Positions 1 through 64,000 of a stretch of DNA of 64,000 nucleotides are shown here, piece after piece. Location: NCBI RefSeq assembly GCF_039535475.1, contig NZ_BAAAXG010000028.1, positions 62,001 through 126,000 on the forward strand, given 5' to 3'. The notes beneath the pieces are model-generated. The model was not told the origin of the DNA and did not search any database. It saw only the letters and a list, made by a program, of their open reading frames with translations. This DNA comes from Streptomyces showdoensis. GTDB lineage: Bacteria > Actinomycetota > Actinomycetes > Streptomycetales > Streptomycetaceae. Position 1 is the stretch's first letter; the number at the start of each line of letters is the position of its first letter. Both the position numbers and the translations under genes were made by a program.

Positions 1-920
1 ACGCCACCGCCCTGGTCGGCGACCAGGAGGGCATCTTCCAGAAGGAGCTGGGCGGCACCCAGCTGAAGGTCTCGACCTTCAACGCCGGCCCCTCCGAGAT
101 CGAGGCGCTCAACGCCGACTCGATCGACATCGGCTTCATCGGCCCCTCGCCGTCCATCAACGGCTACACGAAGTCCAAGGGCACCAACCTGCGCATCGTG
201 GGCGGTTCGGCCTCCGGTGGCGTGAAGCTGGTCGTCAACCCGGCGAAGATCAAGTCCCTGGACGAGCTCAAGGGCAAGAAGATCGCCACCCCGCAGCTGG
301 GCAACACGCAGGACGTGGCCTTCCTCAACTGGATCTCCGAGAAGGGCTGGAAGGTCGACGCCCAGAGCGGCAAGGGCGACGTCTCCGTGGTCCGCACGGA
401 CAACAAGATCACCCCGGACGCCTACAAGTCCGGCTCCATCGACGGCGCCTGGGTGCCGGAGCCGACCGCGTCCAAGCTGGTCAGCGAGGGCGGCAAGGTG
501 CTGCTCGACGAGTCCGACCTGTGGCCGGACAAGAAGTTCGTCATCACCAACATCATCGTGTCGCAGAAGTTCCTGAAGGCGCACCCCGACGTGGTGGAGG
601 CGGTGCTGCGCGGTTCGGTGAAGACCAATGAGTGGATCAACGCCAACCAGGACAAGGCGAAGGCCTCGGCCAACGCCAAGCTGAAGGAGCTGTCGGGCAA
701 GCCGCTCGGCGCCAAGGTGATCGACAGCGCCTGGCCGTCGATCCAGTTCATCGACGACCCGCTGGCGGCCACCCTGCAGGCACAGGCCGACCACGCGGTC
801 AAGGCCGGTCTCCTCAAGCAGCCCGACCTGAACGGCATCTACGACCTGAAGCCGCTCAACAAGGTCCTGAAGGCCGCGGGCAAGCCCGAGGTCTCCGACG
901 CCGGTCTCGGCGCGAAGTAA
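1..920 (+). CDS. ssuA: Aliphatic sulfonate ABC transporter substrate-binding protein (5' truncated)
   Basis: Extracytoplasmic binding protein of the NMT1/SsuA type, capturing sulfonates (or a related sulfur compound) for the permease and ATPase encoded directly downstream. The reading frame is open from the window edge (first full codon at base 3) to TAA at 918-920, so the signal peptide and start lie outside. Seen in the sequence: a binding-pocket stretch reading GFIGPSPSINGY, then SGGVKLVVNP and GKKIATPQLGNTQDVA, all typical of the family, and a C-terminal WPSIQFIDDP helix region. Gap to the ATPase start is 33 bp with a strong AGGAGG. Substrate is inferred from the ssuB/ssuC/chelatase neighbourhood; nitrate or taurine relatives cannot be excluded. 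Confidence 0.88.
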   Translation, partial: ATALVGDQEGIFQKELGGTQLKVSTFNAGPSEIEALNADSIDIGFIGPSPSINGYTKSKGTNLRIVGGSASGGVKLVVNPAKIKSLDELKGKKIATPQLGNTQDVAFLNWISEKGWKVDAQSGKGDVSVVRTDNKITPDAYKSGSIDGAWVPEPTASKLVSEGGKVLLDESDLWPDKKFVITNIIVSQKFLKAHPDVVEAVLRGSVKTNEWINANQDKAKASANAKLKELSGKPLGAKVIDSAWPSIQFIDDPLAATLQAQADHAVKAGLLKQPDLNGIYDLKPLNKVLKAAGKPEVSDAGLGAK

Positions 921-953
921 CCCGACCGCAGCTCTCCCCAGGAGGTGACGACC

Positions 954-1751
954 ATGGCCACGACCACGACGCTCGCCAAGGCCGAGGACCGCGTCGGCGC
1001 GGTCGGTCACGCCGCGCGCATCGAGCACGTCTCGAAGTCCTTCGGCGGTCCCGCCGGCGGGCAGCTCGTCCTCGACGACATCTCGCTGGATGTCGCGCCG
1101 GGCGAGTTCGTCACCCTCCTGGGGGCCTCGGGCTGCGGCAAGTCCACCCTGCTCAACCTGGTCGCCGGGCTCGACCGGCCGTCCGCGGGGTCCATCGAGA
1201 CCCCCGGCGGCCGGCCGGCCCTGATGTTCCAGGAGCACGCCCTCTTCCCGTGGCTCACCGCGGGCAAGAACATCGAGCTCGCGCTGAAGCTGCGCGGGCT
1301 GCCGAAGGCCGAGCGCCGCCCGGAGGCCGAGCGGCTGCTCGAACTGGTGCGGCTGGGCGGCTCGTACGGCAAGCGCGTCCACGAGCTGTCCGGCGGCATG
1401 CGGCAGCGCGTCGCGCTGGCCCGGGCGCTCGCCCAGGACAGCGACCTGCTGCTGATGGACGAGCCGTTCGCCGCGCTCGACGCGATCACCCGGGACGTGC
1501 TGCACGACGAGCTCACCCGGATCTGGCGGGAGACCCGGCTCTCCGTCCTCTTCGTCACCCACAACGTGCGCGAGGCCGTGCGGCTGGCCGAGCGCGTCGT
1601 CCTGCTGTCCTCCCGGCCGGGCCGGATCGCCCGCGAGTGGACCATCGACATTCCGCAGCCGCGCCGCATCGAGGACGCCGCCGTGGCGGAGCTGTCCGTC
1701 GAGATCACCGAAGAACTGCGTGGGGAGATCCGCCGCCATGGCCAGCACTGA
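954..1751 (+). CDS. ssuB: Sulfonate ABC transporter ATP-binding protein
   Basis: Cytoplasmic ATPase that powers the importer. The 265-residue protein has a Walker A GASGCGKS, Q-loop in LMFQEHALFPW, signature LSGGMRQR and Walker B LLLMDEP followed by the H-loop VTHN, all in the expected order. I chose ATG 954 rather than the in-frame GTG at 945, because the GTG lies inside the AGGAGG Shine-Dalgarno (940-945), which sits 8 bases before the ATG. Its 3' end overlaps the permease start by 14 bases, indicating translational coupling in one operon. Confidence 0.93.
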   Translation: MATTTTLAKAEDRVGAVGHAARIEHVSKSFGGPAGGQLVLDDISLDVAPGEFVTLLGASGCGKSTLLNLVAGLDRPSAGSIETPGGRPALMFQEHALFPWLTAGKNIELALKLRGLPKAERRPEAERLLELVRLGGSYGKRVHELSGGMRQRVALARALAQDSDLLLMDEPFAALDAITRDVLHDELTRIWRETRLSVLFVTHNVREAVRLAERVVLLSSRPGRIAREWTIDIPQPRRIEDAAVAELSVEITEELRGEIRRHGQH

Positions 1752-2637
1752 GACGACGCCGCCCGCCGAGCGGGTCAAGACCGACGACCTGGCCGGTCTG
1801 GAGGCCGGGCTCGACGCGCTCGACAGCGTCCAGGTCCGCCGGGCCCCGGTGCGCGAGGTCCTCCTGAAGAAGGTCCTGCCGCCGGTCCTCGCCATCGTGC
1901 TGGTCCTGGTGGTGTGGCAGATCCTGGTGTCCGCGAAGGTCGCCGACGAGGGCAAGCTGCCCTCGCCCGGCGCCGTGTGGGACAGCCTGTCCACGATGTG
2001 GCTGGAGGGCACCCTCCTCGACGTCCTGTGGACCAGCGTGTCCCGGGCCCTGCTGGGCTTCCTCCTCGCCCTCGCGATCGGCACCCCGCTGGGGCTGCTG
2101 GTCGCCCGGGTGGGCGTGGTGCGGACGGCGATCGGCCCGATCCTGTCCGGCCTGCAGTCGCTGCCCTCGGTCGCCTGGGTGGCCCCGGCCGTGCTGTGGC
2201 TGGGTCTCAACGACAGCATGATGTTCGCGGTGATCCTGCTCGGTGCCGTCCCGTCCATCGCCAACGGCCTGGTGGCCGGCGTGGACCAGGTGCCGCCGCT
2301 GTTCCTGCGGGCCGGGCGGACGCTCGGCGCCACCGGCCTCAGGGGCGCCTGGCACATCGTGATGCCGGCCGCGCTGCCCGGCTACCTCGCGGGCCTCAAG
2401 CAGGGCTGGGCGTTCTCGTGGCGCTCGCTCATGGCGGCGGAGATCATCGCCTCCTCCCCCGACCTGGGTCTCGGCCTGGGCCAGCTCCTGGAGAACGGGC
2501 GCAACAACTTCGACATGCCGGGGATCTTCCTGGCGATCTTCCTGATCCTGCTGGTCGGTGTCGCCATCGACCTGCTGGTCTTCAGCCCGGTGGAGCGTGC
2601 CGTCCTGCGCCGCCGCGGCCTGCTGGTGAAGGCCTGA
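1738..2637 (+). CDS. ssuC: Sulfonate ABC transporter permease
   Basis: Inner-membrane channel subunit of about 299 residues with a BPD_transp_1 core. An N-terminal soluble tail is followed by about six hydrophobic segments (first near residues 45-65, last near 265-290). The EAA-type cytoplasmic loop is present as the GLRGAWHIVMPAALPGYLAG region. ATG 1738 lies within the end of ssuB (14-base overlap). The next gene starts 5 bases after the stop, so the chelatase is part of the same transcript. Confidence 0.92.
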   Translation: MASTETTPPAERVKTDDLAGLEAGLDALDSVQVRRAPVREVLLKKVLPPVLAIVLVLVVWQILVSAKVADEGKLPSPGAVWDSLSTMWLEGTLLDVLWTSVSRALLGFLLALAIGTPLGLLVARVGVVRTAIGPILSGLQSLPSVAWVAPAVLWLGLNDSMMFAVILLGAVPSIANGLVAGVDQVPPLFLRAGRTLGATGLRGAWHIVMPAALPGYLAGLKQGWAFSWRSLMAAEIIASSPDLGLGLGQLLENGRNNFDMPGIFLAIFLILLVGVAIDLLVFSPVERAVLRRRGLLVKA

Positions 2638-2642
2638 GCACC

Positions 2643-3383
2643 GTGAACGATCCCGTCCTCCTCGTCATCGCCCACGGCAGCCGCGACCCGCGGCACGCGG
2701 CGACCGTCCAGGCGCTGGTGCGCGGGGCCGGCGCGCTGCGGGCGGGGCTGCGGGTGGAGACGGCCTTCCTGGACTTCAACCTGCCCTCGGTGCCGGGGGT
2801 GCTGGACCGGCTCGCCGCCGACGGGGTGCGGGAGGTGGTGGCGCTGCCGCTGCTGCTGACCCGCGCCTTCCACGCGAAGGCCGACATCCCCGCCGTGCTG
2901 CGGCAGGCACCGGCCGGGCTGCGGGTCCGGCAGGCGGAGGTCCTCGGCCCCTCGCCGCTGCTGATCGCGGCGGTGGAACGGCGGCTGTACGAGGCCGGGC
3001 TCACGCCCGGCGACAAGGGTTCGACCGGGGTCGTCCTGGCCTCGGCGGGCTCCACAGACCCGGAGGCGATCGCAGTGATCGCAGAAACGGCGCGGGAGCT
3101 GCGGCGCACCGGTTGGTGCTCCGTGCGGCCTGCGTTCGCCTCCGCATCCCTTCCCCGGACGGAGGAGGCCGTACGGGCCCTCCGGGCCGATCCGGGCGTC
3201 CGCCGGGTGGCCGTGGCCCCGTACGTGATCGCGCCGGGCCGCCTCCCGGACCGGATCGCGGCGGGCGCGGCCGGTGCCGAGGTCCTCGCGGACGTCCTCG
3301 GCCCCTCCCCCGAGCTGGCCCGGCTGCTCCTGGAGCGGTACGCGACCGCCGCGGCCGACCGGCTCACGGCCGCCGCCGGCTAG
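2643..3383 (+). CDS. Sirohydrochlorin chelatase (CbiX/SirB family)
   Basis: Inserts Fe2+ (or Co2+) into sirohydrochlorin, giving siroheme for sulfite reductase. The 246-residue protein has two CbiX-like halves. The N-terminal HGSRDPRH motif and LLLTRAFHAKADIP supply the family's metal and substrate histidines. GTG 2643 starts five bases after ssuC ends, so it is cotranscribed with the sulfonate importer. That fits a sulfur-assimilation operon in which imported sulfonate sulfur is reduced by a siroheme enzyme. Converges with the next gene across 15 bases. Confidence 0.9.
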   Translation: MNDPVLLVIAHGSRDPRHAATVQALVRGAGALRAGLRVETAFLDFNLPSVPGVLDRLAADGVREVVALPLLLTRAFHAKADIPAVLRQAPAGLRVRQAEVLGPSPLLIAAVERRLYEAGLTPGDKGSTGVVLASAGSTDPEAIAVIAETARELRRTGWCSVRPAFASASLPRTEEAVRALRADPGVRRVAVAPYVIAPGRLPDRIAAGAAGAEVLADVLGPSPELARLLLERYATAAADRLTAAAG

Positions 3384-3398
3384 CCCCGGTCGTTCGGA

Positions 3399-3968
3399 TC
3401 AGGCCGGCGTCCGGCCGCTGAGGGCCAGGGCGCGGGTGAAGGCGTCGGCGCCGTCGGGGACGGCGACCGGTGCGGCGAAGCCCTCGTACTGCCGGAAGAC
3501 CTCCGCGTACCGCTCGACGACGTCGAGCAGGAAGGCCGCGGTGTCCTCGGGGACCGCGAACCGCCCGCCGGTGGACTCGGCCAGGTCCCAGCCGTGCAGG
3601 GCGAGTTCCTTGACGAGGAGCGAGGCGATCTCGGGGGCCGCGATGAGGGTGCCGCCGAGGTCGACCTCGCCCTCCCACGCCTCGGGCTTCGCCCAGGCGG
3701 CGAGCGCCCGGTCGAGCTGGGCGGCGTACCGCTCGGGCCAGTCGGCCTCGGCGGTGAAGTCGCGCTGGACGGTCTCCTCGGGCAGCGGGGTGCGCAGGGC
3801 GCGGTGTTCGAGGCCGTGCGCGCTGTAGAGGACGAGGTGGTTGGCGAGTTCGCGGACCGTCCAGTCGGCGCAGACCGACGGCTCGGTGAGCTGCCCCGGG
3901 GTGACCCCGCGGGTGACGCGGGCGGCTTCGGCGGCGCAGACGGTGAGGTGTGCGTGGATCTCGTTCAT
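3399..3968 (-). CDS. TIGR03086-type metal-binding protein (DinB/maleylpyruvate isomerase N-domain)
   Basis: Small cytoplasmic four-helix protein of 189 residues. The N-terminus carries the mycothiol-maleylpyruvate isomerase-like pattern CADWTVRELANHLV, where the WTVRELxxH stretch contributes a metal-ligand histidine, and ELALHGWDLA is the second typical helix. Actinobacterial members are mostly uncharacterised, and many are suspected mycothiol-dependent enzymes. ATG 3968 is used; no clear Shine-Dalgarno is visible. It stands alone, convergent with the chelatase. Confidence 0.78.
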   Translation of the reverse strand: MNEIHAHLTVCAAEAARVTRGVTPGQLTEPSVCADWTVRELANHLVLYSAHGLEHRALRTPLPEETVQRDFTAEADWPERYAAQLDRALAAWAKPEAWEGEVDLGGTLIAAPEIASLLVKELALHGWDLAESTGGRFAVPEDTAAFLLDVVERYAEVFRQYEGFAAPVAVPDGADAFTRALALSGRTPA

Positions 3969-4051
3969 GCCGTCGACGTTACGGAGGGCCGCCCGGCCCG
4001 GTCTTGAAGTTTCGCGACAGGGGCGGCCGGCGGCTCCGGCGGGGCGCGGGG

Positions 4052-4657
4052 CTACGCGAAGTCGAGGCCGCCGGTGCGGGTGCGCTTGAGCTCGAAGAGG
4101 TCGGGGTGGGCGGTGAGCACGCGGTAGCTGTCGAAGAGCTCGGCGGCCCGTTCGCCGCGCGGGATGGCCCGCAGCACCGGGCCGAACCAGGCGGTGCCGT
4201 CGACGTGCAGGGTGGGGGTGCCGACGTAGGCCCCGGCCTCGGGGTCCTTGCCGGCGTCGTGGCTGCGGCGGACGGCCTCGTCGTACGCGGGGTCGTGGGC
4301 GGCCTCGGCGAGGGCGGCGGGCAGGCCGAGCTCGGCGAGGGACTCGGCGGTCACGGCGTCGAAGTCCTTGTTCTTCCGCTCGTGGATGCGGGTGCCGTAG
4401 GCCGTGTAGAGCGGGCGCAGGATCTCCTCGCCGTGCTGTTCGGCCGCGGCGGCGGCGACCCGGACGGGGCCGATGGAGGCGTCGACGAGGGTGCGGTACC
4501 AGTCGGGGAGTTCGTTGCCCTCGTTGTGGAGGTAGAGACTCATCACGCGGAAGCGCAGGTCGAGGTCGCGGTGCCGCTCGACTTCGAGGATCCAGCGCGA
4601 GGTGATCCAGGCGAAGGGGCAGGCGGGGTCGAAGTAGAAGTCCACGGTGGTCGTCAT
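4052..4657 (-). CDS. DsbA-family oxidoreductase (mycothiol-dependent nitroreductase-like)
   Basis: 201-residue thioredoxin-fold protein of the DSBA/FrnE group, related to the mycobacterial Rv2466c type. The active-site region reads [16 protein letters not shown], so only one of the two CxxC cysteines is present (CPFA). The cis-Pro loop is [11 protein letters not shown]. The single cysteine suggests a mycothiol-dependent or glutathione-transferase-like mechanism rather than disulfide formation (inference). Start ATG 4657. It lies in a run of independent small leftward genes. Confidence 0.8.
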
Positions 4658-4679
4658 GGGAGCAACCCTAGTCAGCCGG

Positions 4680-4699
4680 TGGCCCGCCGGACCGGGCCA
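4680..4699 (-). terminator. Small hairpin after the DUF1697 gene
   Basis: TGGCCC at 4680-4685 pairs with GGGCCA at 4694-4699 around an 8-base loop, just past the stop of the leftward DUF1697 gene. No U-tract follows, as is usual in Streptomyces. A second, similar GCCGGACTGGGCCA copy lies at about 4710-4723. Function as a terminator is inferred. Confidence 0.4.
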
Positions 4700-4724
4700 T
4701 TGGCGTGCCGCCGGACTGGGCCAC

Positions 4725-5291
4725 TCAGTGCTCGGGGGCGGTCAGCTCGACGAGTTTGGCGACCGTGTTCCAGTTGCGGGCGGTGACGGTGACGTCCTTG
4801 TACAGGGAGGGCCGGGAGACGGCCTCGCCGAGCTTGGAGGTGCCGAGGCCGCCGGGGGCGTAGAGGTAGAGGACCCGGTCGCCGAGGGCGAACGCCTCCG
4901 GCCGGAAGGCCTCCTGGTCGATCGCGGCGAAGCGTTCCGCCGTGACGGGCGCGGAGTAGTAGAGGGCGTGCAGCTGCCTGCCCTCCAGTTCGGCGGCGGG
5001 GAAGGGGCAGGCCTCGGCGACGGCGGAGAGGTAGGCGTGGTCGCGGACGAGGCAGGGCACGCGGAAGCCGAAGTGCCGTTCGATCGCGGCTTCGAGGGCG
5101 GCGGCGAGCTCGTCCTCGGTGCCTTCGGAGGCCTCATCGCCCGTGGTGAAGACGGCGTTGCCGCTCTGCAGGTAGGTGCGCACCTCGCGGTGGCCGAGTC
5201 CTTCGAGGACGGAACGGAGCTCTGCCATGGGGACCTTGTTGCGTCCGCTCACGTTGATCCCGCGGAGCAGGGCCGCGTACGTCGTCGTCAT
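4725..5291 (-). CDS. DUF1697 domain protein
   Basis: Small cytoplasmic protein of about 188 residues wholly covered by DUF1697. Diagnostic features are the N-terminal [12 protein letters not shown], then YLQSGNAVF, and the C-terminal [10 protein letters not shown]. The biochemical role of the family is unknown. I prefer ATG 5291, with AGGGTG six bases upstream, to the GTG two codons earlier at 5297. It is monocistronic, with a promoter presumably in the 178-base gap upstream. Confidence 0.85.
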
Positions 5292-5436
5292 GTCCACACC
5301 CTAGGGCGGCCGCCGCGCCCCGTGGGGGAGGGCACGACGGCCGCCGGCCGTGGGGGCCACTGGAACGGTGCTCTCCGGTAGCTGGCCGAAACCCTGGCCG
5401 ATGGGCGGGGGTCTCTTCAAGGCCTCCACGCAGCTG

Positions 5437-5475
5437 TGACTTATTCAACAACGTTTCGTAATAACAAATCGGGGC
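5437..5475. promoter_or_regulatory. AT-rich patch between glycosyltransferase end and DUF1697
   Basis: A conspicuous low-GC stretch (TTATTCAACAACGTTTCG and AATAACAAAT) in a >70% GC background. On the minus strand it contains TTGTTA and, 16 bases later, AATAAG, which could be a promoter for the DUF1697 gene about 150 bases away. It could equally be a remnant of foreign DNA. Nothing coding is seen in 5292-5476. Confidence 0.3.
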
Positions 5476-5476
5476 G

Positions 5477-6670
5477 TTAGGGGAGTTCCGCCTCGACGAG
5501 GTCGGCCGCGCGCCGGGTGCCGCCCTCGCGGGCCATCGCCTCCTGGATCGCCCGGGCCCGGCGGGCGACCTCGGGGTCGGCGACGAGCCCGAGCACGGCC
5601 TCGCGCAGCCGCTCGGGGGTGACCTCCTCCATCGGCAGGTGGCGGGCGACGCCGAGCGCCTGGAGCATGTCGGCGTTGCCGAACTGGTCGACGGCCTGCG
5701 GCACGGCGACCATCGGGGTCGCCGTCGCCAGGCCCTCCTGACTGCCACCCGCGCCGGCGTGGGTGACGAAGGCGTCGGCCTCGGCCAGGATCGCCCGCTG
5801 CGGGACCCAGGAGTGCACCTCGACGTTGTCCGGGAGCTCGCCGAGTTCGGCCGGGTCGACGAACTTCCCGATCTGGAGCACGACGTGCCAGTCGTCGAGC
5901 CCGCCGAAGGCCTCGGCGCAGGCCCGGTAGAAGGCCGGCCGCTTGGTGAAGGAGGAGCCGAGCGAGACCAGGAGCAGCTTCCGGCCCCCCTCGGGGCGGC
6001 GCCACTCCCCCGCCTCGGCGCGCTCGCTCCGGCAGGCGCCGACGAAGCTGAAGACGGACTCGTCGACCCGGTCGGCCTGCGGCTGGAGCGCCTTGGGGAT
6101 GAGCACGATCCCGCGCCGGGGGCGGCCCACGAACGGGTCGGGGTGGGTGCGGACGCCGTGCGCGGTGAGCCACGCGGTGAAGCGGGAGTAGTACGCCCGG
6201 CCGCGCGGCGAGGCCTTGAGCTCCGCGTACATCGGCTCGGCGACCTCCTCCTCGTACCCCTCCCAGGGGACGAGGTTCGGCCAGAGCGAGACGGCGGGGA
6301 CGCCCCAGGTGTGGGCGAGGACGCGGGCGGGGTACGAGGTGATGTCGTGCAGCACCAGGTCGGGCCGGTCGTCCGCGAAGGCCGCGTCGAGCTGCGGGAG
6401 CGCCTGGATCGCGTCGGCCAGGAAGGGTTCGAGGTGGTCGATGAGTTCGGTGCCCCACGCGTCGGGGTCGTCGTCGGTCGGGAGGGTCGAGCCGTAGACG
6501 ACGGGGGTGGCGCCGGTGGCGGCGACCTTCTCGGCGAAGGCGGCGGGGATCGCGTAGCTCACCCGGTGGCCCCGGTCGACGAGCTCGCGGATCACGTCGA
6601 GGCTGGGGTTCACGTGCCCGTGGGCGGCGATGGAGAACATGGCGATGTGCGAGCGGGGGGTCGTGGTCAT
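5477..6670 (-). CDS. MGT-family (macrolide-type) glycosyltransferase
   Basis: 397-residue GT-B, GT1-family enzyme that would transfer a sugar from an NDP-sugar to a hydroxylated small molecule; the best-known relatives inactivate macrolides. The N-terminal [12 protein letters not shown] holds the catalytic-base histidine of the family. The donor-binding PSPG-like box near the C-terminus reads [18 protein letters not shown] followed by [14 protein letters not shown] 6670 is chosen over GTG 6679 because GGTGGAGG lies just upstream of the ATG and overlaps the GTG. A perfect palindrome lies upstream at 6687-6701, suggesting repressor control. Natural acceptor unknown; self-resistance or xenobiotic detoxification are possible. 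Confidence 0.87.
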
Positions 6671-6686
6671 GCCCTCCACCCTAGGT

Positions 6687-6701
6687 GAGACGATACGTCT
6701 C
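6687..6701. promoter_or_regulatory. Palindromic operator GAGACG-ATA-CGTCTC
   Basis: Perfect 6-bp inverted repeat with a 3-base centre, 17 bases upstream of the glycosyltransferase ATG and immediately after the stop of the sugar-binding protein gene. Size and symmetry suit a TetR-type repressor dimer. No regulator gene is adjacent, so the binding protein is unknown. Confidence 0.55.
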
Positions 6702-6703
6702 GT

Positions 6704-8014
6704 CTACTTCATATTCCGCTGGTAGCGGGCCAGCACCCGGTTGCCGTCGTCCACCAGCCGCCGCCTCAGCTCGGCCGTGTCGATGGCGCCGCTGTAGTAC
6801 TCCTGGAACGCGGGGGTGGCGACCTTGTCCTTCCACTCCGGGTAGCCGCGCACCGGCGGGGCGGGCGCCGGGCTCAGGTGCCGGGCGACGGCCGCGCCGG
6901 TGGCCCAGCCGTACGCGGGGGTGTGCAGGGCGGGGTCGGCGAGGGCGCGGGTGGAGGTGGGGAGCATCCAGTCGCCGCGCGCGAGCCGGACCGTGTTGCG
7001 GGGCTGGAGGAAGAAGTCGAGGAACCGCGCGGCCTCCTTCTTGTGCGGGCTGTCCTCGGCGATGGAGAGGGTCTGCGGGCTGACGCCCTGGGCGAGCCCG
7101 CCGGCCCCCGCGGGTGCGGGCAGCACCACCCAGTCGAAGCCCTTCGGCGCCTGCCGGACGATCTGCTGCCGGTACGAGAAGCCCAGCGGGACCATCGCGT
7201 ACTTCCCGCCGAAGAAGCCGGGCAGGGTGTCCGAGCCGCCGCTGCCGAGGGTGGCCGGGGAGGCGGTGCGGTCGGTGTCCACCATGGCCCGGACGGTGCC
7301 GGGCACGACGGCGTCGCCGTCCTCGAAGCGCAGCACGGCCCTGCCGCCGGGCTCCCGGTGGAAGAGCCGGCCGCCGGCGGACAGGCCGAGGTTGAGGGAG
7401 ACGGAGACCGGCTCCTTCAACGGCCAGGCGACCGCGTACCGCCCCTTCCCCATCGCCGCCGTCAGGTCCCTGGCCACCTGCCGGAACTCCGCCCAGCTCC
7501 AAGGGTGTTCGGGAGTGGGGACGCGCACGCCGGCCTGCCTCAGGAGCGTCCGGTTGGCCATGATCACGCGCGGTTCCTGGAGGAACGGCACGCCGTAGAT
7601 CCCGTCCCCGAAGGTGGTCGTCTCCCAGCTGCGCGCGGGGATGTCGGCGCGCAGCCGGGCGGACAGCAGTCCGCGCAGGTCCGCCAGGTAGCCGCCGTAG
7701 GCGAAGTCGGCCAGGTCGTCGGAGGCGTCGTGGACGAGGTCGGGGGCCTCGCCGCCCTCGAAGGAGGTGAGCAGCTGGTCGTGGACGGAGTCCCAGCTGC
7801 CCTGGACGTAGTCGACCTGGATGCCGGGGTGGGCCGCGTTCCACTCCCGCACCAGCTCCTTGTTGGCCTCGACGGACTCCTGCTGCCAGGCGAGGGACTG
7901 GAAGCGGAGCCGGATCACGCCGTCGTCGGGGGCCCGTCCGTCCGGGCCCGAGCAGCCGGCGAGGAGCAGCGTGAGCGCGGCCGCGGCGGCGGTGAACAGC
8001 TTCCCGTACCTCAT
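6704..8014 (-). CDS. Sugar ABC transporter substrate-binding lipoprotein
   Basis: 436-residue family 1 extracellular solute-binding protein. The N-terminus is a lipoprotein signal: a hydrophobic run ending in the lipobox LLLAGC, so the mature protein is anchored by the cysteine at about residue 21. Family signatures include VREWNAAHPGIQVDY and LAWQQES near the start, and KKEAARFLDFFL near the C-terminus. It overlaps the upstream permease by four bases (ATGA). It is the last gene of a three-gene importer operon, where the binding protein is usually first. No ATPase gene is present; a shared MsiK-type ATPase is likely (inference). Confidence 0.9.
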   Translation of the reverse strand: MRYGKLFTAAAAALTLLLAGCSGPDGRAPDDGVIRLRFQSLAWQQESVEANKELVREWNAAHPGIQVDYVQGSWDSVHDQLLTSFEGGEAPDLVHDASDDLADFAYGGYLADLRGLLSARLRADIPARSWETTTFGDGIYGVPFLQEPRVIMANRTLLRQAGVRVPTPEHPWSWAEFRQVARDLTAAMGKGRYAVAWPLKEPVSVSLNLGLSAGGRLFHREPGGRAVLRFEDGDAVVPGTVRAMVDTDRTASPATLGSGGSDTLPGFFGGKYAMVPLGFSYRQQIVRQAPKGFDWVVLPAPAGAGGLAQGVSPQTLSIAEDSPHKKEAARFLDFFLQPRNTVRLARGDWMLPTSTRALADPALHTPAYGWATGAAVARHLSPAPAPPVRGYPEWKDKVATPAFQEYYSGAIDTAELRRRLVDDGNRVLARYQRNMK

Positions 8015-8853
8015 GACTTCACCGCCCCGGCCATCACGCCGCCGGTGATCCGCCGCTGGATGACGGCGAAGACGACGAGCGAGGGGAGGGTGGCCAGGAA
8101 GGCCGCGGCGGCGAGCGGGCCGAGGTCGGCGACGCCCTCGGCGCCGAGGAAGTGGGTGAGGACCACGGGCAGGGTCTGCTTCTCGGGGGTCTTGAGCAGG
8201 ACGAGGGCGAAGAAGAACTCGTTCCACGCGGTGACGAAGGCGAAGAGCGCGGTGGCGACGATGCCGGGGCCGAGCAGCGGGGCGGTGACCGAGACGAGGA
8301 CGCGCAGCCGTCCGGCGCCGTCGACGGCCGCGGCCTCCTCCAGCTCGACGGGGACGGCCCGGACGTAGCCGGTGAGCATCCACAGGGCGAAGGGCAGCGA
8401 CCACACCACGTACACCGCCGTCAGGCCGGCCAGGCTGTCGATCAGGCGCAGGTTCTTCAGGACGAGGAAGAGCGGGATGATCAGCAGCACGAAGGGGAAG
8501 GCCTGGCTGACCACGACCCAGCCGGTGGCGGCGGCCGTGAGCCGGGAGCGGTGCCGGGCCAGCACATAGGCCATGGGGGTGGCGACCAGGACCGCGACGA
8601 GGGCGGCGGCGAGCGCCGCGAGCAGGCTGTTCCCGGCCGCCCGGAGCAGCGGCTGCTCGTCGAAGGCCTGCCGGAAGTTGTCGAGCGTGGGGTCGCGCGG
8701 GATCCAGCTCGGGTGCGGGGAGCCGAGCTCGGCGGCCGGCTTGAAGGCGGTGGAGATCAGCCACAGGAAGGGGAAGGCGAGGAAGACCAGGTACGCGAGG
8801 AGCGCGAGGTACTGGCCGAACCGCGCGGGCCCGCTGGTGCGGAAGGCGCTCAC
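8011..8853 (-). CDS. Sugar ABC transporter permease (MalG-like)
   Basis: 280-residue inner-membrane permease of the carbohydrate uptake CUT1 type with six predicted membrane segments. The EAA loop is seen as VELEEAAAVDGAGRLRVLVSV, and a MalG-like C-terminus ends in QRRITGGVMAGAVKS. GTG 8853 overlaps the stop of the preceding permease (GTGA), showing tight coupling. Confidence 0.9.
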   Translation of the reverse strand: MSAFRTSGPARFGQYLALLAYLVFLAFPFLWLISTAFKPAAELGSPHPSWIPRDPTLDNFRQAFDEQPLLRAAGNSLLAALAAALVAVLVATPMAYVLARHRSRLTAAATGWVVVSQAFPFVLLIIPLFLVLKNLRLIDSLAGLTAVYVVWSLPFALWMLTGYVRAVPVELEEAAAVDGAGRLRVLVSVTAPLLGPGIVATALFAFVTAWNEFFFALVLLKTPEKQTLPVVLTHFLGAEGVADLGPLAAAAFLATLPSLVVFAVIQRRITGGVMAGAVKS

Positions 8854-9797
8854 CGGTCCTGGTCCCCCTTCAGCCGTCCGACGAGATACAGGGCGAGGAG
8901 CACGGAGACCACCGCGACCATCACGCAGCCCATGGCGGCCGCGTAGCCGAACTGGCCGTAGCGGAAGGCCTCCTCGTAGGCGAAGAGCATGGGCAGCCGG
9001 GTGCGGCCGCCGGGTCCGCCGCCGGTCAGCACGTAGACCAGGGCGAAGGAGTTGAGGTTCCAGATGAGGTTCAGCGCGCTGATGGCGAGGGCGACCGGGC
9101 GCAGCGCGGGCCAGGTGACGGTGCGGAAGCGCTGCCAGGCCCCGGCGCCGTCCAGGGCGGCGGCCTCGTGCAGCTCGCGCGGGGTGTTCTGGAGTCCGGC
9201 CAGCAGGGCGACGGTGGTCTGCGGCATGCCGGCCCAGACGCCGACCACCAGGACGGCGGGCAGGGCGGTGGCGAGTCCGCCGAGCCAGACCCGGCCCTCG
9301 CCCAGGCCGAGGGCGCGCAGGGTCTCGTTGAGGATGCCCGCGTCCGGCTGGTAGACCAGCCGCCACATGATGCCGACGACGACCTCGGGCATCGCCCAGG
9401 GGACGATCGCCAGCGCCCGGGCCAGCCAGCGCAGCCGGAGCCTCTGGTCGAGCAGCAGGGCGAGGCCGAGGGAGAGCAGGAACTGCGGGACCGTGACGCC
9501 GGCCGCCCAGACCAGGCCGATGCGGAAGGAGTCCCAGAAGAGGGTGTCGTGGAGCAGGTCCCGGAAGTTGAGGGTGCCGATCCAGCTCGTGGCCCGGGTG
9601 CGGCCGGACTGGGCGTCGGTGAAGGCCAGCGCGATGCCGTAGAGGATCGGGCCGGCGCTCAGCAGCAGGATCGGCAGCAGCGCGGGCAGCACCAGGAACC
9701 AGGGGCTGTGCGGCAGTCCGGACCCGGGGCGTCGGGCGGGGCTCCGGCCGGTGGTCCGGCGGCTTGAGGCCCGCCGGTCCGCGGTCGTCACGGTCAC
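8850..9797 (-). CDS. Sugar ABC transporter permease (MalF-like)
   Basis: 315-residue permease, first gene of the importer operon. After a basic N-terminal tail there are six hydrophobic segments. The EAA loop reads LHEAAALDGAGAWQRFRTVT. An AGGGGG sits upstream of GTG 9797, which I prefer; another GTG lies two codons later. The transcript runs leftward through the second permease and the lipoprotein, with 4-base overlaps at both junctions. The 182-base divergent gap to the kinase gene contains imperfect CCGGTGGA repeats but no clear operator. Confidence 0.88.
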   Translation of the reverse strand: MTVTTADRRASSRRTTGRSPARRPGSGLPHSPWFLVLPALLPILLLSAGPILYGIALAFTDAQSGRTRATSWIGTLNFRDLLHDTLFWDSFRIGLVWAAGVTVPQFLLSLGLALLLDQRLRLRWLARALAIVPWAMPEVVVGIMWRLVYQPDAGILNETLRALGLGEGRVWLGGLATALPAVLVVGVWAGMPQTTVALLAGLQNTPRELHEAAALDGAGAWQRFRTVTWPALRPVALAISALNLIWNLNSFALVYVLTGGGPGGRTRLPMLFAYEEAFRYGQFGYAAAMGCVMVAVVSVLLALYLVGRLKGDQDR

Positions 9798-9979
9798 AGA
9801 CCTGCCCCCTTCGCGCGGCCGGTCCGGTGGACCCGGTGGAGCCGGTCCGCCCGGCGCGCCGCCTCGCATCGGTCACGCTGTCCAGGGCGGTCATCGTCCT
9901 GAGGGGCCGTCGGTTCGTCAAGGCGACCTGCGCGGATGCGAGACTTTGGCGGAAACGCAACGGCTGTGGGGAGAGAACG

Positions 9980-10837
9980 ATGGACGAGGCGCGGGCACGG
10001 GAGATCCTGGCCGCCGCCGGACTGCGGGCGGCCGACGCGGAGCTGCTCGCCCTGGGCGAGAACGCGGTCTTCGCCCTCGGCGGGCTGGTGGTCAAGGCCG
10101 GCCGGGACGCCGAGCTGCTGCCGCGCGCCGAGCGGGAGCTGGCCCTGGCCGGCTGGCTGGAGGAGGCTGGCGTCCCCGCCGTGCGGGCGGCGGAGCCGAA
10201 GCCGCGGGTGGCCGAGGGGCATCCGGTCACCCTCTGGCACCGGCTGCCCGACGCCGTCCGGCCCACCGAGCCCCGGGACCTGGCCCCGCTGCTCCGGCTG
10301 GTGCACGCGCTGCCGGAACCGGCCGGGTTCACCCTGCCGCGCCGGGAGCTGCTGGGCGGGGTGGAGCGCTGGCTGCGGCTCGCGGGCGACGCGATCGACC
10401 CGGCCGACGCGGCCTTCCTGCGCGAGCGCCGCGACGCCTTCGCCCCGGCGGCGGCCGCGCTCGTCCCGCACCTGACTCCCGGCCCGGTCCACGGCGACGC
10501 GCTCCCCCGGAACGTCCACGTCGGGCCCGAGGGGCCGGTGCTGGTGGACCTGGAGACCTTCTCCTCGGACCTGCGCGAGCACGACCTGGTGGTGCTGGCG
10601 CTCTCCCGCGACCGCTACGGCCTCGACCCGGCCGCGTACGACGCCTTCACCGGGGCGTACGGCTGGGACGTGCGGGAGTGGGAGGGCTGCGCCGTGCTGC
10701 GCGGGGCGCGGGAGACGGCGAGCTGCGCCTGGGTGGCCCAGCACGCGCCGACGAACCCGAAGGCGCTCGCCGAGTTCGAGCGACGGGTCGCCTCGCTGCG
10801 GGACGGCGACCCGGAGGTGCGCTGGTACCCCTTCTGA
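9980..10837 (+). CDS. Aminoglycoside-phosphotransferase-family kinase
   Basis: 285-residue APH/choline-kinase-fold enzyme that would phosphorylate a small hydroxylated substrate. The catalytic loop is VHGDALPRNVHV (Brenner HxDxxxxN type), and the metal-binding aspartate lies in LVDLETFS. An N-terminal lobe lysine in GGLVVKAG fits ATP binding. ATG 9980 has GGGGAGAG upstream. Divergent from the sugar importer. No antibiotic substrate can be inferred; the family is broad. Confidence 0.82.
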   Translation: MDEARAREILAAAGLRAADAELLALGENAVFALGGLVVKAGRDAELLPRAERELALAGWLEEAGVPAVRAAEPKPRVAEGHPVTLWHRLPDAVRPTEPRDLAPLLRLVHALPEPAGFTLPRRELLGGVERWLRLAGDAIDPADAAFLRERRDAFAPAAAALVPHLTPGPVHGDALPRNVHVGPEGPVLVDLETFSSDLREHDLVVLALSRDRYGLDPAAYDAFTGAYGWDVREWEGCAVLRGARETASCAWVAQHAPTNPKALAEFERRVASLRDGDPEVRWYPF

Positions 10838-10853
10838 GAGGGGAGCTGACATC

Positions 10854-11726
10854 ATGAGCCCCTGTCGAACCGGCTTCCGGGAACGGGGTGTTGTGATGCG
10901 GGTGGAGCTGTCGGACGTCACGCTGGACGTCGAGGTGAGCGGCGAGGGGCCGGCCGTGCTGCTGGTGCACGGCTTCCCGGACGCCCATGACCTGTGGCGG
11001 CACCAGGTGCCCGTGCTGAACGCCGCCGGATACCGGACGGTCGCGCCGACCCTGCGGGGCTTCGGCGCCTCCGACCGGCCGGAGGGCGGCCCGGAGGCCT
11101 ACTCACCGGCGGCCTCGGCGGCCGACCTGGTGGAGCTGCTCGGCCGGCTGGAGATCGACCGGGCCCACGTGGTCGGCCACGACTGGGGCTCGGGCATCGT
11201 CCAGGGCCTCGCCCAGGTCCGGCCGGACCTGGTGCGGAGCCTGTCCCTGCTGTCCGTCGGCCACTTCGGGGCCATCCGGGACGCGGGCTGGGAGCAGCGG
11301 CAGCGCTCCTGGTACATGCTGCTGTTCCAGCTGCCGGAGGTCGCCGAGAACTGGCTGTCCCACGACGACTTCGCCCACCTGCGCGACATGCTCGGCGAGC
11401 ACCCCGACGCGGAGGCCGTCCTGGAGCGGCTGCGGGTGCCGGGCGCGCTGACGGCGGCGCTGAACATCTACCGCTCGGGCGTGCCGGCCGAGGTCCAGTT
11501 CGCCCCCGTGCTCCCGCTGCCGCGGCTGCCCGAGGAGCTCCCCGTACTGGGTGTCTGGTCGTCCGGCGACCGCTTCCTCACCGAGGCGCAGATGACGGGC
11601 ACGGCCGCGTACGTCGCCGGGTCCTGGCGCTACGAGCGGGTGGAGGACGCCGGCCACTGGCTGCAGCTGGACCAGCCGGAGCGGGTCAACGAGCTGCTGC
11701 TCTCCTTCCTGAAGGAGAACGGCTAG
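10854..11726 (+). CDS. Alpha/beta hydrolase, epoxide-hydrolase-like
   Basis: 290-residue hydrolase. The oxyanion motif is HGFPD, the nucleophile elbow is GHDWGSG (Asp nucleophile, as in epoxide hydrolases and haloalkane dehalogenases), and the general-base histidine lies in EDAGHWLQLD. ATG 10854 has GGGGAG eight bases upstream, but homology would start at ATG 10896 (MRVELSD), so the start is uncertain. It follows the kinase by 16 bases, so the two may be cotranscribed. It overlaps the convergent exonuclease gene by four bases. Confidence 0.85.
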   Translation: MSPCRTGFRERGVVMRVELSDVTLDVEVSGEGPAVLLVHGFPDAHDLWRHQVPVLNAAGYRTVAPTLRGFGASDRPEGGPEAYSPAASAADLVELLGRLEIDRAHVVGHDWGSGIVQGLAQVRPDLVRSLSLLSVGHFGAIRDAGWEQRQRSWYMLLFQLPEVAENWLSHDDFAHLRDMLGEHPDAEAVLERLRVPGALTAALNIYRSGVPAEVQFAPVLPLPRLPEELPVLGVWSSGDRFLTEAQMTGTAAYVAGSWRYERVEDAGHWLQLDQPERVNELLLSFLKENG

Positions 11727-12454
11727 GACGCCACCGGGGCCGGGGTGCGCAGCGGCCAGAGCGGGTCGACCACCGCGTCGGCGCTGCCCTTGCGGCGCAG
11801 GAAGGCCTGGAAGTCCTCGGCCCACTCCCGGTACCAGCCGATCTGGCGCTCGTGCAGCTCGGCGGGGGCGAGGGCGGCGACCGAGGCGTGCCGCCCGGCT
11901 ATCGCGACGGCCACCTCCACGGCGGCGAGGGCGTCGGCGGCGGCCTGGTGGGCGGCGGTGAGCTCCACCCCGTACTCGGCGCAGACCGCTTCGAGGGTGC
12001 GCTTGCCGCGCCGGTAGCGGTCGACGGCCCGGTCGATGGTGTACGGATCGACGACCGGGCCCGTCGGGCTCGCCCCGTCGGTGCCCAGCCGCTCGGCGAG
12101 CGAGGGCAGTCCGTGCCGGCGGAGCTCGGCGGAGAGCAGGGTCAGGTCGAACGAGGCGTTGTAGGCGACGACCGGGACGCCCTCCCGCCAGTACCCCGTG
12201 AGGGTCTCGGCGATCTCGTCGGCGACCTCGCGCACCGGCCGGCCCTCGGCCGCCGCGCGCTCGCTGCTGATGCCGTGGATCGCGGAGGCCTGCTCCGGGA
12301 TGCGGATGCCGGGGTCGGCGAGCCAGTCCTGCCGACGCACCACCCGGCCGCCGTGGACGGCGACGACCGAGGCCGTGACGATCCGGGCCTCCAGCGGTTC
12401 GGTGCCGGTGGTCTCCAGGTCGAAGCCGACCAGCATTTCCGCGTGCCAAGCCAT
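11723..12454 (-). CDS. DnaQ-like 3'-5' exonuclease
   Basis: 243-residue DEDDh exonuclease resembling the DNA polymerase III epsilon domain. Exo I is GFDLETTGT, exo II lies in AYNASFDLTLL, and exo III is HQAAADALAAVE. A C-terminal extension ends in VVDPLWPLRTP. The ATG at 12454 has AAGGAGG six bases upstream, far better than any upstream in-frame codon. The gene stands alone; a repair or proofreading role is inferred from the family. Confidence 0.88.
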   Translation of the reverse strand: MAWHAEMLVGFDLETTGTEPLEARIVTASVVAVHGGRVVRRQDWLADPGIRIPEQASAIHGISSERAAAEGRPVREVADEIAETLTGYWREGVPVVAYNASFDLTLLSAELRRHGLPSLAERLGTDGASPTGPVVDPYTIDRAVDRYRRGKRTLEAVCAEYGVELTAAHQAAADALAAVEVAVAIAGRHASVAALAPAELHERQIGWYREWAEDFQAFLRRKGSADAVVDPLWPLRTPAPVAS

Positions 12455-12572
12455 CGGGTCCTCCTTACGTGATCTCCCCCGTGGTGCTGAACACCCTCGC
12501 ACGCGCCACTGACAATCCGGCCGGGGGGCGGCCCGAAGGCGGCCCGAGAGCGGCTTCCGGCGGCGCGAAGGG

Positions 12573-13826
12573 TCAGGAGACGGGCCGGGAATCGAGCCAC
12601 ACGGACTCGAATTCCTCCCGGTATGTCGCGAAAAGTCCGTGTTCTCCGTCACGGTCGGGGCCGTGCCCGGCGCGCACCACGTTCCGCCCGCCGCCGCGCA
12701 GCACCAGGACCGGCGCCTCCATGCCGCGCGCCTTGCGCAGGTACGACTGGACGACGCCCACCCCGTCCGGGCCGTCCCCGTCGACCAGGTAGGCGGTGAA
12801 GCGCGGGGTCTCGTCGAAGACGTGGATCTGGAAGGCGCCGGGATCGCGCAGCTTGGAGCGGACCCGGCGCATGTGCAGGATGTTCATCTCCACCGAGCGG
12901 CTGAGCTCGCCCTTCTTGAGGCCGAGTTCCCGCTCCCGCCGCTTGACCGCGCTGCTGGCCGGGTTGAGGAAGAGCAGCCTGATCCGGCAGCCGGACTCGG
13001 CCAGCCGGATCATCCGGCGCCCGGAGAAGTTCTGCACCAGCAGGTTCAGGCCTATGCCGGTGGCGTCGAGCCGCCGGGCCCCGCCGAACAGGTCCTCGGC
13101 GGGCAGCTGCCGCTGGAGCCTGACCCGGTCGGGGTGGACGGAGACGACGTCGGCGTAGCGGTCGCCGACCAGGTCCTCGACGGCGTCGACCGGCAGCCGG
13201 TCGGCGGAGGGCACCCCCGCCCCGCTGCCGAGGATCTCCAGGAGCCGGGCGGAGGCCCGCTCGGACTGGGCGAGGACGGTCAGCGAAAGGGCCCGGTTGC
13301 GGGAGACGACATTGCGCGTCACCTCCAGCTCGTCCAGGGCCAGTTCGACCTCGCGCCGGTCGTCGAAGTACGGCTCGAAGCAGGGCCAGTGCTGCACCAT
13401 CAGCTCCCGCAGCTGCGGGAGGGTGAGGAAGCTGAGCACGTTGTCGTCGGCCGGGTCCAGCAGATAGCCCTTGCGGCGCGACACCTCGCGGACCGCCACG
13501 GCCCGCTGGACCCACTCCTGCCCGGCCGGCCCGGCCGCGGCCACCACCCACTCCTCGCCGTGCACCGGCTCGTAGACCGGCCGCAGCACCGCCGCCACGA
13601 CGGCCCGCAGCCGCTGCTCGACGAGGTTGAGCCAGATGTAGGCGCGGCCGGCCCGCTGGGCCCGGGTGCGCACCTCGCTCCACGCCTCCGCGCCCCAGTC
13701 CAGCTCGGCACCGATCTCCACCGGGCGGGCGACGGAGACCGCGCCGGGCGGCACGTCCGCCGGATCCGCGGGCTCCGGTTCGTGACCCGCGTCCCCTGGG
13801 GGCAGCTCCAGACCTCCCGAGCTCAC
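12573..13826 (-). CDS. SAV2148-type HEPN domain protein
   Basis: 417-residue soluble protein matching, by recall, the conserved Streptomyces SAV2148 family with a HEPN-like region. HEPN proteins are often nucleic-acid-associated or ribonucleases, but no function is established for this family. The helical first half includes WLNLVEQRLRAVVAAVLRPV. The C-terminal half has a basic VKRRERELGLKKGE and an IRLLFLNPASS strand resembling a phospholipase-D/nucleotide-binding core. Start GTG 13826 is chosen from the expected N-terminus VSSGGLELP; its ribosome-binding site is weak. Confidence 0.75.
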   Translation of the reverse strand: MSSGGLELPPGDAGHEPEPADPADVPPGAVSVARPVEIGAELDWGAEAWSEVRTRAQRAGRAYIWLNLVEQRLRAVVAAVLRPVYEPVHGEEWVVAAAGPAGQEWVQRAVAVREVSRRKGYLLDPADDNVLSFLTLPQLRELMVQHWPCFEPYFDDRREVELALDELEVTRNVVSRNRALSLTVLAQSERASARLLEILGSGAGVPSADRLPVDAVEDLVGDRYADVVSVHPDRVRLQRQLPAEDLFGGARRLDATGIGLNLLVQNFSGRRMIRLAESGCRIRLLFLNPASSAVKRRERELGLKKGELSRSVEMNILHMRRVRSKLRDPGAFQIHVFDETPRFTAYLVDGDGPDGVGVVQSYLRKARGMEAPVLVLRGGGRNVVRAGHGPDRDGEHGLFATYREEFESVWLDSRPVS

Positions 13827-13927
13827 CCGCGCACCGCCTTCTGCTCCCGGACACCCGCACTGACAACGATCAAGGAAGGGTACTCCGGGAGCGGGAGGCG
13901 ATGCAGCAGGATCGACCGGGTCGTTGC

Positions 13928-15226
13928 TCAACTGCGCTGCCGGGGCGCCCCGTTCTGCCCGGCGAGATCGGCCGGAGTGAGCGGATTCATAGCGGTTACG
14001 TCCCTGGGCGCGAGCTGGAAGCCCTGCCAGTGGACCGGCATCGGCTGCTGGTCCTCGTCCCGGGCGATGTGGTGGAACCCGATGTTGACCCAGACGGCCG
14101 GATTGGTCAGCGTCTCGCCGTTGACCCACTTGTCCACGCTGTCGGGCGCGTTCGGGCCGCAGTTGAGGATGTTGTTGCTGGCGAACTGCTCGCAGGCCCG
14201 CGCCTGGGTGAAGTAGACGTCGTGCCTGGTGAACGGGCGGCCCGCGTAGGTGTTGGTGTGGCCGGGCACGATCTCGTACGAACGGGCGTGTCCGTCCTTG
14301 TTCTTGCCGGTCGCGCTCACCACCCGCCACCAGCGCATGTTCTTCGCGTCCCCGGCGAGTTCCCTGGTGACCGGGGTGCGGGTGGTCTTCACGGTCGGGC
14401 TGCCGCCGCGGACCGGCGGGGTGACCTTGGAGTCGTACTGCTCGATCCGGCCCTTGGAGCTGCCGTCCAGTCCGAAGTCCAGCTTCCAGAAGACGTTGTG
14501 GGCGTGGCTGGTGGCGTAGTCGCGGGCGCCCTTGCCGATGGGCCAGCCGCGGCCGTCGGTGGCGTTGTAGTCGACGGGCGAGAGGCTGCCGGTGGCGCCC
14601 ACGTTGGCGCCTATGGTGCCGTCCGAGGAGAACCGCCACTCGGTGATGTACTCGTACCAGCCGACCTTGTTCACCGTGTAGACGAGCAGGTCCTTGCCCT
14701 GGGCCTGCCAGACCTTGCCGCCCTCGTCGGCGGCCATCCGGTAGGCGTGGCCGCGGGCCCGGGTGGTGGTGCACAGGCCGTTGACCTTGCCGACCTCGGG
14801 GACCTTCACCGAGGTGATGGTGCCGCCGGGACACTCGCCGGGCTTCAGGTTCTGCAGGCCCCAGCCGAAGCCGGCGCCGGTGAGGTCGTCGTACTCGGCG
14901 TTGCCGTCGTCGTACGGGACGTGGATCTGGGCCAGCTTGGCGCTGTTGAGCACCCGGATCGGGGCGGGCTCGCCGGGCGGCTGGTAGGTGACCTTGTCCA
15001 GGACGAGCCCGGAGTCGGTGTCGTAGCGCCAGCACATCCGCCAGACGGTGCCGCCGTCCAGCTTCGACTCGATGCGGTAGGCGGCGGAGCAGTCGGGACG
15101 CGGGGGCGCGGGCGCGGCCCCGGCGGGGGTGGCCGCGGTGGTGGTGGCGACGGTGGTGCCGAGCAGGGCGCCGGCGGCGAGGACGGCGCCCCGCCTGCGG
15201 GCACGCCGAAGTCGCGGTACGGACAT
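13928..15226 (-). CDS. Secreted copper amine oxidase catalytic domain protein
   Basis: 432-residue exported protein. A Tat-like signal (RRARRRG, then an Ala-rich hydrophobic stretch to about residue 38) precedes a domain matching the C-terminal catalytic part of copper amine oxidases. Visible landmarks: HVPYDDGNAEYDD (catalytic-base region, 102-114), GWYEYITEW with the expected TPQ-precursor Tyr at 191, copper ligands His241 and His243 in SHAHNVFW, and a third in VGFHHIARDEDQ near the C-terminus. The usual Asn before the TPQ Tyr is Trp here. The N-terminal N2/N3 domains are absent; a candidate for them is the gene just upstream. GAGGGAG precedes ATG 15226. Confidence 0.78.
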   Translation of the reverse strand: MSVPRLRRARRRGAVLAAGALLGTTVATTTAATPAGAAPAPPRPDCSAAYRIESKLDGGTVWRMCWRYDTDSGLVLDKVTYQPPGEPAPIRVLNSAKLAQIHVPYDDGNAEYDDLTGAGFGWGLQNLKPGECPGGTITSVKVPEVGKVNGLCTTTRARGHAYRMAADEGGKVWQAQGKDLLVYTVNKVGWYEYITEWRFSSDGTIGANVGATGSLSPVDYNATDGRGWPIGKGARDYATSHAHNVFWKLDFGLDGSSKGRIEQYDSKVTPPVRGGSPTVKTTRTPVTRELAGDAKNMRWWRVVSATGKNKDGHARSYEIVPGHTNTYAGRPFTRHDVYFTQARACEQFASNNILNCGPNAPDSVDKWVNGETLTNPAVWVNIGFHHIARDEDQQPMPVHWQGFQLAPRDVTAMNPLTPADLAGQNGAPRQRS

Positions 15227-15318
15227 GGGTGCGTACTCCCTCGGTACGGATGTGCGGGTGGTCTCCGGGCCGGTTCGGGGCCGGCGCCGGGGTGGAGCCG
15301 GGAGTGCCGGGCCGGTGG

Positions 15319-16152
15319 TCAGCCGACCCGGGTGACGGTCCTGGCGCTGAGGTCGACGATCAGGTTGCGGGTGTCGATCCAGGCGCCGTTGAGCACCTTG
15401 GTGACGAGCCGTACGCAGCGGTGCTCTCCGCACTCGGCGAGCTGCGGGGGCACGTCCGCCTCGCGGTAGGTGCGGTAGAGGTCGCCGTTGAACCAGAGCT
15501 GCCCGGTGGAGGTGAGCTCCTTGCCGGTGGCGTCCTTGTAGTCCTCCTTGACGCCCTTGCCGAGCGGGCTCGCGAGGATGAGCCCCAGGGCCTCGCGGAG
15601 CTCCTCGGGATGGGCGGAGGGCTGCACCCCGCGCTGGGTGCCGGACTGCTCGACCTTGCCGGTGTCGAGGTTGACGGTGCGGGTGATGAGCTCGTCGCGC
15701 CCGTAGTCGTAGAAGCGGACCTCGGCGCGGCGCGGGCCCCCGGACTGTTCGCCCGGCAGCGGGTCGGCCAGCTCGGTGGCGAGGTGCTGGGGGCCGCGGC
15801 CGCCCTCGACGTTCTTCTGCGCGGCGGCCCCGGGCGGGGTGAGGGCCAGGGCCTCGGCGCGGCGCAGCTCGTCGTCGGTGAGCGGGTCGGTGCCGATGCC
15901 CTTCGCCCCCTCGGGCGGGGCCGAGGCGAGGGCCGCCGGGCCGGGCGGGGGCCCGGCGTCACCGGCGCCGCCGCCCTGCTGTCCGCTCCCGCCGGCCGCC
16001 TGGGAGCCCTGGGCCGCGGTGCGGCCCGGCGGAGCGTCGTCGGCCCCGGCACTCCCGGGCACCGCGACCGCCACGGCGATGGCGGTCCCCGTCACCGCCA
16101 TGGCCGTACCGGCCACCACCTTGCCCAGGTGACGGCGCACTATTTCGTACAC
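15319..16152 (-). CDS. Exported protein resembling amine-oxidase N-terminal domains
   Basis: 277-residue exported protein with an N-terminal signal/anchor (residues 12-35, Ala/Val-rich), a Gly/Pro/Ala-rich linker to about 85, then a compact domain. That domain reads DPLTDDELRRAEALAL, RAEVRFYDYGRDELITRTV and NLDTGKV. These resemble the N2/N3 (PepSY-like) pattern at the front of copper amine oxidases, where DPL(S/T)xxE and V(D/N)LxxGKV recur. It ends 92 bases before the catalytic-domain gene on the same strand. I infer the pair forms one enzyme. GTG 16152 has GGGGGGAAG upstream. Confidence 0.65.
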   Translation of the reverse strand: MYEIVRRHLGKVVAGTAMAVTGTAIAVAVAVPGSAGADDAPPGRTAAQGSQAAGGSGQQGGGAGDAGPPPGPAALASAPPEGAKGIGTDPLTDDELRRAEALALTPPGAAAQKNVEGGRGPQHLATELADPLPGEQSGGPRRAEVRFYDYGRDELITRTVNLDTGKVEQSGTQRGVQPSAHPEELREALGLILASPLGKGVKEDYKDATGKELTSTGQLWFNGDLYRTYREADVPPQLAECGEHRCVRLVTKVLNGAWIDTRNLIVDLSARTVTRVG

Positions 16153-16299
16153 ACTTCCCCCCTTGAAGCAGGATTTCCCCTATTTCTCTGTGGTCACCCG
16201 GTAGGACGGGCCGAAGTCCTAGGAGGTTGCCCCTCTTTCGGGCAGGATCTGGCCGAAGTACACCCCTTGCAGCCGGATCAGGAATGGAAGAGTTCGTCT

Positions 16300-18420
<2,121 letters not shown>

Positions 18421-19693
18421 CCCCGTCCGTACGGACCCGGACCGCCCAGGAGAGCACGGCGCAGGCCACGGCCGCCCCGGCCGCCACCGCGAAGGCGGCC
18501 GGGGCGCCGTGCGTGTCGGCGAGCCGGGCGGAGCCGGCCAGCGCGAGGGCCTGGCCGCCGACGATCCCGCTGGTGAGGAAGGCCATGGACTCGGCGAGCC
18601 GGGCGGCCGGCACGGTCCGCTCGGTGAGGCCGAAGACGGTGATGAGGTGCGGGGCGTAGGCGACGCCGAGGACGACGACGCCCGCGTAGAGCCCGCCCAG
18701 CGTGTCGACGAGGACCAGGGGCACGGCGAGCACCACGAGGGCGGCGGTGGCGGCGCGCCAGCGGGTGGGCAGGCCGATCCGGGCGGGCACGGCGGCCATC
18801 GCGAACCCGGCGGCGGCGCTCGTCACGCCCATGGCGGCGTAGACCAGACCGGCCTGTCCGGGCGCGCCGAGCCGTTCGGTGAGGGCGGTGATCCCTGCCT
18901 GGGAGGCGCCGAACATGGCGCCCTGGAGGACCATCGTGACCCGCAGGGCGTACGTGGCGGCGGGCAGCCGCGTCCGTTCGGCGGCACTCGTACGGGTGGC
19001 CTCGCGGACGGTGGCCGGCCGGGCGGTGGGGTGCAGGGCGAAGGCGGTGCCGCAGCCCGCGAGGAGCGCGGCGGCGGTGAGCAGGGCGGCGGCCGGGTGG
19101 GCGACGGCGGCGGCCAGGCCGACCAGGGCGGGGCCGAGGACGAAGGAGACCTCGTCGAGGGTGCCCTCGAAGGAGAGCACGGTGCCCACGGCACGGTCGT
19201 CGGCACCGGCGGCGCGGGCCAGGTTCACCGAGCGGGTCCGGGCGAGCGGGCCGATCTGCGGGACGGTGGCCCCGGCGAGCGCGCCGAGCAGCATGAGCGG
19301 GCCGGTGCCGGCCCGGTCGAGGGCGGCGAGCACGAGGGCGGTGACGGCGACCGCGTTGGCGAGGGCGGCGGCCTGCACCACGGGCCGCTGGCCGTGCCGG
19401 TCGGCGAGCCGTCCGATCACCGGGCCGGCCAGCGTCTGCCCGGCGGCGAGGGCGCCGCCGGCGAGACCGGCGGTGGTCAGGGAGCCGCTGGTCTCGGCGA
19501 CCAGGAGGAGGCTGCCGAGCTGGCACATGGCGGTCGGCAGCCGCCCGAGGAAGGAGACGACCGGCAGGACCGGCCCGAGCAGGGACAGCGTGTCGCGATA
19601 CATCCGGAGCATCACGCGAACGTAACGCGATGCACTCGAACGGGCGCATGCGTCGATGACACAGAAGCCTCCCGGCCGGGTACGTACGTTCGC

Positions 19694-22060
19694 ATGACGT
19701 CCTCTTCGCCGGTCCGGCCCGGACTCCCCTCGTCTGAGCGGACGCTGCCCACCGCCACGTACCGCCTCCAACTGCAGCCGGACTTCCCCTTCGCCGCCGC
19801 CGAGCGCGCCGTGCCCTACCTGGCCGGTCTCGGGGTCTCGCACCTCCACCTCTCGCCGGTCCTGGAGGCCGTGCCCGGTTCGACGCACGGCTACGACGTG
19901 ACCGACCACCGTGCCGTACGGGCCGAACTCGGCGGCGAGGCGGGGCTGCGGGCACTCGCCGCGACGGCCCGGGGGCACGGCCTCGGCCTGGTGCTCGACC
20001 TGGTGCCCAACCACATGGCGGCCTCGCCCCGGCACAACCACGCCCTGCGGGAGGTGCTCCGGGACGGCCCGGACTCCCCGTACGCCCGCTGGTTCGACAT
20101 CGACTGGGAGGCGGGCGAGGGGCGGATGCTGCTGCCGGTGCTGCCCGCCCGGCTCCCGGAGGTACGGGACCGGATGCGGGTCGCGGACGGCGTACTGTCC
20201 CTGGACGGGCAGGAGTTCCCGCTGCGGCCGGGTACCGAGGGGCTGCCGCTCGACGCGCTGCTCGACGCCCAGTGGTACCGCCTCGGCTGGTGGCGGCTGG
20301 CCCGCACCGAGCTCAACTACCGCCGCTTCTTCACCATCTCCGAGCTGATCGGGGTGCGCGTAGAGGACCCAGGGGTCTTCGACGCCACCCATGCCAAGAT
20401 CCTCGAACTCGTCGCGGACGGCGTGGTCGACGGGCTGCGCGTCGACCACCCGGACGGGCTCGCCGACCCGGAGGGCTACCTGGAGCGCCTCGACGCGGCG
20501 ACGGGCGGGCGGTGCTGGACGGTGGTGGAGAAGATCCTCACCGGGACCGAACCGCTCCCCGCGTCCTGGCCGGTGGCCGGCACCACCGGCTACGACGCGC
20601 TGCGGTACCTGGACGGGCTGTTCACCGACCCGCTGGGCACCGACGAACTGGCCGACGTCTACCGCGAGTTCGTGGGACGGGCCGGGGACCGGGGCGGCTA
20701 CTGGGAGGCGACCGCGCGGCGCGCCGCGTACAAGGTCGTCACCCATGAACTGGCCGCGGAGACGGCGGCGCTGACCCGGCTCGCCGGCCGGATCTGCGCC
20801 GCCGACCCGAGCCTGCGCGACCACGCGCCCTGGGCGCTGCACACGGCGGTGCGCGAACTCCTGGTCCGGGTGCCGGTGTACCGGACGTACCGCAGCGGCG
20901 GCGAGCGGGTGCTCACCCCCGAGGCGGCGCGCGGCGCGAAGGCGGCGTTCGCGGTGCCGGAGGAGGCGACGGCGGTGGACACCGTGCGGGACCTGGCGCT
21001 CGGGACGCTCGGCGACGGGCCCGACCGGCGGGCGTTCCGGGCCCGGTTCGCGCAGACCTCCTCGGCGCTGCGGGCCAAGTCGGTCGAGGACACCGCCTTC
21101 TACCGCTACACGCCGCTGCTCTCGGCCAACGAGGTCGGCGGCGACCCGGGCCGCCCCGCGGTCCTCCCGGAGGAGTTCCACGCCCACTGCGCCCGCATCG
21201 CGCGCGACTGGCCGGGCACGGGCACGGTCCTGACCACCCACGACACCAAGCGCAGCGCGGACGTACGGGCCGGGATCGCGGTCCTCGCCCAGTGCCCGCA
21301 GCGCTGGGCCGAGCTCCTGGAGGAGGCCTCCGGGGTGCCCGCGCCCGACCCCCATCTGGCCTGGACCGCCTGGCAGACCGCCTTCGGCTTCGGCGCCCCG
21401 GACGCGGCGCGGCTGGTCCCCGCGGTCCTGAAGTCCGTGCGGGAGGCCGGGCTCCACACCAGCTGGACCGAGCCGGACGAGGCGTACGAGCGGGCGGTCG
21501 CCGACTTCGTGGCGGCGGGGCCGGGCCGGATCCCGCTGCGCACCGCCTCGCCCGCGGCGCTCGCGCTGGAGCCCCACATCCGCGCGCAGATCCTCGGCTC
21601 GACGCTGGTCCACCTGACGATGCCGGGGGTGCCGGAGCTCTACCAGGGCACGGAGCGGGCGTACGCGGCCCTGGTCGACCCGGACAACCGGGCGCCCTTC
21701 GCGCCGGGGCCGGACGACGACAAGACGGCCCTGGTCCGCGCCGCGCTCGGCCTGCGGCGCGCCCGCCCCGGCCTGTTCGGCCCGCTCTCCACGTACCAGC
21801 CGGTGACGGCCACGGGCCCGGCCGCCCCGCACTGCCTCGCCTTCACCCGTTCCGGCCACGTCCTGACCGCCGTCACCCGGCTGTCGCTGCGCCTCACCGA
21901 GGCGGGCGGCTGGCAGGACACGACCCTGACGCTCCCGGAGGGCCGCTGGCGCGACCTCCTGGACGGGGTGCGGGAGTTCACGGGCGGGGCGGAGACCCCC
22001 GTGAAGCTGGCGTCTCTGTTCGAAGGGAGGCCCGTGGGGCTGCTGGTGCGGGCGGAGTAA
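19694..22060 (+). CDS. treY: Malto-oligosyltrehalose synthase
   Basis: 788-residue GH13 enzyme that rearranges the reducing-end alpha-1,4 bond of maltooligosaccharides to an alpha,alpha-1,1 trehalose linkage. N-terminal TATYRLQLQPDFPF and the STHGYDVTDH motif are diagnostic. Barrel residues include DLVPNHMA, DGLRVDHPDGL (nucleophile) and VVEKIL (acid/base), and TTHDTKRSADVRA identifies TreY. Works with TreZ, encoded 3.5 kb downstream, and glgX upstream. ATG 19694 starts 82 bases from the divergent MFS gene. Confidence 0.96.
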   Translation: MTSSSPVRPGLPSSERTLPTATYRLQLQPDFPFAAAERAVPYLAGLGVSHLHLSPVLEAVPGSTHGYDVTDHRAVRAELGGEAGLRALAATARGHGLGLVLDLVPNHMAASPRHNHALREVLRDGPDSPYARWFDIDWEAGEGRMLLPVLPARLPEVRDRMRVADGVLSLDGQEFPLRPGTEGLPLDALLDAQWYRLGWWRLARTELNYRRFFTISELIGVRVEDPGVFDATHAKILELVADGVVDGLRVDHPDGLADPEGYLERLDAATGGRCWTVVEKILTGTEPLPASWPVAGTTGYDALRYLDGLFTDPLGTDELADVYREFVGRAGDRGGYWEATARRAAYKVVTHELAAETAALTRLAGRICAADPSLRDHAPWALHTAVRELLVRVPVYRTYRSGGERVLTPEAARGAKAAFAVPEEATAVDTVRDLALGTLGDGPDRRAFRARFAQTSSALRAKSVEDTAFYRYTPLLSANEVGGDPGRPAVLPEEFHAHCARIARDWPGTGTVLTTHDTKRSADVRAGIAVLAQCPQRWAELLEEASGVPAPDPHLAWTAWQTAFGFGAPDAARLVPAVLKSVREAGLHTSWTEPDEAYERAVADFVAAGPGRIPLRTASPAALALEPHIRAQILGSTLVHLTMPGVPELYQGTERAYAALVDPDNRAPFAPGPDDDKTALVRAALGLRRARPGLFGPLSTYQPVTATGPAAPHCLAFTRSGHVLTAVTRLSLRLTEAGGWQDTTLTLPEGRWRDLLDGVREFTGGAETPVKLASLFEGRPVGLLVRAE

Positions 22061-22065
22061 TACTG

Positions 22066-22617
22066 ATGATCATGAATAGGGATCGAACCGGCCGGATCAT
22101 CGGCGCCTCCTTCGGGCTGTTCTTCGTCCAGGCGAACGCGGGCGCCCTGCCCACCCGGATCGGCGCACCGCTGCGGGGGCTCGCCGGGGCCGCGTTCGTC
22201 GCCCTGGTGGTGTTCGGGGGACGGCGTGGCGCTTCCGGGGACACGGCCCGCCCCGCGGGCGGCGGCGCCGGGTTCGGCCGCGGCTACTGGTACGTGGTGG
22301 CGGCCGAGGCGCTCGCCCTGGTGGCCGGTCTGGTCGTGATCAGCCGGGTCCTGCACGCCCCGCACGCCGTCGTGGGCTGGATCGCCTTCGTGGTGGGCGT
22401 GCACTTCTTCGGACTCGCGGCCGCCTGGCGACGGCCGCGGCTGCACGTCCTGGGCGCGGGGCTGGCGGCCTGCGGTGCGGCCGGCCTGGCCCTCGCCGCC
22501 TCGGGAGCGTCCACGGCCGCGACCGCGACGGTCGCCGGGATCCTGCCGGGGGCGCTCCTGCTCGGTTCGGCGTGGTGGCCGGCTCCTGCCGCGGCCACCA
22601 CGCCGGTGGCGTCCTAG
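22066..22617 (+). CDS. Small membrane protein of unknown function
   Basis: 183-residue protein with five or six hydrophobic segments separated by short loops (for example GYWYVVAAEALALVAGLVV and VVGWIAFVVGVHFFGLAA). No family recognised. It starts five bases after treY ends, ATG 22066 or 22072, so it should be on the treY transcript. A strong hairpin follows at 22620-22679. Confidence 0.7.
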   Translation: MIMNRDRTGRIIGASFGLFFVQANAGALPTRIGAPLRGLAGAAFVALVVFGGRRGASGDTARPAGGGAGFGRGYWYVVAAEALALVAGLVVISRVLHAPHAVVGWIAFVVGVHFFGLAAAWRRPRLHVLGAGLAACGAAGLALAASGASTAATATVAGILPGALLLGSAWWPAPAAATTPVAS

Positions 22618-22619
22618 TG

Positions 22620-22679
22620 CGTGTCCGGAAGGTCCCGCCCGGCTCGCCTGCGGGCGGACGGCGCTACCCTCCGGACACG
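22620..22679. terminator. Bidirectional nested hairpin terminator
   Basis: A 10-bp outer stem (CGTGTCCGGA at 22620-22629 with its complement at 22670-22679) encloses a second 7-bp stem (CCGCCCG 22635-22641 with CGGGCGG 22651-22657). It fills the 64-base gap between the converging membrane-protein and P450 genes. Confidence 0.75.
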
Positions 22680-22681
22680 AG

Positions 22682-23716
22682 CTAGCCGCCCGGCCGGACC
22701 ACGATGCTCCGCGGGGCACGGGTGATGACGCCGGTCCACTCCGGGCGGAAGCCGTCCGCGAGGCGGAGGCGGGGCATGGCCTGGAAGAGGGCGCGCAGGG
22801 CGTACTCGGCCTCCAGGGCGGCCAGGTCGACGGCGGGGCAGAGGCCGGATCCGTAGGTCAGCTGGCCCGGGTCGTCGCGGAGCGGGTCGAAGCGGTCCGG
22901 TTCGCGGAAGCGTTCCGGGTCGCGGCCCGCGGCGCCGATCAGGAGGGCGACCTGGGCGCCGGCGGGCAGCACCCCCGATCCGGTGCGCACCTCGCCGCGA
23001 GTGCGGCGCATCACGATCTGGACCGGCGGGTCGCGGCGCAGCGACTCCGTCCAGGCGCGGGCGACCAGGCCCGAGGGGGCGTCCCGGAGCGCCTCGACCT
23101 GGTCGGGGTCGCTGAGGACGGCGGCGAGGAAGGCGGCCAGGGCCTTCTCCCGCACGGCGATCTGGCCGGTGCACTGCCCGACGAGCGCGGACGCGGCCCG
23201 GCCACGGACCAGCCGCATCATGTCCCGGTACGGCACGCCGACGGCGGCGGCCACGGTTCCGGCGGGCAGCCAGTGGCAGAAGTCGGCGACCAGGTCGGCC
23301 TGCGGGCGGGCGGCGATCCGGCGGGCGAGGACGAACGCGGTGCGTTCGGTGGCGGCCCGCAGCTCGGCCCCGGCGGCCGCGTCGGGCGCGCCGTGGGTCT
23401 CGGCGCAGGGCGGGTCGCCGGGCCGGTGCCCGTGGGTGAAGCGGGCGTCGGTGAGGGCGCTCGCCACGTCGGCGTACCGGCTGAGCACCCAGGCCCGCAG
23501 CAGCGGGTCGTGGGTGAGCGGGAACTCCTCCCGCAGCACCCGGTAGGTGCGGTACGGGTCGCGGGTGGCGCCCGGCTCCAGCGGGCTGGGTGCGATCCGG
23601 CGGACCGCGTGGTCCCCGGCACCGACGGCGGCCCCGCGTCTGGCGGGTGTCATCGTCGGCAGTGCGGCCCAGTGGTCCCGCCACGGTGCGTGCGGGTGGT
23701 TCGGCTCGTCGCTCAT
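22682..23716 (-). CDS. Degenerate cytochrome P450-like protein
   Basis: 344-residue P450-fold protein, 50-60 residues shorter than usual bacterial P450s. Present: ESLR (ExxR, 224-227), DPERFREPDRFDP, and the heme-loop region YGSGLCPAVDLAALE with Cys293 as axial ligand. Missing or altered: the I-helix AGxxT oxygen-activation motif (replaced by a Lys/Ala-rich REKALAAFLAAVL), the C-helix HxxxR, and the FxxG form of the heme loop (YGSG). It may be a non-oxygenase P450, a heme-binding scaffold, or a decaying gene. ATG 23716; no obvious redox partner nearby. Confidence 0.75.
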   Translation of the reverse strand: MSDEPNHPHAPWRDHWAALPTMTPARRGAAVGAGDHAVRRIAPSPLEPGATRDPYRTYRVLREEFPLTHDPLLRAWVLSRYADVASALTDARFTHGHRPGDPPCAETHGAPDAAAGAELRAATERTAFVLARRIAARPQADLVADFCHWLPAGTVAAAVGVPYRDMMRLVRGRAASALVGQCTGQIAVREKALAAFLAAVLSDPDQVEALRDAPSGLVARAWTESLRRDPPVQIVMRRTRGEVRTGSGVLPAGAQVALLIGAAGRDPERFREPDRFDPLRDDPGQLTYGSGLCPAVDLAALEAEYALRALFQAMPRLRLADGFRPEWTGVITRAPRSIVVRPGG

Positions 23717-23824
23717 CTCGCCCCCTCGTCGGTCAGCGGCGCGCGTCTCCCCAGCCCATCACCGGGCAGACCCGGTCGCAGCAGGTATACCGCCGATCGG
23801 GTGATACGTGGAGGTGTCGGTGCG

Positions 23825-24394
23825 TCAGTTCGGCGAGAGCCGGAAGTTCATCTGGCCGAAGCCCACCATGTCCCCGGCCCGCACCACGACCGCGCCCGTC
23901 ACCCGGCGCCCGTTGACCGTGGTGCCGTTGGTGGAGCCGAGGTCGCGCAGCACCCACAGACCGCCCTGCAGGGACAGTTCGGCGTGCAGGCGGGAGACCG
24001 TCTCGTGGCTGAGCCGCAGCCCGTTCACCGGGTCGCGTCCGATCCGCAGCGGCTGCGGTCCCGGGAGGGGCAGGAGCAGCTTGGGCAGCCGCTCGGCCCG
24101 CCAGGCGCGGCGGATGCTCACGGTGAACGCGGACATCCTCTCGACCACGCCCACCACCCGCCGGGTCCAGGGCGACTCGCTCGTCAGGTCCGCGGTGAGC
24201 AGGGCGAGTTCGTCGGAGTGCCGGGCGGCGAGCGCCCGCTCCATGCGGAACACGAAGGTGTCGTGCGACAGACGCCCCTGGGCGGCACCCTCGCGGAGCA
24301 CCGCGAGCGCGCGGTCGCGCTCGGCGTCGGTGAGCCGGGGGGCGTCCGGCGGACCGGCCGGCGGATTGGCCGGGAGCTCGAAGGGTGTCGTCAC
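23825..24394 (-). CDS. DUF1707 and FHA domain protein
   Basis: 189-residue cytoplasmic protein. DUF1707 spans about residues 20-72 (LTDAERDRALAVLREGAAQG, then LSHDTFVFRMERAL). An FHA domain covers about 112-189, with IGRD, RLSHETVSRLHAEL and DLGSTNGTTVNG. These supply the phosphothreonine-binding Arg, Ser, His and Asn of FHA domains. It probably reads Ser/Thr protein kinase phosphorylation; the kinase is not in this window. A single-gene unit divergent from the acetyltransferase gene. Confidence 0.9.
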   Translation of the reverse strand: MTTPFELPANPPAGPPDAPRLTDAERDRALAVLREGAAQGRLSHDTFVFRMERALAARHSDELALLTADLTSESPWTRRVVGVVERMSAFTVSIRRAWRAERLPKLLLPLPGPQPLRIGRDPVNGLRLSHETVSRLHAELSLQGGLWVLRDLGSTNGTTVNGRRVTGAVVVRAGDMVGFGQMNFRLSPN

Positions 24395-24513
24395 CCTGTG
24401 ATTGTCGGACGGACGGCCCCGGGGTGTCCAGAAGGGCCCCGAATTCTCGGAGGCGCCCCGCCCACCTGCGCTGATACGGTCTGCCGATTCGACTACCAGG
24501 GGGACCCCCGTAC

Positions 24514-25470
24514 ATGACTGTTGTCGTCCGACCGCTCGCCGGACCCGACGAGCTCGACCTCTTCCAGCGTCTCGACTACGTGCTCGACCACGAGCTCGCC
24601 GAGGACCTGGCCACCGGCCGCCGCCGCCCCGACTGGATGTGGGTGGCGCTGCGCGGCGACCGTCTGCTCGGACGGATCTCGTGGTGGACCGGGCAGGAGG
24701 GCGCCGGCCCGCAGGCGCTCGACTTCTTCGACCTGGACCCGGCGCTCCCGGCGGACGAGGCGGCGGCGGTCGGCCTGCGCCTCCTGGAGACGGCGACCGC
24801 CGCCGTCGTCCCGGCGGGCGCGGCCCGCCCCGAGTTCGGCCGGTTCATACCGGCGGACTGGCGCGAGGTCCCGGAGACCCGCGCGGCGCTGGAGACGCTC
24901 TTCGGCGTGCTGACGGCCTCGGGAGCCCGGCCGCTGGTGGAGCGGCTGCGCCTGGAGTGGCGGGCGGGCGGGCCCGTGCCGGAGCCGGCCGGACGGCTGG
25001 TGTTCCGCCCGGTCCGGGACCGCGAGGACCTGCTCGCGCTGATGGCCCCGGTCATGGAGGGCACCCTCGACGCGCACGGGCAGGCGGACCTCGCGAGCGG
25101 CCTCTCGCCGCGCGAGGCGGCCGAGCTGCACTACGACGAGGAGCTCGCGCACTTCTCGACGCCCCGTGACTGGTGGCGGATCGCGGAGCTGCCGGGGACC
25201 GGGGAGCCGGTCGGCTTCGTCGTCCCCGCGCGCAACAACTACCACCCGATCATCGCGTACCTGGGTGTTCTGCCGGCCCATCGCGGCCACGGCCACATCG
25301 ACGAGATCCTCGCCGAGGGGACCCGGATCCTCGCCGCCGAGGGCGTGCCCACCATCCGGGCCGCCACCGACCTGGGCAACGTCCCCATGGCGAAGTCCTT
25401 CGCCCGCGCGGGGTACGTGACCTTCGAGCGCGCGGTCAACTACGTGTGGGACGCCCCGCCGCAGCACTGA
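24514..25470 (+). CDS. GNAT-family N-acetyltransferase
   Basis: 318-residue protein with a C-terminal GNAT domain. The acetyl-CoA loop is visible as AYLGVLPAHRGHGHIDEIL (motif A, RGxGxxD variant), followed by the ATDLGNVPMAKSFARAGYV strand. The first half is a degenerate GNAT-like copy, as in tandem-GNAT proteins. Substrate unknown. ATG 24514 has AGGGGGA upstream. Lies 90 bases before treZ on the same strand. Confidence 0.85.
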   Translation: MTVVVRPLAGPDELDLFQRLDYVLDHELAEDLATGRRRPDWMWVALRGDRLLGRISWWTGQEGAGPQALDFFDLDPALPADEAAAVGLRLLETATAAVVPAGAARPEFGRFIPADWREVPETRAALETLFGVLTASGARPLVERLRLEWRAGGPVPEPAGRLVFRPVRDREDLLALMAPVMEGTLDAHGQADLASGLSPREAAELHYDEELAHFSTPRDWWRIAELPGTGEPVGFVVPARNNYHPIIAYLGVLPAHRGHGHIDEILAEGTRILAAEGVPTIRAATDLGNVPMAKSFARAGYVTFERAVNYVWDAPPQH

Positions 25471-25559
25471 CGCAAGATCGCCGATGCGTCGGGCGGGGCG
25501 TGCCTCCGGCTGCCAGGATGGTCCCGTAGCCGTTGACCAGTCGACGAGGGGACCGTCCC

Positions 25560-27311
<1,752 letters not shown>

Positions 27312-27397
27312 GGGCGGCGCCGCCAGGAGGGCATGACCTCCACGGCGAGCGGGCTCGCCACCACGCAGCGCGGAAGGCCGTGCAACGCGGCGGGCGC

Positions 27398-28531
27398 CTA
27401 CTCGACGATCGCCATCTCCCGCGGCGTGTTGTTGAAGCGGTGGCCGGAGCCGTCTGCCGTGAGGGTCACGATGTCCTCGATGCGCACGCCGAAGCGGCCC
27501 GGCAGGTAGACGCCCGGCTCGATGGAGAAGCACATGCCGGGGACGACCGGGCGCTGTTCGCCCTCGATCATGTAGGGCGGCTCGTGGGTGGTGACGCCGA
27601 TGCCGTGACCGGTGCGGTGGATGAAGTACTCGCCGTAGCCGGCGTCCGTGATGACCTTGCGGGCGGCCCGGTCCACGTCCTGGCAGGCGATCCCGGGGCG
27701 GACCGCCTCGAACCCGGCCTGCTGGGCCTCCCGTACGAGGTCGTGGACGCGCCGCTCCTCGTCGGTGGGCTCGCCGACGTGCACGGTGCGGGTGGTGTCG
27801 GAGCCGTAGCCGTGCTTGAGACCGCCGAAGTCGAGGACGACCATGTCGCCGCGCTCGATGGTCCGGTCACCGGCCTCGTGGTGCGGGTTGGCGCCGTTGG
27901 GGCCGGAGCCGACGACGGTGAAGTCGACCTGGGAGTGGCCGAACTCGATGAGCAGCCGGGCCAGGTCGGCGGCCACCTCGGTCTCCTTCCGGCCGGCGAA
28001 GCGGACCTTGAGGATCTCCCCGTACGCCCGGTCGGCGGCGGCCCCGGCGGCGGCGATCCGGGCCAGTTCGTGCTCGTCCTTGACCGCCCGCAGCATCGGC
28101 AGGGCCTCGGTGAGCGACACGTACGAGGTGGTGGGCAGCGTCTGCTGGAGGCCGAGCAGGTGCATGGCCCAGGCGTTGTCGCTGACGCCGAAGCGGCCCT
28201 CGACGTCGAGCAGCGGCGCGGTGACCGCGTACGGGTCCTTGCCGTCGGTCCAGTCCCGCAGGGTGAGCGCGGGGGCGCCGACGGCCTTCTCCGCGTCCGG
28301 GGCCTCCAGGGTGGGGACGACGAGCACGGGGTCCTGGCCGGGGGCGATGACGAGGACGGTGAGGCGCTCGGTGATCGCGGTGGGCTGGTAGCCGGTCAGG
28401 TAGACCAGGTCGGGGCCGGGTGCGACGAGCACGCCGGCGAGTCCCGCCTCGGCGGCGGAGTCGGCGGCGCGGGCCATCCGGGCCCGGTAGTCCTCGGCGG
28501 TGAAGGGGGCGGGTGCGGTGCTCTCGGACAT
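27398..28531 (-). CDS. M24-family Xaa-Pro aminopeptidase
   Basis: 377-residue pita-bread metallopeptidase, cytoplasmic, removing N-terminal residues ahead of proline. The creatinase N-domain covers 1-150. Five metal ligands lie in VVLDFGG, GSDTTRT, HRTGHGIGV, SIEPGVY and RIEDIV. ATG 28531 has GAGGAGG about 11 bases upstream. Stands alone and converges with treZ. Confidence 0.92.
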   Translation of the reverse strand: MSESTAPAPFTAEDYRARMARAADSAAEAGLAGVLVAPGPDLVYLTGYQPTAITERLTVLVIAPGQDPVLVVPTLEAPDAEKAVGAPALTLRDWTDGKDPYAVTAPLLDVEGRFGVSDNAWAMHLLGLQQTLPTTSYVSLTEALPMLRAVKDEHELARIAAAGAAADRAYGEILKVRFAGRKETEVAADLARLLIEFGHSQVDFTVVGSGPNGANPHHEAGDRTIERGDMVVLDFGGLKHGYGSDTTRTVHVGEPTDEERRVHDLVREAQQAGFEAVRPGIACQDVDRAARKVITDAGYGEYFIHRTGHGIGVTTHEPPYMIEGEQRPVVPGMCFSIEPGVYLPGRFGVRIEDIVTLTADGSGHRFNNTPREMAIVE

Positions 28532-28590
28532 GGGGGATCTCCTCCTCGACGTACAGCATCCTGCCCGGCCCGGGCGGCGGGCGCGACCGG

Positions 28591-29562
28591 TCAGCCGCGC
28601 TCGCCGGACCGTCCGGGGCCCCGCACGATGAGCCGTTCCAGGAGTTCCTGGAAGTCGTCGCCGACGACGATCCGCAGCTGGCCGTCCTCCTCGGCGTGCT
28701 CGCTGAGCTGGGTGAGCGTCCCGGCCCGCCACCAGAAGACGTACGGGCTGATGGCGCCCGGCGTGTCCTCGTAGCCGGAGGCGGCGAAGGAGGCCATCGC
28801 GCCGAGCGCGGGCACGATGCTGGTGTCGCGGATGGGGTGGAAGGCGAGCTGGTGCCGGAAGGGCAGCGCGACCAGCGCGCCGTCCTCGCCGAGCGCCCGG
28901 CCGGTGACCCGGCGGACGACGGCGTCGAGGTCGAGCACCCGGCTGGCCGTGTAGAAGGAGTCGCCGAGGATGACCTCGAAGCGCATGCCGTCGGTGTCCT
29001 TGACGGTCTCGTGCCCCTCCACCGGCAGGTCGCGCAGGTTGTGGAGGGCCCGCTCGCGCAGCCGCGCGGGGTCGCCGAGGCGTTCGAGGGCCTCATCGGT
29101 GAGCGTCATCACGCTCTCCGGCAGGTCGAGGGCCAGCACCTCGTACAGGCCGGGGGCGACCGTACGGGCGTAGCCGAAGGTGCCGGGGTCGATGCCCTCG
29201 CCGCTGACCACCCGCGGGTAGAGCTGGGCGCGGATCTGCTCGGGCGGCAGGGTGTCGAGGGCGGAGGGCCCGTCCAGGGCGCGCACCCACAGCCGCACGT
29301 GGCGGCGGACCAGCTCGGGCCAGACGGGGGTGCCGCGGGGGTCCTGGTGGCAGACGGCGGCGAGGGTGCCGAGGCCGAAGCGGCGCCCGGAGTCGTCGGT
29401 CACGGCGTCGGCGTACACGGTCACTTCGAGCCCGAGTTCCGCGAAGGCCTCGCGGACCCGGCCGCGGAAGAGGGCGGCCTCGCGCTCGGAGAAGTACGAG
29501 AAGCCCGGGTCCCTGGGGGCGTCCTCGTCGTCCCTCCTGGGCCCTCGCCGGAACCACCCCAC
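28591..29562 (-). CDS. Conserved hypothetical protein
   Basis: 323-residue soluble acidic protein without a recognised domain. It begins VGWFRRGPRRDDED and contains FSYFSEREAALFRGRVREA and VVGDDFQELLERL; no signal peptide or membrane segment. Overall character resembles DUF1444-like housekeeping proteins, but this is not firm. GTG 29562 preceded by GAGAGGCGG is preferred. Lies in a leftward run with the LysR gene, 40 bases apart. Confidence 0.7.
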   Translation of the reverse strand: MGWFRRGPRRDDEDAPRDPGFSYFSEREAALFRGRVREAFAELGLEVTVYADAVTDDSGRRFGLGTLAAVCHQDPRGTPVWPELVRRHVRLWVRALDGPSALDTLPPEQIRAQLYPRVVSGEGIDPGTFGYARTVAPGLYEVLALDLPESVMTLTDEALERLGDPARLRERALHNLRDLPVEGHETVKDTDGMRFEVILGDSFYTASRVLDLDAVVRRVTGRALGEDGALVALPFRHQLAFHPIRDTSIVPALGAMASFAASGYEDTPGAISPYVFWWRAGTLTQLSEHAEEDGQLRIVVGDDFQELLERLIVRGPGRSGERG

Positions 29563-29602
29563 GTCCGCCCGCCTCTCGTCGTCCGTACCCGTTCGGGTCA
29601 GA

Positions 29603-30493
29603 CTAGCGAGTGGCCGGGGGCGGGGCACCGAGTCGGGCGATCAACTCGGCGGCGAGGCCCGTGGGTTCACCGTTCGGACGCAGGAGCTCGGTGCGGTGGA
29701 CCAGCCGCGGCGCGGTGAGCGGCACGGCGGCGGCGCCCGGGATCCCGGCGGCCGCCGAGAAGGGCAGCAGGGCCAGCCCGTGGCCGGCGGCCGCCAGGGC
29801 GGCGACGGTCCGGGCGTCGGTGCCCTCGTAGCGCAGGGCGGGCCGGAAGCCGTGGCCCGCGGGCCCGGCGTGGGCGGCGCGCAGCCGGTCGAGCGGGAAG
29901 GCCGCCCCGGGGGCGTCGAGCCAGCGGGCGTCGACGAGATCGGCGAGCCGGAGCCCGGGGCGCCCGGCGAGCGGGTGGCCGGCGGGCAGGACGACGGCGA
30001 GCGGCTCCTCGGCGACCCGCCGGGCGGTGTACGGGGCGACGTCGGGGAGCCGCAGCGGGTCGCTGGGGGCGGCGATGCCGTCGACGAGCCCGAGGTCGGC
30101 GTCCCCGGTGGCGACGGCGGCCGGCACCTCGTCGCGGGGCAGCGTCCGCAGGGTGACCCCGGTGGCCGGCAGCGCGGCGAGGGCGTGCGGCGACAGGGCC
30201 AGCGGGGCGGCGACGAGGGTGAGCGTCTCGCGGGGCGCGGCGGCGAACCGCGCGAGGTCGGCCCGGGCCGCGTCGAGCCGCAGCAGCAGCGAGCCCGCGT
30301 GCTCCAGGAGCCGTTCACCGGCCGGGGTCGGGCCGACGGGCCTGCGGGTGAGCAGCGGGAGGCCGAGGTCCGCTTCGAGCGCGGCGATGTGCTGGGAGAC
30401 GGCGGACTGGGTGTAGCCCAGCGTCCGGGCCGCCTCCGAGAAGGAGGCGAGCCGGGCGACGGTGAGGTACGTGCGCAGGAGGTGGGGGTCCAT
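29603..30493 (-). CDS. LysR-family transcriptional regulator
   Basis: 296-residue LysR regulator. Winged HTH at 1-60 (LRTYLTVARLASFSEAARTL, SAVSQHIAALEADLG), then a two-lobed LysR substrate domain. The usual target is the gene divergent from a LysR gene, but here the upstream neighbour (TPR protein) runs in the same direction, so the regulon is unknown. ATG 30493. Confidence 0.92.
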   Translation of the reverse strand: MDPHLLRTYLTVARLASFSEAARTLGYTQSAVSQHIAALEADLGLPLLTRRPVGPTPAGERLLEHAGSLLLRLDAARADLARFAAAPRETLTLVAAPLALSPHALAALPATGVTLRTLPRDEVPAAVATGDADLGLVDGIAAPSDPLRLPDVAPYTARRVAEEPLAVVLPAGHPLAGRPGLRLADLVDARWLDAPGAAFPLDRLRAAHAGPAGHGFRPALRYEGTDARTVAALAAAGHGLALLPFSAAAGIPGAAAVPLTAPRLVHRTELLRPNGEPTGLAAELIARLGAPPPATR

Positions 30494-30508
30494 GGGGGGC
30501 GGCTCGGG

Positions 30509-31048
30509 TCAGGAGGCGTCGGGCTCGGCGCGCAGCAGCGCCCGGGCGTAGTGCGCGAGGGAGCGGTTGTAGCGGGGCAGCAGCGGGGCCAGGGCGCCGA
30601 GCGCGAGGGAGGCGGCCTCGCGGTCGCGGCCGGTGTCGGCGAGGGCGAGCGCGAGGAACGCGTCGACGGCGCCGGCCAGGGCGGTCTCGTCGGCGTCGAG
30701 CCGCTCGGCGGGGATCGCCCGTTCCTCGGTGAGGAGTTCGACGCTCAGGTCGGGACGGCCGAGGTTGCGCAGGCTGCTGGCGAGCTGGACGACGGCCCGG
30801 CGCCGCCGCAGCCCCGTGAGGCCGCCGTCGAGCGCCCGGCGGTAGAGGCCCACGGCCTCCTCCGGGAGCCCGGTGGAGTCGTGGGCGGCGCCGCGCTCGA
30901 AGAGGGCGGCGGGGTCGTCGGCCGGGCGCTCGTCGGCGAGTTCGGCGATCCGGGCGCGGAAGGCGGCGGGATCCTCGTACGTGTCGAGCGCGGCCCAGAG
31001 GGCGTCGACGCGGCGCTCCCAGTCCCCGGTGTCGCTGCTGGTCGTCAT
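30509..31048 (-). CDS. Tetratricopeptide-repeat protein
   Basis: 179-residue helical protein with TPR-type pairs (ALFERGAAHDSTGLPEEAV GLYRRAL and following VVQLASSLRNLG; later LALALADTGRDREAASLAL). Conserved in actinobacteria as a small TPR scaffold; partner unknown. ATG 31048. Ends 15 bases before the LysR gene, suggesting one transcript. Confidence 0.85.
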   Translation of the reverse strand: MTTSSDTGDWERRVDALWAALDTYEDPAAFRARIAELADERPADDPAALFERGAAHDSTGLPEEAVGLYRRALDGGLTGLRRRRAVVQLASSLRNLGRPDLSVELLTEERAIPAERLDADETALAGAVDAFLALALADTGRDREAASLALGALAPLLPRYNRSLAHYARALLRAEPDAS

Positions 31049-31135
31049 GGCGTCAGCCTACCGACCGCGAGATCAGTGATCGTGATGGAGAGTGCAGGAA
31101 TCATCGTTGGACGTGAACGTGAGCGGGCGCCGAGC

Positions 31136-31912
31136 ATGGTGGCCATGAACTCCATCTCAGCCGCCACCGGCACCCTGCCGCCCGCCCGCCCCGCCGGAGC
31201 CTCCCGGACCCCCCGGATCGCCCTGGTCGGGGACCGCTCCCCGCACGTGAAGTCCCACGTCCGCGTCCCGCTGCTGCTCGACGCGCTGGCCGAGCGGGAC
31301 GGGCTCGTCCTCGACGCGTACTGGATCCCGTCCGGCGACGCGGTGGAGCCCGGCGCGGTGAGCGGCTTCGACGCGGTGTGGCTGCTGCCGGGCAGCCCGT
31401 ACGCGAGCGAGGCCGGGGCGCTCGCGGCGATCCGCACGGCGCGCGAGGAGGGCATCCCGTTCCTCGGGACCTGCGCCGGATTCCAGCACGCGCTGGTCGA
31501 GTTCGCGCGCAACGTGTGCGGTCTGGAGCGGGCCGCGCACGCCGAGAACGACCCCGGGGCGGACCCGGAGGACCTGCTGCTCGCCCCGCTCGCCTGCTCG
31601 CTCATCGGCCACGAGGGCGCGGTGCGGGTGACGCCCGGCTCGCTCGCGGAGTCGGTGTTCGGCGCGGAGCGGACCACCGAGCGCTACCACTGCGCGTACG
31701 GCCCGGACGGCCGCCACCTGGACACGCTGGAGCGGCACGGGATGCGGTTCACCGGCGCGGACGACGAGGGGCAGATCCGGATCGCGGAGCTGCCCGGCCA
31801 CCCCTTCTTCCTGGCGACCCTGTTCCAGCCGGAGCTGGCGGGCGACGGCAGCAGGCCGCACCCGGTGGTGCGGGCGCTCGCCCGGGCGGCCGGGGTGCGC
31901 GCGGCGCGCTAG
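31136..31912 (+). CDS. CTP-synthase C-terminal-region-related glutamine amidotransferase
   Basis: 258-residue class I glutamine amidotransferase-like protein. Family members are named for similarity to the CTP synthase glutaminase domain, and some are selenoproteins at the active site. Here the nucleophile loop is FLGTCAGFQHALVEF with a normal Cys codon, and the His region is LPGHPFFLATLFQPEL. An acidic third residue cannot be assigned with certainty. ATG 31136, 31145 or even 31085 are possible starts. Converges with and overlaps the isochorismatase gene by four bases. Confidence 0.85.
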   Translation: MVAMNSISAATGTLPPARPAGASRTPRIALVGDRSPHVKSHVRVPLLLDALAERDGLVLDAYWIPSGDAVEPGAVSGFDAVWLLPGSPYASEAGALAAIRTAREEGIPFLGTCAGFQHALVEFARNVCGLERAAHAENDPGADPEDLLLAPLACSLIGHEGAVRVTPGSLAESVFGAERTTERYHCAYGPDGRHLDTLERHGMRFTGADDEGQIRIAELPGHPFFLATLFQPELAGDGSRPHPVVRALARAAGVRAAR

Positions 31913-32493
31913 CGCGCTCCGGCGGGGGCGGACGCGGGTACGGGGGCGCCGAAGTCGACCTCGGCCGCGGGCAGCACGCGGATGCTGCGGCCGGGGAAGT
32001 CGAGGTGCCGGAAGATCTCGTTGTGGTGGGCGACGGACCGGTCGGGCTCGGCGTACGGCCCGTCGGCGCCGCGCACCGAGGTCGTGTGCCCGTCGGCGAC
32101 GAGGACGAGGTCGTAGCGGCGGCTGAGGGCCTGCCGGGCCGTGGTGTCGACGCAGATCTCGGTGGCGAAGCCGGTGACGAGGAGCTCGGTGACGCCGAGG
32201 GCGGCGAGGGCGGCGTCGAGCTCCGTGTCGAGGAAGCCGTCGGCACTGGTCTTGGCGATGACGGACTCGCCGTCCTCCGGGGCCAGTTCGGGGACGATCC
32301 GCCAGCCGTCGCTGCCGGGCGCCAGCTCGCCGCCGGCCGGTCCGTGGTGCTGCACGGTGACGACGGGCACCCCGGCGGCGCGGGCCCGGGCCCGCAGCCC
32401 CGCGATCACGGCGATGGTCTCGGGGGCGCGGTGCGCGATCTCGGCGAGGGCGTTCTGCATGTCGATGACGAGGAGCGCCGGCGCGTGGGTCAT
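31909..32493 (-). CDS. Isochorismatase-family cysteine hydrolase
   Basis: 194-residue cytoplasmic hydrolase. Catalytic triad residues are visible: Asp in LLVIDMQNAL, Lys in SVIAKTSADGF and Cys in TEICVDTTARQA, with the cis-peptide GFATE before the Cys. Typical substrates are nicotinamide or isochorismate-like amides; not determinable here. ATG 32493 chosen; GTG 32514 is an alternative. Confidence 0.9.
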   Translation of the reverse strand: MTHAPALLVIDMQNALAEIAHRAPETIAVIAGLRARARAAGVPVVTVQHHGPAGGELAPGSDGWRIVPELAPEDGESVIAKTSADGFLDTELDAALAALGVTELLVTGFATEICVDTTARQALSRRYDLVLVADGHTTSVRGADGPYAEPDRSVAHHNEIFRHLDFPGRSIRVLPAAEVDFGAPVPASAPAGAR

Positions 32494-32527
32494 GGGGTCA
32501 CCGTACGCGCCCACCCGGCGCAGGCCT

Positions 32528-33178
32528 TCACTCCCCCCGCACCACCAGGTGCGCCCGCCCCCTCCCGCGTTCCACGAGGCGGGCGTTGGCCTCGTCGGAG
32601 TCGGCCACCCAACGGCGGGCGTGCTCCTCGTCCTTGCCGAAGCGGACGTGGCGGGCGACGAGCCGGGGGACCCGGCGGCCGGCGTCGAGGTCGAGGTACC
32701 AGGCCTCGTCGAGGAGCGGGAGCACGGCGGCCCAGGGGCCCTCGTCGTGCAGGAGGTAGTTCCCCTCGGTGATCACCAGCGGGACCTCGGGCGGCACCGC
32801 CGTCGAGCCGGCGACGGGCTCCTCCAGGGAGCGGTCGAAGGCGGGCGCGTAGACGGTGGTGCCGGGCTCGGCGGCGCGCAGCCGGGCGAGCAGGGCGACG
32901 TACCCGGCGGCGTCGAAGGTGTCCGGGGCGCCCTTGCGGCCGGCCCGCCCCAGCCGCTCCAGTTCGGCCTGGGCCAGGTGGAAGCCGTCCATGGGCACGA
33001 GGACGGCCCGCCCGTCGAGCCGGGCGGCCAGCCGGGCGGCGAGGGTCGACTTGCCGGCGCCGGGCGGCCCGGCGATCCCGAGCACCCGCCGTCCTCCGGC
33101 GTCGGCGAGCGCCGCGGCCCGCTCGACGAGCCGGTCCAGTCCCGTCTCCAGTCCCGTCTCCAGTCCCGTCGTGTCCAT
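32528..33178 (-). CDS. Nucleoside/uridine-kinase-like P-loop kinase
   Basis: 216-residue PRK/URK-type kinase. Walker A is GIAGPPGAGKST, the lid and substrate segments are VPMDGFHLAQ and VITEGNYLLHDEGPW, and ADSDEANARLV is conserved near the C-terminus. It likely phosphorylates a sugar or nucleoside. ATG 33178 (or 33187). The N-terminal TGLE repeats come from a 12-bp tandem repeat. Confidence 0.85.
   Translation of the reverse strand: MDTTGLETGLETGLDRLVERAAALADAGGRRVLGIAGPPGAGKSTLAARLAARLDGRAVLVPMDGFHLAQAELERLGRAGRKGAPDTFDAAGYVALLARLRAAEPGTTVYAPAFDRSLEEPVAGSTAVPPEVPLVITEGNYLLHDEGPWAAVLPLLDEAWYLDLDAGRRVPRLVARHVRFGKDEEHARRWVADSDEANARLVERGRGRAHLVVRGE
33136..33171. repeat. 12-bp tandem repeat (3 copies) in kinase 5' end
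   Basis: CCAGTCCCGTCT repeated three times, the last copy differing in its final base. In frame with the kinase it encodes repeated TGLE. Whole-codon units mean copy-number change would alter length without breaking the frame. Confidence 0.85.
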
Positions 33179-33242
33179 GCGGGGCATTGTCGCACCGCGC
33201 GTCCGTTGGCGTCGGCGACGTCATACGTATTACGTTTCCCTC

Positions 33243-33662
33243 ATGAGCGACCTGCCCCCCGCCCTGCCCGCCCTCGCACTGGTCACCCTCGTCGTCCGCG
33301 ACTACGACGAGGCCGTCGACTTCTACACCCGCGCCCTCGGCTTCGACCTCGCCGAGGACACCGACCGCGGCGACGGCACCCGCTGGGTCGTCGTCCGCCC
33401 GCGCGGCGCCCACGGCACCGGCCTGCTGCTCGCCCGTGCCAAGGACGAGGCCCAGGCGGCGGCCGTCGGCGCCCAGACCGGCGGCCGGGTCGGCTTCTTC
33501 CTCCACACCGACGACTTCGCGCGCGACCACGCCCGGATGACCGCCGCCGGCGTCCGCTTCCTGGAAGCCCCGCGCCACGAACCGTACGGTTCGGTCGCCG
33601 TCTTCGAGGACCTGTACGGCAACCGCTGGGACCTCCTCCAGCCGGCCCCCTCCGGAGCCTGA
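33243..33662 (+). CDS. VOC-family (glyoxalase/bleomycin-resistance-like) protein
   Basis: 139-residue single VOC module pair. Start LVTLVVRDYDEAVDFYTRALGF is the characteristic first beta-alpha unit, and FEDLYGNRWDLLQP is the metal-binding C-terminal strand. Could be an isomerase, dioxygenase or ligand-sequestering protein. ATG 33243, in a short AT-richer gap (ACGTATTACGTT) divergent from the kinase gene. Confidence 0.88.
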   Translation: MSDLPPALPALALVTLVVRDYDEAVDFYTRALGFDLAEDTDRGDGTRWVVVRPRGAHGTGLLLARAKDEAQAAAVGAQTGGRVGFFLHTDDFARDHARMTAAGVRFLEAPRHEPYGSVAVFEDLYGNRWDLLQPAPSGA

Positions 33663-33693
33663 CCCCGGCCCGCACGGACGCGCCCGGCGGATC

Positions 33694-34563
33694 TCAGCCG
33701 TCGGACGCGCACCGTGCGGTTTCGGTCAACGGGCCCGCCCTGCGGCCGACTTCGCGCGGGGTGGGGATGAGGGTACCGTACCGGGAGATGGTTGACGCGG
33801 GCGGCGGCACCGGGCCCCGCTCGAAGAGCCGTACCGGCGGGGTGCACACCGCGCAGGTCCCGCAGGGCCCGGCACCGGGCTCCTCCCCTCCCCCGGTCCC
33901 CCCTCCCCCGGCCTCCTCACCGGAAGGCGCAGGAGGCACCGAGGGCACGGAAGGACGGGAGGGCGCCGCCCCGGGCTCCCTCCCGGGCGCCGCCGCGAGC
34001 TCCCTCCCGGGCGCCGCCGCGAGCTCCTTCCCGAGCGTCGCCCCGGGCTCCCTCCCGAGCCGCACCGCCTCCCCTTCGCCCACGCCCTCCTCCGGCTCCC
34101 CCGCCGCCTCCGCCTCCAGCCCGTCCAGGGCCGCGCCCAGCTGCCGCAGGGCCTCGCGGGCCGCCGCGATCAGCCCGCCGAGCTCCTCGCCGGCCGCCGG
34201 GTCCGGGCGGACGAGGAGCCGGTTGCGGACCAGCACCCGGTGGATCGTGGTCCGCGAGGGCGCGTCCGGCACACCCAGCCGGTCGAGGGCCCCGCGCAGC
34301 CGTCCCGCACCCCAGTCCGGGTGCCGTTCGCGCAGCGAACAGATCAGCGCCTCCACCGCGGGCGGGATCCGCGCCGGGCTCTCGTGCGGGCGCCGGGACC
34401 GGTCCGCCAGACCGCCCTCGCCGTGCGCCGCGTACCGCTTCCGCCAGGCGTAGAGCGTCTGGCGCGAGACGCCGTGGCGGCGCGCGACCTCGGCGACGGG
34501 CCGCCCGGCGAGCACCTCCCGCACGGCCCGGTGGCGCTGTGCCGCGCTCACGTGTCGGGTCAC
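33694..34563 (-). CDS. HTH protein derived from an IS481-type transposase
   Basis: 289 residues. The N-terminal 125 are a transposase-style double HTH (VAEVARRHGVSRQTLYAWRKRY; IPPAVEALICSLRERHPDWG; RTTIHRVLVRN). The DDE catalytic core that should follow is absent. Instead there is a short leucine-rich helix (LIAAAREALRQLGAALDGLEAE), an 8-residue tandem repeat, and a C-terminal CGTCAVC cluster. It looks like a domesticated DNA-binding protein, possibly metal- or redox-responsive through the cysteines (inference). AGGGAGGGG precedes GTG 34563. It ends 31 bases from the VOC gene and lies divergent from the peptide locus, whose promoter it could control. Confidence 0.8.
   Translation of the reverse strand: MTRHVSAAQRHRAVREVLAGRPVAEVARRHGVSRQTLYAWRKRYAAHGEGGLADRSRRPHESPARIPPAVEALICSLRERHPDWGAGRLRGALDRLGVPDAPSRTTIHRVLVRNRLLVRPDPAAGEELGGLIAAAREALRQLGAALDGLEAEAAGEPEEGVGEGEAVRLGREPGATLGKELAAAPGRELAAAPGREPGAAPSRPSVPSVPPAPSGEEAGGGGTGGGEEPGAGPCGTCAVCTPPVRLFERGPVPPPASTISRYGTLIPTPREVGRRAGPLTETARCASDG
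33973..34060. repeat. 24-bp tandem repeat (3.7 copies) in HTH gene
   Basis: Units at 33973-33996, 33997-34020, 34021-34044 and a partial unit from 34045. The first two are nearly identical (GCTCCCTCCCGGGCGCCGCC core). In frame on the minus strand they encode repeats of the type GRELAAAP / GREPGAAP. Confidence 0.85.
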
Positions 34564-34646
34564 CGATCCCCCTCCCTCGCGTCGGAGCGCTCCGGTCCGA
34601 CTCCCGTCTAACGGTGTAGACCACGGCACGTTTCAGCGATGTCTCC

Positions 34647-34699
34647 GTTCCGCCGGAACCATGTCAGGAATGTCGTGGAACTCCTGACACGGGACCCCC
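34647..34699. promoter_or_regulatory. Two inverted repeats upstream of the peptide gene
   Basis: A 13-base perfect palindrome, GTTCCG-C-CGGAAC (34647-34659), is followed by an 8-bp inverted repeat, TGTCAGGA (34672-34679) with TCCTGACA (34692-34699), around a 12-base spacer. Both lie between the divergent HTH gene and the precursor promoter. They are good candidates for operators; the second could also fold as RNA. Confidence 0.55.
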
Positions 34700-34743
34700 T
34701 CCAAAACCCCCGGGAAGGTAATTGGACATTAAACCTTGCAGCG

Positions 34744-34773
34744 TTGACACCGCTCCGCGCCGCTGACGAGTAT
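34744..34773 (+). promoter_or_regulatory. Candidate sigma-70-type promoter for the peptide operon
   Basis: A consensus TTGACA at 34744-34749 is spaced 18 bases from GAGTAT (34768-34773). It lies in an unusually AT-rich stretch, about 60 bases before the precursor start. TTGACA is perfect; the -10 is only partly consensus. Confidence 0.5.
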
Positions 34774-34801
34774 CGGTGCCGCTCCGCACCGTCGTACGGA
34801 G

Positions 34802-34819
34802 TTCCTGAAACACCAGGAA
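34802..34819 (+). promoter_or_regulatory. Leader hairpin before the precursor ribosome-binding site
   Basis: TTCCTG (34802-34807) pairs with CAGGAA (34814-34819) around a 6-base A-rich loop, ending two bases before the GGGAGG Shine-Dalgarno. It shares the CAGGAA half-site with the upstream inverted repeat, so it may be a second operator or an RNA stem affecting translation. Confidence 0.45.
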
Positions 34820-34831
34820 ACGGGAGGGAAC

Positions 34832-34978
34832 ATGGAAGAGCGCAATTCGCTGCGGCCGGACGAGATCGAGGTCTCGCCGTCCCCGATCGCGACGCCCGAC
34901 TTCGTGATCTCGGACAACGACCCGACCGACCCGGTCTTCGTGATCGCCGACAACGACCCGTCGGACCCGGTGATCTGA
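34832..34978 (+). CDS. Putative RiPP precursor peptide with two tandem DNDP repeats
   Basis: 48-residue acidic peptide, ATG 34832 with GGGAGG seven bases upstream, TGA 34976-34978. The first 23 residues (Glu/Ser/Pro-rich, for example LRPDEIEVSPSPIATPD) read as a leader. They are followed by two 12-residue copies, FVISDNDPTDPV (DNA 34901-34936) and FVIADNDPSDPV (34937-34972), then a final Ile. The copies differ only by Ser/Ala and Thr/Ser. No Cys, Gly-rich or signal-peptide features. The dioxygenase gene begins four bases after the stop, so the two are coupled. Duplicated cores plus a dedicated enzyme, peptidase and exporter suggest a ribosomally made modified peptide. Not recognised as a known class. 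Confidence 0.72.
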   Translation: MEERNSLRPDEIEVSPSPIATPDFVISDNDPTDPVFVIADNDPSDPVI

Positions 34979-34982
34979 CCGC

Positions 34983-36212
34983 ATGGCCGTGACCCACGGC
35001 GGGTGGAAGGCTGCGCCCCAGGCGCAGCCTTCGCTCGGCCTCAGCAGCCTCCTGTCCCCCGTGACCCCCGACGAGTTCAAGCGCTCCTACTGGGAACGGG
35101 AACCCCTGGTCGTCCACCGGGAGAATCCCGACCATTACGCGGCTTCACTGAGTTTCCGCGATGTCGACCATATTCTTTCGACTTCCAGCGTCCGTTCCTC
35201 CGAACTCAAGGTCGTGGTGAACGGGCAGGAGATTCCGCTCGTCGAAATGGCCGCGTCGGGACCCGGCGGTCCGAGCAATGGACTCGAAGTCCTCTACGAC
35301 CTCTACCGGCGCGGCTCGACCGTCGTCTTCAAGTTCCTGCACGAGCGCTGGGAGCCGCTCGGCCGACTGTGCCGCACACTGTCGGGCGAGTTCAGCGCCG
35401 GGTTTCAGGCGAACGCCTATCTGACCCCGGCCGGCGCCCAGGGCCTCACCAGCCACTACGACACCCACGACGTCTTCGTGCTCCAGGTGTGGGGGTCGAA
35501 GCACTGGCGGCTGTACGAGTCGCCGGACGAACTGCCGCTGGCCAACCAGCCGTACCGCAGGCCGAAGGACGGCCCCGGCGCCCCGGTCCGCGAGTTCGAC
35601 CTGCGGCCCGGCGACCTGATGTACATGCCGCGCGGCACCGTGCACGACGCCACCTCCAACGACGAGGCCTCGCTGCACATCACGCTCGGCGTGCTGCCGG
35701 TGCTCTGGTCGACGGTGCTCAAGGACGCCCTGGACCGGGCCATCGAGGGCGACCCCCGCTACCGGGCCGCCCTGCCGCCGGGCTTCGCGCTCGACCCGGA
35801 GCTCCGGGCCGGGGCCGCCGCGACCCTCGCGGAGCTGCTGGCCTCGGTCGCCGGCTCCGTCGACCCCGCCGACCTCGTCGAACGGGCCGCCAGCCGGGCC
35901 CTGGTGGGCCGCCGTCCGGTCCTGGACGGACACCTGCTCGACCTGGAGGGGCTGCGCACGCTCGGCCCCGACACCCGGGTGCGGCGCCGGGCCGAGCTGC
36001 TGTGGTCGCTGCGGCCGGAGGACACGGGCCTCCAGCTGGAGTTCCACGGCAAGGTGGTGCGCCTGCCGGCCAGGATCGAGCCCGAGCTGCGGTACGTGCT
36101 CGACGCCCGGGCCCCGTTCACGGCCCGCGACGTCACCGGCCGGCTCGACGTCGAGGGCCGCCTGGTCCTGGTCCGCCGGCTGGTCCAGGAGGGTCTGCTG
36201 ACCCTGGCGTGA
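34983..36212 (+). CDS. JmjC/cupin-4 family Fe(II)/2-oxoglutarate dioxygenase
   Basis: 409-residue protein related to ribosomal oxygenases (YcfD/ROX group). The cupin core spans about 30-245, with iron ligands His158 and Asp160 in TSHYDTHDVF and His221 in MPRGTVHDATS. Lys173 in GSKHWRLYE fits the 2-oxoglutarate-binding position. A dimerisation helix region and winged-helix-like C-terminus (RDVTGRLDVEGRLVLVRRLV) follow. Family chemistry is hydroxylation of Arg, His, Asn, Asp or related side chains. Because the gene is coupled to the peptide gene, the DNDP repeats are its likely substrate (inference). It ends in a 20-bp-stem terminator, so precursor plus enzyme form a two-gene transcript. Confidence 0.85.
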   Translation: MAVTHGGWKAAPQAQPSLGLSSLLSPVTPDEFKRSYWEREPLVVHRENPDHYAASLSFRDVDHILSTSSVRSSELKVVVNGQEIPLVEMAASGPGGPSNGLEVLYDLYRRGSTVVFKFLHERWEPLGRLCRTLSGEFSAGFQANAYLTPAGAQGLTSHYDTHDVFVLQVWGSKHWRLYESPDELPLANQPYRRPKDGPGAPVREFDLRPGDLMYMPRGTVHDATSNDEASLHITLGVLPVLWSTVLKDALDRAIEGDPRYRAALPPGFALDPELRAGAAATLAELLASVAGSVDPADLVERAASRALVGRRPVLDGHLLDLEGLRTLGPDTRVRRRAELLWSLRPEDTGLQLEFHGKVVRLPARIEPELRYVLDARAPFTARDVTGRLDVEGRLVLVRRLVQEGLLTLA

Positions 36213-36217
36213 GCCGA

Positions 36218-36267
36218 CCGGGTCCGGCCCGGCCGGGTCCGGGCCGCCCCGGCCGGGCCGGACCCGG
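36218..36267. terminator. 20-bp-stem terminator
   Basis: Perfect 20-bp inverted repeat (36218-36237 with 36248-36267) and a 10-base loop. It starts six bases after the dioxygenase stop and lies between convergent genes. One of the two longest perfect stems in the window. Confidence 0.85.
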
Positions 36268-36300
36268 CCACGCCCTCGGCCCGGACCCGGCCGCGGACCC

Positions 36301-38250
36301 CTACTCCTCGTACCGGCCGCCGAGGTGTTCCGCGAGGAAGCGTTCGGCGGCCGCGTGGAACGCCAGTCGGTTGCGGGGCCGGACGAAGCCGTGCCCCTCG
36401 TCGGGAAAGAGCAGGTACTCATGGGGAACGCCGCTCCTGCGCAGCGCGGCGACCAGCTGCTCCGACTCCTCGCGCCGCACCCGTGGGTCCCGTGCCCCCT
36501 GGCCGATGAGCAGCGGGATCCGGATGCGGTCGGCCGCGAACAGCGGGGAGCGGGCGCGCAGGAACTCCGCGTCGGTCTCCGGCGAGCCGACCCGGCGGCG
36601 CAGCATCGCCGCCATCGGCCCCCAGGTCGCGGGCACGGACTCGATGAAGGTGAGCAGCGAGGAGGGAGCGGCGACGGCGACGGCGCACCGGTAGTCGCCG
36701 GGCGTGAAGGCCGCCCCGGCGAGCGCCGCGTAGCCGCCGTAGGAGCCGCCGTAGATCGCGACCCGGTCCGGGTCGGCGTGCCCGAGGCCGACGGCGTGGC
36801 GGACGGCGTCCTGGAGGTCGTCCTGCATCCGTCCGCCCCATTCGCGGTCGCCGGCGCGGGTGAACTCCTTTCCGTAGCCGGTGGAGCCGCGGAAGTTGAC
36901 CTGGAGGCAGAGGTAGCCGCGGTCGGCGAGCCATTGCGCCTCGGCGCGGAAGCCCCACTGGTCGCGGGTCCACGGTCCGCCGTGGACGCTCAGGACGGTC
37001 GGCAGCCGGTCGCGGCCCGCGCCCGGCGGGAAGGTGAGGTAGCCGTGGACGCGCAGCCCGTCGCGGGCGGCGAAGGAGAAGGGTTCGACCCGGGCGAGCG
37101 GGCGCCCCTCCAGGGCCGGGAGATGGCTGAACAGGTACTCGGTGCGGGCCGCCCGGCCGGCCCCGCCCCGGTGCAGCACCCGGAAACCGGCGGGCGCGTC
37201 GTCGGTGTTGTGCTGGACCAGCCAGTGCCGGTCGGCGCGGTCGCGGCCCAGCACGCTCACGTCGCCGGGGGCGGCGGCCCGCAGCGCCGCGAAGTCCGCC
37301 GCGAGGGACGGGTCGAGGAGTTCGAGGTCGTTGCGGGCGCGCCGGACGAGGACGAACTGCGGCTCCCCGGTGACCGGGTGGGCGCCGACGCCCTCGACGT
37401 CGTGCGCCGGGTCCGCGTACACCTCCTCCGTCGCGCCGGTCACCGTGTCCAGGCGCAGCAGCCGGGCGGTGTCGGAGCCCTCGGAGGAGAGCAGCAGCAG
37501 CGTCCGGCCGCCGGTGGTGAAGCCGAACGGGCGCAGCGCCGGGGCGTCCTCGGGCCCGGCCCGGTGCAGCTCGCGCCACGGCGCCGCCGCACCGTCCCGC
37601 ACGAGCAGGCTGACGGAGCCGTCCGGGTGCGGCCGCAGCGCGCCGCGCACGAGCAGCCGGTCGTCGGCGATCCAGCGGCTGAAGCCCTCGTCGACGGCGG
37701 CGAGTTCGAGCTCCCCGGTCGCCGGGTCGAGCCGGTAGGCGTCGTGCACGGCCGGGTCCCGCAGGTTGAGCCCGACGAGCAGCCGGTCGGGGCGGCGCGG
37801 GTCGAGGGAGACGATCCTGGCCTGGACCCCCTCGTAGGGGGTGAGGTCGCGGGCCGAGCCGGGCCCCTCGGCGGGGTCGACGGCGTACAGGTGGGTGTTC
37901 TCGTCACCGTCCCGGTCCTGGACGTACAGGATGTGCCGCCCGTCGCCGGACCAGGCGAAGGCGCGGACGCCGCGGCCGGCGTCGGCGGTGACGGGGCGGA
38001 AGTCCCGCGCGCGCCAGGGCCCGGCGTGCACGTTGAGGACGCCGGAGGCGGCGGGCGCGAGGAAGGCCAGCCGCTCGCCGTCGGGGGCGAGGGCGGGGCT
38101 CATGCGGTGCGGGTTGCCGAAGAGCACGGATCGCGGGATGAGGGGCGCCGGGGACGGCGTCGCCGGAGTGGGCGGTGCGGCCGGAGTGGGCGGTGCGGCC
38201 GGCGCGTTCGACGTGCTCGTCGCGGTGGGCAGGTCCGGCGTGTTCGTCAT
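36301..38250 (-). CDS. S9-family prolyl oligopeptidase-type peptidase
   Basis: 649-residue cytoplasmic serine peptidase. A Pro/Ala-rich N-terminus is followed by a WD40-like beta-propeller (about 45-370), then an alpha/beta hydrolase domain with Ser503 in GGSYGG, Asp588 in GARDPRV and His620 in DEGHGF. S9 enzymes cut short peptides, often after proline, and FlaP-type members remove leaders of class III lanthipeptides. Here the nearby Pro-rich precursor makes leader or repeat processing plausible (inference). No signal peptide is seen. ATG 38250 preferred; 53 bases separate it from the divergent exporter gene. A general peptidase role remains possible. Confidence 0.9.
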   Translation of the reverse strand: MTNTPDLPTATSTSNAPAAPPTPAAPPTPATPSPAPLIPRSVLFGNPHRMSPALAPDGERLAFLAPAASGVLNVHAGPWRARDFRPVTADAGRGVRAFAWSGDGRHILYVQDRDGDENTHLYAVDPAEGPGSARDLTPYEGVQARIVSLDPRRPDRLLVGLNLRDPAVHDAYRLDPATGELELAAVDEGFSRWIADDRLLVRGALRPHPDGSVSLLVRDGAAAPWRELHRAGPEDAPALRPFGFTTGGRTLLLLSSEGSDTARLLRLDTVTGATEEVYADPAHDVEGVGAHPVTGEPQFVLVRRARNDLELLDPSLAADFAALRAAAPGDVSVLGRDRADRHWLVQHNTDDAPAGFRVLHRGGAGRAARTEYLFSHLPALEGRPLARVEPFSFAARDGLRVHGYLTFPPGAGRDRLPTVLSVHGGPWTRDQWGFRAEAQWLADRGYLCLQVNFRGSTGYGKEFTRAGDREWGGRMQDDLQDAVRHAVGLGHADPDRVAIYGGSYGGYAALAGAAFTPGDYRCAVAVAAPSSLLTFIESVPATWGPMAAMLRRRVGSPETDAEFLRARSPLFAADRIRIPLLIGQGARDPRVRREESEQLVAALRRSGVPHEYLLFPDEGHGFVRPRNRLAFHAAAERFLAEHLGGRYEE

Positions 38251-38303
38251 GGAGCACGTCCTGTCGTGTGGGGCCATGCGGCGGGCGAGCGGGAGGAGTG
38301 CTG

Positions 38304-40532
38304 ATGCGGCAGATGGTGTTCACGGCCCGGGAGGCGGCGAGCAGTGGCGGCAGCGGTCTGACCGGCCCCGTCGACTTCCCCGTCCCGGGCGGCCCGGAGG
38401 GGTCCGGGCGGCGCGGTCCGGTGGCCGCGCTGCGGGGCGCGGGGCGCGCGACGGCCCGTACGGTGGCCGGGCTCGGCCGGGTGCTGGCGCTGGTGTGGGC
38501 GGCGAGCCCGGGGCTCACGACGGCGCTCGCGCTCTCCACGGTCCTGGTCGGGCTGGTCCCGGCGGCGGTCGCGATCACGGCGCGGCTGCTCGTCGACACG
38601 GTGGTCCGGGGCGCCGCGCTCCACGGCTCGGGCCGCCCCGACCGCATCGGGCTCGCCGTGGACCTCCCCGGATTCACCTGGCACCCGCCCGCGACGACGA
38701 CCGTGACGGCCCTGGTGGCGCTGGCCGCCGTGCAGTGCGGGGTGTTCGCGCTCAGCGCGCTCGCGACGGCGGTGCGGAGCATCGCCCAGCAGCTGCTGCA
38801 GGAGCGGGCGACGCAGAGCGTGCAGGTGCGGGTGATGGAGCACGCGGGCCGGCTGCCGCTGTCGTTCTTCGAGGACTCCGCCTCGTACGACCTGCTGCGC
38901 CAGGCCCAGCAGGAGGCGTCGACCCGGCCGGTGATGATGATCGGCGGGGCGTTCACGCTGCTCCAGCACACGGTGACCTTCGCGAGCATGGTGGGGCTGC
39001 TGTTCGGGCTCGGGCCGCTGGTCGCGGTGGTGGCGCTGCTCGCGCCCGTCCCGGCCTTCGTGTCCGACGCGCGGTACGGGATGCGCGGCTTCCAGGTGAC
39101 GCTGTGGTCCTCGCCGATCCGGCGCCGGATGGAGTACCTGTCGCGGCTGGTGTCGACCGACGCGTACGCGAAGGAGATCAAGGTCTTCGGCCTCGCGCCG
39201 TTCCTGACCGAGCGCTTCCGGCTGCTCGGCGCGGCGGCCTACCGCGGCCTGCGCGGCGTGGTGACGGCCCGCCACCTCGTCGGCAACGCCTGGTCGTTGC
39301 TGACGACGCTGGCCGGGGCGCTGACGTACCTGTACGTGGCGCTGCAGGCGGTGCGCGGGCGGCTGAGCCTGGGCGACCTCATCCTCTACACCTCGGCGGC
39401 GACCGCCGTGGCCACCGCCGTCCAGGGCGTGTTCGGCGGCGCCTCCGGCATGTACGAGCACCATCTCTACCTGCGGAAGCTGTACGAACTCCTCGCCGTC
39501 GGCACCGGTTCCGAGGGCGGCCGGCCGCTGGAGGGCCCGGTGCGCGGCCATCTCGTCCTGGAACACGTCACGTTCCGCTACCCGGGCGCCGAGCGGCCGG
39601 CCCTCGACGACGTCTGCCTGGAGATCCCGGCCGGCGCCACGCTCGCCGTCGTGGGCCGCAACGGGGCCGGCAAGTCCACCCTGATCAAGCTGCTCTGCCG
39701 GCTGTACGAGCCGGACTCCGGCCGCATCCTCCTGGACGGCACGGACATCCGCGAGCTGGACCCGGAGGCGCTGCGGCGCCAAGTGGCGGCCATGTTCCAG
39801 GACTTCGTCACCTACCAGGCCACGGTCGCCGAGAACATCGGGCTCGGCGACCTGCCCGGCCTCGAGGACCCCGAGCGGATCGCCGAGGCGGCCGGGCGCG
39901 CCGGGGCCGCCGGGCTCGTCGAGCGGCTGCCGCAGGGGTACGGGACGGCGCTCGGCAAGTGGTTCGACACCGGGGTCGAGCTGTCCGGGGGCGAGTGGCA
40001 GAAGGTCGCGCTGGCGCGGGCGTTCATGCGCCGCGGGGCGCTGCTCGTCCTGGACGAGCCGACGTCGGCGCTCGACGCGGAGGCGGAGCACGAACTGTTC
40101 GCCCGGCTGCGGGAACTGGCCGCGGGCCGCACCACCGTCTACATCTCGCACCGCTTCTCGACCGTGCGGCGGGCCGACCTGATCGTCCTGATCGAGGACG
40201 GCCGGGCCACCGAACAGGGTACGCACGAGGAGCTGATGCGACTGGGCGGCTCGTACGCGCGCCTCTTCGCGCTCCAGGCGGCGGCGTACACGGACGCGCC
40301 CGGGGCGGGCGGGGCGAGCGGCGCGAGCGGGGCAGGTGAGGCGGGCGGGGCCGTCGCTCCGGCGGGTGCCGCGGCGCCCGGGCGGGCGGGGGCCGCCGTG
40401 CCCGTCACGGGACCTGGGCCAGGCGCCGCTCCTGGAACCGCCCCTGGAACCGGCCCCGGACCGGGCCCCGGTGCGGCCAAGGCCGCCGCCATCGCGGCCG
40501 CGCTCGCGGCGAAGGGGAAGATCGTCCCGTAA
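38304..40532 (+). CDS. ABC exporter with fused membrane and ATPase domains
   Basis: 742-residue type I half-transporter. A membrane domain (about 55-400, six segments) precedes the ATPase: Walker A GRNGAGKST, Q-loop MFQDF, signature LSGGEWQK, Walker B LLVLDEPTSALDA, H-loop YISHRFSTVR. There is no N-terminal C39 peptidase, so cargo must be trimmed elsewhere, fitting the adjacent S9 peptidase. A 90-residue Gly/Ala/Pro tail is low complexity. GGAGGAG precedes ATG 38304. Similar transporters export lanthipeptides and other RiPPs; the link here is by neighbourhood. Confidence 0.88.
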   Translation: MRQMVFTAREAASSGGSGLTGPVDFPVPGGPEGSGRRGPVAALRGAGRATARTVAGLGRVLALVWAASPGLTTALALSTVLVGLVPAAVAITARLLVDTVVRGAALHGSGRPDRIGLAVDLPGFTWHPPATTTVTALVALAAVQCGVFALSALATAVRSIAQQLLQERATQSVQVRVMEHAGRLPLSFFEDSASYDLLRQAQQEASTRPVMMIGGAFTLLQHTVTFASMVGLLFGLGPLVAVVALLAPVPAFVSDARYGMRGFQVTLWSSPIRRRMEYLSRLVSTDAYAKEIKVFGLAPFLTERFRLLGAAAYRGLRGVVTARHLVGNAWSLLTTLAGALTYLYVALQAVRGRLSLGDLILYTSAATAVATAVQGVFGGASGMYEHHLYLRKLYELLAVGTGSEGGRPLEGPVRGHLVLEHVTFRYPGAERPALDDVCLEIPAGATLAVVGRNGAGKSTLIKLLCRLYEPDSGRILLDGTDIRELDPEALRRQVAAMFQDFVTYQATVAENIGLGDLPGLEDPERIAEAAGRAGAAGLVERLPQGYGTALGKWFDTGVELSGGEWQKVALARAFMRRGALLVLDEPTSALDAEAEHELFARLRELAAGRTTVYISHRFSTVRRADLIVLIEDGRATEQGTHEELMRLGGSYARLFALQAAAYTDAPGAGGASGASGAGEAGGAVAPAGAAAPGRAGAAVPVTGPGPGAAPGTAPGTGPGPGPGAAKAAAIAAALAAKGKIVP

Positions 40533-40672
40533 CCAGGCCCGTAACCAGGCCCGTGACCGGGCCGGTGACCGGGTCCGCGACCCGGTCCGTGACCAAGCCT
40601 GTGAACCGGCCCGTGACCAAGCCTGTGAAACGGCCCGTGACCAAGCCTGTGAAACGGCCCGTGACCGGGCTC
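40529..40672. repeat. 12-bp minisatellite (about 12 units)
   Basis: Consecutive 12-base units of the type GTGACCAAGCCT and GTGAAACGGCCC run from the last codon of the exporter to the terminator stem. The later units form a clean 24-bp period at 40589-40612, 40613-40636 and 40637-40660. Early units are degenerate (GTAACCAGGCCC, GTGACCGGGCCG). Non-coding on both strands as far as can be judged. Confidence 0.88.
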
Positions 40673-40689
40673 CCGTCGGCCCGGTCACG
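40660..40689. terminator. Hairpin terminator between exporter and sensor kinase
   Basis: 11-bp perfect stem CGTGACCGGGC (40660-40670) with its complement (40679-40689) and an 8-base loop. It includes the last minisatellite unit and overlaps the 3' end of the kinase gene, serving both converging transcripts. Confidence 0.7.
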
Positions 40690-41809
40690 CCGGCACCGTG
40701 ACCCGGACGACCAGCCCGCCGTCCGCCGGGGCGGTGAGGTCGACCGTGCCGCCGTGCGCGAGGGCGATGGAGCGGACGATGGACAGGCCGAGGCCCACGC
40801 CGTCGCCGCTGCGGGAGAGCCGCCGGAAGGGTTCGAGCAGGCTGTCGGCCTCCCCCGCCGGCACGACCGGCCCGGTGTTGCGCACGGTGAGCGCCCCGTC
40901 CGGCCCGGTGGCGACCTCGACCGACCCGCCGGGCACGTTGTGGCGCACGGCGTTCTGCACGAGGTTGCCGACGAGCTGGTGCAGCAGGACCGGGTCCCCG
41001 GTCACCGGCAGCGGCCGCAGGTCGAGGGCGAGCCGCAGCCCCGCCGTATGGATCGCCGGACGGCTCTGCCCGACCGCCTCGGCGGCGATCCGCGCCAGGT
41101 CGGCGGGCTCCCGCCGGTCGAGCCCCCGGTCGCTGGTGGCCAGGGTCAGCAGCCCCTCGATGAGCCGTTCGCTGCGCCGGTTGGTCTCCAGCAGCTCCTC
41201 CTGGATGCGGGGCAGGTCCTCCGGGCGGGCCCGGCCGAGCCGGATCTGGATCGCGGCCCGCTGCACGGCGAGCGGGGTGCGCAGCTCGTGGGAGGCGTTG
41301 GCGACGAAGCGGCGCTGCGCCTCGAAGGCCGCGTGGAGCCGGTCGAGGAGGGCGTCGAAGGTGTCGGCGAGGTTCTTCAGCTCGTCGTCGGGCCCGGTGA
41401 GCCCGATGCGCTCGTGGAGGGTGGCGGCGGACAGCCGCTGCGCGGTCGCGGCGATGGTGTGGAGGGGCCGCAGGGCGCGGCCCGCGACGAGCCAGCCGAG
41501 CGCCACGGAGACGACGAGCATGACCAGCAGGGCGAGCAGCGACATCATCAGCAGCTGGTCGAGGGCGTCCTCGCGGAGCCGCCGGGCGAGGGCGGCGACC
41601 TGCGCCTTGGACAGGGAGGGGGCGGTGTCGGCGTACGGGGCGTCCTTGGGGAGCACGAGGACGGTGGTGCCGGTGAGGCGTTCGCGGAAGAGCAGGTAGG
41701 TGAGGCCGAGCAGGAGCAGCCCGGTGACGGAGAAGAGTCCGCTGTAGAGCGCGGTGAGACGCAGCCGCAGGGAGCGCTGGCCGGGCCGGGGGACGCGGAG
41801 GGCGGTCAC
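40685..41809 (-). CDS. Two-component sensor histidine kinase
   Basis: 374-residue membrane kinase. Two hydrophobic segments (about 18-40 and 88-112) flank a short external loop of about 45 residues. Then HAMP (about 112-165), HisKA with the phospho-acceptor His in NASHELRTPLA, and HATPase with NLVQNAVRHN and GDGVGLGLSIV. GTG 41809 follows the response-regulator stop by eight bases. Signal unknown; the divergent MacB-type efflux operon is the likely target. Confidence 0.92.
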   Translation of the reverse strand: MTALRVPRPGQRSLRLRLTALYSGLFSVTGLLLLGLTYLLFRERLTGTTVLVLPKDAPYADTAPSLSKAQVAALARRLREDALDQLLMMSLLALLVMLVVSVALGWLVAGRALRPLHTIAATAQRLSAATLHERIGLTGPDDELKNLADTFDALLDRLHAAFEAQRRFVANASHELRTPLAVQRAAIQIRLGRARPEDLPRIQEELLETNRRSERLIEGLLTLATSDRGLDRREPADLARIAAEAVGQSRPAIHTAGLRLALDLRPLPVTGDPVLLHQLVGNLVQNAVRHNVPGGSVEVATGPDGALTVRNTGPVVPAGEADSLLEPFRRLSRSGDGVGLGLSIVRSIALAHGGTVDLTAPADGGLVVRVTVPA

Positions 41810-41817
41810 GGGGGCCC

Positions 41818-42471
41818 TCAGATCCGGTAGCCGCTGCCGGGCAGCGTCTCGATGAGCTGGGGTTCGCCGAGCTTGGCGCGCAGCTTGCTCATGGTGATGC
41901 GGACGGCGCTGGTGAAGGGGTCCGCGTTCTCGTCCCAGGCGCGTTCGAGGAGCTCCTCGGTGGAGACGACGGCCCCTTCGGCGGCGAGCAGGACCTCCAG
42001 GACGGCGAACTCCTTGGGCGAGAGCCGCAGATAGCGTCCGTCGCGGAAGGCCTGGCGGCGCGGGGTGTCGAGGGTGATCCCGGCCCGTTGGAGGACGGGC
42101 GGCAGGGCGCGGGTGGCGCGCCGCCCCAAGGCCTGCACGCGGGCGACGAGTTCGGGGTACTCGAAGGGCTTGGACAGGTAGTCGTCGGCGCCGAGCGCGA
42201 ACCCGGCGACGAGGTCGGTGGTCTGGCCCGCCGCGGTGAGCATGAGGATCCGGGTGCGGGCCTCGGAGGCCACGACCTCGCGGCAGACCTCGTCCCCGTG
42301 GGTGCCGGGCAGGTCGCGGTCGAGGACGAGGACGTCGTAGTCGTTGACGGTGAGCCGTTCGAGGGCCGCGTCGCCGTCGAGGGCCACGTCGACGGCCATG
42401 CCGTGGGCGCGCAGCCCCTCCGCGACCAGCTCCGCGAGCATCCGTTCGTCCTCCGCCACCAGTACCCGCAT
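41818..42471 (-). CDS. OmpR-family response regulator
   Basis: 217-residue regulator: receiver domain with phospho-acceptor Asp51 in VLVLDRDLPG, conserved Lys in DDYLSKPF, and a C-terminal winged helix (about 125-217) ending ETLPGSGYRI. First gene of the two-gene operon with the kinase. Divergent from the efflux operon across a 179-base region, which should hold its binding sites. Confidence 0.94.
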   Translation of the reverse strand: MRVLVAEDERMLAELVAEGLRAHGMAVDVALDGDAALERLTVNDYDVLVLDRDLPGTHGDEVCREVVASEARTRILMLTAAGQTTDLVAGFALGADDYLSKPFEYPELVARVQALGRRATRALPPVLQRAGITLDTPRRQAFRDGRYLRLSPKEFAVLEVLLAAEGAVVSTEELLERAWDENADPFTSAVRITMSKLRAKLGEPQLIETLPGSGYRI

Positions 42472-42650
42472 GTGCGCGTCCTTCCGTCGTCACTCGTCAC
42501 GCCTCGGCCCGCGGACCACGGCCCTCGGCCCGTACGGCACTTCGTGATACCCGTCGCGATGTTTCGCCACCGTATGCGGGTACGGAGACGGCCCGGCAAC
42601 CCCGCCCTCGGTACATCTGTCACCACGGAGCACCGAGGAAGGGAGCGCAC

Positions 42651-43157
42651 ATGGCGATCACGGGACGGATCCGGCACGGGGCCCTGGCGGTGGCCGCCCT
42701 CGCGGCCCTGGCCACGGGGTGCGGCGGCGGGGGCGGCGACACCCCGGGGGTGGCGAGCGGCGGTGGGACCAGGTCGGTGTCGGCCTCCGCCTCCGCGTCT
42801 CCCGGCGGCAGCCGGCAGGACCAGCTCGTGGCCTTCGCGGGCTGCATGCGCGAGCACGGCATCCAGGTGGCGGACCCGGCCCCCGGCGACGAGAACGTCC
42901 AGCTGCCGCCGGGCACCAAGGGCGACGGGCGGACCCAGAAGGCGCTCGCCGAGTGCCAGGGGCTGCTGGGCGCGGGGGGCAAGGAGGGGACGGACGCCAC
43001 GGCCCAGGACAAGGCCGTCCGGCTGGCCCGGTGCCTGCGGGAGAATGGCCTCGACGTGGCGGACCCGGAGCCGGGCAAGCCGCTGCAGCTGAGCGGCGCG
43101 GCGAACGACCCGAAGGCGCGGGCCGCGATCACCGAGTGCAGGGCGTCGGTCCGGTGA
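42651..43157 (+). CDS. Lipoprotein with two Cys-containing repeats
   Basis: 168-residue lipoprotein: signal ending LATGC (lipid Cys about 24), a Ser/Gly linker, then two similar segments. The first has [18 protein letters not shown] and the second [18 protein letters not shown], each followed by a distal Cys, so it looks like an internally duplicated domain with paired cysteines. First gene of the efflux operon; GAGGAAGGGAG upstream of ATG 42651. It overlaps the next gene by four bases. Function unknown. Confidence 0.85.
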
Positions 43158-44350
43158 AGGAGCCGCTGACCCTCCCCGCCGACGAGGAACACGGGAATCA
43201 CGGGGACCACCGGGACCACGGGGACCATGGCGACCACGACGAGCACGACGAGCGCGCGGCGCGGCGGCCCGGGCGGGGCCGCCGGGGGTTCCTCCTCGGC
43301 GCCGCCGTGCTGGTCCTCGGCGCGGTCGCGGCCGGCGCGGTCGTGCTGTCCTCCCGTACGGACGGTCCGGCCGCCCCGGCCTCCGGACCGCGCACGGGCA
43401 CCGCGACGGTGGTCCGCACCGACCTCGTGCAGAGCGAGCGGATCGACGGCACGCTCGGCTACGCCGGCGCCTACACGGTGACCGCGCCCCGGGCGGGCGG
43501 CATCGTGACCTGGCTGCCGGACGTCGGCGTGACGATCGCCCGCGGGCAGCGCGCGTACGCCGTGGACGGCGTCGCCGTGCCCCTGTTCTACGGCTCGACC
43601 CCGCTCTACCGCCCCCTGGAGGAGGGGGTGGACGACGGCCCGGACGTACGGGTCGTCAAGCGCAACCTGAAGGCGCTCGGGTACGGGGACGGGCTCGCCG
43701 ACGACGCCCGTTTCACGTCCGGCACGGCGGAGGCGGTACGGGACTGGCAGGAGGACCGGGGCCGCGAGCGCACCGGGAAGGTGGCCCCCGGCGACGTGCT
43801 GGTGGAGCCGGGCGCCGTGCGGGTGACGGAGATCCCGGGCATCGTCGGGGCCCCGGCCGAGGGTCCGCTGCTCCGCCTCTCCGGCACCCGGCGGGTGGTG
43901 ACGGTGGACATGCCGGTCGGGCGCCAGCAACTGGCCAGGGGCGGCGCCGCCGTGCGCGTACGGCTGCCCGGCGGGAAGGCGACGGACGGCAAGGTCTCCC
44001 GGGTGGGCACGGTGGCCCGGGCCGCGGCGACGGGCGGCCCGGACCGGCAGGCGTCGCAGGGCGCGGCGGGCGAGGCGACCGTGCCGGTCGAGGTGACGCT
44101 GTCGAAGCCCGCGGACGCGGGGGCGCTGGACGGCGCCCCGGTCCAGGTCGACTTCACGAGCGAGCGCCGCGACGACGTGCTCGCCGTCCCGGTCCCGGCG
44201 CTGCTGGCCCTGGCGGAGGGCGGGTACGCGGTGGAGACCCCGGAGGGCCGGCTGGTGCCGGTGACTCTGGGAGTGTTCGCACAGGGACGGGTCGAGGTCG
44301 CGGGCGCGGGACTGCGGGAGGGAATGCGGGTGGAGGTGCCACTGCCGTGA
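43154..44350 (+). CDS. Membrane-fusion/HlyD-type protein with peptidoglycan-binding domain and His-rich N-terminus
   Basis: 398-residue protein. Residues 13-31 carry seven histidines exactly three residues apart (HxxHxxH pattern). A single membrane segment follows (about 46-66, [20 protein letters not shown]), then an adaptor region with a PG_binding_1-like segment ([16 protein letters not shown], ...[10 protein letters not shown]) and beta-rich lipoyl/barrel domains to the C-terminus. It would link the ATPase/permease pair to the envelope. The His tract precedes the membrane segment, so it should be cytoplasmic, where it could sense or bind metal. GTG 43154 overlaps the lipoprotein stop. Confidence 0.86.
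43190..43246. repeat. 9-bp repeat encoding HxxHxxH tract
   Basis: Seven CAC/CAT codons at a strict 9-base period separated by GGGGAC-like spacers (for example CACGGGGAC). Codons differ slightly, so the tract has diverged since its expansion. Confidence 0.85.
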
Positions 44351-45225
44351 CGGAGCACGTGAGGAGCGGCGCGGCCGGGTCCGCGGCCATCGGGGCGGCC
44401 GGCGCGACCGGGTCCGCGGCCATCCGGGCGGCCGGCGCGGCCGAGCCCGTGATCGCCCTGGAGGCGGTCTCCAAGACGTACCCCGGCGGCGTCCGCGCCC
44501 TGCACGGGGTCGACCTGACCGTCCGGGAGGGCGAACTCCTGGCCGTGGTGGGCCGTTCGGGGTCGGGCAAGTCGACGATGCTGCACCTGATGGGCACGCT
44601 GGACGCCCCGAGCGCGGGGCGGGTGCTGCTGCGCGGCCACGACGTGGCGACGCTGACCGACCGCCGGCTCTCGGCGGTGCGGGCGCGCTGGATCGGCTTC
44701 GTCTTCCAGCAGTTCTTCCTGTCGCCCGGCCGCAGCGCCGTCGACAACGTCGCCGAGGGGCTGCTCTACCACGGCATCCCGGCCCGGCGGCGCCGGGCGC
44801 TCGCCGTGGCCGCGCTGCGCCAGGTGGGCCTGGGGCACCGGCTCGACCACCGGCCGCACGAGATGTCGGGCGGCGAGCGGCAGCGGACGGCGATCGCCCG
44901 GGCCGTCGCGATCCGCCCTTCGGTGATCCTCGCCGACGAACCGACCGGCAACCTGGACTCGGCGGCGGGGGCGGGCGTGCTCGACCTGCTGCGGGAGCTG
45001 AACGCGCGGGGGACGACGATCGTGGTCATCACGCACGACCCGGGGCTCGCGGCGGTCCTGCCGCGCCGGGTGGAGGTGCTGGACGGACGGATCCGCTCCG
45101 ATTCGGCCGGGGAGCGGCCGCCCGCGACCGCCGCCCGGGCCCACCCCCAGGCCGACACACAGGCCCGCCCCCGGGCCCGGACCCCTGACCCGGCCCCGGC
45201 CCCGGCGCCGGGGGTGATGCCGTGA
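44347..45225 (+). CDS. MacB-type ABC transporter ATP-binding protein
   Basis: 292-residue ATPase of the LolD/MacB group. Walker [10 protein letters not shown], signature MSGGERQR, Walker [15 protein letters not shown]-loop VITHDP. An Ala/Gly-rich N-terminal extension (about 30 residues) and a Pro/Ala-rich C-terminal tail are added to the usual core. GTG 44347 overlaps the fusion-protein stop by four bases, and the gene itself overlaps the permease by four. Confidence 0.93.
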
Positions 45226-46427
45226 GGACCCCGACCCCCCTCCCCCGCCCCGCCCGGATGCCGCCGGCCGACGTCCTGCGCGTGGGCCTGGTGGGAATGC
45301 GGGCCCGGCCCACCCGGGCGGTGCTGTCGGCCCTGGGCATCGCGATCGGGATCGCCGCGATGGTGGCGGTCCTCGGCATCAGCAACGCGGGCCAGGCCGA
45401 GCTGATGAACCGGATCAGCAGGCTCGGCACCAACCTGCTGACGGTCTCCCCCGGCCGGGACCTGTTCGGCGACGAGGCGCGGCTGCCGAAGGACGCGGTC
45501 GAGATGGTCCGCCGCATCGGCCCGGTGCAGTCGGTGACCGCGACCGGCGCGCTCCCGGGCGTGACGGTGCGCCGCACCGACCGCATCGACCCTCTCGCCG
45601 GCGGCGGGATCGGCGTCAGCGCGGCCCGCACCGATCTGCTCGGCACGATCGGCGGCACGGTACGGGAGGGCGAGTTCCTCAACGGGGCCACCGGACGCTA
45701 CCCGGCGGTGGTCCTGGGCTCGGTGGCCGCCCAGCGCCTCGGCATCGACCGGACGGGCCGTCAGGTCTATCTGGGAGAACGGTGGTTCACCGTCACCGGG
45801 CTCCTCGACCCGGTGGCCCTGGCGCCGGAGATCGACCGCTCGGCCCTGATCGGCTGGGAGGCGGCGGGCACCCTGTTCGGCTTCGAGGGACATCCGACGA
45901 CGGTGTACGAGCGTTCCCCCGACGAGTCGGTGGAGGCGGTCCGCGCGGTCCTGGCGGCGACGGCGAACCCGGAGAGCCCGCAGGACGTCAAGGTCAGCCG
46001 CCCGTCCGACGCGCTGGAGGCGCAGCTGGCGGCGAAGTCCGCGTTCACGTCGCTCTTCCTCGGGCTGGGTGCGGTCGCGCTGCTCGTCGGCGGCGTCGGG
46101 GTGGCCAACACGATGGTCATCTCCGTCCTCGAACGCCGCCCGGAGATCGGCCTGCGCCGCTCGCTGGGTGCGGGCCGGGGCCAGATCCGCCTCCAGTTCC
46201 TGACTGAGTCCGTGGCGCTCTCGGGCGCGGGCGGCACGGCCGGCGTGGCGCTGGGCGCGCTGGTCACGGCGGGCTGGTCGCTGTCTCAGGGCTGGCCGCT
46301 GGTACTGCCGGTGGACATCCTGCTGGCGGGCGTGACGGCGGCGGCCCTGATCGGCACGGCGGCGGGCCTCTACCCGGCGGGCCGCGCGGCCCGGCTGACG
46401 CCGACGGAGGCGCTGGGGGCGGTGTGA
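45222..46427 (+). CDS. MacB/FtsX-type ABC transporter permease
   Basis: 401-residue permease with one N-terminal membrane helix, a large MacB_PCD extracytoplasmic domain (about 55-260) and three C-terminal helices (FtsX domain), ending [11 protein letters not shown]. Together with the preceding genes it forms a mechanotransmission-type exporter. Start GTG 45222. Its last 164 bases are antisense to the extended C-terminus of the SMI1/KNR4 gene. Confidence 0.92.
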
Positions 46428-47154
46428 CGCGCGGCCACGGGAGCTCCAGCCACCGGACGTACCAGTCACGGAAGCCGGGGCTGGGGCCGGGGCCGGGGCT
46501 GCGGCCGGGGCCGGGGCTGGGACTTGAGCCGGGGCCGGAGCCCGCGCCACCGGGGCCAGGACCCGGGGCAGGACCCGGGCCCGGGCCGGAGCCGGGGCCC
46601 GGGCCGGAGCCTGGGCCCGGGCCGGAGCCCCGCCCCGGACCCAGGCCGAGCGGGGTGAAACCGCCCCAGTCCGGATCGAGTTGCCAGACCTCGCCGGCGT
46701 GCGGGCCGTTCAGGACCAGCCGGACGAACATGCCGCAGCCCTGTTCGGCGAGCATGAGGGTGCCCGGGGTCAGCGCGTTCGCCGCCTCTGCTCCGATCCG
46801 GCCGGGGCGGGGTCCGTCGAGGGGGAACGGGGCGGCGAGCCGGCCCGGCCCGCGGTCGAGCGCCCACTCGGCGTCCACGGCCCACTCCTCGTCGGCCTCG
46901 GGCCGGGGCGCGGTGAGCGGCATCAGCCCGTGGCAGGGCCCGGCGGGGCCGTCGCCCACCTCCGCGACGAAGGAGCGGTACTCGGGCGGCAGCTCGATGC
47001 CGTGCGCCTCCTCGAACGCCCGGATCTCCGCCTCCGGCAGCGGGGGCGCCAGCACGTACCCGTGCGTGTCGGCCCCGAAGCGCTCCCGCCCCGGGTCCCG
47101 TGCGGCCATCTCGCGCAGCCGGGCGCGGACGCGGCCCTCGTCCCAGATCCCCAT
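46264..47154 (-). CDS. SMI1/KNR4-family protein with Gly-Pro insertion
   Basis: 296-residue protein. The SMI1/KNR4 fold is recognisable at 25-165 (LPEAEIRAFEEAHGIELPPEYRSF; GEVWQLDPDWGGFTPLG). It is then interrupted by about 60 residues of GPGPGSGPGP-type sequence before resuming with FRDWYVRWLELPW, which normally follows directly. After this the frame runs on for about 55 Pro-rich residues, antisense to the permease gene, where homologues would stop. Family members are often immunity proteins or scaffold proteins in toxin systems. ATG 47154. Confidence 0.75.
   Translation of the reverse strand: MGIWDEGRVRARLREMAARDPGRERFGADTHGYVLAPPLPEAEIRAFEEAHGIELPPEYRSFVAEVGDGPAGPCHGLMPLTAPRPEADEEWAVDAEWALDRGPGRLAAPFPLDGPRPGRIGAEAANALTPGTLMLAEQGCGMFVRLVLNGPHAGEVWQLDPDWGGFTPLGLGPGRGSGPGPGSGPGPGSGPGPGPAPGPGPGGAGSGPGSSPSPGPGRSPGPGPSPGFRDWYVRWLELPWPRVTPPPAPPSASAGPRGPPGRGPPPCRSGPPPSRPPAGCPPAVPAASPETATSPP
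46473..46650. repeat. GC-only simple repeat (GGGCCG/GGCCGGGGC type)
   Basis: Nearly pure G/C run of short degenerate repeats (GGGGCCGGGGCCGGGGCT type) encoding Gly-Pro on the minus strand. Placed inside the SMI1/KNR4 domain. Prone to polymerase slippage and assembly error. Confidence 0.8.
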
Positions 47155-47299
47155 GGGACGACCGTAACAACGCCGTATGCGGCCACCCCCGTGACCCCCG
47201 CCCCGTCGCCCGCGCGAGGGTCCCCTCGGCGAGTCCCGCGCGGAGGCGGCGTTCGGCACTGTGGTGGTCAGGAAGGGGGCCGGGGCCCGGGGCCCGGGC

Positions 47300-48022
47300 T
47301 CACCTCAGGTGCCGGTCGTAGAACCGGCAGCCGTCCTCCACCTCGAACCAGGGGGTGCCGACGTGCCCGCCGAGGTTCGCGTGCAGGGTCTTCCGTTCGC
47401 TGCCGAAGGCGTCGAACAGGTCCAGGGCCCGCTGCCGGGGGTTCCCCTCGTCGTCCCACTGCAGCAGGAACAGCAGCGGAACGGTGACCTGCCGGGCCTC
47501 TTCGCGCTGGGCGTGGGGCACGTACCCCCCGGCGAAGAACCCGGCGGCCGCGATGCGCGGCTCGGCCACGGCGAGGCGGATGCCGAGGGCGGCCCACCCC
47601 GAGTAGCCGACCGGGCCGCCGATGCCGGGCAGCGCGAGGAGGGCGTCCAGGGCGGTCCGCCATTCCGGGACCGCCCTCTCGACCAGCGGGCCGACGAGCG
47701 ACTCCAAGATCTCGTCGACCGGCTCGCCGGCCTGCACCGCCCGGCGCAGCTCGGCCCGGATCCGCTCGTCGGCGGCGGAACGGGGCCGGTCGCCGCACCC
47801 GGCGGCGTCGATGGTGGCCACCGCGTACCCGGCCGCGGCGGTGTGCCGGGCGCGGGCCACCAGCCGGGGGTCCTTCCTGGGCAGCCCGTTGTTGTGGGCC
47901 ATCAGGACCAGCGGGACGGGTGCGGCGGATCCGGGCGTCCAGAGGGTGCCGGGAATCTCGCCGAGGGTGAATTCGCTTTCGAGGACGCCGTCGTCGAGGC
48001 GCTGCTCGGAGGTGAGACGCAT
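47300..48022 (-). CDS. Dienelactone-hydrolase-like alpha/beta hydrolase
   Basis: 240-residue hydrolase. The oxyanion region is VLMAHNNGL, the apparent nucleophile elbow is VGYSGWAALG (GxSxW), a late Asp lies in LQWDDEGNP and His in NLGGHVGTPWFE. Serine replaces the Cys of true dienelactone hydrolases. ATG 48022 with GAAAGG upstream. Substrate unknown. Confidence 0.82.
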   Translation of the reverse strand: MRLTSEQRLDDGVLESEFTLGEIPGTLWTPGSAAPVPLVLMAHNNGLPRKDPRLVARARHTAAAGYAVATIDAAGCGDRPRSAADERIRAELRRAVQAGEPVDEILESLVGPLVERAVPEWRTALDALLALPGIGGPVGYSGWAALGIRLAVAEPRIAAAGFFAGGYVPHAQREEARQVTVPLLFLLQWDDEGNPRQRALDLFDAFGSERKTLHANLGGHVGTPWFEVEDGCRFYDRHLR

Positions 48023-48344
48023 GGTCGTGCCTTTCGGGAGCTCATGAACGGCGCTCCCGGACGACCTGCCTATCGCCCGACCGTGACCCCGGAGGGGAGC
48101 ACCCACGTCGATACTGCGATCACGGGTACCACCTCCTCGTTTTCCTCACACGGTCACCGCCAAGCTAACAACGCCCGCCGCGCGTCACCAACGGTTTTCC
48201 ACCAGCATCCGCGCCGCCGCCTCGTCAGGTCGGCCATGCGCTGTGCCAGGCCCTCCGCCGAACCCGGCACCACCGTGGTCACGAGCGGCCGCACCGGAGC
48301 GCCGACCGGCACGGCCGGCCTCATCCCCGCGCGGAAGCCCGGCC
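48023..48344. other. Non-coding gap (if NmrA-like gene ends at 48345)
   Basis: About 320 bases between the hydrolase start and the expected stop of the NmrA-like gene. A minus-strand frame stays open to 48154, but only through the frameshift described for that gene. A short AT-richer stretch (48130-48170) is the likely hydrolase promoter region. No other gene seen. Confidence 0.5.
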
Positions 48345-49158
48345 TCAGCCGGCCCGCCCGGCACGCCCGGCCCGCCCGGCACGCCCGGCCCGCCCGGCAC
48401 GCTCGGCCCGCTCGGTCAGGAACTCCTCGAACGTGACCTTGCCGTGCCCCCCCTTCCGGCTCTCCCGCTCCTTCCCGTACGAGGTGTCCGCCCGCCCGGA
48501 AACCGCGGTAGGCCCCGCCGGCCAGCGGCACCTCCACCACCCGTCGGCGGCGGCCGCTCACCCGCAGGTAGGAGCGGGCCAGGTCCGGCAGGGTGCGGAC
48601 CTCCGGGCCGCCGAGGTCGGGGACGCGGCCCGCGGGAGCGGCGGCGGCCAGGGCGGCGAGCCGGGCGGCCACCTCGGCCACCTCGACGGGCTGGTCGGAG
48701 ACGCCGGCCGGGAGCAGCATCACGGGCAGTTTCGCCGCGCCCTGAAGGACCCGCAGCACGAGCTCGTGGAACTGGGTCGCGCGCAGCACGGTCCAGCCGA
48801 GCCCCGACTCCTCGACGAGCCGCTCCACGGCGAGCTTGCTGCGGTAGTAGCCGAGCGGGACCTGGTCGACCCCGACGATCGAGATGTACACCAGGTGCCG
48901 CACCCCGGCCGCGCGGGCCGCCTCGATCAGATGGCGGGCCGCCTCCTCGTCCCCGCCCTTGGGCGAACTCGCGCAGTGCACGACCGTGTCCACCCCCGCC
49001 ACCGCCCGGGCCAGCCCCGGCCCGCCCGCCCGGAGGTCCACGGCGTACGGCTGCGCGTGCCGGCTCAGCACCCGCACCTCGTGCCCGTCCGCGCGCAGCC
49101 GCTCGGTGACGAGCCGGCCGAGGGTTCCGGTGCCGCCGGTCACCAGGATCGTGGTCAT
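48345..49158 (-). CDS. NmrA-like NAD(P)-binding protein, apparent C-terminal frameshift
   Basis: Atypical SDR/NmrA protein: TGGTGTLGRLV nucleotide-binding loop, VDTVVHCAS, YYRSKLAVERLVEESGLGWTVLRATQFHE. As sequenced, the frame shifts in a run of seven C (48447-48453, seven G in the gene) and continues as improbable Arg/Cys-rich sequence to 48154. With six G the product continues HGKVTFEEFLTERAERAG and stops at TGA 48345, exactly the family's expected end. So either a sequencing error or a real recent frameshift. ATG 49158; redox role on an unknown substrate. Confidence 0.75.
48351..48410. repeat. 18-bp tandem repeat in NmrA-like gene 3' end
   Basis: GGCCCGCCCGGCACGCCC at 48351-48368 and 48369-48386, a near copy at 48387-48404, then a partial unit. 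Encodes repeated Arg-Ala-Gly in the corrected frame. Confidence 0.85.
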
Positions 49159-49329
49159 CGCAGTCGCCGTCCTTTCACAGGGCGGACGCCCCCCGATGGA
49201 GCGCCCGCCACCAGGAGGACCGTGCGAGCCCTCCCGAATGTGACATCGACACGCCGGCGGGCGGCCTTTCTGCGCCTCCGCAGTCGTCCGGTCCCGCGTC
49301 CGCTCCCCCCGTCCGCGAAGGTCCTACGG

Positions 49330-51363
49330 TCAGAACGCCTGCCGCAGAGCGTTCCGTTCCGCTTCGCCCAGGTGCGCCAGGTTGGCCGCACGGACCTCCT
49401 CGATGAACTGCCGGGTCTTGTTCTGGAACTCCCCGATGCTTCCGGCCTTGCCGCCCCAGCGGAACTCCATCGGGACACCCCCTTGGCCACGAGCCTGGGC
49501 TCCCATCTGCGGCGACGGCTGGTCGGGGCGGGCGAGCGGCCGGCCGGGCCTGACGGTCTCGAAGCCCGTCTCGCCACGGAACAGCGCCCTCAGCAGCTGC
49601 CTGGTGCCCGCCCTCGGATCGCTCGCGTCCCCGTGGATCGGACCACGGCTGTCGGAGGTGCCCATGCCCACCTTGTACGTCTGCGTCCAGTAGGCGGTGG
49701 AGGTCTGGGGAACGGCGTTGTGGAACCAGTCCGCGATGTGATCGATCAGCTGCGGGGACGCGGTGACGGCCCCGGCGTCGCCCAACGCCGAGCTGTGGAC
49801 CTGGGCGAGGTCCTCCAGCTTGACCAGGAGCGGGACCGCGTTCTTGGTGGTGCTGGTCGCACCGAACAGCTGGGTCTGGTTCATGGCGTTTCCGATGACG
49901 TACGAGAGACCGAGGCTCAGCAGTCCGTGGACCTGCCTGCGCTGGAACTCGTCCATGCCGCCCAACTGCTGCTGGAAGGCCGGGTCGTCGAAGAGCGTCG
50001 TGATGTAGTGGGGCACCGCCGCCGCCGCGTCCCCGCGTGCCCGGAGGGCGTCCACCGCACCGGGAGCAGCGCCCTCCGCGCCGAGCCGGGTGGCCTGCGT
50101 GGCGTACAGGTCCGGCATCCCCGAAGGCAGCACACCGGCCGTGGCCTGGATGCTCAGCGACACGTCGATGGCGTTGGCGAAGGCCTCGCGCTCCGCCTTC
50201 ACGGCGTTGTAGATGTCGTCGCCCAGCCACTGCCGCAGGGCCTGGTCGGGGAATCCCGTGAGGTACTGGCTGCCGGGCAGGGGCTGCATCCCGACACGCG
50301 GCTGTCCGGCGAAGATCGCGCCGATGTGCTGGCTGATGCTGTCCAGCTGGTGTGTGAACATCCGGTCGGACCCGGCCGCCATCTCGTCCAGGGGATGGCT
50401 GACGTACTCCAGGTTGCTGACCGACACGTATCCCGACGGATCCGAGACGATCTTCTGATTGCGCTGGAGCCCCGCCCGCGCGATAGCGAGGTACAGGTTC
50501 CTTCCGTGCCGCTGGAGCGGGTTGTGGTCGGTGGTCAAGGACCACCCGTCGCCGCTTCTGTCGAGGACTTGGGTCGCATAGGGCAGGCCACCGAAGAACA
50601 GCGTGTTGATCGCTCCCATGGCCTGCGCGTCGACCCCGGGGTGGGTCGCCAGACGGGCGTCGGGCGCGACGTACTCGTAGCTCGGCGCGCTCACCTCGAC
50701 CTCGAACCCGACGAGGCGCTGCACCGCCCGGGCGGAACCGCCCGTCGGCGCGGACGCTTTCTGGACCGCGTGCTCGTGTCCGGGCTCGGACGGCACCGGG
50801 CCGGACATGACCCGGGTGGCGTTGGCTTCCGCCTCGCGCTCGAAGCGGTCGGAGGGGTCGGACACCTTCAGCCCGCTCCCGTCGTCCGAGCCGGCGACCG
50901 GGCCCTGCCGCTGCTGGATCACATGGGTCAGTTCATGGGCGAGGGTGTGCTTGTCGCCGCCGCCCTCGCCGATCACGACGTGACTCCCGGACGTGTAGGC
51001 GCGGGCGCCGACCTCCGCCGCGGACGCCTTCGCCGCCGCGTCCGTGTGGACGCGCACGTCGGAGAAGTCCGCCCCCAGCCGTGCCTCCATCTCGTCGCGC
51101 GTGGCGCTGTCGAGGGGGCGTCCGGACGTCCGCAGGACGTCGTGGACGGCGGACCGCTGCACGTTCTGCTGGTGACCGCAGCCGGCGGAGTGCTGGTGCT
51201 GGTCGGGCTGGGCCCAGGCGTGCCCGGCCTGGCGCAGCATCTGGACGACCGCGGCGTTCCCGGCGGCGGCCTGCAGGCCGGACAGGCCCGTCGGCCGCTG
51301 CTTCGCGGGGGCACGTACGGCGTCGGCCGCCCGTTCGGTCGCGGCGTTCTCGTGGTCACGCAA
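49330..51363 (-). CDS. DUF4157 (eCIS-core) domain protein, orphan toxin-like
   Basis: 677-residue protein. DUF4157 spans about 82-155: RPLDSATRDEMEARLGADFS, VRVHTD and the metalloprotease-like HTLAHELTHVIQQ (His143, Glu144, His147). This domain typically caps cargo of extracellular contractile injection systems, but no sheath, tube or baseplate gene is in the window. The C-terminal 450 residues are a passenger. VGFEVEVS, DGWSLTTDHNP and LEYVSHPLDEM resemble the amidoligase pattern (ExE, W..D, ExVSxP), a tentative match. Start TTG 51363 is uncertain. No obvious partner gene. Confidence 0.8.
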   Translation of the reverse strand: MRDHENAATERAADAVRAPAKQRPTGLSGLQAAAGNAAVVQMLRQAGHAWAQPDQHQHSAGCGHQQNVQRSAVHDVLRTSGRPLDSATRDEMEARLGADFSDVRVHTDAAAKASAAEVGARAYTSGSHVVIGEGGGDKHTLAHELTHVIQQRQGPVAGSDDGSGLKVSDPSDRFEREAEANATRVMSGPVPSEPGHEHAVQKASAPTGGSARAVQRLVGFEVEVSAPSYEYVAPDARLATHPGVDAQAMGAINTLFFGGLPYATQVLDRSGDGWSLTTDHNPLQRHGRNLYLAIARAGLQRNQKIVSDPSGYVSVSNLEYVSHPLDEMAAGSDRMFTHQLDSISQHIGAIFAGQPRVGMQPLPGSQYLTGFPDQALRQWLGDDIYNAVKAEREAFANAIDVSLSIQATAGVLPSGMPDLYATQATRLGAEGAAPGAVDALRARGDAAAAVPHYITTLFDDPAFQQQLGGMDEFQRRQVHGLLSLGLSYVIGNAMNQTQLFGATSTTKNAVPLLVKLEDLAQVHSSALGDAGAVTASPQLIDHIADWFHNAVPQTSTAYWTQTYKVGMGTSDSRGPIHGDASDPRAGTRQLLRALFRGETGFETVRPGRPLARPDQPSPQMGAQARGQGGVPMEFRWGGKAGSIGEFQNKTRQFIEEVRAANLAHLGEAERNALRQAF

Positions 51364-51490
51364 TGGGGTCCCCGGTGTGGTGTGGCGTGGATGCCTGACG
51401 TCCCCTCCTGCCTATGCGGTGGAGCGCCGCCGGGGCCAGGTGCGTGCGGGCAGTGTCTGCTGACCGAACGGGCACACGCACCGCCCCCCC

Positions 51491-51790
51491 CTACGCCAGG
51501 TCCACCTCCGCCCGCACCGTCTTCCCGACCGGCACCCGCGCCAGGACCTCCCGCGGATGGCGAGCGCGTCGACCAGCCGCAGGCCCCGCCCCGGCACCCG
51601 CCCGTGGGTCACGGCGTTCGCGGCGAGCTCCGCGACGATCTGGGCGGTCGCGTCCGAGGCGGCGCTCCCGTGCGCGACCCCCCAGCGGTCGAGCTGATGG
51701 AGGGCGAGCCGGCGCGCCAGCCGCGCTGGTTCGGGTACGGGGAAGGGCAGCGCTCCGGGCTCCTCTTCTCCGACCCGAAAGAGGTCGGCA
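51491..51790 (-). pseudogene. Remnant of an RsbW-like ATP-binding (anti-sigma-type) protein
   Basis: Reading leftward, VPEPARLARRLALHQLDRWG and the N-box AELAANAVTHGRVPGRG are clear HATPase features. The middle of the domain (roughly 45 residues with the D-x-G-x-G box) is missing, as the sequence jumps straight to LRLVDALA. A frameshift then follows; in another frame the expected end EVLARVPVGKTVRAEVDLA is intact to TAG at 51491-51493. No credible start codon is left. It is a decayed gene next to a truncated regulator. Confidence 0.72.
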
Positions 51791-51882
51791 TCCTTCAGAT
51801 TCGATATGCCAGGATGCGCTCGCAGGCTCTTACCCTGGAAGACTCCCAGAGCCTGTTGCGGGAGATGCGAGGAGCCACATGA
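51775..51882 (+). pseudogene. C-terminal remnant of a Scr1/DUF5753-type XRE regulator
   Basis: The last about 35 codons before the DUF397 gene read DPKEVGILQIRYARMRSQ then ALTLEDSQSLLREMRG, the usual tail of XRE regulators paired with DUF397 proteins. The HTH and most of DUF5753 are gone. The stop overlaps the DUF397 ATG (ATGA), preserving the original operon junction. The break abuts the ATPase remnant, indicating one deletion removed the divergent promoter region and the 5' parts of both genes. Confidence 0.68.
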
Positions 51883-52064
51883 GCGACACAGACCTGGCCT
51901 GGTTCAAGAGCAGTTACAGCAGCAGTGGAGACGGCGACTGCGTGGAAGTCGCCGCCTGCCCCACCACCGTCCACGTCCGCGACTCCAAGCGCCCCCAGGA
52001 CGCGCAGCTGGCCCTCGGGCCCGCCGCCTGGGGCGCGTTCCTCGCGGGCTGCGGGCGCATCTGA
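51879..52064 (+). CDS. DUF397 protein
   Basis: 61-residue DUF397 protein: WFKSSYSSSGDGDCVEVA then VHVRDSK. Normally works with the upstream XRE regulator, antagonising it. Here that partner is truncated, so the gene is probably orphaned and perhaps unexpressed unless a new promoter formed. ATG 51879 with GAGGAG upstream. Overlaps the SDR start by one base. Confidence 0.9.
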   Translation: MSDTDLAWFKSSYSSSGDGDCVEVAACPTTVHVRDSKRPQDAQLALGPAAWGAFLAGCGRI

Positions 52065-52834
52065 TGGGCTACCTCGACGAGCTGTTCTCCCTCGCCGGCC
52101 GCACCGCCCTCGTCACCGGCGGCAGCTCCGGCATCGGCAAGGCCATCGCGCGGGCGCTCGCGCGGGCGGGGGCGTCCGTGGTGATCGTGGCGCGGCGGGA
52201 GGCGGAGCTGAAGGCGGCCGTCGACGAACTCGCGCAGGAGGGCTGCACGGCCGCATGGGTGAGCGCGGATCTCGGCACCCGGGAGGGGGTGAGGGCCGCC
52301 GCCGAGGAGGCGGTGGCCGTGTACGGCGAGCCGGACATCCTGGTCAACTCGGCCGGGATCAACCTGCGTCCGCCCATGGGCGAGCTCTCCGACGAGGTCT
52401 GGGACGCGACGATGGCCGTGAACCTGGAGGCGCCGTTCCTCCTGGGCCGGCGGTTCGGGCCGAAGATGGCCGAGCGGGGGTTCGGGCGGATCATCCACGT
52501 GACCTCGCAGCAGGCGCACCGCGCGTTCGTGCAGTCGGGGGCGTACGGGGTGTCGAAGGGCGGCCTGGAGTCGCTGGCGCGCTCGCAGGCCGAGGCCTGG
52601 TCGCCGCACGGGGTCACCTGCAACACCCTCGTGCCGGGCTTCGTGATGACGCCGCTGAACGAGCGACTGAGCTCCGATCCGGACCGGGTCGCCGCGCTCG
52701 CGGCGCGGACGATGGTCGGGCGCAACGGGCTCGCCGAGGACTTCGAGGGGGCCGCCGTCTTCCTGGCGAGCCGGGCCTCCGGGTACGTCACGGGGCAGGC
52801 GGTGTTCGTGGACGGCGGGCTGTCCGTGCACTGA
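52064..52834 (+). CDS. SDR-family oxidoreductase
   Basis: 256-residue classical short-chain dehydrogenase. Cofactor loop TGGSSGIG, NSAGIN, catalytic Ser in HVTSQQAH, Tyr and Lys in YGVSKGG, C-terminal GYVTGQAVFVDGG. Most like gluconate 5-dehydrogenase/ketoreductase groups; substrate unknown. ATG 52064 overlaps the DUF397 stop (TGATG), so it depends on the remnant operon for expression. Confidence 0.92.
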   Translation: MGYLDELFSLAGRTALVTGGSSGIGKAIARALARAGASVVIVARREAELKAAVDELAQEGCTAAWVSADLGTREGVRAAAEEAVAVYGEPDILVNSAGINLRPPMGELSDEVWDATMAVNLEAPFLLGRRFGPKMAERGFGRIIHVTSQQAHRAFVQSGAYGVSKGGLESLARSQAEAWSPHGVTCNTLVPGFVMTPLNERLSSDPDRVAALAARTMVGRNGLAEDFEGAAVFLASRASGYVTGQAVFVDGGLSVH

Positions 52835-52875
52835 CCCCACGCCCGCCTCCCCTCATGGCCCCGGCCTCTCGAACG

Positions 52876-52908
52876 GCTGTCGCAGCCCGTTGCTAAGGTT
52901 GCGACAGC
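52876..52908. promoter_or_regulatory. 9-bp inverted repeat around a -10-like element
   Basis: GCTGTCGCA (52876-52884) and TGCGACAGC (52900-52908) flank a 15-base spacer that contains TAAGGT (52894-52899). It lies 18 bases before the first gene of the toxin operon. Position suggests a repressor operator over the core promoter; no good -35 is visible. Confidence 0.6.
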
Positions 52909-52925
52909 GACGAAAGGCGGGGGCC

Positions 52926-53318
52926 ATGACCATCGACGCGCACCTGAAGACCTCGGAAGACGATCTGACGAGGCTCGCCGACGACCTCGACACGATGCAG
53001 CGTCATATCGACGGCCAGGTACGGCGGATGGACGGCATCGTCGATCGTATCGAGGCCGGCTGGAAGGGCGAGACCGGCAAGGCGTACCGGTCCCTGCACC
53101 GGGCCGCGTCCGAGGACGCCGTACGCATACGCGAAATCCTCGTCGTGCTCGAACAGGCCGTGCGGCTGAGCCGCGACGGCTTCACCGAGCAGGAGATGGA
53201 GAACCTGCGGAGCCTGCGGAAGATGGAGAGCTCCGTGGACGTGGCGGCGGAGGCCGCCAAGCTCCAGGCTCCCGAGGCAGGTACCGCCGGGCCGCGCAGC
53301 GGCATCCTGGACATCTGA
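52926..53318 (+). CDS. WXG100-superfamily-like helical protein (ESX type)
   Basis: 130-residue all-helical protein with the GWKG motif (WxG) at the hairpin between two long helices (TRLADDLDTMQRHIDGQVRR; YRSLHRAASEDAVRIREILV), and a C-terminal extension. Typical small partner of type VII (ESX) toxins. ATG 52926 with AAAGGCGGGGG upstream. First gene of a six-gene unit. Confidence 0.85.
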   Translation: MTIDAHLKTSEDDLTRLADDLDTMQRHIDGQVRRMDGIVDRIEAGWKGETGKAYRSLHRAASEDAVRIREILVVLEQAVRLSRDGFTEQEMENLRSLRKMESSVDVAAEAAKLQAPEAGTAGPRSGILDI

Positions 53319-53349
53319 TCGCGCATCACGGAAGAGCACGGGGGCTCTC

Positions 53350-53649
53350 TTGTCCGATGACCACATAGGCGTCGACTTCGGCACGCTCGGCGAACTCGCC
53401 ACCGAACTCGAAGACATCCTGAAGCAGCTCAACAGCAAACTGGAGACGCTCTACCAGCGCACCGAGAAGGTCGTGCTCGCCTGGGACGGCGAGGCCCGGG
53501 ACGCGTTCGTCGACGAACTCGACCAGTGGGACCGGCAGATGCAGGACCTCCAGGCCGCCCAGAAGTGGCTGCACGCGGTCGTGACCAACGGGCAGGCCAA
53601 CTACGGTTCCGCCCACCGCGCGGTGCTGCGCGGATGGGGGGCGGCCTGA
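53350..53649 (+). CDS. WXG100-family protein
   Basis: 99-residue WXG100 protein: two helices with AWDGEARDAF (WxG) in the turn. Start TTG 53350 is the best in-frame choice and has a G-rich stretch upstream. Stop overlaps the toxin ATG by one base. It likely forms a heterodimer with the previous gene product or the toxin's N-terminal helices. Confidence 0.88.
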   Translation: MSDDHIGVDFGTLGELATELEDILKQLNSKLETLYQRTEKVVLAWDGEARDAFVDELDQWDRQMQDLQAAQKWLHAVVTNGQANYGSAHRAVLRGWGAA

Positions 53650-55364
53650 TGGGCACCCCCACCGCTCCGCCCGCCCAGGGTGCCGGATTCGACGTCACAC
53701 CGGCCCAGTTGAACGGGGTGGCCGGGACCGTCGTCATCCAGCAGGGCAACCTGGACAAAGCCGCCAAGGACTTCCTGCACGCCGTCAGCCAGTACATGGA
53801 CTGCGGCGGCTACGGTTCGGCGGCGGAAGCCGTCTCCGCCTCGTACGTGAAGGTCGGCAACGCGTTCCTCGACACCTGGGCCAAGGCCGTCGCCGGCATC
53901 GGCGGTGTCGCCACCGGCTTCGTCACCACCGCCAACAACTACGCGCGGGCCGAGGCCGCGAGCCACCCCTCCGGCACCGCCCAGCCGCAGCAGTTCCCCC
54001 TCCCCCACGTCATCGACAGCCCGCCCCACTACTCCCGGATCACGGATCTGAAGTGGGGCGACATGGACGACTACTCCAGCGGCCTCATCTCCTGGCTGCT
54101 GGAGGGCGTGCCCGACTGGGCGATGGACATCATCCGCAAGCTGCTCCACCACGTGTTCCGCTGGGGCAAGGCGGCCGACATCCTGCCGCTGCCCGACTAC
54201 CAGGAGATCGACAAGCTGGCGCTCGCCTGGCTGCAGCCCGGCTTCTCCGTCGGCCAGGTCGAGGGCATGCTCAACCAGGCCGTCAGCTCGATCTCCGACC
54301 CGAACAACGGCGAATGGCAGGCCGCCATGCGCACGTTCACCAGTTCTCTGTGGGGCACGACGGCTTGGGGCACCTCGACCGCCGGGTACGAGTGGAAGCA
54401 CGACTCCGGCGGCGCCGGGACCTCGGCCGGCACCAGCGCCAGCCACCCCGTCATGTCGGTCCTCTTCGACACCACCCAGGAGGTCAGCCAGGCGCTGCGG
54501 GCCTTCGCCGTGGCCGCGTCGAAGATGCGGCACGAGCTGTGGCGGATCTGGAAGAAGGCCGTCTGGGACGCGCTGCCGCACATCAAGGACGGCATCGACA
54601 TGGGCGATCTCAAGAAGATCGGCAAGAGCATCCTCTCCATGGGCCGCGACCTCGGCATCAACATCACCCTGGAGATCGACCAGGCCGCGATGAACCGGGC
54701 CGTGACGACGTACGAGAACGAGTGCCGGGCGGTGGTGGCGCGGCTCGACAAGCTGATCCCCGCCCTGGAGGAGGCCCAACGGGCCGTCCCCACCTACCAG
54801 TCCGAGCAGGCCCGCGCGCAGGCCTTCGGGGCGCGCTCGCTCAACGAGTTCAAGCACGAGCACAGGTTCATGGTGCCCGGGCAGAACGAGGACGACTTCT
54901 ACTACCCGATCGACCTGGCCGGCCAGGAAGGGCTCTACGACAGCCATCCCATCGACAAGCACGTCGGACTCACCGAGGACCAGCTGCGGATGCGGCTGCG
55001 CGACCAGCCGGGCGCGCCGGCGGCCTCGTCCTTCACGGACCTCGCCGCGGCGCAGAAGTACACCCAGGCCGTGATCAGCAACGACGCGAACGAGAACCGG
55101 ATCGCGGACTGGATCGACAGCACCCGCAAGAAGATCCAGAACAATCCGAACTACGACCCGAACAAATCCGAGATCCAGCCCCCGCTCTATCTGCAATTCC
55201 CCGGGGACCAGGTCGGCAAGAGCGTCTCGCGCGACGATTACACTACGCACGGCATGAACGCCCAGGCCTCGAACCCGGACTGGGTCCAGGTGCGGCTCAT
55301 CTACAAGCACGATCTCGACCCGCCGTTCATCGTGCTGACCGCCATGCCGCACAAGGGACCGTGA
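53649..55364 (+). CDS. ESX-type polymorphic toxin with C-terminal RNase A-like domain
   Basis: 571-residue protein. Residues 1-110 are a WXG/LXG-like helical head (VTPAQLNGVAGTVVIQQGNL...). The middle is helical with amphipathic DWAMDIIRKLLHHVFRWGKAA and a 310-400 coiled region. The last about 150 residues match bacterial RNase A-like toxins: SHPIDKHVGLTEDQLRMRL (His433, His438), ASSFTDLAAAQKYTQAVI and the terminal PFIVLTAMP strand. It would be secreted by a type VII system and cut RNA in target cells (family knowledge). The secretion ATPase (EccC) is not in this window. Confidence 0.83.
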   Translation: MGTPTAPPAQGAGFDVTPAQLNGVAGTVVIQQGNLDKAAKDFLHAVSQYMDCGGYGSAAEAVSASYVKVGNAFLDTWAKAVAGIGGVATGFVTTANNYARAEAASHPSGTAQPQQFPLPHVIDSPPHYSRITDLKWGDMDDYSSGLISWLLEGVPDWAMDIIRKLLHHVFRWGKAADILPLPDYQEIDKLALAWLQPGFSVGQVEGMLNQAVSSISDPNNGEWQAAMRTFTSSLWGTTAWGTSTAGYEWKHDSGGAGTSAGTSASHPVMSVLFDTTQEVSQALRAFAVAASKMRHELWRIWKKAVWDALPHIKDGIDMGDLKKIGKSILSMGRDLGINITLEIDQAAMNRAVTTYENECRAVVARLDKLIPALEEAQRAVPTYQSEQARAQAFGARSLNEFKHEHRFMVPGQNEDDFYYPIDLAGQEGLYDSHPIDKHVGLTEDQLRMRLRDQPGAPAASSFTDLAAAQKYTQAVISNDANENRIADWIDSTRKKIQNNPNYDPNKSEIQPPLYLQFPGDQVGKSVSRDDYTTHGMNAQASNPDWVQVRLIYKHDLDPPFIVLTAMPHKGP

Positions 55365-55378
55365 GAGAGGTGTGTGCC

Positions 55379-55987
55379 ATGTTCTCGGACGGGCCGGTGG
55401 TCCGGCTCCTCGACCTCGCCGTGTCGGTACGTGACTCGGCGGGCCGCCTCTCCCTCGACACCGAGCTCAGGCGGTACGTACGGCTGGTGCGCGGCGACGC
55501 CGTCGCGCGGTGGAACTGCTCGCCGTACGCGGCGGCCGGGGCCCTGGAGCTGGCCGCCGACGGTCTCGGCGGGGCGCCCGCCGCGTTCCGCGAGAAGGCC
55601 GTGCGAGCCGCCGGTGACACGGATCCGGCGGAATTCCTCCGGGCCCTCGCGAAAGCGCTGCGGGAGCAGGACCGGGCCGGGGTGGCGGAATTCTCGGAAA
55701 TCCCGCTGGACGGCTGGGAATTCCTGGAGACCTTTCCGCTCCTCTTCGGTCTCGACGCCCTTCTCATGGACGAGCCCGGCCCGGTCGGCGAGGTCGTCGG
55801 GACCCTGCTCGGCAACGAGCACCCGTTCTGCACGGAACTCGCGGCCGGGTACGCGGGCGAGGCCCAGCGGGCCCGCGTCCTGTTCCCCGGCGCCCAGGGG
55901 CTGCGGCCCCGCCTGTCCTGGGCCGACCGCGAGGCGCTTCTCGCGATCACGGCCACCGTCGACGACCACATGCAGCGGGAGCACTGA
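55379..55987 (+). CDS. Candidate immunity protein for the RNase A-like toxin
   Basis: 202-residue acidic helical protein, directly downstream of the toxin (14-base gap). No family recognised. Leu/Ala-rich helices, for example LRALAKALREQDRAGVAEF and WEFLETFPLLFGLDALL. Immunity role is inferred from position alone. ATG 55379 with GAGAGG upstream; an earlier GTG at 55361 overlaps the toxin stop. Its TGA abuts the next ATG. Confidence 0.72.
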   Translation: MFSDGPVVRLLDLAVSVRDSAGRLSLDTELRRYVRLVRGDAVARWNCSPYAAAGALELAADGLGGAPAAFREKAVRAAGDTDPAEFLRALAKALREQDRAGVAEFSEIPLDGWEFLETFPLLFGLDALLMDEPGPVGEVVGTLLGNEHPFCTELAAGYAGEAQRARVLFPGAQGLRPRLSWADREALLAITATVDDHMQREH

Positions 55988-56296
55988 ATGACCGCGCGCC
56001 GGAACCGCGCCGCGACCTACCCGGACCGGGAGACCGCCCAGTGGGCCACCCAGCAGGTGGTGACCCGCAACGAGCAGGTGATCCACCGCTGGCTCGCCCA
56101 GTCCACCCGGCAGCGGCTCGTCATCGAGGCGGCCTGGCCCTCGCGCCCCGAGCCGGTCGGGCGGGTGCTGACCGACCCGATGGCGCTGGCCGGCCGGGAC
56201 TCCGTCGAGGTCCGTGCCGCCCGCGTGGTGCTGCGGCGCAGCGGGACGAGCCCGCTCGGCTTCACCGTGCACTCCACCGTCCCGATCGACCTGTAG
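55988..56296 (+). CDS. Orphan RNase A-like toxin tip (truncated)
   Basis: 102-residue protein matching only the second half of the bacterial RNase A-like domain: ATYPDRETAQWATQQVV, NEQVIHRWL, ARVVLRRS and FTVHSTVP. The upstream His-containing segment (equivalent to HPIDKHVG in the full toxin) is absent, so catalysis is doubtful. Standalone tips followed by immunity genes are common in polymorphic toxin loci and can recombine onto full-length toxins. Starts immediately after the previous stop. Confidence 0.75.
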   Translation: MTARRNRAATYPDRETAQWATQQVVTRNEQVIHRWLAQSTRQRLVIEAAWPSRPEPVGRVLTDPMALAGRDSVEVRAARVVLRRSGTSPLGFTVHSTVPIDL

Positions 56297-56310
56297 GGAG
56301 GCCGCAGCGC

Positions 56311-56946
56311 ATGCCCCTCAAGCCCCTCGAACACGACCGGAAGTACGGCGAGCTGGACCAGGTCGTCCGCGCCCACCTCGGGCGCCGCGCCGACGACCCC
56401 GAGGCCCTGGAGGCGTACCTCCGGCACTGCTGGCGCACCCGCCCGTGGGTGATCGGCGTGGCCGAGCACCAGCTGCGGGAGTACGCCCAGAACCCGCCGG
56501 GGCGGCTGCGGCTGCGGCTCGGCGAGTACTACCCGGTGCCGGACGTGGGCCTGCCCGACGAGGAGCTCCAGGACTGGCTGCGGGGCCTCGCGGACCGGCT
56601 GCGCGCCAGCGTCGAGACCGGCCAGGCCCCGCCGCCGGCCACCCCGCGCACCCACTGGGAGTGGCAGGCCCGCTTCCCGGAGCTGGCCCAGTTCCTGGGC
56701 GGCTGGTTCGGCCAGGACATGCCGGAGGAGTTCGGCGACCACGACGCGGCCCTCGCCGACTACCTCGCGACCACCGACCCCGGCCTGGTCGCCCAGCTGG
56801 TCGGCGAGCTCCGGGACCTGCTCACCCTCCCGCTGGACGAGTCCGACCACGCCCTCGCCCTGATCGAGCTCGGCATGGAGGTCGACCCGCCCGAACCCCT
56901 GGGCCCGGGCGCCTGGCTGACGGAACTGGCGGACCGGCTGCGCTGA
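56311..56946 (+). CDS. CdiI-like immunity protein
   Basis: 211-residue protein. The C-terminal half has the contact-dependent-inhibition immunity pattern: FPELAQFLGGWFGQDMPEEF, DHDAALADYLA, then LGMEVDPPEPLGPGAWL. The N-terminal half (about 1-100) is an extra helical region, possibly DUF-type. Expected to neutralise an RNase A-like toxin tip encoded just upstream. GGGAGG precedes ATG 56311. Last gene before the terminator. Confidence 0.82.
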   Translation: MPLKPLEHDRKYGELDQVVRAHLGRRADDPEALEAYLRHCWRTRPWVIGVAEHQLREYAQNPPGRLRLRLGEYYPVPDVGLPDEELQDWLRGLADRLRASVETGQAPPPATPRTHWEWQARFPELAQFLGGWFGQDMPEEFGDHDAALADYLATTDPGLVAQLVGELRDLLTLPLDESDHALALIELGMEVDPPEPLGPGAWLTELADRLR

Positions 56947-56949
56947 GCG

Positions 56950-56989
56950 GACGACGGCCCCGCCCCTGGGAAGGGGCGGGGCCGTCGTC
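56950..56989. terminator. Bidirectional 18-bp-stem terminator
   Basis: Perfect 18-bp stem (56950-56967 with 56972-56989) with a GGGA tetraloop, between the converging toxin operon and katG. Confidence 0.93.
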
Positions 56990-57025
56990 ACTCCGCGTCC
57001 GCTGCGGTCGCGGTGACCGGGAGGG

Positions 57026-59332
<2,307 letters not shown>

Positions 59333-59347
59333 CTACTACTGGAGTCG

Positions 59348-59375
59348 ATCCTATGGTGGACTCAGTCCAAGTCAA
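59348..59375 (-). promoter_or_regulatory. katG promoter with Fur-type operator in the spacer
   Basis: On the minus strand TTGACT (59375-59370) and TAGGAT (59353-59348) are spaced 16 bases apart, near consensus. The spacer begins with the perfect 13-base palindrome TGGACT-G-AGTCCA (59369-59357). Repressor bound there would block RNA polymerase directly. The divergent Fur-family gene is the obvious candidate. Confidence 0.75.
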
Positions 59376-59456
59376 TACGACAGCCGGACCCGTACGGATT
59401 ACTCGCGCCGCACCGGCGCTGACTCGCGCCGAATCGCGCTGCAAGGGCTGGTGATC

Positions 59457-59885
59457 ATGAGCAACCTTCTGGAGCGGCTCCGTCGACGCGGCTGGCGGAT
59501 GACGGCCCAGCGCCGGGTGGTCGCCGAGGTCCTCTCCGGCGAGCACATCCACCTCACCGCCGACGAGGTGCTGGCCCGCGCCACCGCGAGACTGCCGGAG
59601 ATCTCCCGCGCGACCGTGTACAACACGCTGGGCGAGCTCGTCTCGCTCGGCGAGGTCCTGGAGGTGTCCAGCGTCGGCCGCGCCAAGCGCTACGACCCGA
59701 ACGCCCACGAGTCCCACCAGCACCTGGTGTGCTCGGGCTGCGGCGCGGTCCGGGACGTGCGCCCCGAGGGGGACCCGCTGACGGGCCTGGCGGACACGGA
59801 CCGCTTCGGCTTCACGGTCACGGCGGTGGAGGTGACGTACCGCGGGCTGTGTCCGGAGTGCGCGGAGGACCCGGAGCACGCATGA
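59457..59885 (+). CDS. Fur-family transcriptional regulator (CatR/FurA type)
   Basis: 142-residue metalloregulator. Winged helix at 1-80 (RMTAQRRVVAEVL, HLTADEVLARA, ISRATVYNTLGEL). Metal sites: the HESHQHLVCSGCG cluster (HxH plus CxxC) and C-terminal CPECAED. Probably a peroxide- or redox-sensing repressor of katG, as CatR/FurA proteins are in Streptomyces. ATG 59457 with AAGGG upstream. Divergent from katG across 205 bases. Confidence 0.92.
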   Translation: MSNLLERLRRRGWRMTAQRRVVAEVLSGEHIHLTADEVLARATARLPEISRATVYNTLGELVSLGEVLEVSSVGRAKRYDPNAHESHQHLVCSGCGAVRDVRPEGDPLTGLADTDRFGFTVTAVEVTYRGLCPECAEDPEHA

Positions 59886-59889
59886 AGAA

Positions 59890-59909
59890 GGGCCCCCTTC
59901 CGGGGGCCC
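59890..59909. terminator. Terminator between fur-type gene and msrB
   Basis: GGGCCCCC (59890-59897) pairs with GGGGGCCC (59902-59909) around TTCC, just after the regulator stop and between convergent genes. Confidence 0.8.
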
Positions 59910-59939
59910 CTCCACTGCCGCTCCGCTCTCCGCCGCCGC

Positions 59940-60347
59940 TCAGCCCTCCGTCGGCTCCAGCGTCAGCGAGATCGAGTTGATGCAGTAGCGCTGGTCGGTC
60001 GGGGTCGGGTAGCCCTCGCCCTCGAAGACGTGGCCCAGGTGCGAGCCGCAGCGGGCGCAGCGCACCTCGGTGCGGACCATGCCGTGGGAGGTGTCCGCGA
60101 CCAGCTCGACCGCGGAGCTGTCCTTCGGGTCGTAGAAGGACGGCCAGCCGCAGTGCGACTCGAACTTCTCGGTGGACGTGAAGAGCTCGGCGCCGCAGGC
60201 CCGGCAGGAGTAGACGCCCTTGGTCCTCGTGTCCGTGTACTCACCACGGAACGCGGGCTCGGTGCCGGCCAGCCGGAGCACCTGGTACTCCGACGGAGTC
60301 AGCTCGGCCTGCCATTCCGCGTCCGTCTTCTCGACCTCGTACGCCAT
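59940..60347 (-). CDS. msrB: Peptide-methionine (R)-S-oxide reductase
   Basis: 135-residue MsrB, repairing oxidised methionine. Zinc-binding CRAC and CARC pairs (CRACGAELF, CARCGSHLGHVF), substrate-site ESHCGWPSF, and catalytic Cys in QRYCINSISL near the C-terminus. ATG 60347, 16 bases after murC ends, so cotranscribed with murC, an arrangement conserved in Streptomyces. Confidence 0.96.
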   Translation of the reverse strand: MAYEVEKTDAEWQAELTPSEYQVLRLAGTEPAFRGEYTDTRTKGVYSCRACGAELFTSTEKFESHCGWPSFYDPKDSSAVELVADTSHGMVRTEVRCARCGSHLGHVFEGEGYPTPTDQRYCINSISLTLEPTEG

Positions 60348-60363
60348 GAGCTCGCTCCCTCTG

Positions 60364-61764
60364 CTACTTCGCCGACTCGTCCAGGCGGTCCAGGATCCGC
60401 GGACCCAGGTCCGTCACGTCACCCGCGCCCATGGTGAGAACGAGGTCGCCGGGCTTCGCCATTCCCGCCACCACGTCGGGCACGGCGGTCTTGTCGTGGA
60501 CGGGCGTGACGTCGGCGCCGGCCGCGCGGGCCGCGGCGACGATCAGCTCGCTGGTGATGCCGGGGATCGGGTCCTCGCGGGCCGGGTAGATGTCCAGGAC
60601 CACGGAGCCGTCGGCGAGCGCGAGGGCCTCGCCCATCTCCCGGCCCAGCTCCTGGGTGCGGGAGAAGAGGTGCGGCTGGAAGACGACCAGGAGCCGGGAG
60701 GCGCCGGCGGCGCCGCGCATGGCCTCCAGGTCGGCGGTCATCTCGGTGGGGTGGTGGGCGTACGAGTCGATGACCTGGACGCCGGCGGCCTCGCCCTTCA
60801 GCTGGAGGCGGCGGCCGACCCCGGTGTACGCGGTGAGGGCCTGGGCCAGCTCGGCCGGGTCGATGCCGACGCGGGAGCCCGCGACGAGCGCGGCGGCCGC
60901 GTTGTGGGCGTAGTGGCGGCCGGGCACGGAGACCGTGAAGGTGTGCTCGACGCCGTCGAGGGCGACCGTGACCTCGCTCTTCATCCCGTTGGGGACGATC
61001 TTGAGGATGCGGGCCTCGGAGTCCTCGGACTCGCCGACGGTGACGACCGTCAGGCCCTCGCGTCCGGCCACCCGGCGGGCCAGCTCGCGGGCGCCGGCGT
61101 GCTCGCCGACGACGAGGGTGCCGCCGGGGCGGATCTTGGCGGCGAAGGCCTCGAAGGACTCGTAGATCTCGTCCATGGAGGCGTAGTTCGCGTGGTGGTC
61201 GAGCTCGACGTTGAGGACGATCGCGACCTGCGGGTCGTACTTCTGGAAGCTGCGGTCGCTTTCGTCCGCCTCGGCCACGAAGACCCCGCCCTCGCCGTGC
61301 CGGGCGTTGGTGCCGGGGCCCGCGAGGTCGCCGCCGATGGCGTACGAGGGGTCGAGGCCGAGCTCGGTGAGCGCGACGGCCAGCATCGAGGTGGTGGTCG
61401 TCTTGCCGTGGGTGCCCGCGACGGCGACGGCGCTGAGGCCGTCCATGAGGGAGGCGAGCGCGTCGGAGCGGTGCACGACCGGGATGCCGAGCTCGGCGGC
61501 GCGGGCCAGCTCGGGGTTGTCGGCGCGGATGGCGCTGGAGACGACCACGGCGGAGGCGTCGTCGGCGAGGTGCTCGGCGGCGTGGCCGATGTGCACGGTG
61601 GCGCCGAGGGCGCGCAGCGACTCGGCGGTCGCGGACTCCTTGGCGTCGCTGCCGGCCACCTTGGCGCCGCGCTGGGCGAGGATCTTCGCGATGCCCGACA
61701 TTCCGGCACCGCCGATGCCGATGAAGTGCGGCCGTTCCATGGCGGCAGGGATGGCGGGTGCCAT
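60364..61764 (-). CDS. murC: UDP-N-acetylmuramate--L-alanine ligase
   Basis: 466-residue Mur ligase that adds L-Ala to UDP-MurNAc in peptidoglycan synthesis. N-terminal FIGIGGAGMSGIA (UDP binding), central ATP loop AGTHGKTTTTSM, EADESDRSF, and C-terminal DSYAHHPTEM plus FQPHLFSRT. Full length. GGGGAGA precedes ATG 61764. First gene of the murC-msrB unit. Unusually distant from the dcw cluster, as known for Streptomyces. Confidence 0.97.
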   Translation of the reverse strand: MAPAIPAAMERPHFIGIGGAGMSGIAKILAQRGAKVAGSDAKESATAESLRALGATVHIGHAAEHLADDASAVVVSSAIRADNPELARAAELGIPVVHRSDALASLMDGLSAVAVAGTHGKTTTTSMLAVALTELGLDPSYAIGGDLAGPGTNARHGEGGVFVAEADESDRSFQKYDPQVAIVLNVELDHHANYASMDEIYESFEAFAAKIRPGGTLVVGEHAGARELARRVAGREGLTVVTVGESEDSEARILKIVPNGMKSEVTVALDGVEHTFTVSVPGRHYAHNAAAALVAGSRVGIDPAELAQALTAYTGVGRRLQLKGEAAGVQVIDSYAHHPTEMTADLEAMRGAAGASRLLVVFQPHLFSRTQELGREMGEALALADGSVVLDIYPAREDPIPGITSELIVAAARAAGADVTPVHDKTAVPDVVAGMAKPGDLVLTMGAGDVTDLGPRILDRLDESAK

Positions 61765-61813
61765 GCGGATCTCTCCCCGGGGTGCGTCTGTGCTGGAAGC
61801 CTCCAGCCTAGTG

Positions 61814-61849
61814 CGTCGGGGCGGGCGTCCCGGGACGCCCGCCCCGACG
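61814..61849. terminator. 36-base perfect palindrome, terminator
   Basis: CGTCGGGGCGGGCGTCCC followed at once by its exact complement (18 + 18 bases). It lies eight bases after the stop of the leftward hypothetical gene and before the murC promoter. Confidence 0.88.
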
Positions 61850-61857
61850 GCGCGCGG

Positions 61858-62328
61858 CTACTCGCTGTGCGCGAAGAGCTTCAGGACGGGCACGCCGACC
61901 TTGTGGCGGGCCCGGGAGGCCCAGTCGCGGTGGAAGAACTCCTCCACGTAGTGCGGGGCGGTCAGGACGATCACCTCGTCGGCCTCGGCCTCCTCGACGA
62001 CGGACTTCATCTTGTTCAGGGGGTGGTCCTCGACCACCTGCCCGACGGCCTCGCAGCCGGCGTCTCTCAGCGCCTGGAGGGAGTGTTCCAGGGCCTGCTC
62101 GGCCGGCTTGCGGGCATCCTTGCCCTCCGGTTCGTCGCCCTCGTGGGCGGCTTCCTTGAGCTCGCCCATGGCCACGTCGTCGATGGCACGCAGCAGTACA
62201 TCGGCCTGGTCACCGCGCGGCTGCATCAGGACGATGAAGGAAACGCCCTCCTCGCCGTGCAGGGTGGTGACGAAATCCACGTCGACGGCCGTCAGGGGCT
62301 TCTCGATCATCAGAACGCTTGTGAACAC
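61858..62328 (-). CDS. Conserved hypothetical protein
   Basis: 156-residue soluble acidic protein. Visible segments VSFIVLMQPRGDQADVLLRAIDD, KMKSVVEEAEADEVIVLTAPHYVEEFFHRDWASRARHKVG (given here in parts: VVEEAEADEVIVLTAPHY and FFHRDWASRARHKVG) and PVLKLFAH. The latter half has the alternating beta-strand and VPVLKL ending of universal-stress-like folds, but no catalytic motif. GTG 62328 with GAAGGG upstream preferred over ATG 62310. Single gene; function unknown. Confidence 0.75.
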   Translation of the reverse strand: MFTSVLMIEKPLTAVDVDFVTTLHGEEGVSFIVLMQPRGDQADVLLRAIDDVAMGELKEAAHEGDEPEGKDARKPAEQALEHSLQALRDAGCEAVGQVVEDHPLNKMKSVVEEAEADEVIVLTAPHYVEEFFHRDWASRARHKVGVPVLKLFAHSE

Positions 62329-62434
62329 CTCAGGAGCCCTTCTGCGGAAACCATCCTTCCCCGTGCCCGCACGGGGACTGCGTGAGTAAGTGTGCCCAGC
62401 GGAAGCAAAGCGGAACGACAAATTCCGCCGATTG

Positions 62435-63205
62435 TCAGATCCGACGGTAGCGGGTGAACAGGAAGCCGTCCTGCTCCAGCAGCGACGCCACGGCGAAGCG
62501 TTGCGGAACCGCTACGGAGGGGCCTCCGGCGATCCGCTGGGCACCTCCCGCCGTCATCGTCGGCGAGAGGCTCAGGCACAGCTCGTCGAGCACCCCGGCG
62601 GCCACGAACTGCCCCAGCAGCCGGGGACCGCCCTCGGTCAGCTGGCGCCGCAGCCCGCGCTCCGCGAGCAGCGCCACCGCCCGCTCCGGCTCGACCCCGC
62701 GCCCCTCGCCCGCGACCAGCACCTCGGCCCCGGCCGCGCGGGCCGCCGCCACCCGGTCCGCGGGCGCCTCCGCCCCGGTCAGGACCAGGGTCGGCACCAG
62801 CGGCGAGGTGAAGAGCGGCAGCGAGAAGTCGAGGTCCAGGGAGGCGGTCACGACCGCGATCACCGGCGCCGGGCCCTGCCCCGCCGCCGCCCGGCGGGCC
62901 GCGAAGGCCTCCCGCGCGCGGGCCGGGCGGTAGCCCTCGAGCCGTACCGTCTCCGCCCCCACGACCACCACGTCGGCCAGCGCCCGCAGGGTCCCGAAGA
63001 TCCGCATGTCGGTGTCGGAGGAGAGCGGCTGGGAGCGGCCGTCGTGCTGGCCGGCCCCGTCCAGCGAGGAGACCATGTTGGCCCGGAGCCAGGGACCGGA
63101 GGCGGCCTCCGCGGGGTACGCGTAGGCGTCGGCGAGCTCGTCGAGGGACCACTCCCTGTCCGGGGCCGTGGCTGTCATGTCCGTCACAGGGAACAGGCGT
63201 CGCAT
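62435..63205 (-). CDS. RibD C-terminal-type pyrimidine reductase
   Basis: 256-residue dihydrofolate-reductase-fold protein of the RibD_C family. RANMVSSLDGAG, DMRIFGTLRALADVVVVGAETV (as DMRIFGTLRALADVV and VGAETVR), and TEGGPRLLGQFVAAG are diagnostic. Would reduce a riboflavin precursor or a related substrate with NADPH. No riboflavin genes nearby. ATG 63205; Shine-Dalgarno is poorly spaced. Confidence 0.88.
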   Translation of the reverse strand: MRRLFPVTDMTATAPDREWSLDELADAYAYPAEAASGPWLRANMVSSLDGAGQHDGRSQPLSSDTDMRIFGTLRALADVVVVGAETVRLEGYRPARAREAFAARRAAAGQGPAPVIAVVTASLDLDFSLPLFTSPLVPTLVLTGAEAPADRVAAARAAGAEVLVAGEGRGVEPERAVALLAERGLRRQLTEGGPRLLGQFVAAGVLDELCLSLSPTMTAGGAQRIAGGPSVAVPQRFAVASLLEQDGFLFTRYRRI

Positions 63206-63241
63206 CCTCGCAGTCTGACATGGCGCTTACAGTGGGGAACT

Positions 63242-64000
63242 GTGTCGACCCGTGCCATCACCGAAGCGGCTTCCACCGAAGCGGCCCCGCTCTCGCTCTG
63301 CTCCCGAGAGCCCCATGTCCCCGCCGACCGGCTCGTGGCGGAGATGGTGCCGCCGCCCCGGTTCGACGGCGTGCGCTTCGACACCTACATACCGGACCCC
63401 AACCAGCCCAGCCAGATCGACGCGGTCAAGGTCCTCTCCTCCTTCGCCGAGGGGCTCGGCGGCGCCCACGCCTCCGGCGCGGGCAAGCGGCGCTGGTTCT
63501 CCAAGAAGCCGGCCGCCCCGGCAGGTCCGCGCGGGATCTACCTCGACGGCGGCTACGGCGTCGGCAAGACCCACCTGCTCGCCTCCCTCTGGCACGCCAC
63601 CCCGGCCGAGCCCTCGCTCAAGGCCTTCGGCACCTTCGTGGAGCTGACCAACCTGGTGGGCGCCCTCGGCTTCCAGCAGACCGTGCAGACCCTCAGCGGA
63701 CACCGGCTGCTGTGCATCGACGAGTTCGAGCTGGACGACCCGGGCGACACCGTCCTCGTCTCCTCGCTCCTGGGCAAGCTGGTCGAGGCGGGCGTGGCGC
63801 TCGCCGCCACCTCGAACACGCTGCCCGGCAAGCTGGGCGAGGGCCGCTTCGCCGCCGCCGACTTCCTCCGCGAGATCCAGGGCCTGTCGGCGCACTTCCG
63901 GCCGCTGCGGATCGACGGCGAGGACTACCGCCACCGCGGTCTGCCGGAGGCCCCCGCCCCGTACACCGACGAGGTCGTCGCGAAGGCGGCGTACGCCACC
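63242..64000 (+). CDS. zapE: Cell division protein ZapE (AFG1-like ATPase), 3' truncated
   Basis: First 253 codons; frame still open at the window end. P-loop ATPase: RGIYLDGGYGVGKTHLL (Walker A), LLCIDEFELDDP (Walker B), and AATSNTLPGKLGEGRF, characteristic of AFG1/ZapE. In bacteria ZapE modulates the division ring. GTG 63242, 36 bases from the divergent reductase gene. Confidence 0.93.
   Translation, partial: MSTRAITEAASTEAAPLSLCSREPHVPADRLVAEMVPPPRFDGVRFDTYIPDPNQPSQIDAVKVLSSFAEGLGGAHASGAGKRRWFSKKPAAPAGPRGIYLDGGYGVGKTHLLASLWHATPAEPSLKAFGTFVELTNLVGALGFQQTVQTLSGHRLLCIDEFELDDPGDTVLVSSLLGKLVEAGVALAATSNTLPGKLGEGRFAAADFLREIQGLSAHFRPLRIDGEDYRHRGLPEAPAPYTDEVVAKAAYAT

Follow-up and report, generated by a model that had tools for sequence, protein, structure and literature searches.

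The window, meaning the whole 64,000-nucleotide stretch analyzed here, carries a gene for a small Asp-rich peptide directly ahead of a gene for a JmjC-type oxygenase. The conserved cassette around this pair spans 33694–46427 and is larger than the set of precursor, JmjC, S9 and ABC genes, adding a divergent helix-turn-helix (HTH) protein, a two-component system and a MacAB-type exporter. Its features are as follows:

33694–34629, minus strand: IS481-transposase-like HTH protein, putative regulator, divergent from the precursor (N-terminal HTH part conserved)
34744–34773, plus strand: promoter-like TTGACA-N18-GAGTAT
34832–34978, plus strand: candidate precursor peptide, 48 aa (from the list of open reading frames; conserved in all type-I relatives compared)
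34983–36212, plus strand: JmjC_2 oxygenase, NO66/MINA53-like, 409 aa (Pfam, structure comparison, alignment)
35964–36209, plus strand: winged-helix domain at the C-terminal end of the JmjC protein, residues 328–409, with an RRE-like fold (predicted-structure comparison)
36218–36267, no strand assigned: terminator-like inverted repeat between the convergent JmjC and S9 genes
36301–38277, minus strand: S9 prolyl-oligopeptidase-family serine peptidase with GGSYGG (PF00326, 7.5e-47; syntenic; the true start may be internal)
38304–40532, plus strand: ABC half-exporter, membrane part and ATPase (PF00005, 5e-31; PF00664, 5.9e-6)
40685–41818, minus strand: HAMP sensor histidine kinase, HK (Pfam, synteny)
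41818–42471, minus strand: OmpR-type response regulator, RR (Pfam, synteny)
42719–44350, plus strand: adaptor protein with a peptidoglycan-binding domain (open reading frame as listed)
44347–45225, plus strand: ABC ATPase of the MacAB-type exporter (conserved in relatives' loci)
45222–46427, plus strand: MacB/FtsX-type permease (piece matched in L021)

Elsewhere in the window, three alpha-amylase-family genes (CBM48, DUF3459) at 15229–27311 likely serve glycogen/trehalose metabolism. An eCIS_core-domain protein (49330–51363, minus strand) and a protein of 612 aa whose end is a bacterial RNase A domain of the CdiA-CT type (53526–55364, plus strand) possibly represent a contractile-injection or toxin locus.

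The first-pass annotation had placed a 48-residue peptide gene four bases before a JmjC gene with an HxD...H site, and this arrangement, with the 4-base gap between the peptide stop and the JmjC ATG at 34983, was confirmed. We compared seven type-I loci: the window, L001 (S. fulvorobeus), L003 (Streptomyces sp. CBMA291), L020, L021, L022 and L068 (S. clavuligerus pSCL4). All seven keep the peptide ATG, its length, a purine-rich ribosome-site-like stretch and the 4-base gap; the deposited pSCL4 annotation places the JmjC start 87 bases further in. Third codon positions are the most variable among close pairs (3, 0 and 9 differences at positions 1, 2 and 3 between the cores of the window and L001), and across the seven loci the leader diverges more and the core is more conserved. 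Because start, ribosome-site-like stretch, length, gap, codon-position pattern and core are all maintained in this way, the peptide is, judging from sequence, a real coding sequence. The flanking elements proposed earlier were also recovered. A TTGACA at 34744–34749 is separated by an 18-base spacer from GAGTAT, and the layout TTGACA-N18-xAxxAT recurs in five of the seven loci. The inverted repeat has arms at 36218–36237 and 36248–36267 that are complementary at 20 of 20 positions, giving a 20-bp stem with a 10-nt loop.

The peptide consists of a leader containing S-L-R-P-D-E-I-E-V, followed by two tandem FVI(S/A)DNDPxDPV-like units, with a putative leader/core border between them. The repeat had been described as DNDP. 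It is indeed present twice and conserved, but its Asn is not obligatory: the second unit of S. clavuligerus reads DPDP, so the conserved unit is D-x-D-P-x-D. A DPDP variant is also found in L069, a more distant locus, and these variants weaken the case for DNDP, with its Asn, as the motif that is modified. Among 5.8 billion proteins, a word-based search listed seven matches to the peptide, including the window's own; one belongs to a Pseudonocardiaceae MAG and has FVISDNDPTDPVIVISDNDPSDPVI as its core.

The JmjC protein matches PF08007 (JmjC_2) at 5.6e-27 and is the single PF08007 match in the window's genome. Its residues H158, D160 and H221, invariant in all 34 aligned JmjC rows, are the predicted iron ligands by homology. 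The modeled protein matches the fold of NO66/MINA53 over its full length, including the C-terminal winged helix, and its nearest solved relatives are MINA53 and NO66, more weakly YcfD. It thus has the architecture of the NO66/MINA53/YcfD ribosomal oxygenases, JmjC plus C-terminal winged helix, and with NO66 (RIOX1) and MINA53 (RIOX2) it has in common the end-to-end fold, the HxD...H site and the winged helix. According to the titles of their PDB entries, NO66 and MINA53 act as His hydroxylases on the ribosomal proteins L8 and L27A, whereas here a small Asp-rich peptide gene adjoins the oxygenase gene and the type-I precursor cores examined, unlike those targets, contain no His. In the model, the C-terminal domain is similar to RiPP recognition elements (RREs), those of MccB and PbtF among them, a likeness that fits a RiPP reading of the locus. 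Leader-binding domains of this kind are frequent in RiPP systems without being a requirement. At the sequence level this domain gave no PqqD match and no PDB sequence match of note.

The gene order around the pair proved as first described, with the S9 gene convergent with the JmjC gene and the ABC half-exporter (ATG at 38304) divergent from the S9 gene and without a peptidase domain among its Pfam matches; its PF00664 match lies just under the cut-off. The HTH, precursor, JmjC, S9, ABC, HK and RR genes were all found by tblastn in the six type-I loci tested, from five organisms, and their order in the pSCL4 annotation matches that of the window. Carriers of the cassette are Streptomyces, where pSCL4 of S. 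clavuligerus bears one copy, Streptacidiphilus and a Phaeacidiphilus-like genome. The HTH gene, which looks like a domesticated transposase fragment serving as a regulator, adjoins the precursor in 7/7 type-I loci. The adaptor is conserved in L020, L021, L022 and L068, whose copies align from about residue 213 on, and its true start is probably near 43300. The MacAB-type ATPase is conserved in L020, L021 and L022 (the last copy cut by the locus end); a piece of the MacB-like permease was matched in L021 only, most of the fetched stretches ending before the permease. L069 carries the JmjC (50% identity), ABC, S9 and HK genes in another arrangement, with matches to the adaptor and ATPase and the precursor MAETKTLKMDEIQVETAPAADPQFLICDPDPSDDCWIVCNPNYCY; its RR is only 67% identical to the window's, no better than a paralogue.

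In a same-genus sample of 91 genomes (Streptomyces by inference), an ABC orthologue at E<=1e-150 was present in two, and an RR orthologue (89–100% identity) in the same two, both of which carry a type-I JmjC. A JmjC of at least 86% identity was found in 3 of 392 same-genus genomes. The genes of the type-I cassette thus move together, and few genomes have them. The remaining RR matches in the 91 genomes, among the matches listed, are 61–69% identical, which makes it less likely that the window's HK/RR is merely a common Streptomyces system. One of the 91 genomes (G778) has a type-II JmjC (47%) without the ABC orthologue of the type-I cassette.

Beyond type I, the JmjC gene was found at E<=1e-60 in 15/394 family genomes and at E<=1e-40 in 56/394 sampled class genomes, the window's genome counted in both. 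The first-pass annotation had proposed looking for the peptide beside homologous JmjC genes: it adjoins the homologues of 67–93% identity in all loci fetched (L001, L002/L022, L003, L020/L006, L021/L007, L063, L064, L068), and at 29–51% identity most homologues still have a peptide ahead of them that is rich in Asp and often repetitive. To count these we used a script that seeks, near the JmjC start, an open reading frame of 40–170 aa that has a Shine-Dalgarno-like stretch and, in its C-terminal half, an Asp plus Asn content of 14% or more; the control was the same script on other genes of the same loci. Such a peptide was called in 50/56 class, 9/14 further family and 4/5 further genus loci, against 2/209 control genes, one of which is a displaced genuine precursor of the family. 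The class count depends on the threshold (27/56 at 0.20, 40/56 at 0.17 and 50/56 at 0.14, with 1, 2 and 2 of 209 controls), the family and genus counts being the same at every threshold, and these later criteria were fixed after the peptides had been inspected. Without the Arg/Cys filter, 28/56 class loci were called at 0.20, both of the 2/209 control matches being displaced precursors of the family. An earlier, strict Asp/Asn criterion gave 5/7, 8/15 and 10/32 in three identity bands (control 1/204) and missed DGGA-type peptides.

The six class loci missed at 0.14 were L069, L070, L049, L059, L045 and L087. In L069 a real precursor was removed by the Cys filter, L070 has a DPDPTD peptide without a Shine-Dalgarno stretch by the pattern applied, and L049 and L059 lie at contig ends, L059 with an Asp-rich fragment. 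Among the family loci, L026, L027 and L032 were missed with displaced precursors, and no precursor was recognised in L024 and L028. The precursors of L069, L070, L026, L027 and L032 were found by eye. Two loci, L030 and L066/L081, have two precursor genes in tandem ahead of one JmjC gene; in L082 (G880) the JmjC gene is apparently in two pieces with no precursor nearby, either a decayed system or an assembly error.

The precursors fall into four types: I, DxDPxD; II, with the leader SLxxxDIxV and DDNDxNDSG-like cores; III, DGTDGD/DSTDG; and IV, DGGADGGA/HDGGADG. The leader motif L.{1,2}[DES][DE][IM].[VTSI] occurs in 35/64 precursors, the maximum in shuffles being 2, and ten precursors compared with NCBIfam gave no match. 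On an enzyme tree of 77 rows, the six labels require 15 changes (shuffled mean 38.4; 0/200 as low), a clustering that relatedness alone would also yield, and eight type-I rows are grouped with support 100/97. Labels were set by hand for L068, L001, L070, L026, L027 and L032, and L031 and L107 look mislabeled by the script.

Neighboring genes, surveyed with a crude gene caller, differ with precursor type. An ABC half-exporter lies within 4 kb after the JmjC gene on the same strand in 11/14 type-II-side loci (exceptions L023, L024 and L081), whereas none was called on the same strand beside the JmjC gene in the 13 annotated type III/IV loci; L085, among the latter, has a shorter ABC match on the opposite strand. 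A sucrase/ferredoxin-like gene (PF06999 in L074) occurs in 7/13 type III/IV loci (L073, L074, L076, L079, L083, L084, L086), where it could possibly supply electrons or iron to the oxygenase. In type-II loci L026 and L032, which have displaced or extra precursor genes, M16 peptidase genes lie beside the ABC exporter (one of them Pfam-scanned).

Several known systems resemble parts of this arrangement. CinX reportedly hydroxylates Asp in cinnamycin, a likeness at the level of the described reaction. FlaP, said to be an S9 peptidase that removes class III lanthipeptide leaders, offers a parallel for an S9 prolyl-oligopeptidase-family gene in a peptide cluster; no LanKC-type synthetase, and no ATP-grasp match as in graspetides, was found among the annotated genes of 33694–46427. 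Other comparisons draw on passages of published work (PMC12710340, PMC12707348, PMC12257519, PMC13060819, PMC13097080, PMC10783134, PMC12636437, PMC12871766). As described there, BipG, BpmG and PbsQ, which are JmjC or cupin-like proteins, hydroxylate ornithine in biphenomycin-type RiPPs, and thus act as JmjC-type 2-oxoglutarate hydroxylases that tailor a ribosomal precursor. In those pathways, however, the JmjC protein works alongside other enzymes (MNIO, B12-rSAM, arginase) and its target is Orn, whereas here it is the sole modifying enzyme recognised and the core contains no Arg, a distinction drawn from descriptions. The 48-aa peptide has no FHAFRF-like motif, and Pfam detected no MNIO, B12-rSAM or arginase in the cassette. 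S. yangpuensis has two cupin genes 0.9 kb apart, with no precursor in its incomplete annotation.

Asp hydroxylation of RiPP precursors is described for the MNIOs PesHI and PflD, which act on Asp of the precursor but belong to another enzyme family, and for SmaO, a likeness at the level of description; the passages on these three mention no Asp-repeat precursor. Bregman et al. 2025 (PMC12710340) describe fusions of an RRE-like domain with PF08007 from fish and algae and mention homologues from bacteria "in RiPP-like genomic contexts"; the section that reports them gives neither a precursor family nor a substrate, nor does it single out an actinobacterial clade. Plasmid-borne PF08007 relatives occur close to a GG-leader-like peptide in Dolichospermum (L110), a LanM in Pseudanabaena (L111) and a radical SAM/SPASM protein in Rhizobium etli (L112), and the three small proteins translated from these loci are not Asp-rich. 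PF08007 may tailor several RiPP classes.

The locus combines a short gene-encoded precursor with a conserved leader and a separate core (the 48-aa frame in seven loci, the leader motif in 35/64 precursors) and a candidate modifying enzyme encoded with it, its ATG 4 bases downstream in 7/7 type-I loci. We consider it reasonably probable that these genes form a RiPP-type pathway in which the JmjC enzyme acts on the adjoining peptide. The RRE-like domain would bind the precursor's leader, by the LxPDEIEV-like strand of that leader, and the Fe(II)/2-oxoglutarate center would oxidize, most likely beta-hydroxylate, Asp in both D-x-D-P-x-D units. The S9 peptidase would then cut off the leader, a plausible cleavage site lying ahead of the conserved [DEQ]F[VL]I with which the core starts, and the ABC half-exporter would secrete the product, with HK/RR serving for sensing and the MacAB-type exporter for efflux or self-protection. 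Asp is present in the C-terminal half of 64/64 precursors counted, under a selection criterion that favors Asp. With that caveat, it is the most likely target residue, since some precursors lack Asn in their C-terminal half, and the same is true of His, Ser, Thr and Pro; His as a universal target is weakened by its absence from that half in 34/64.

The enzyme might instead modify the peptide otherwise than by simple Asp hydroxylation, through crosslinks or macrocycles or by further oxidation, for example to aminomalonate. The repeated D-x-D-P units set Asp side chains at fixed spacing, and 2-oxoglutarate-dependent macrocyclization in RiPPs reportedly exists in print (Xia et al. 2025, known by title). 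As described in the passages drawn on, SmaO/SmaX turn Asp into hydroxyAsp and then aminomalonate in a graspetide cluster. However, the JmjC RiPP enzymes BipG, BpmG and PbsQ are described as hydroxylases, and, of the residue types counted, Asp alone is present in every one of the 64 C-terminal halves. We regard such chemistry as unlikely, though a serious competitor to plain hydroxylation.

Other explanations dispense with a secreted product. An Asp-rich, repetitive composition would also suit an intracellular metal-handling or chaperone-like peptide, hydroxylated or not, that serves the enzyme or the cell, and the type III/IV loci, with their sucrase/ferredoxin-like genes and no same-strand half-exporter called, are consistent with it. 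The half-exporter gene that follows the JmjC gene in type I and in 11/14 type-II-side loci nevertheless argues for export, and the M16 peptidase genes of L026 and L032 suggest processing, so that we find this explanation improbable. Less probable still is a role of the JmjC protein as a ribosomal oxygenase that, like its closest solved relatives, acts on a ribosomal protein, the small open reading frame being regulatory or unrelated. Against this stand the large excess of Asp-rich peptides beside JmjC genes over control genes, the clustering of peptide type on the enzyme tree, and the accessory distribution of the type-I JmjC, unlike that of a housekeeping ribosome modifier.

RiPPs, their tailoring by JmjC enzymes (papers of 2025) and RRE-JmjC fusions are already known. 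The pairing of Asp-repeat precursors with this JmjC clade is probably a new class: we found no account of it in the open-access literature searched, and prior description elsewhere is possible. The first-pass annotation did not recognise the combination as a described class, a view that our data support on a broader scale than it had stated, with four precursor types and Asp-rich peptides at most class loci. The results suggest that enzyme-modified peptides of a large family, apparently undescribed so far, occur across many actinobacteria. More tentatively, RRE-fused NO66-like JmjC proteins could define a large undescribed RiPP class of Actinomycetes (DxDPxD, DDNDxNDSG, DGTDGD and DGGADGGA precursors) whose poly-hydroxyaspartyl products would perhaps act as metal (Fe/Ca) ligands or calcium-dependent antibiotics, and NO66/MINA53, winged helix included, might have common ancestry with such enzymes.

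If the RiPP-type pathway is correct, one enzyme family, present in 56 of 394 sampled class genomes, would mark an apparently overlooked class of ribosomal peptides whose precursors, encoded beside the enzyme, could be put to a direct test. Bacterial relatives of NO66 and MINA53, the human ribosomal oxygenases, would then have a defined substrate; the finding would also suggest that the winged-helix domain of these proteins was in origin a peptide-binding (RRE) module. Hydroxyaspartate is an iron ligand in siderophores, and hydroxyaspartate-rich peptides would constitute a new scaffold.
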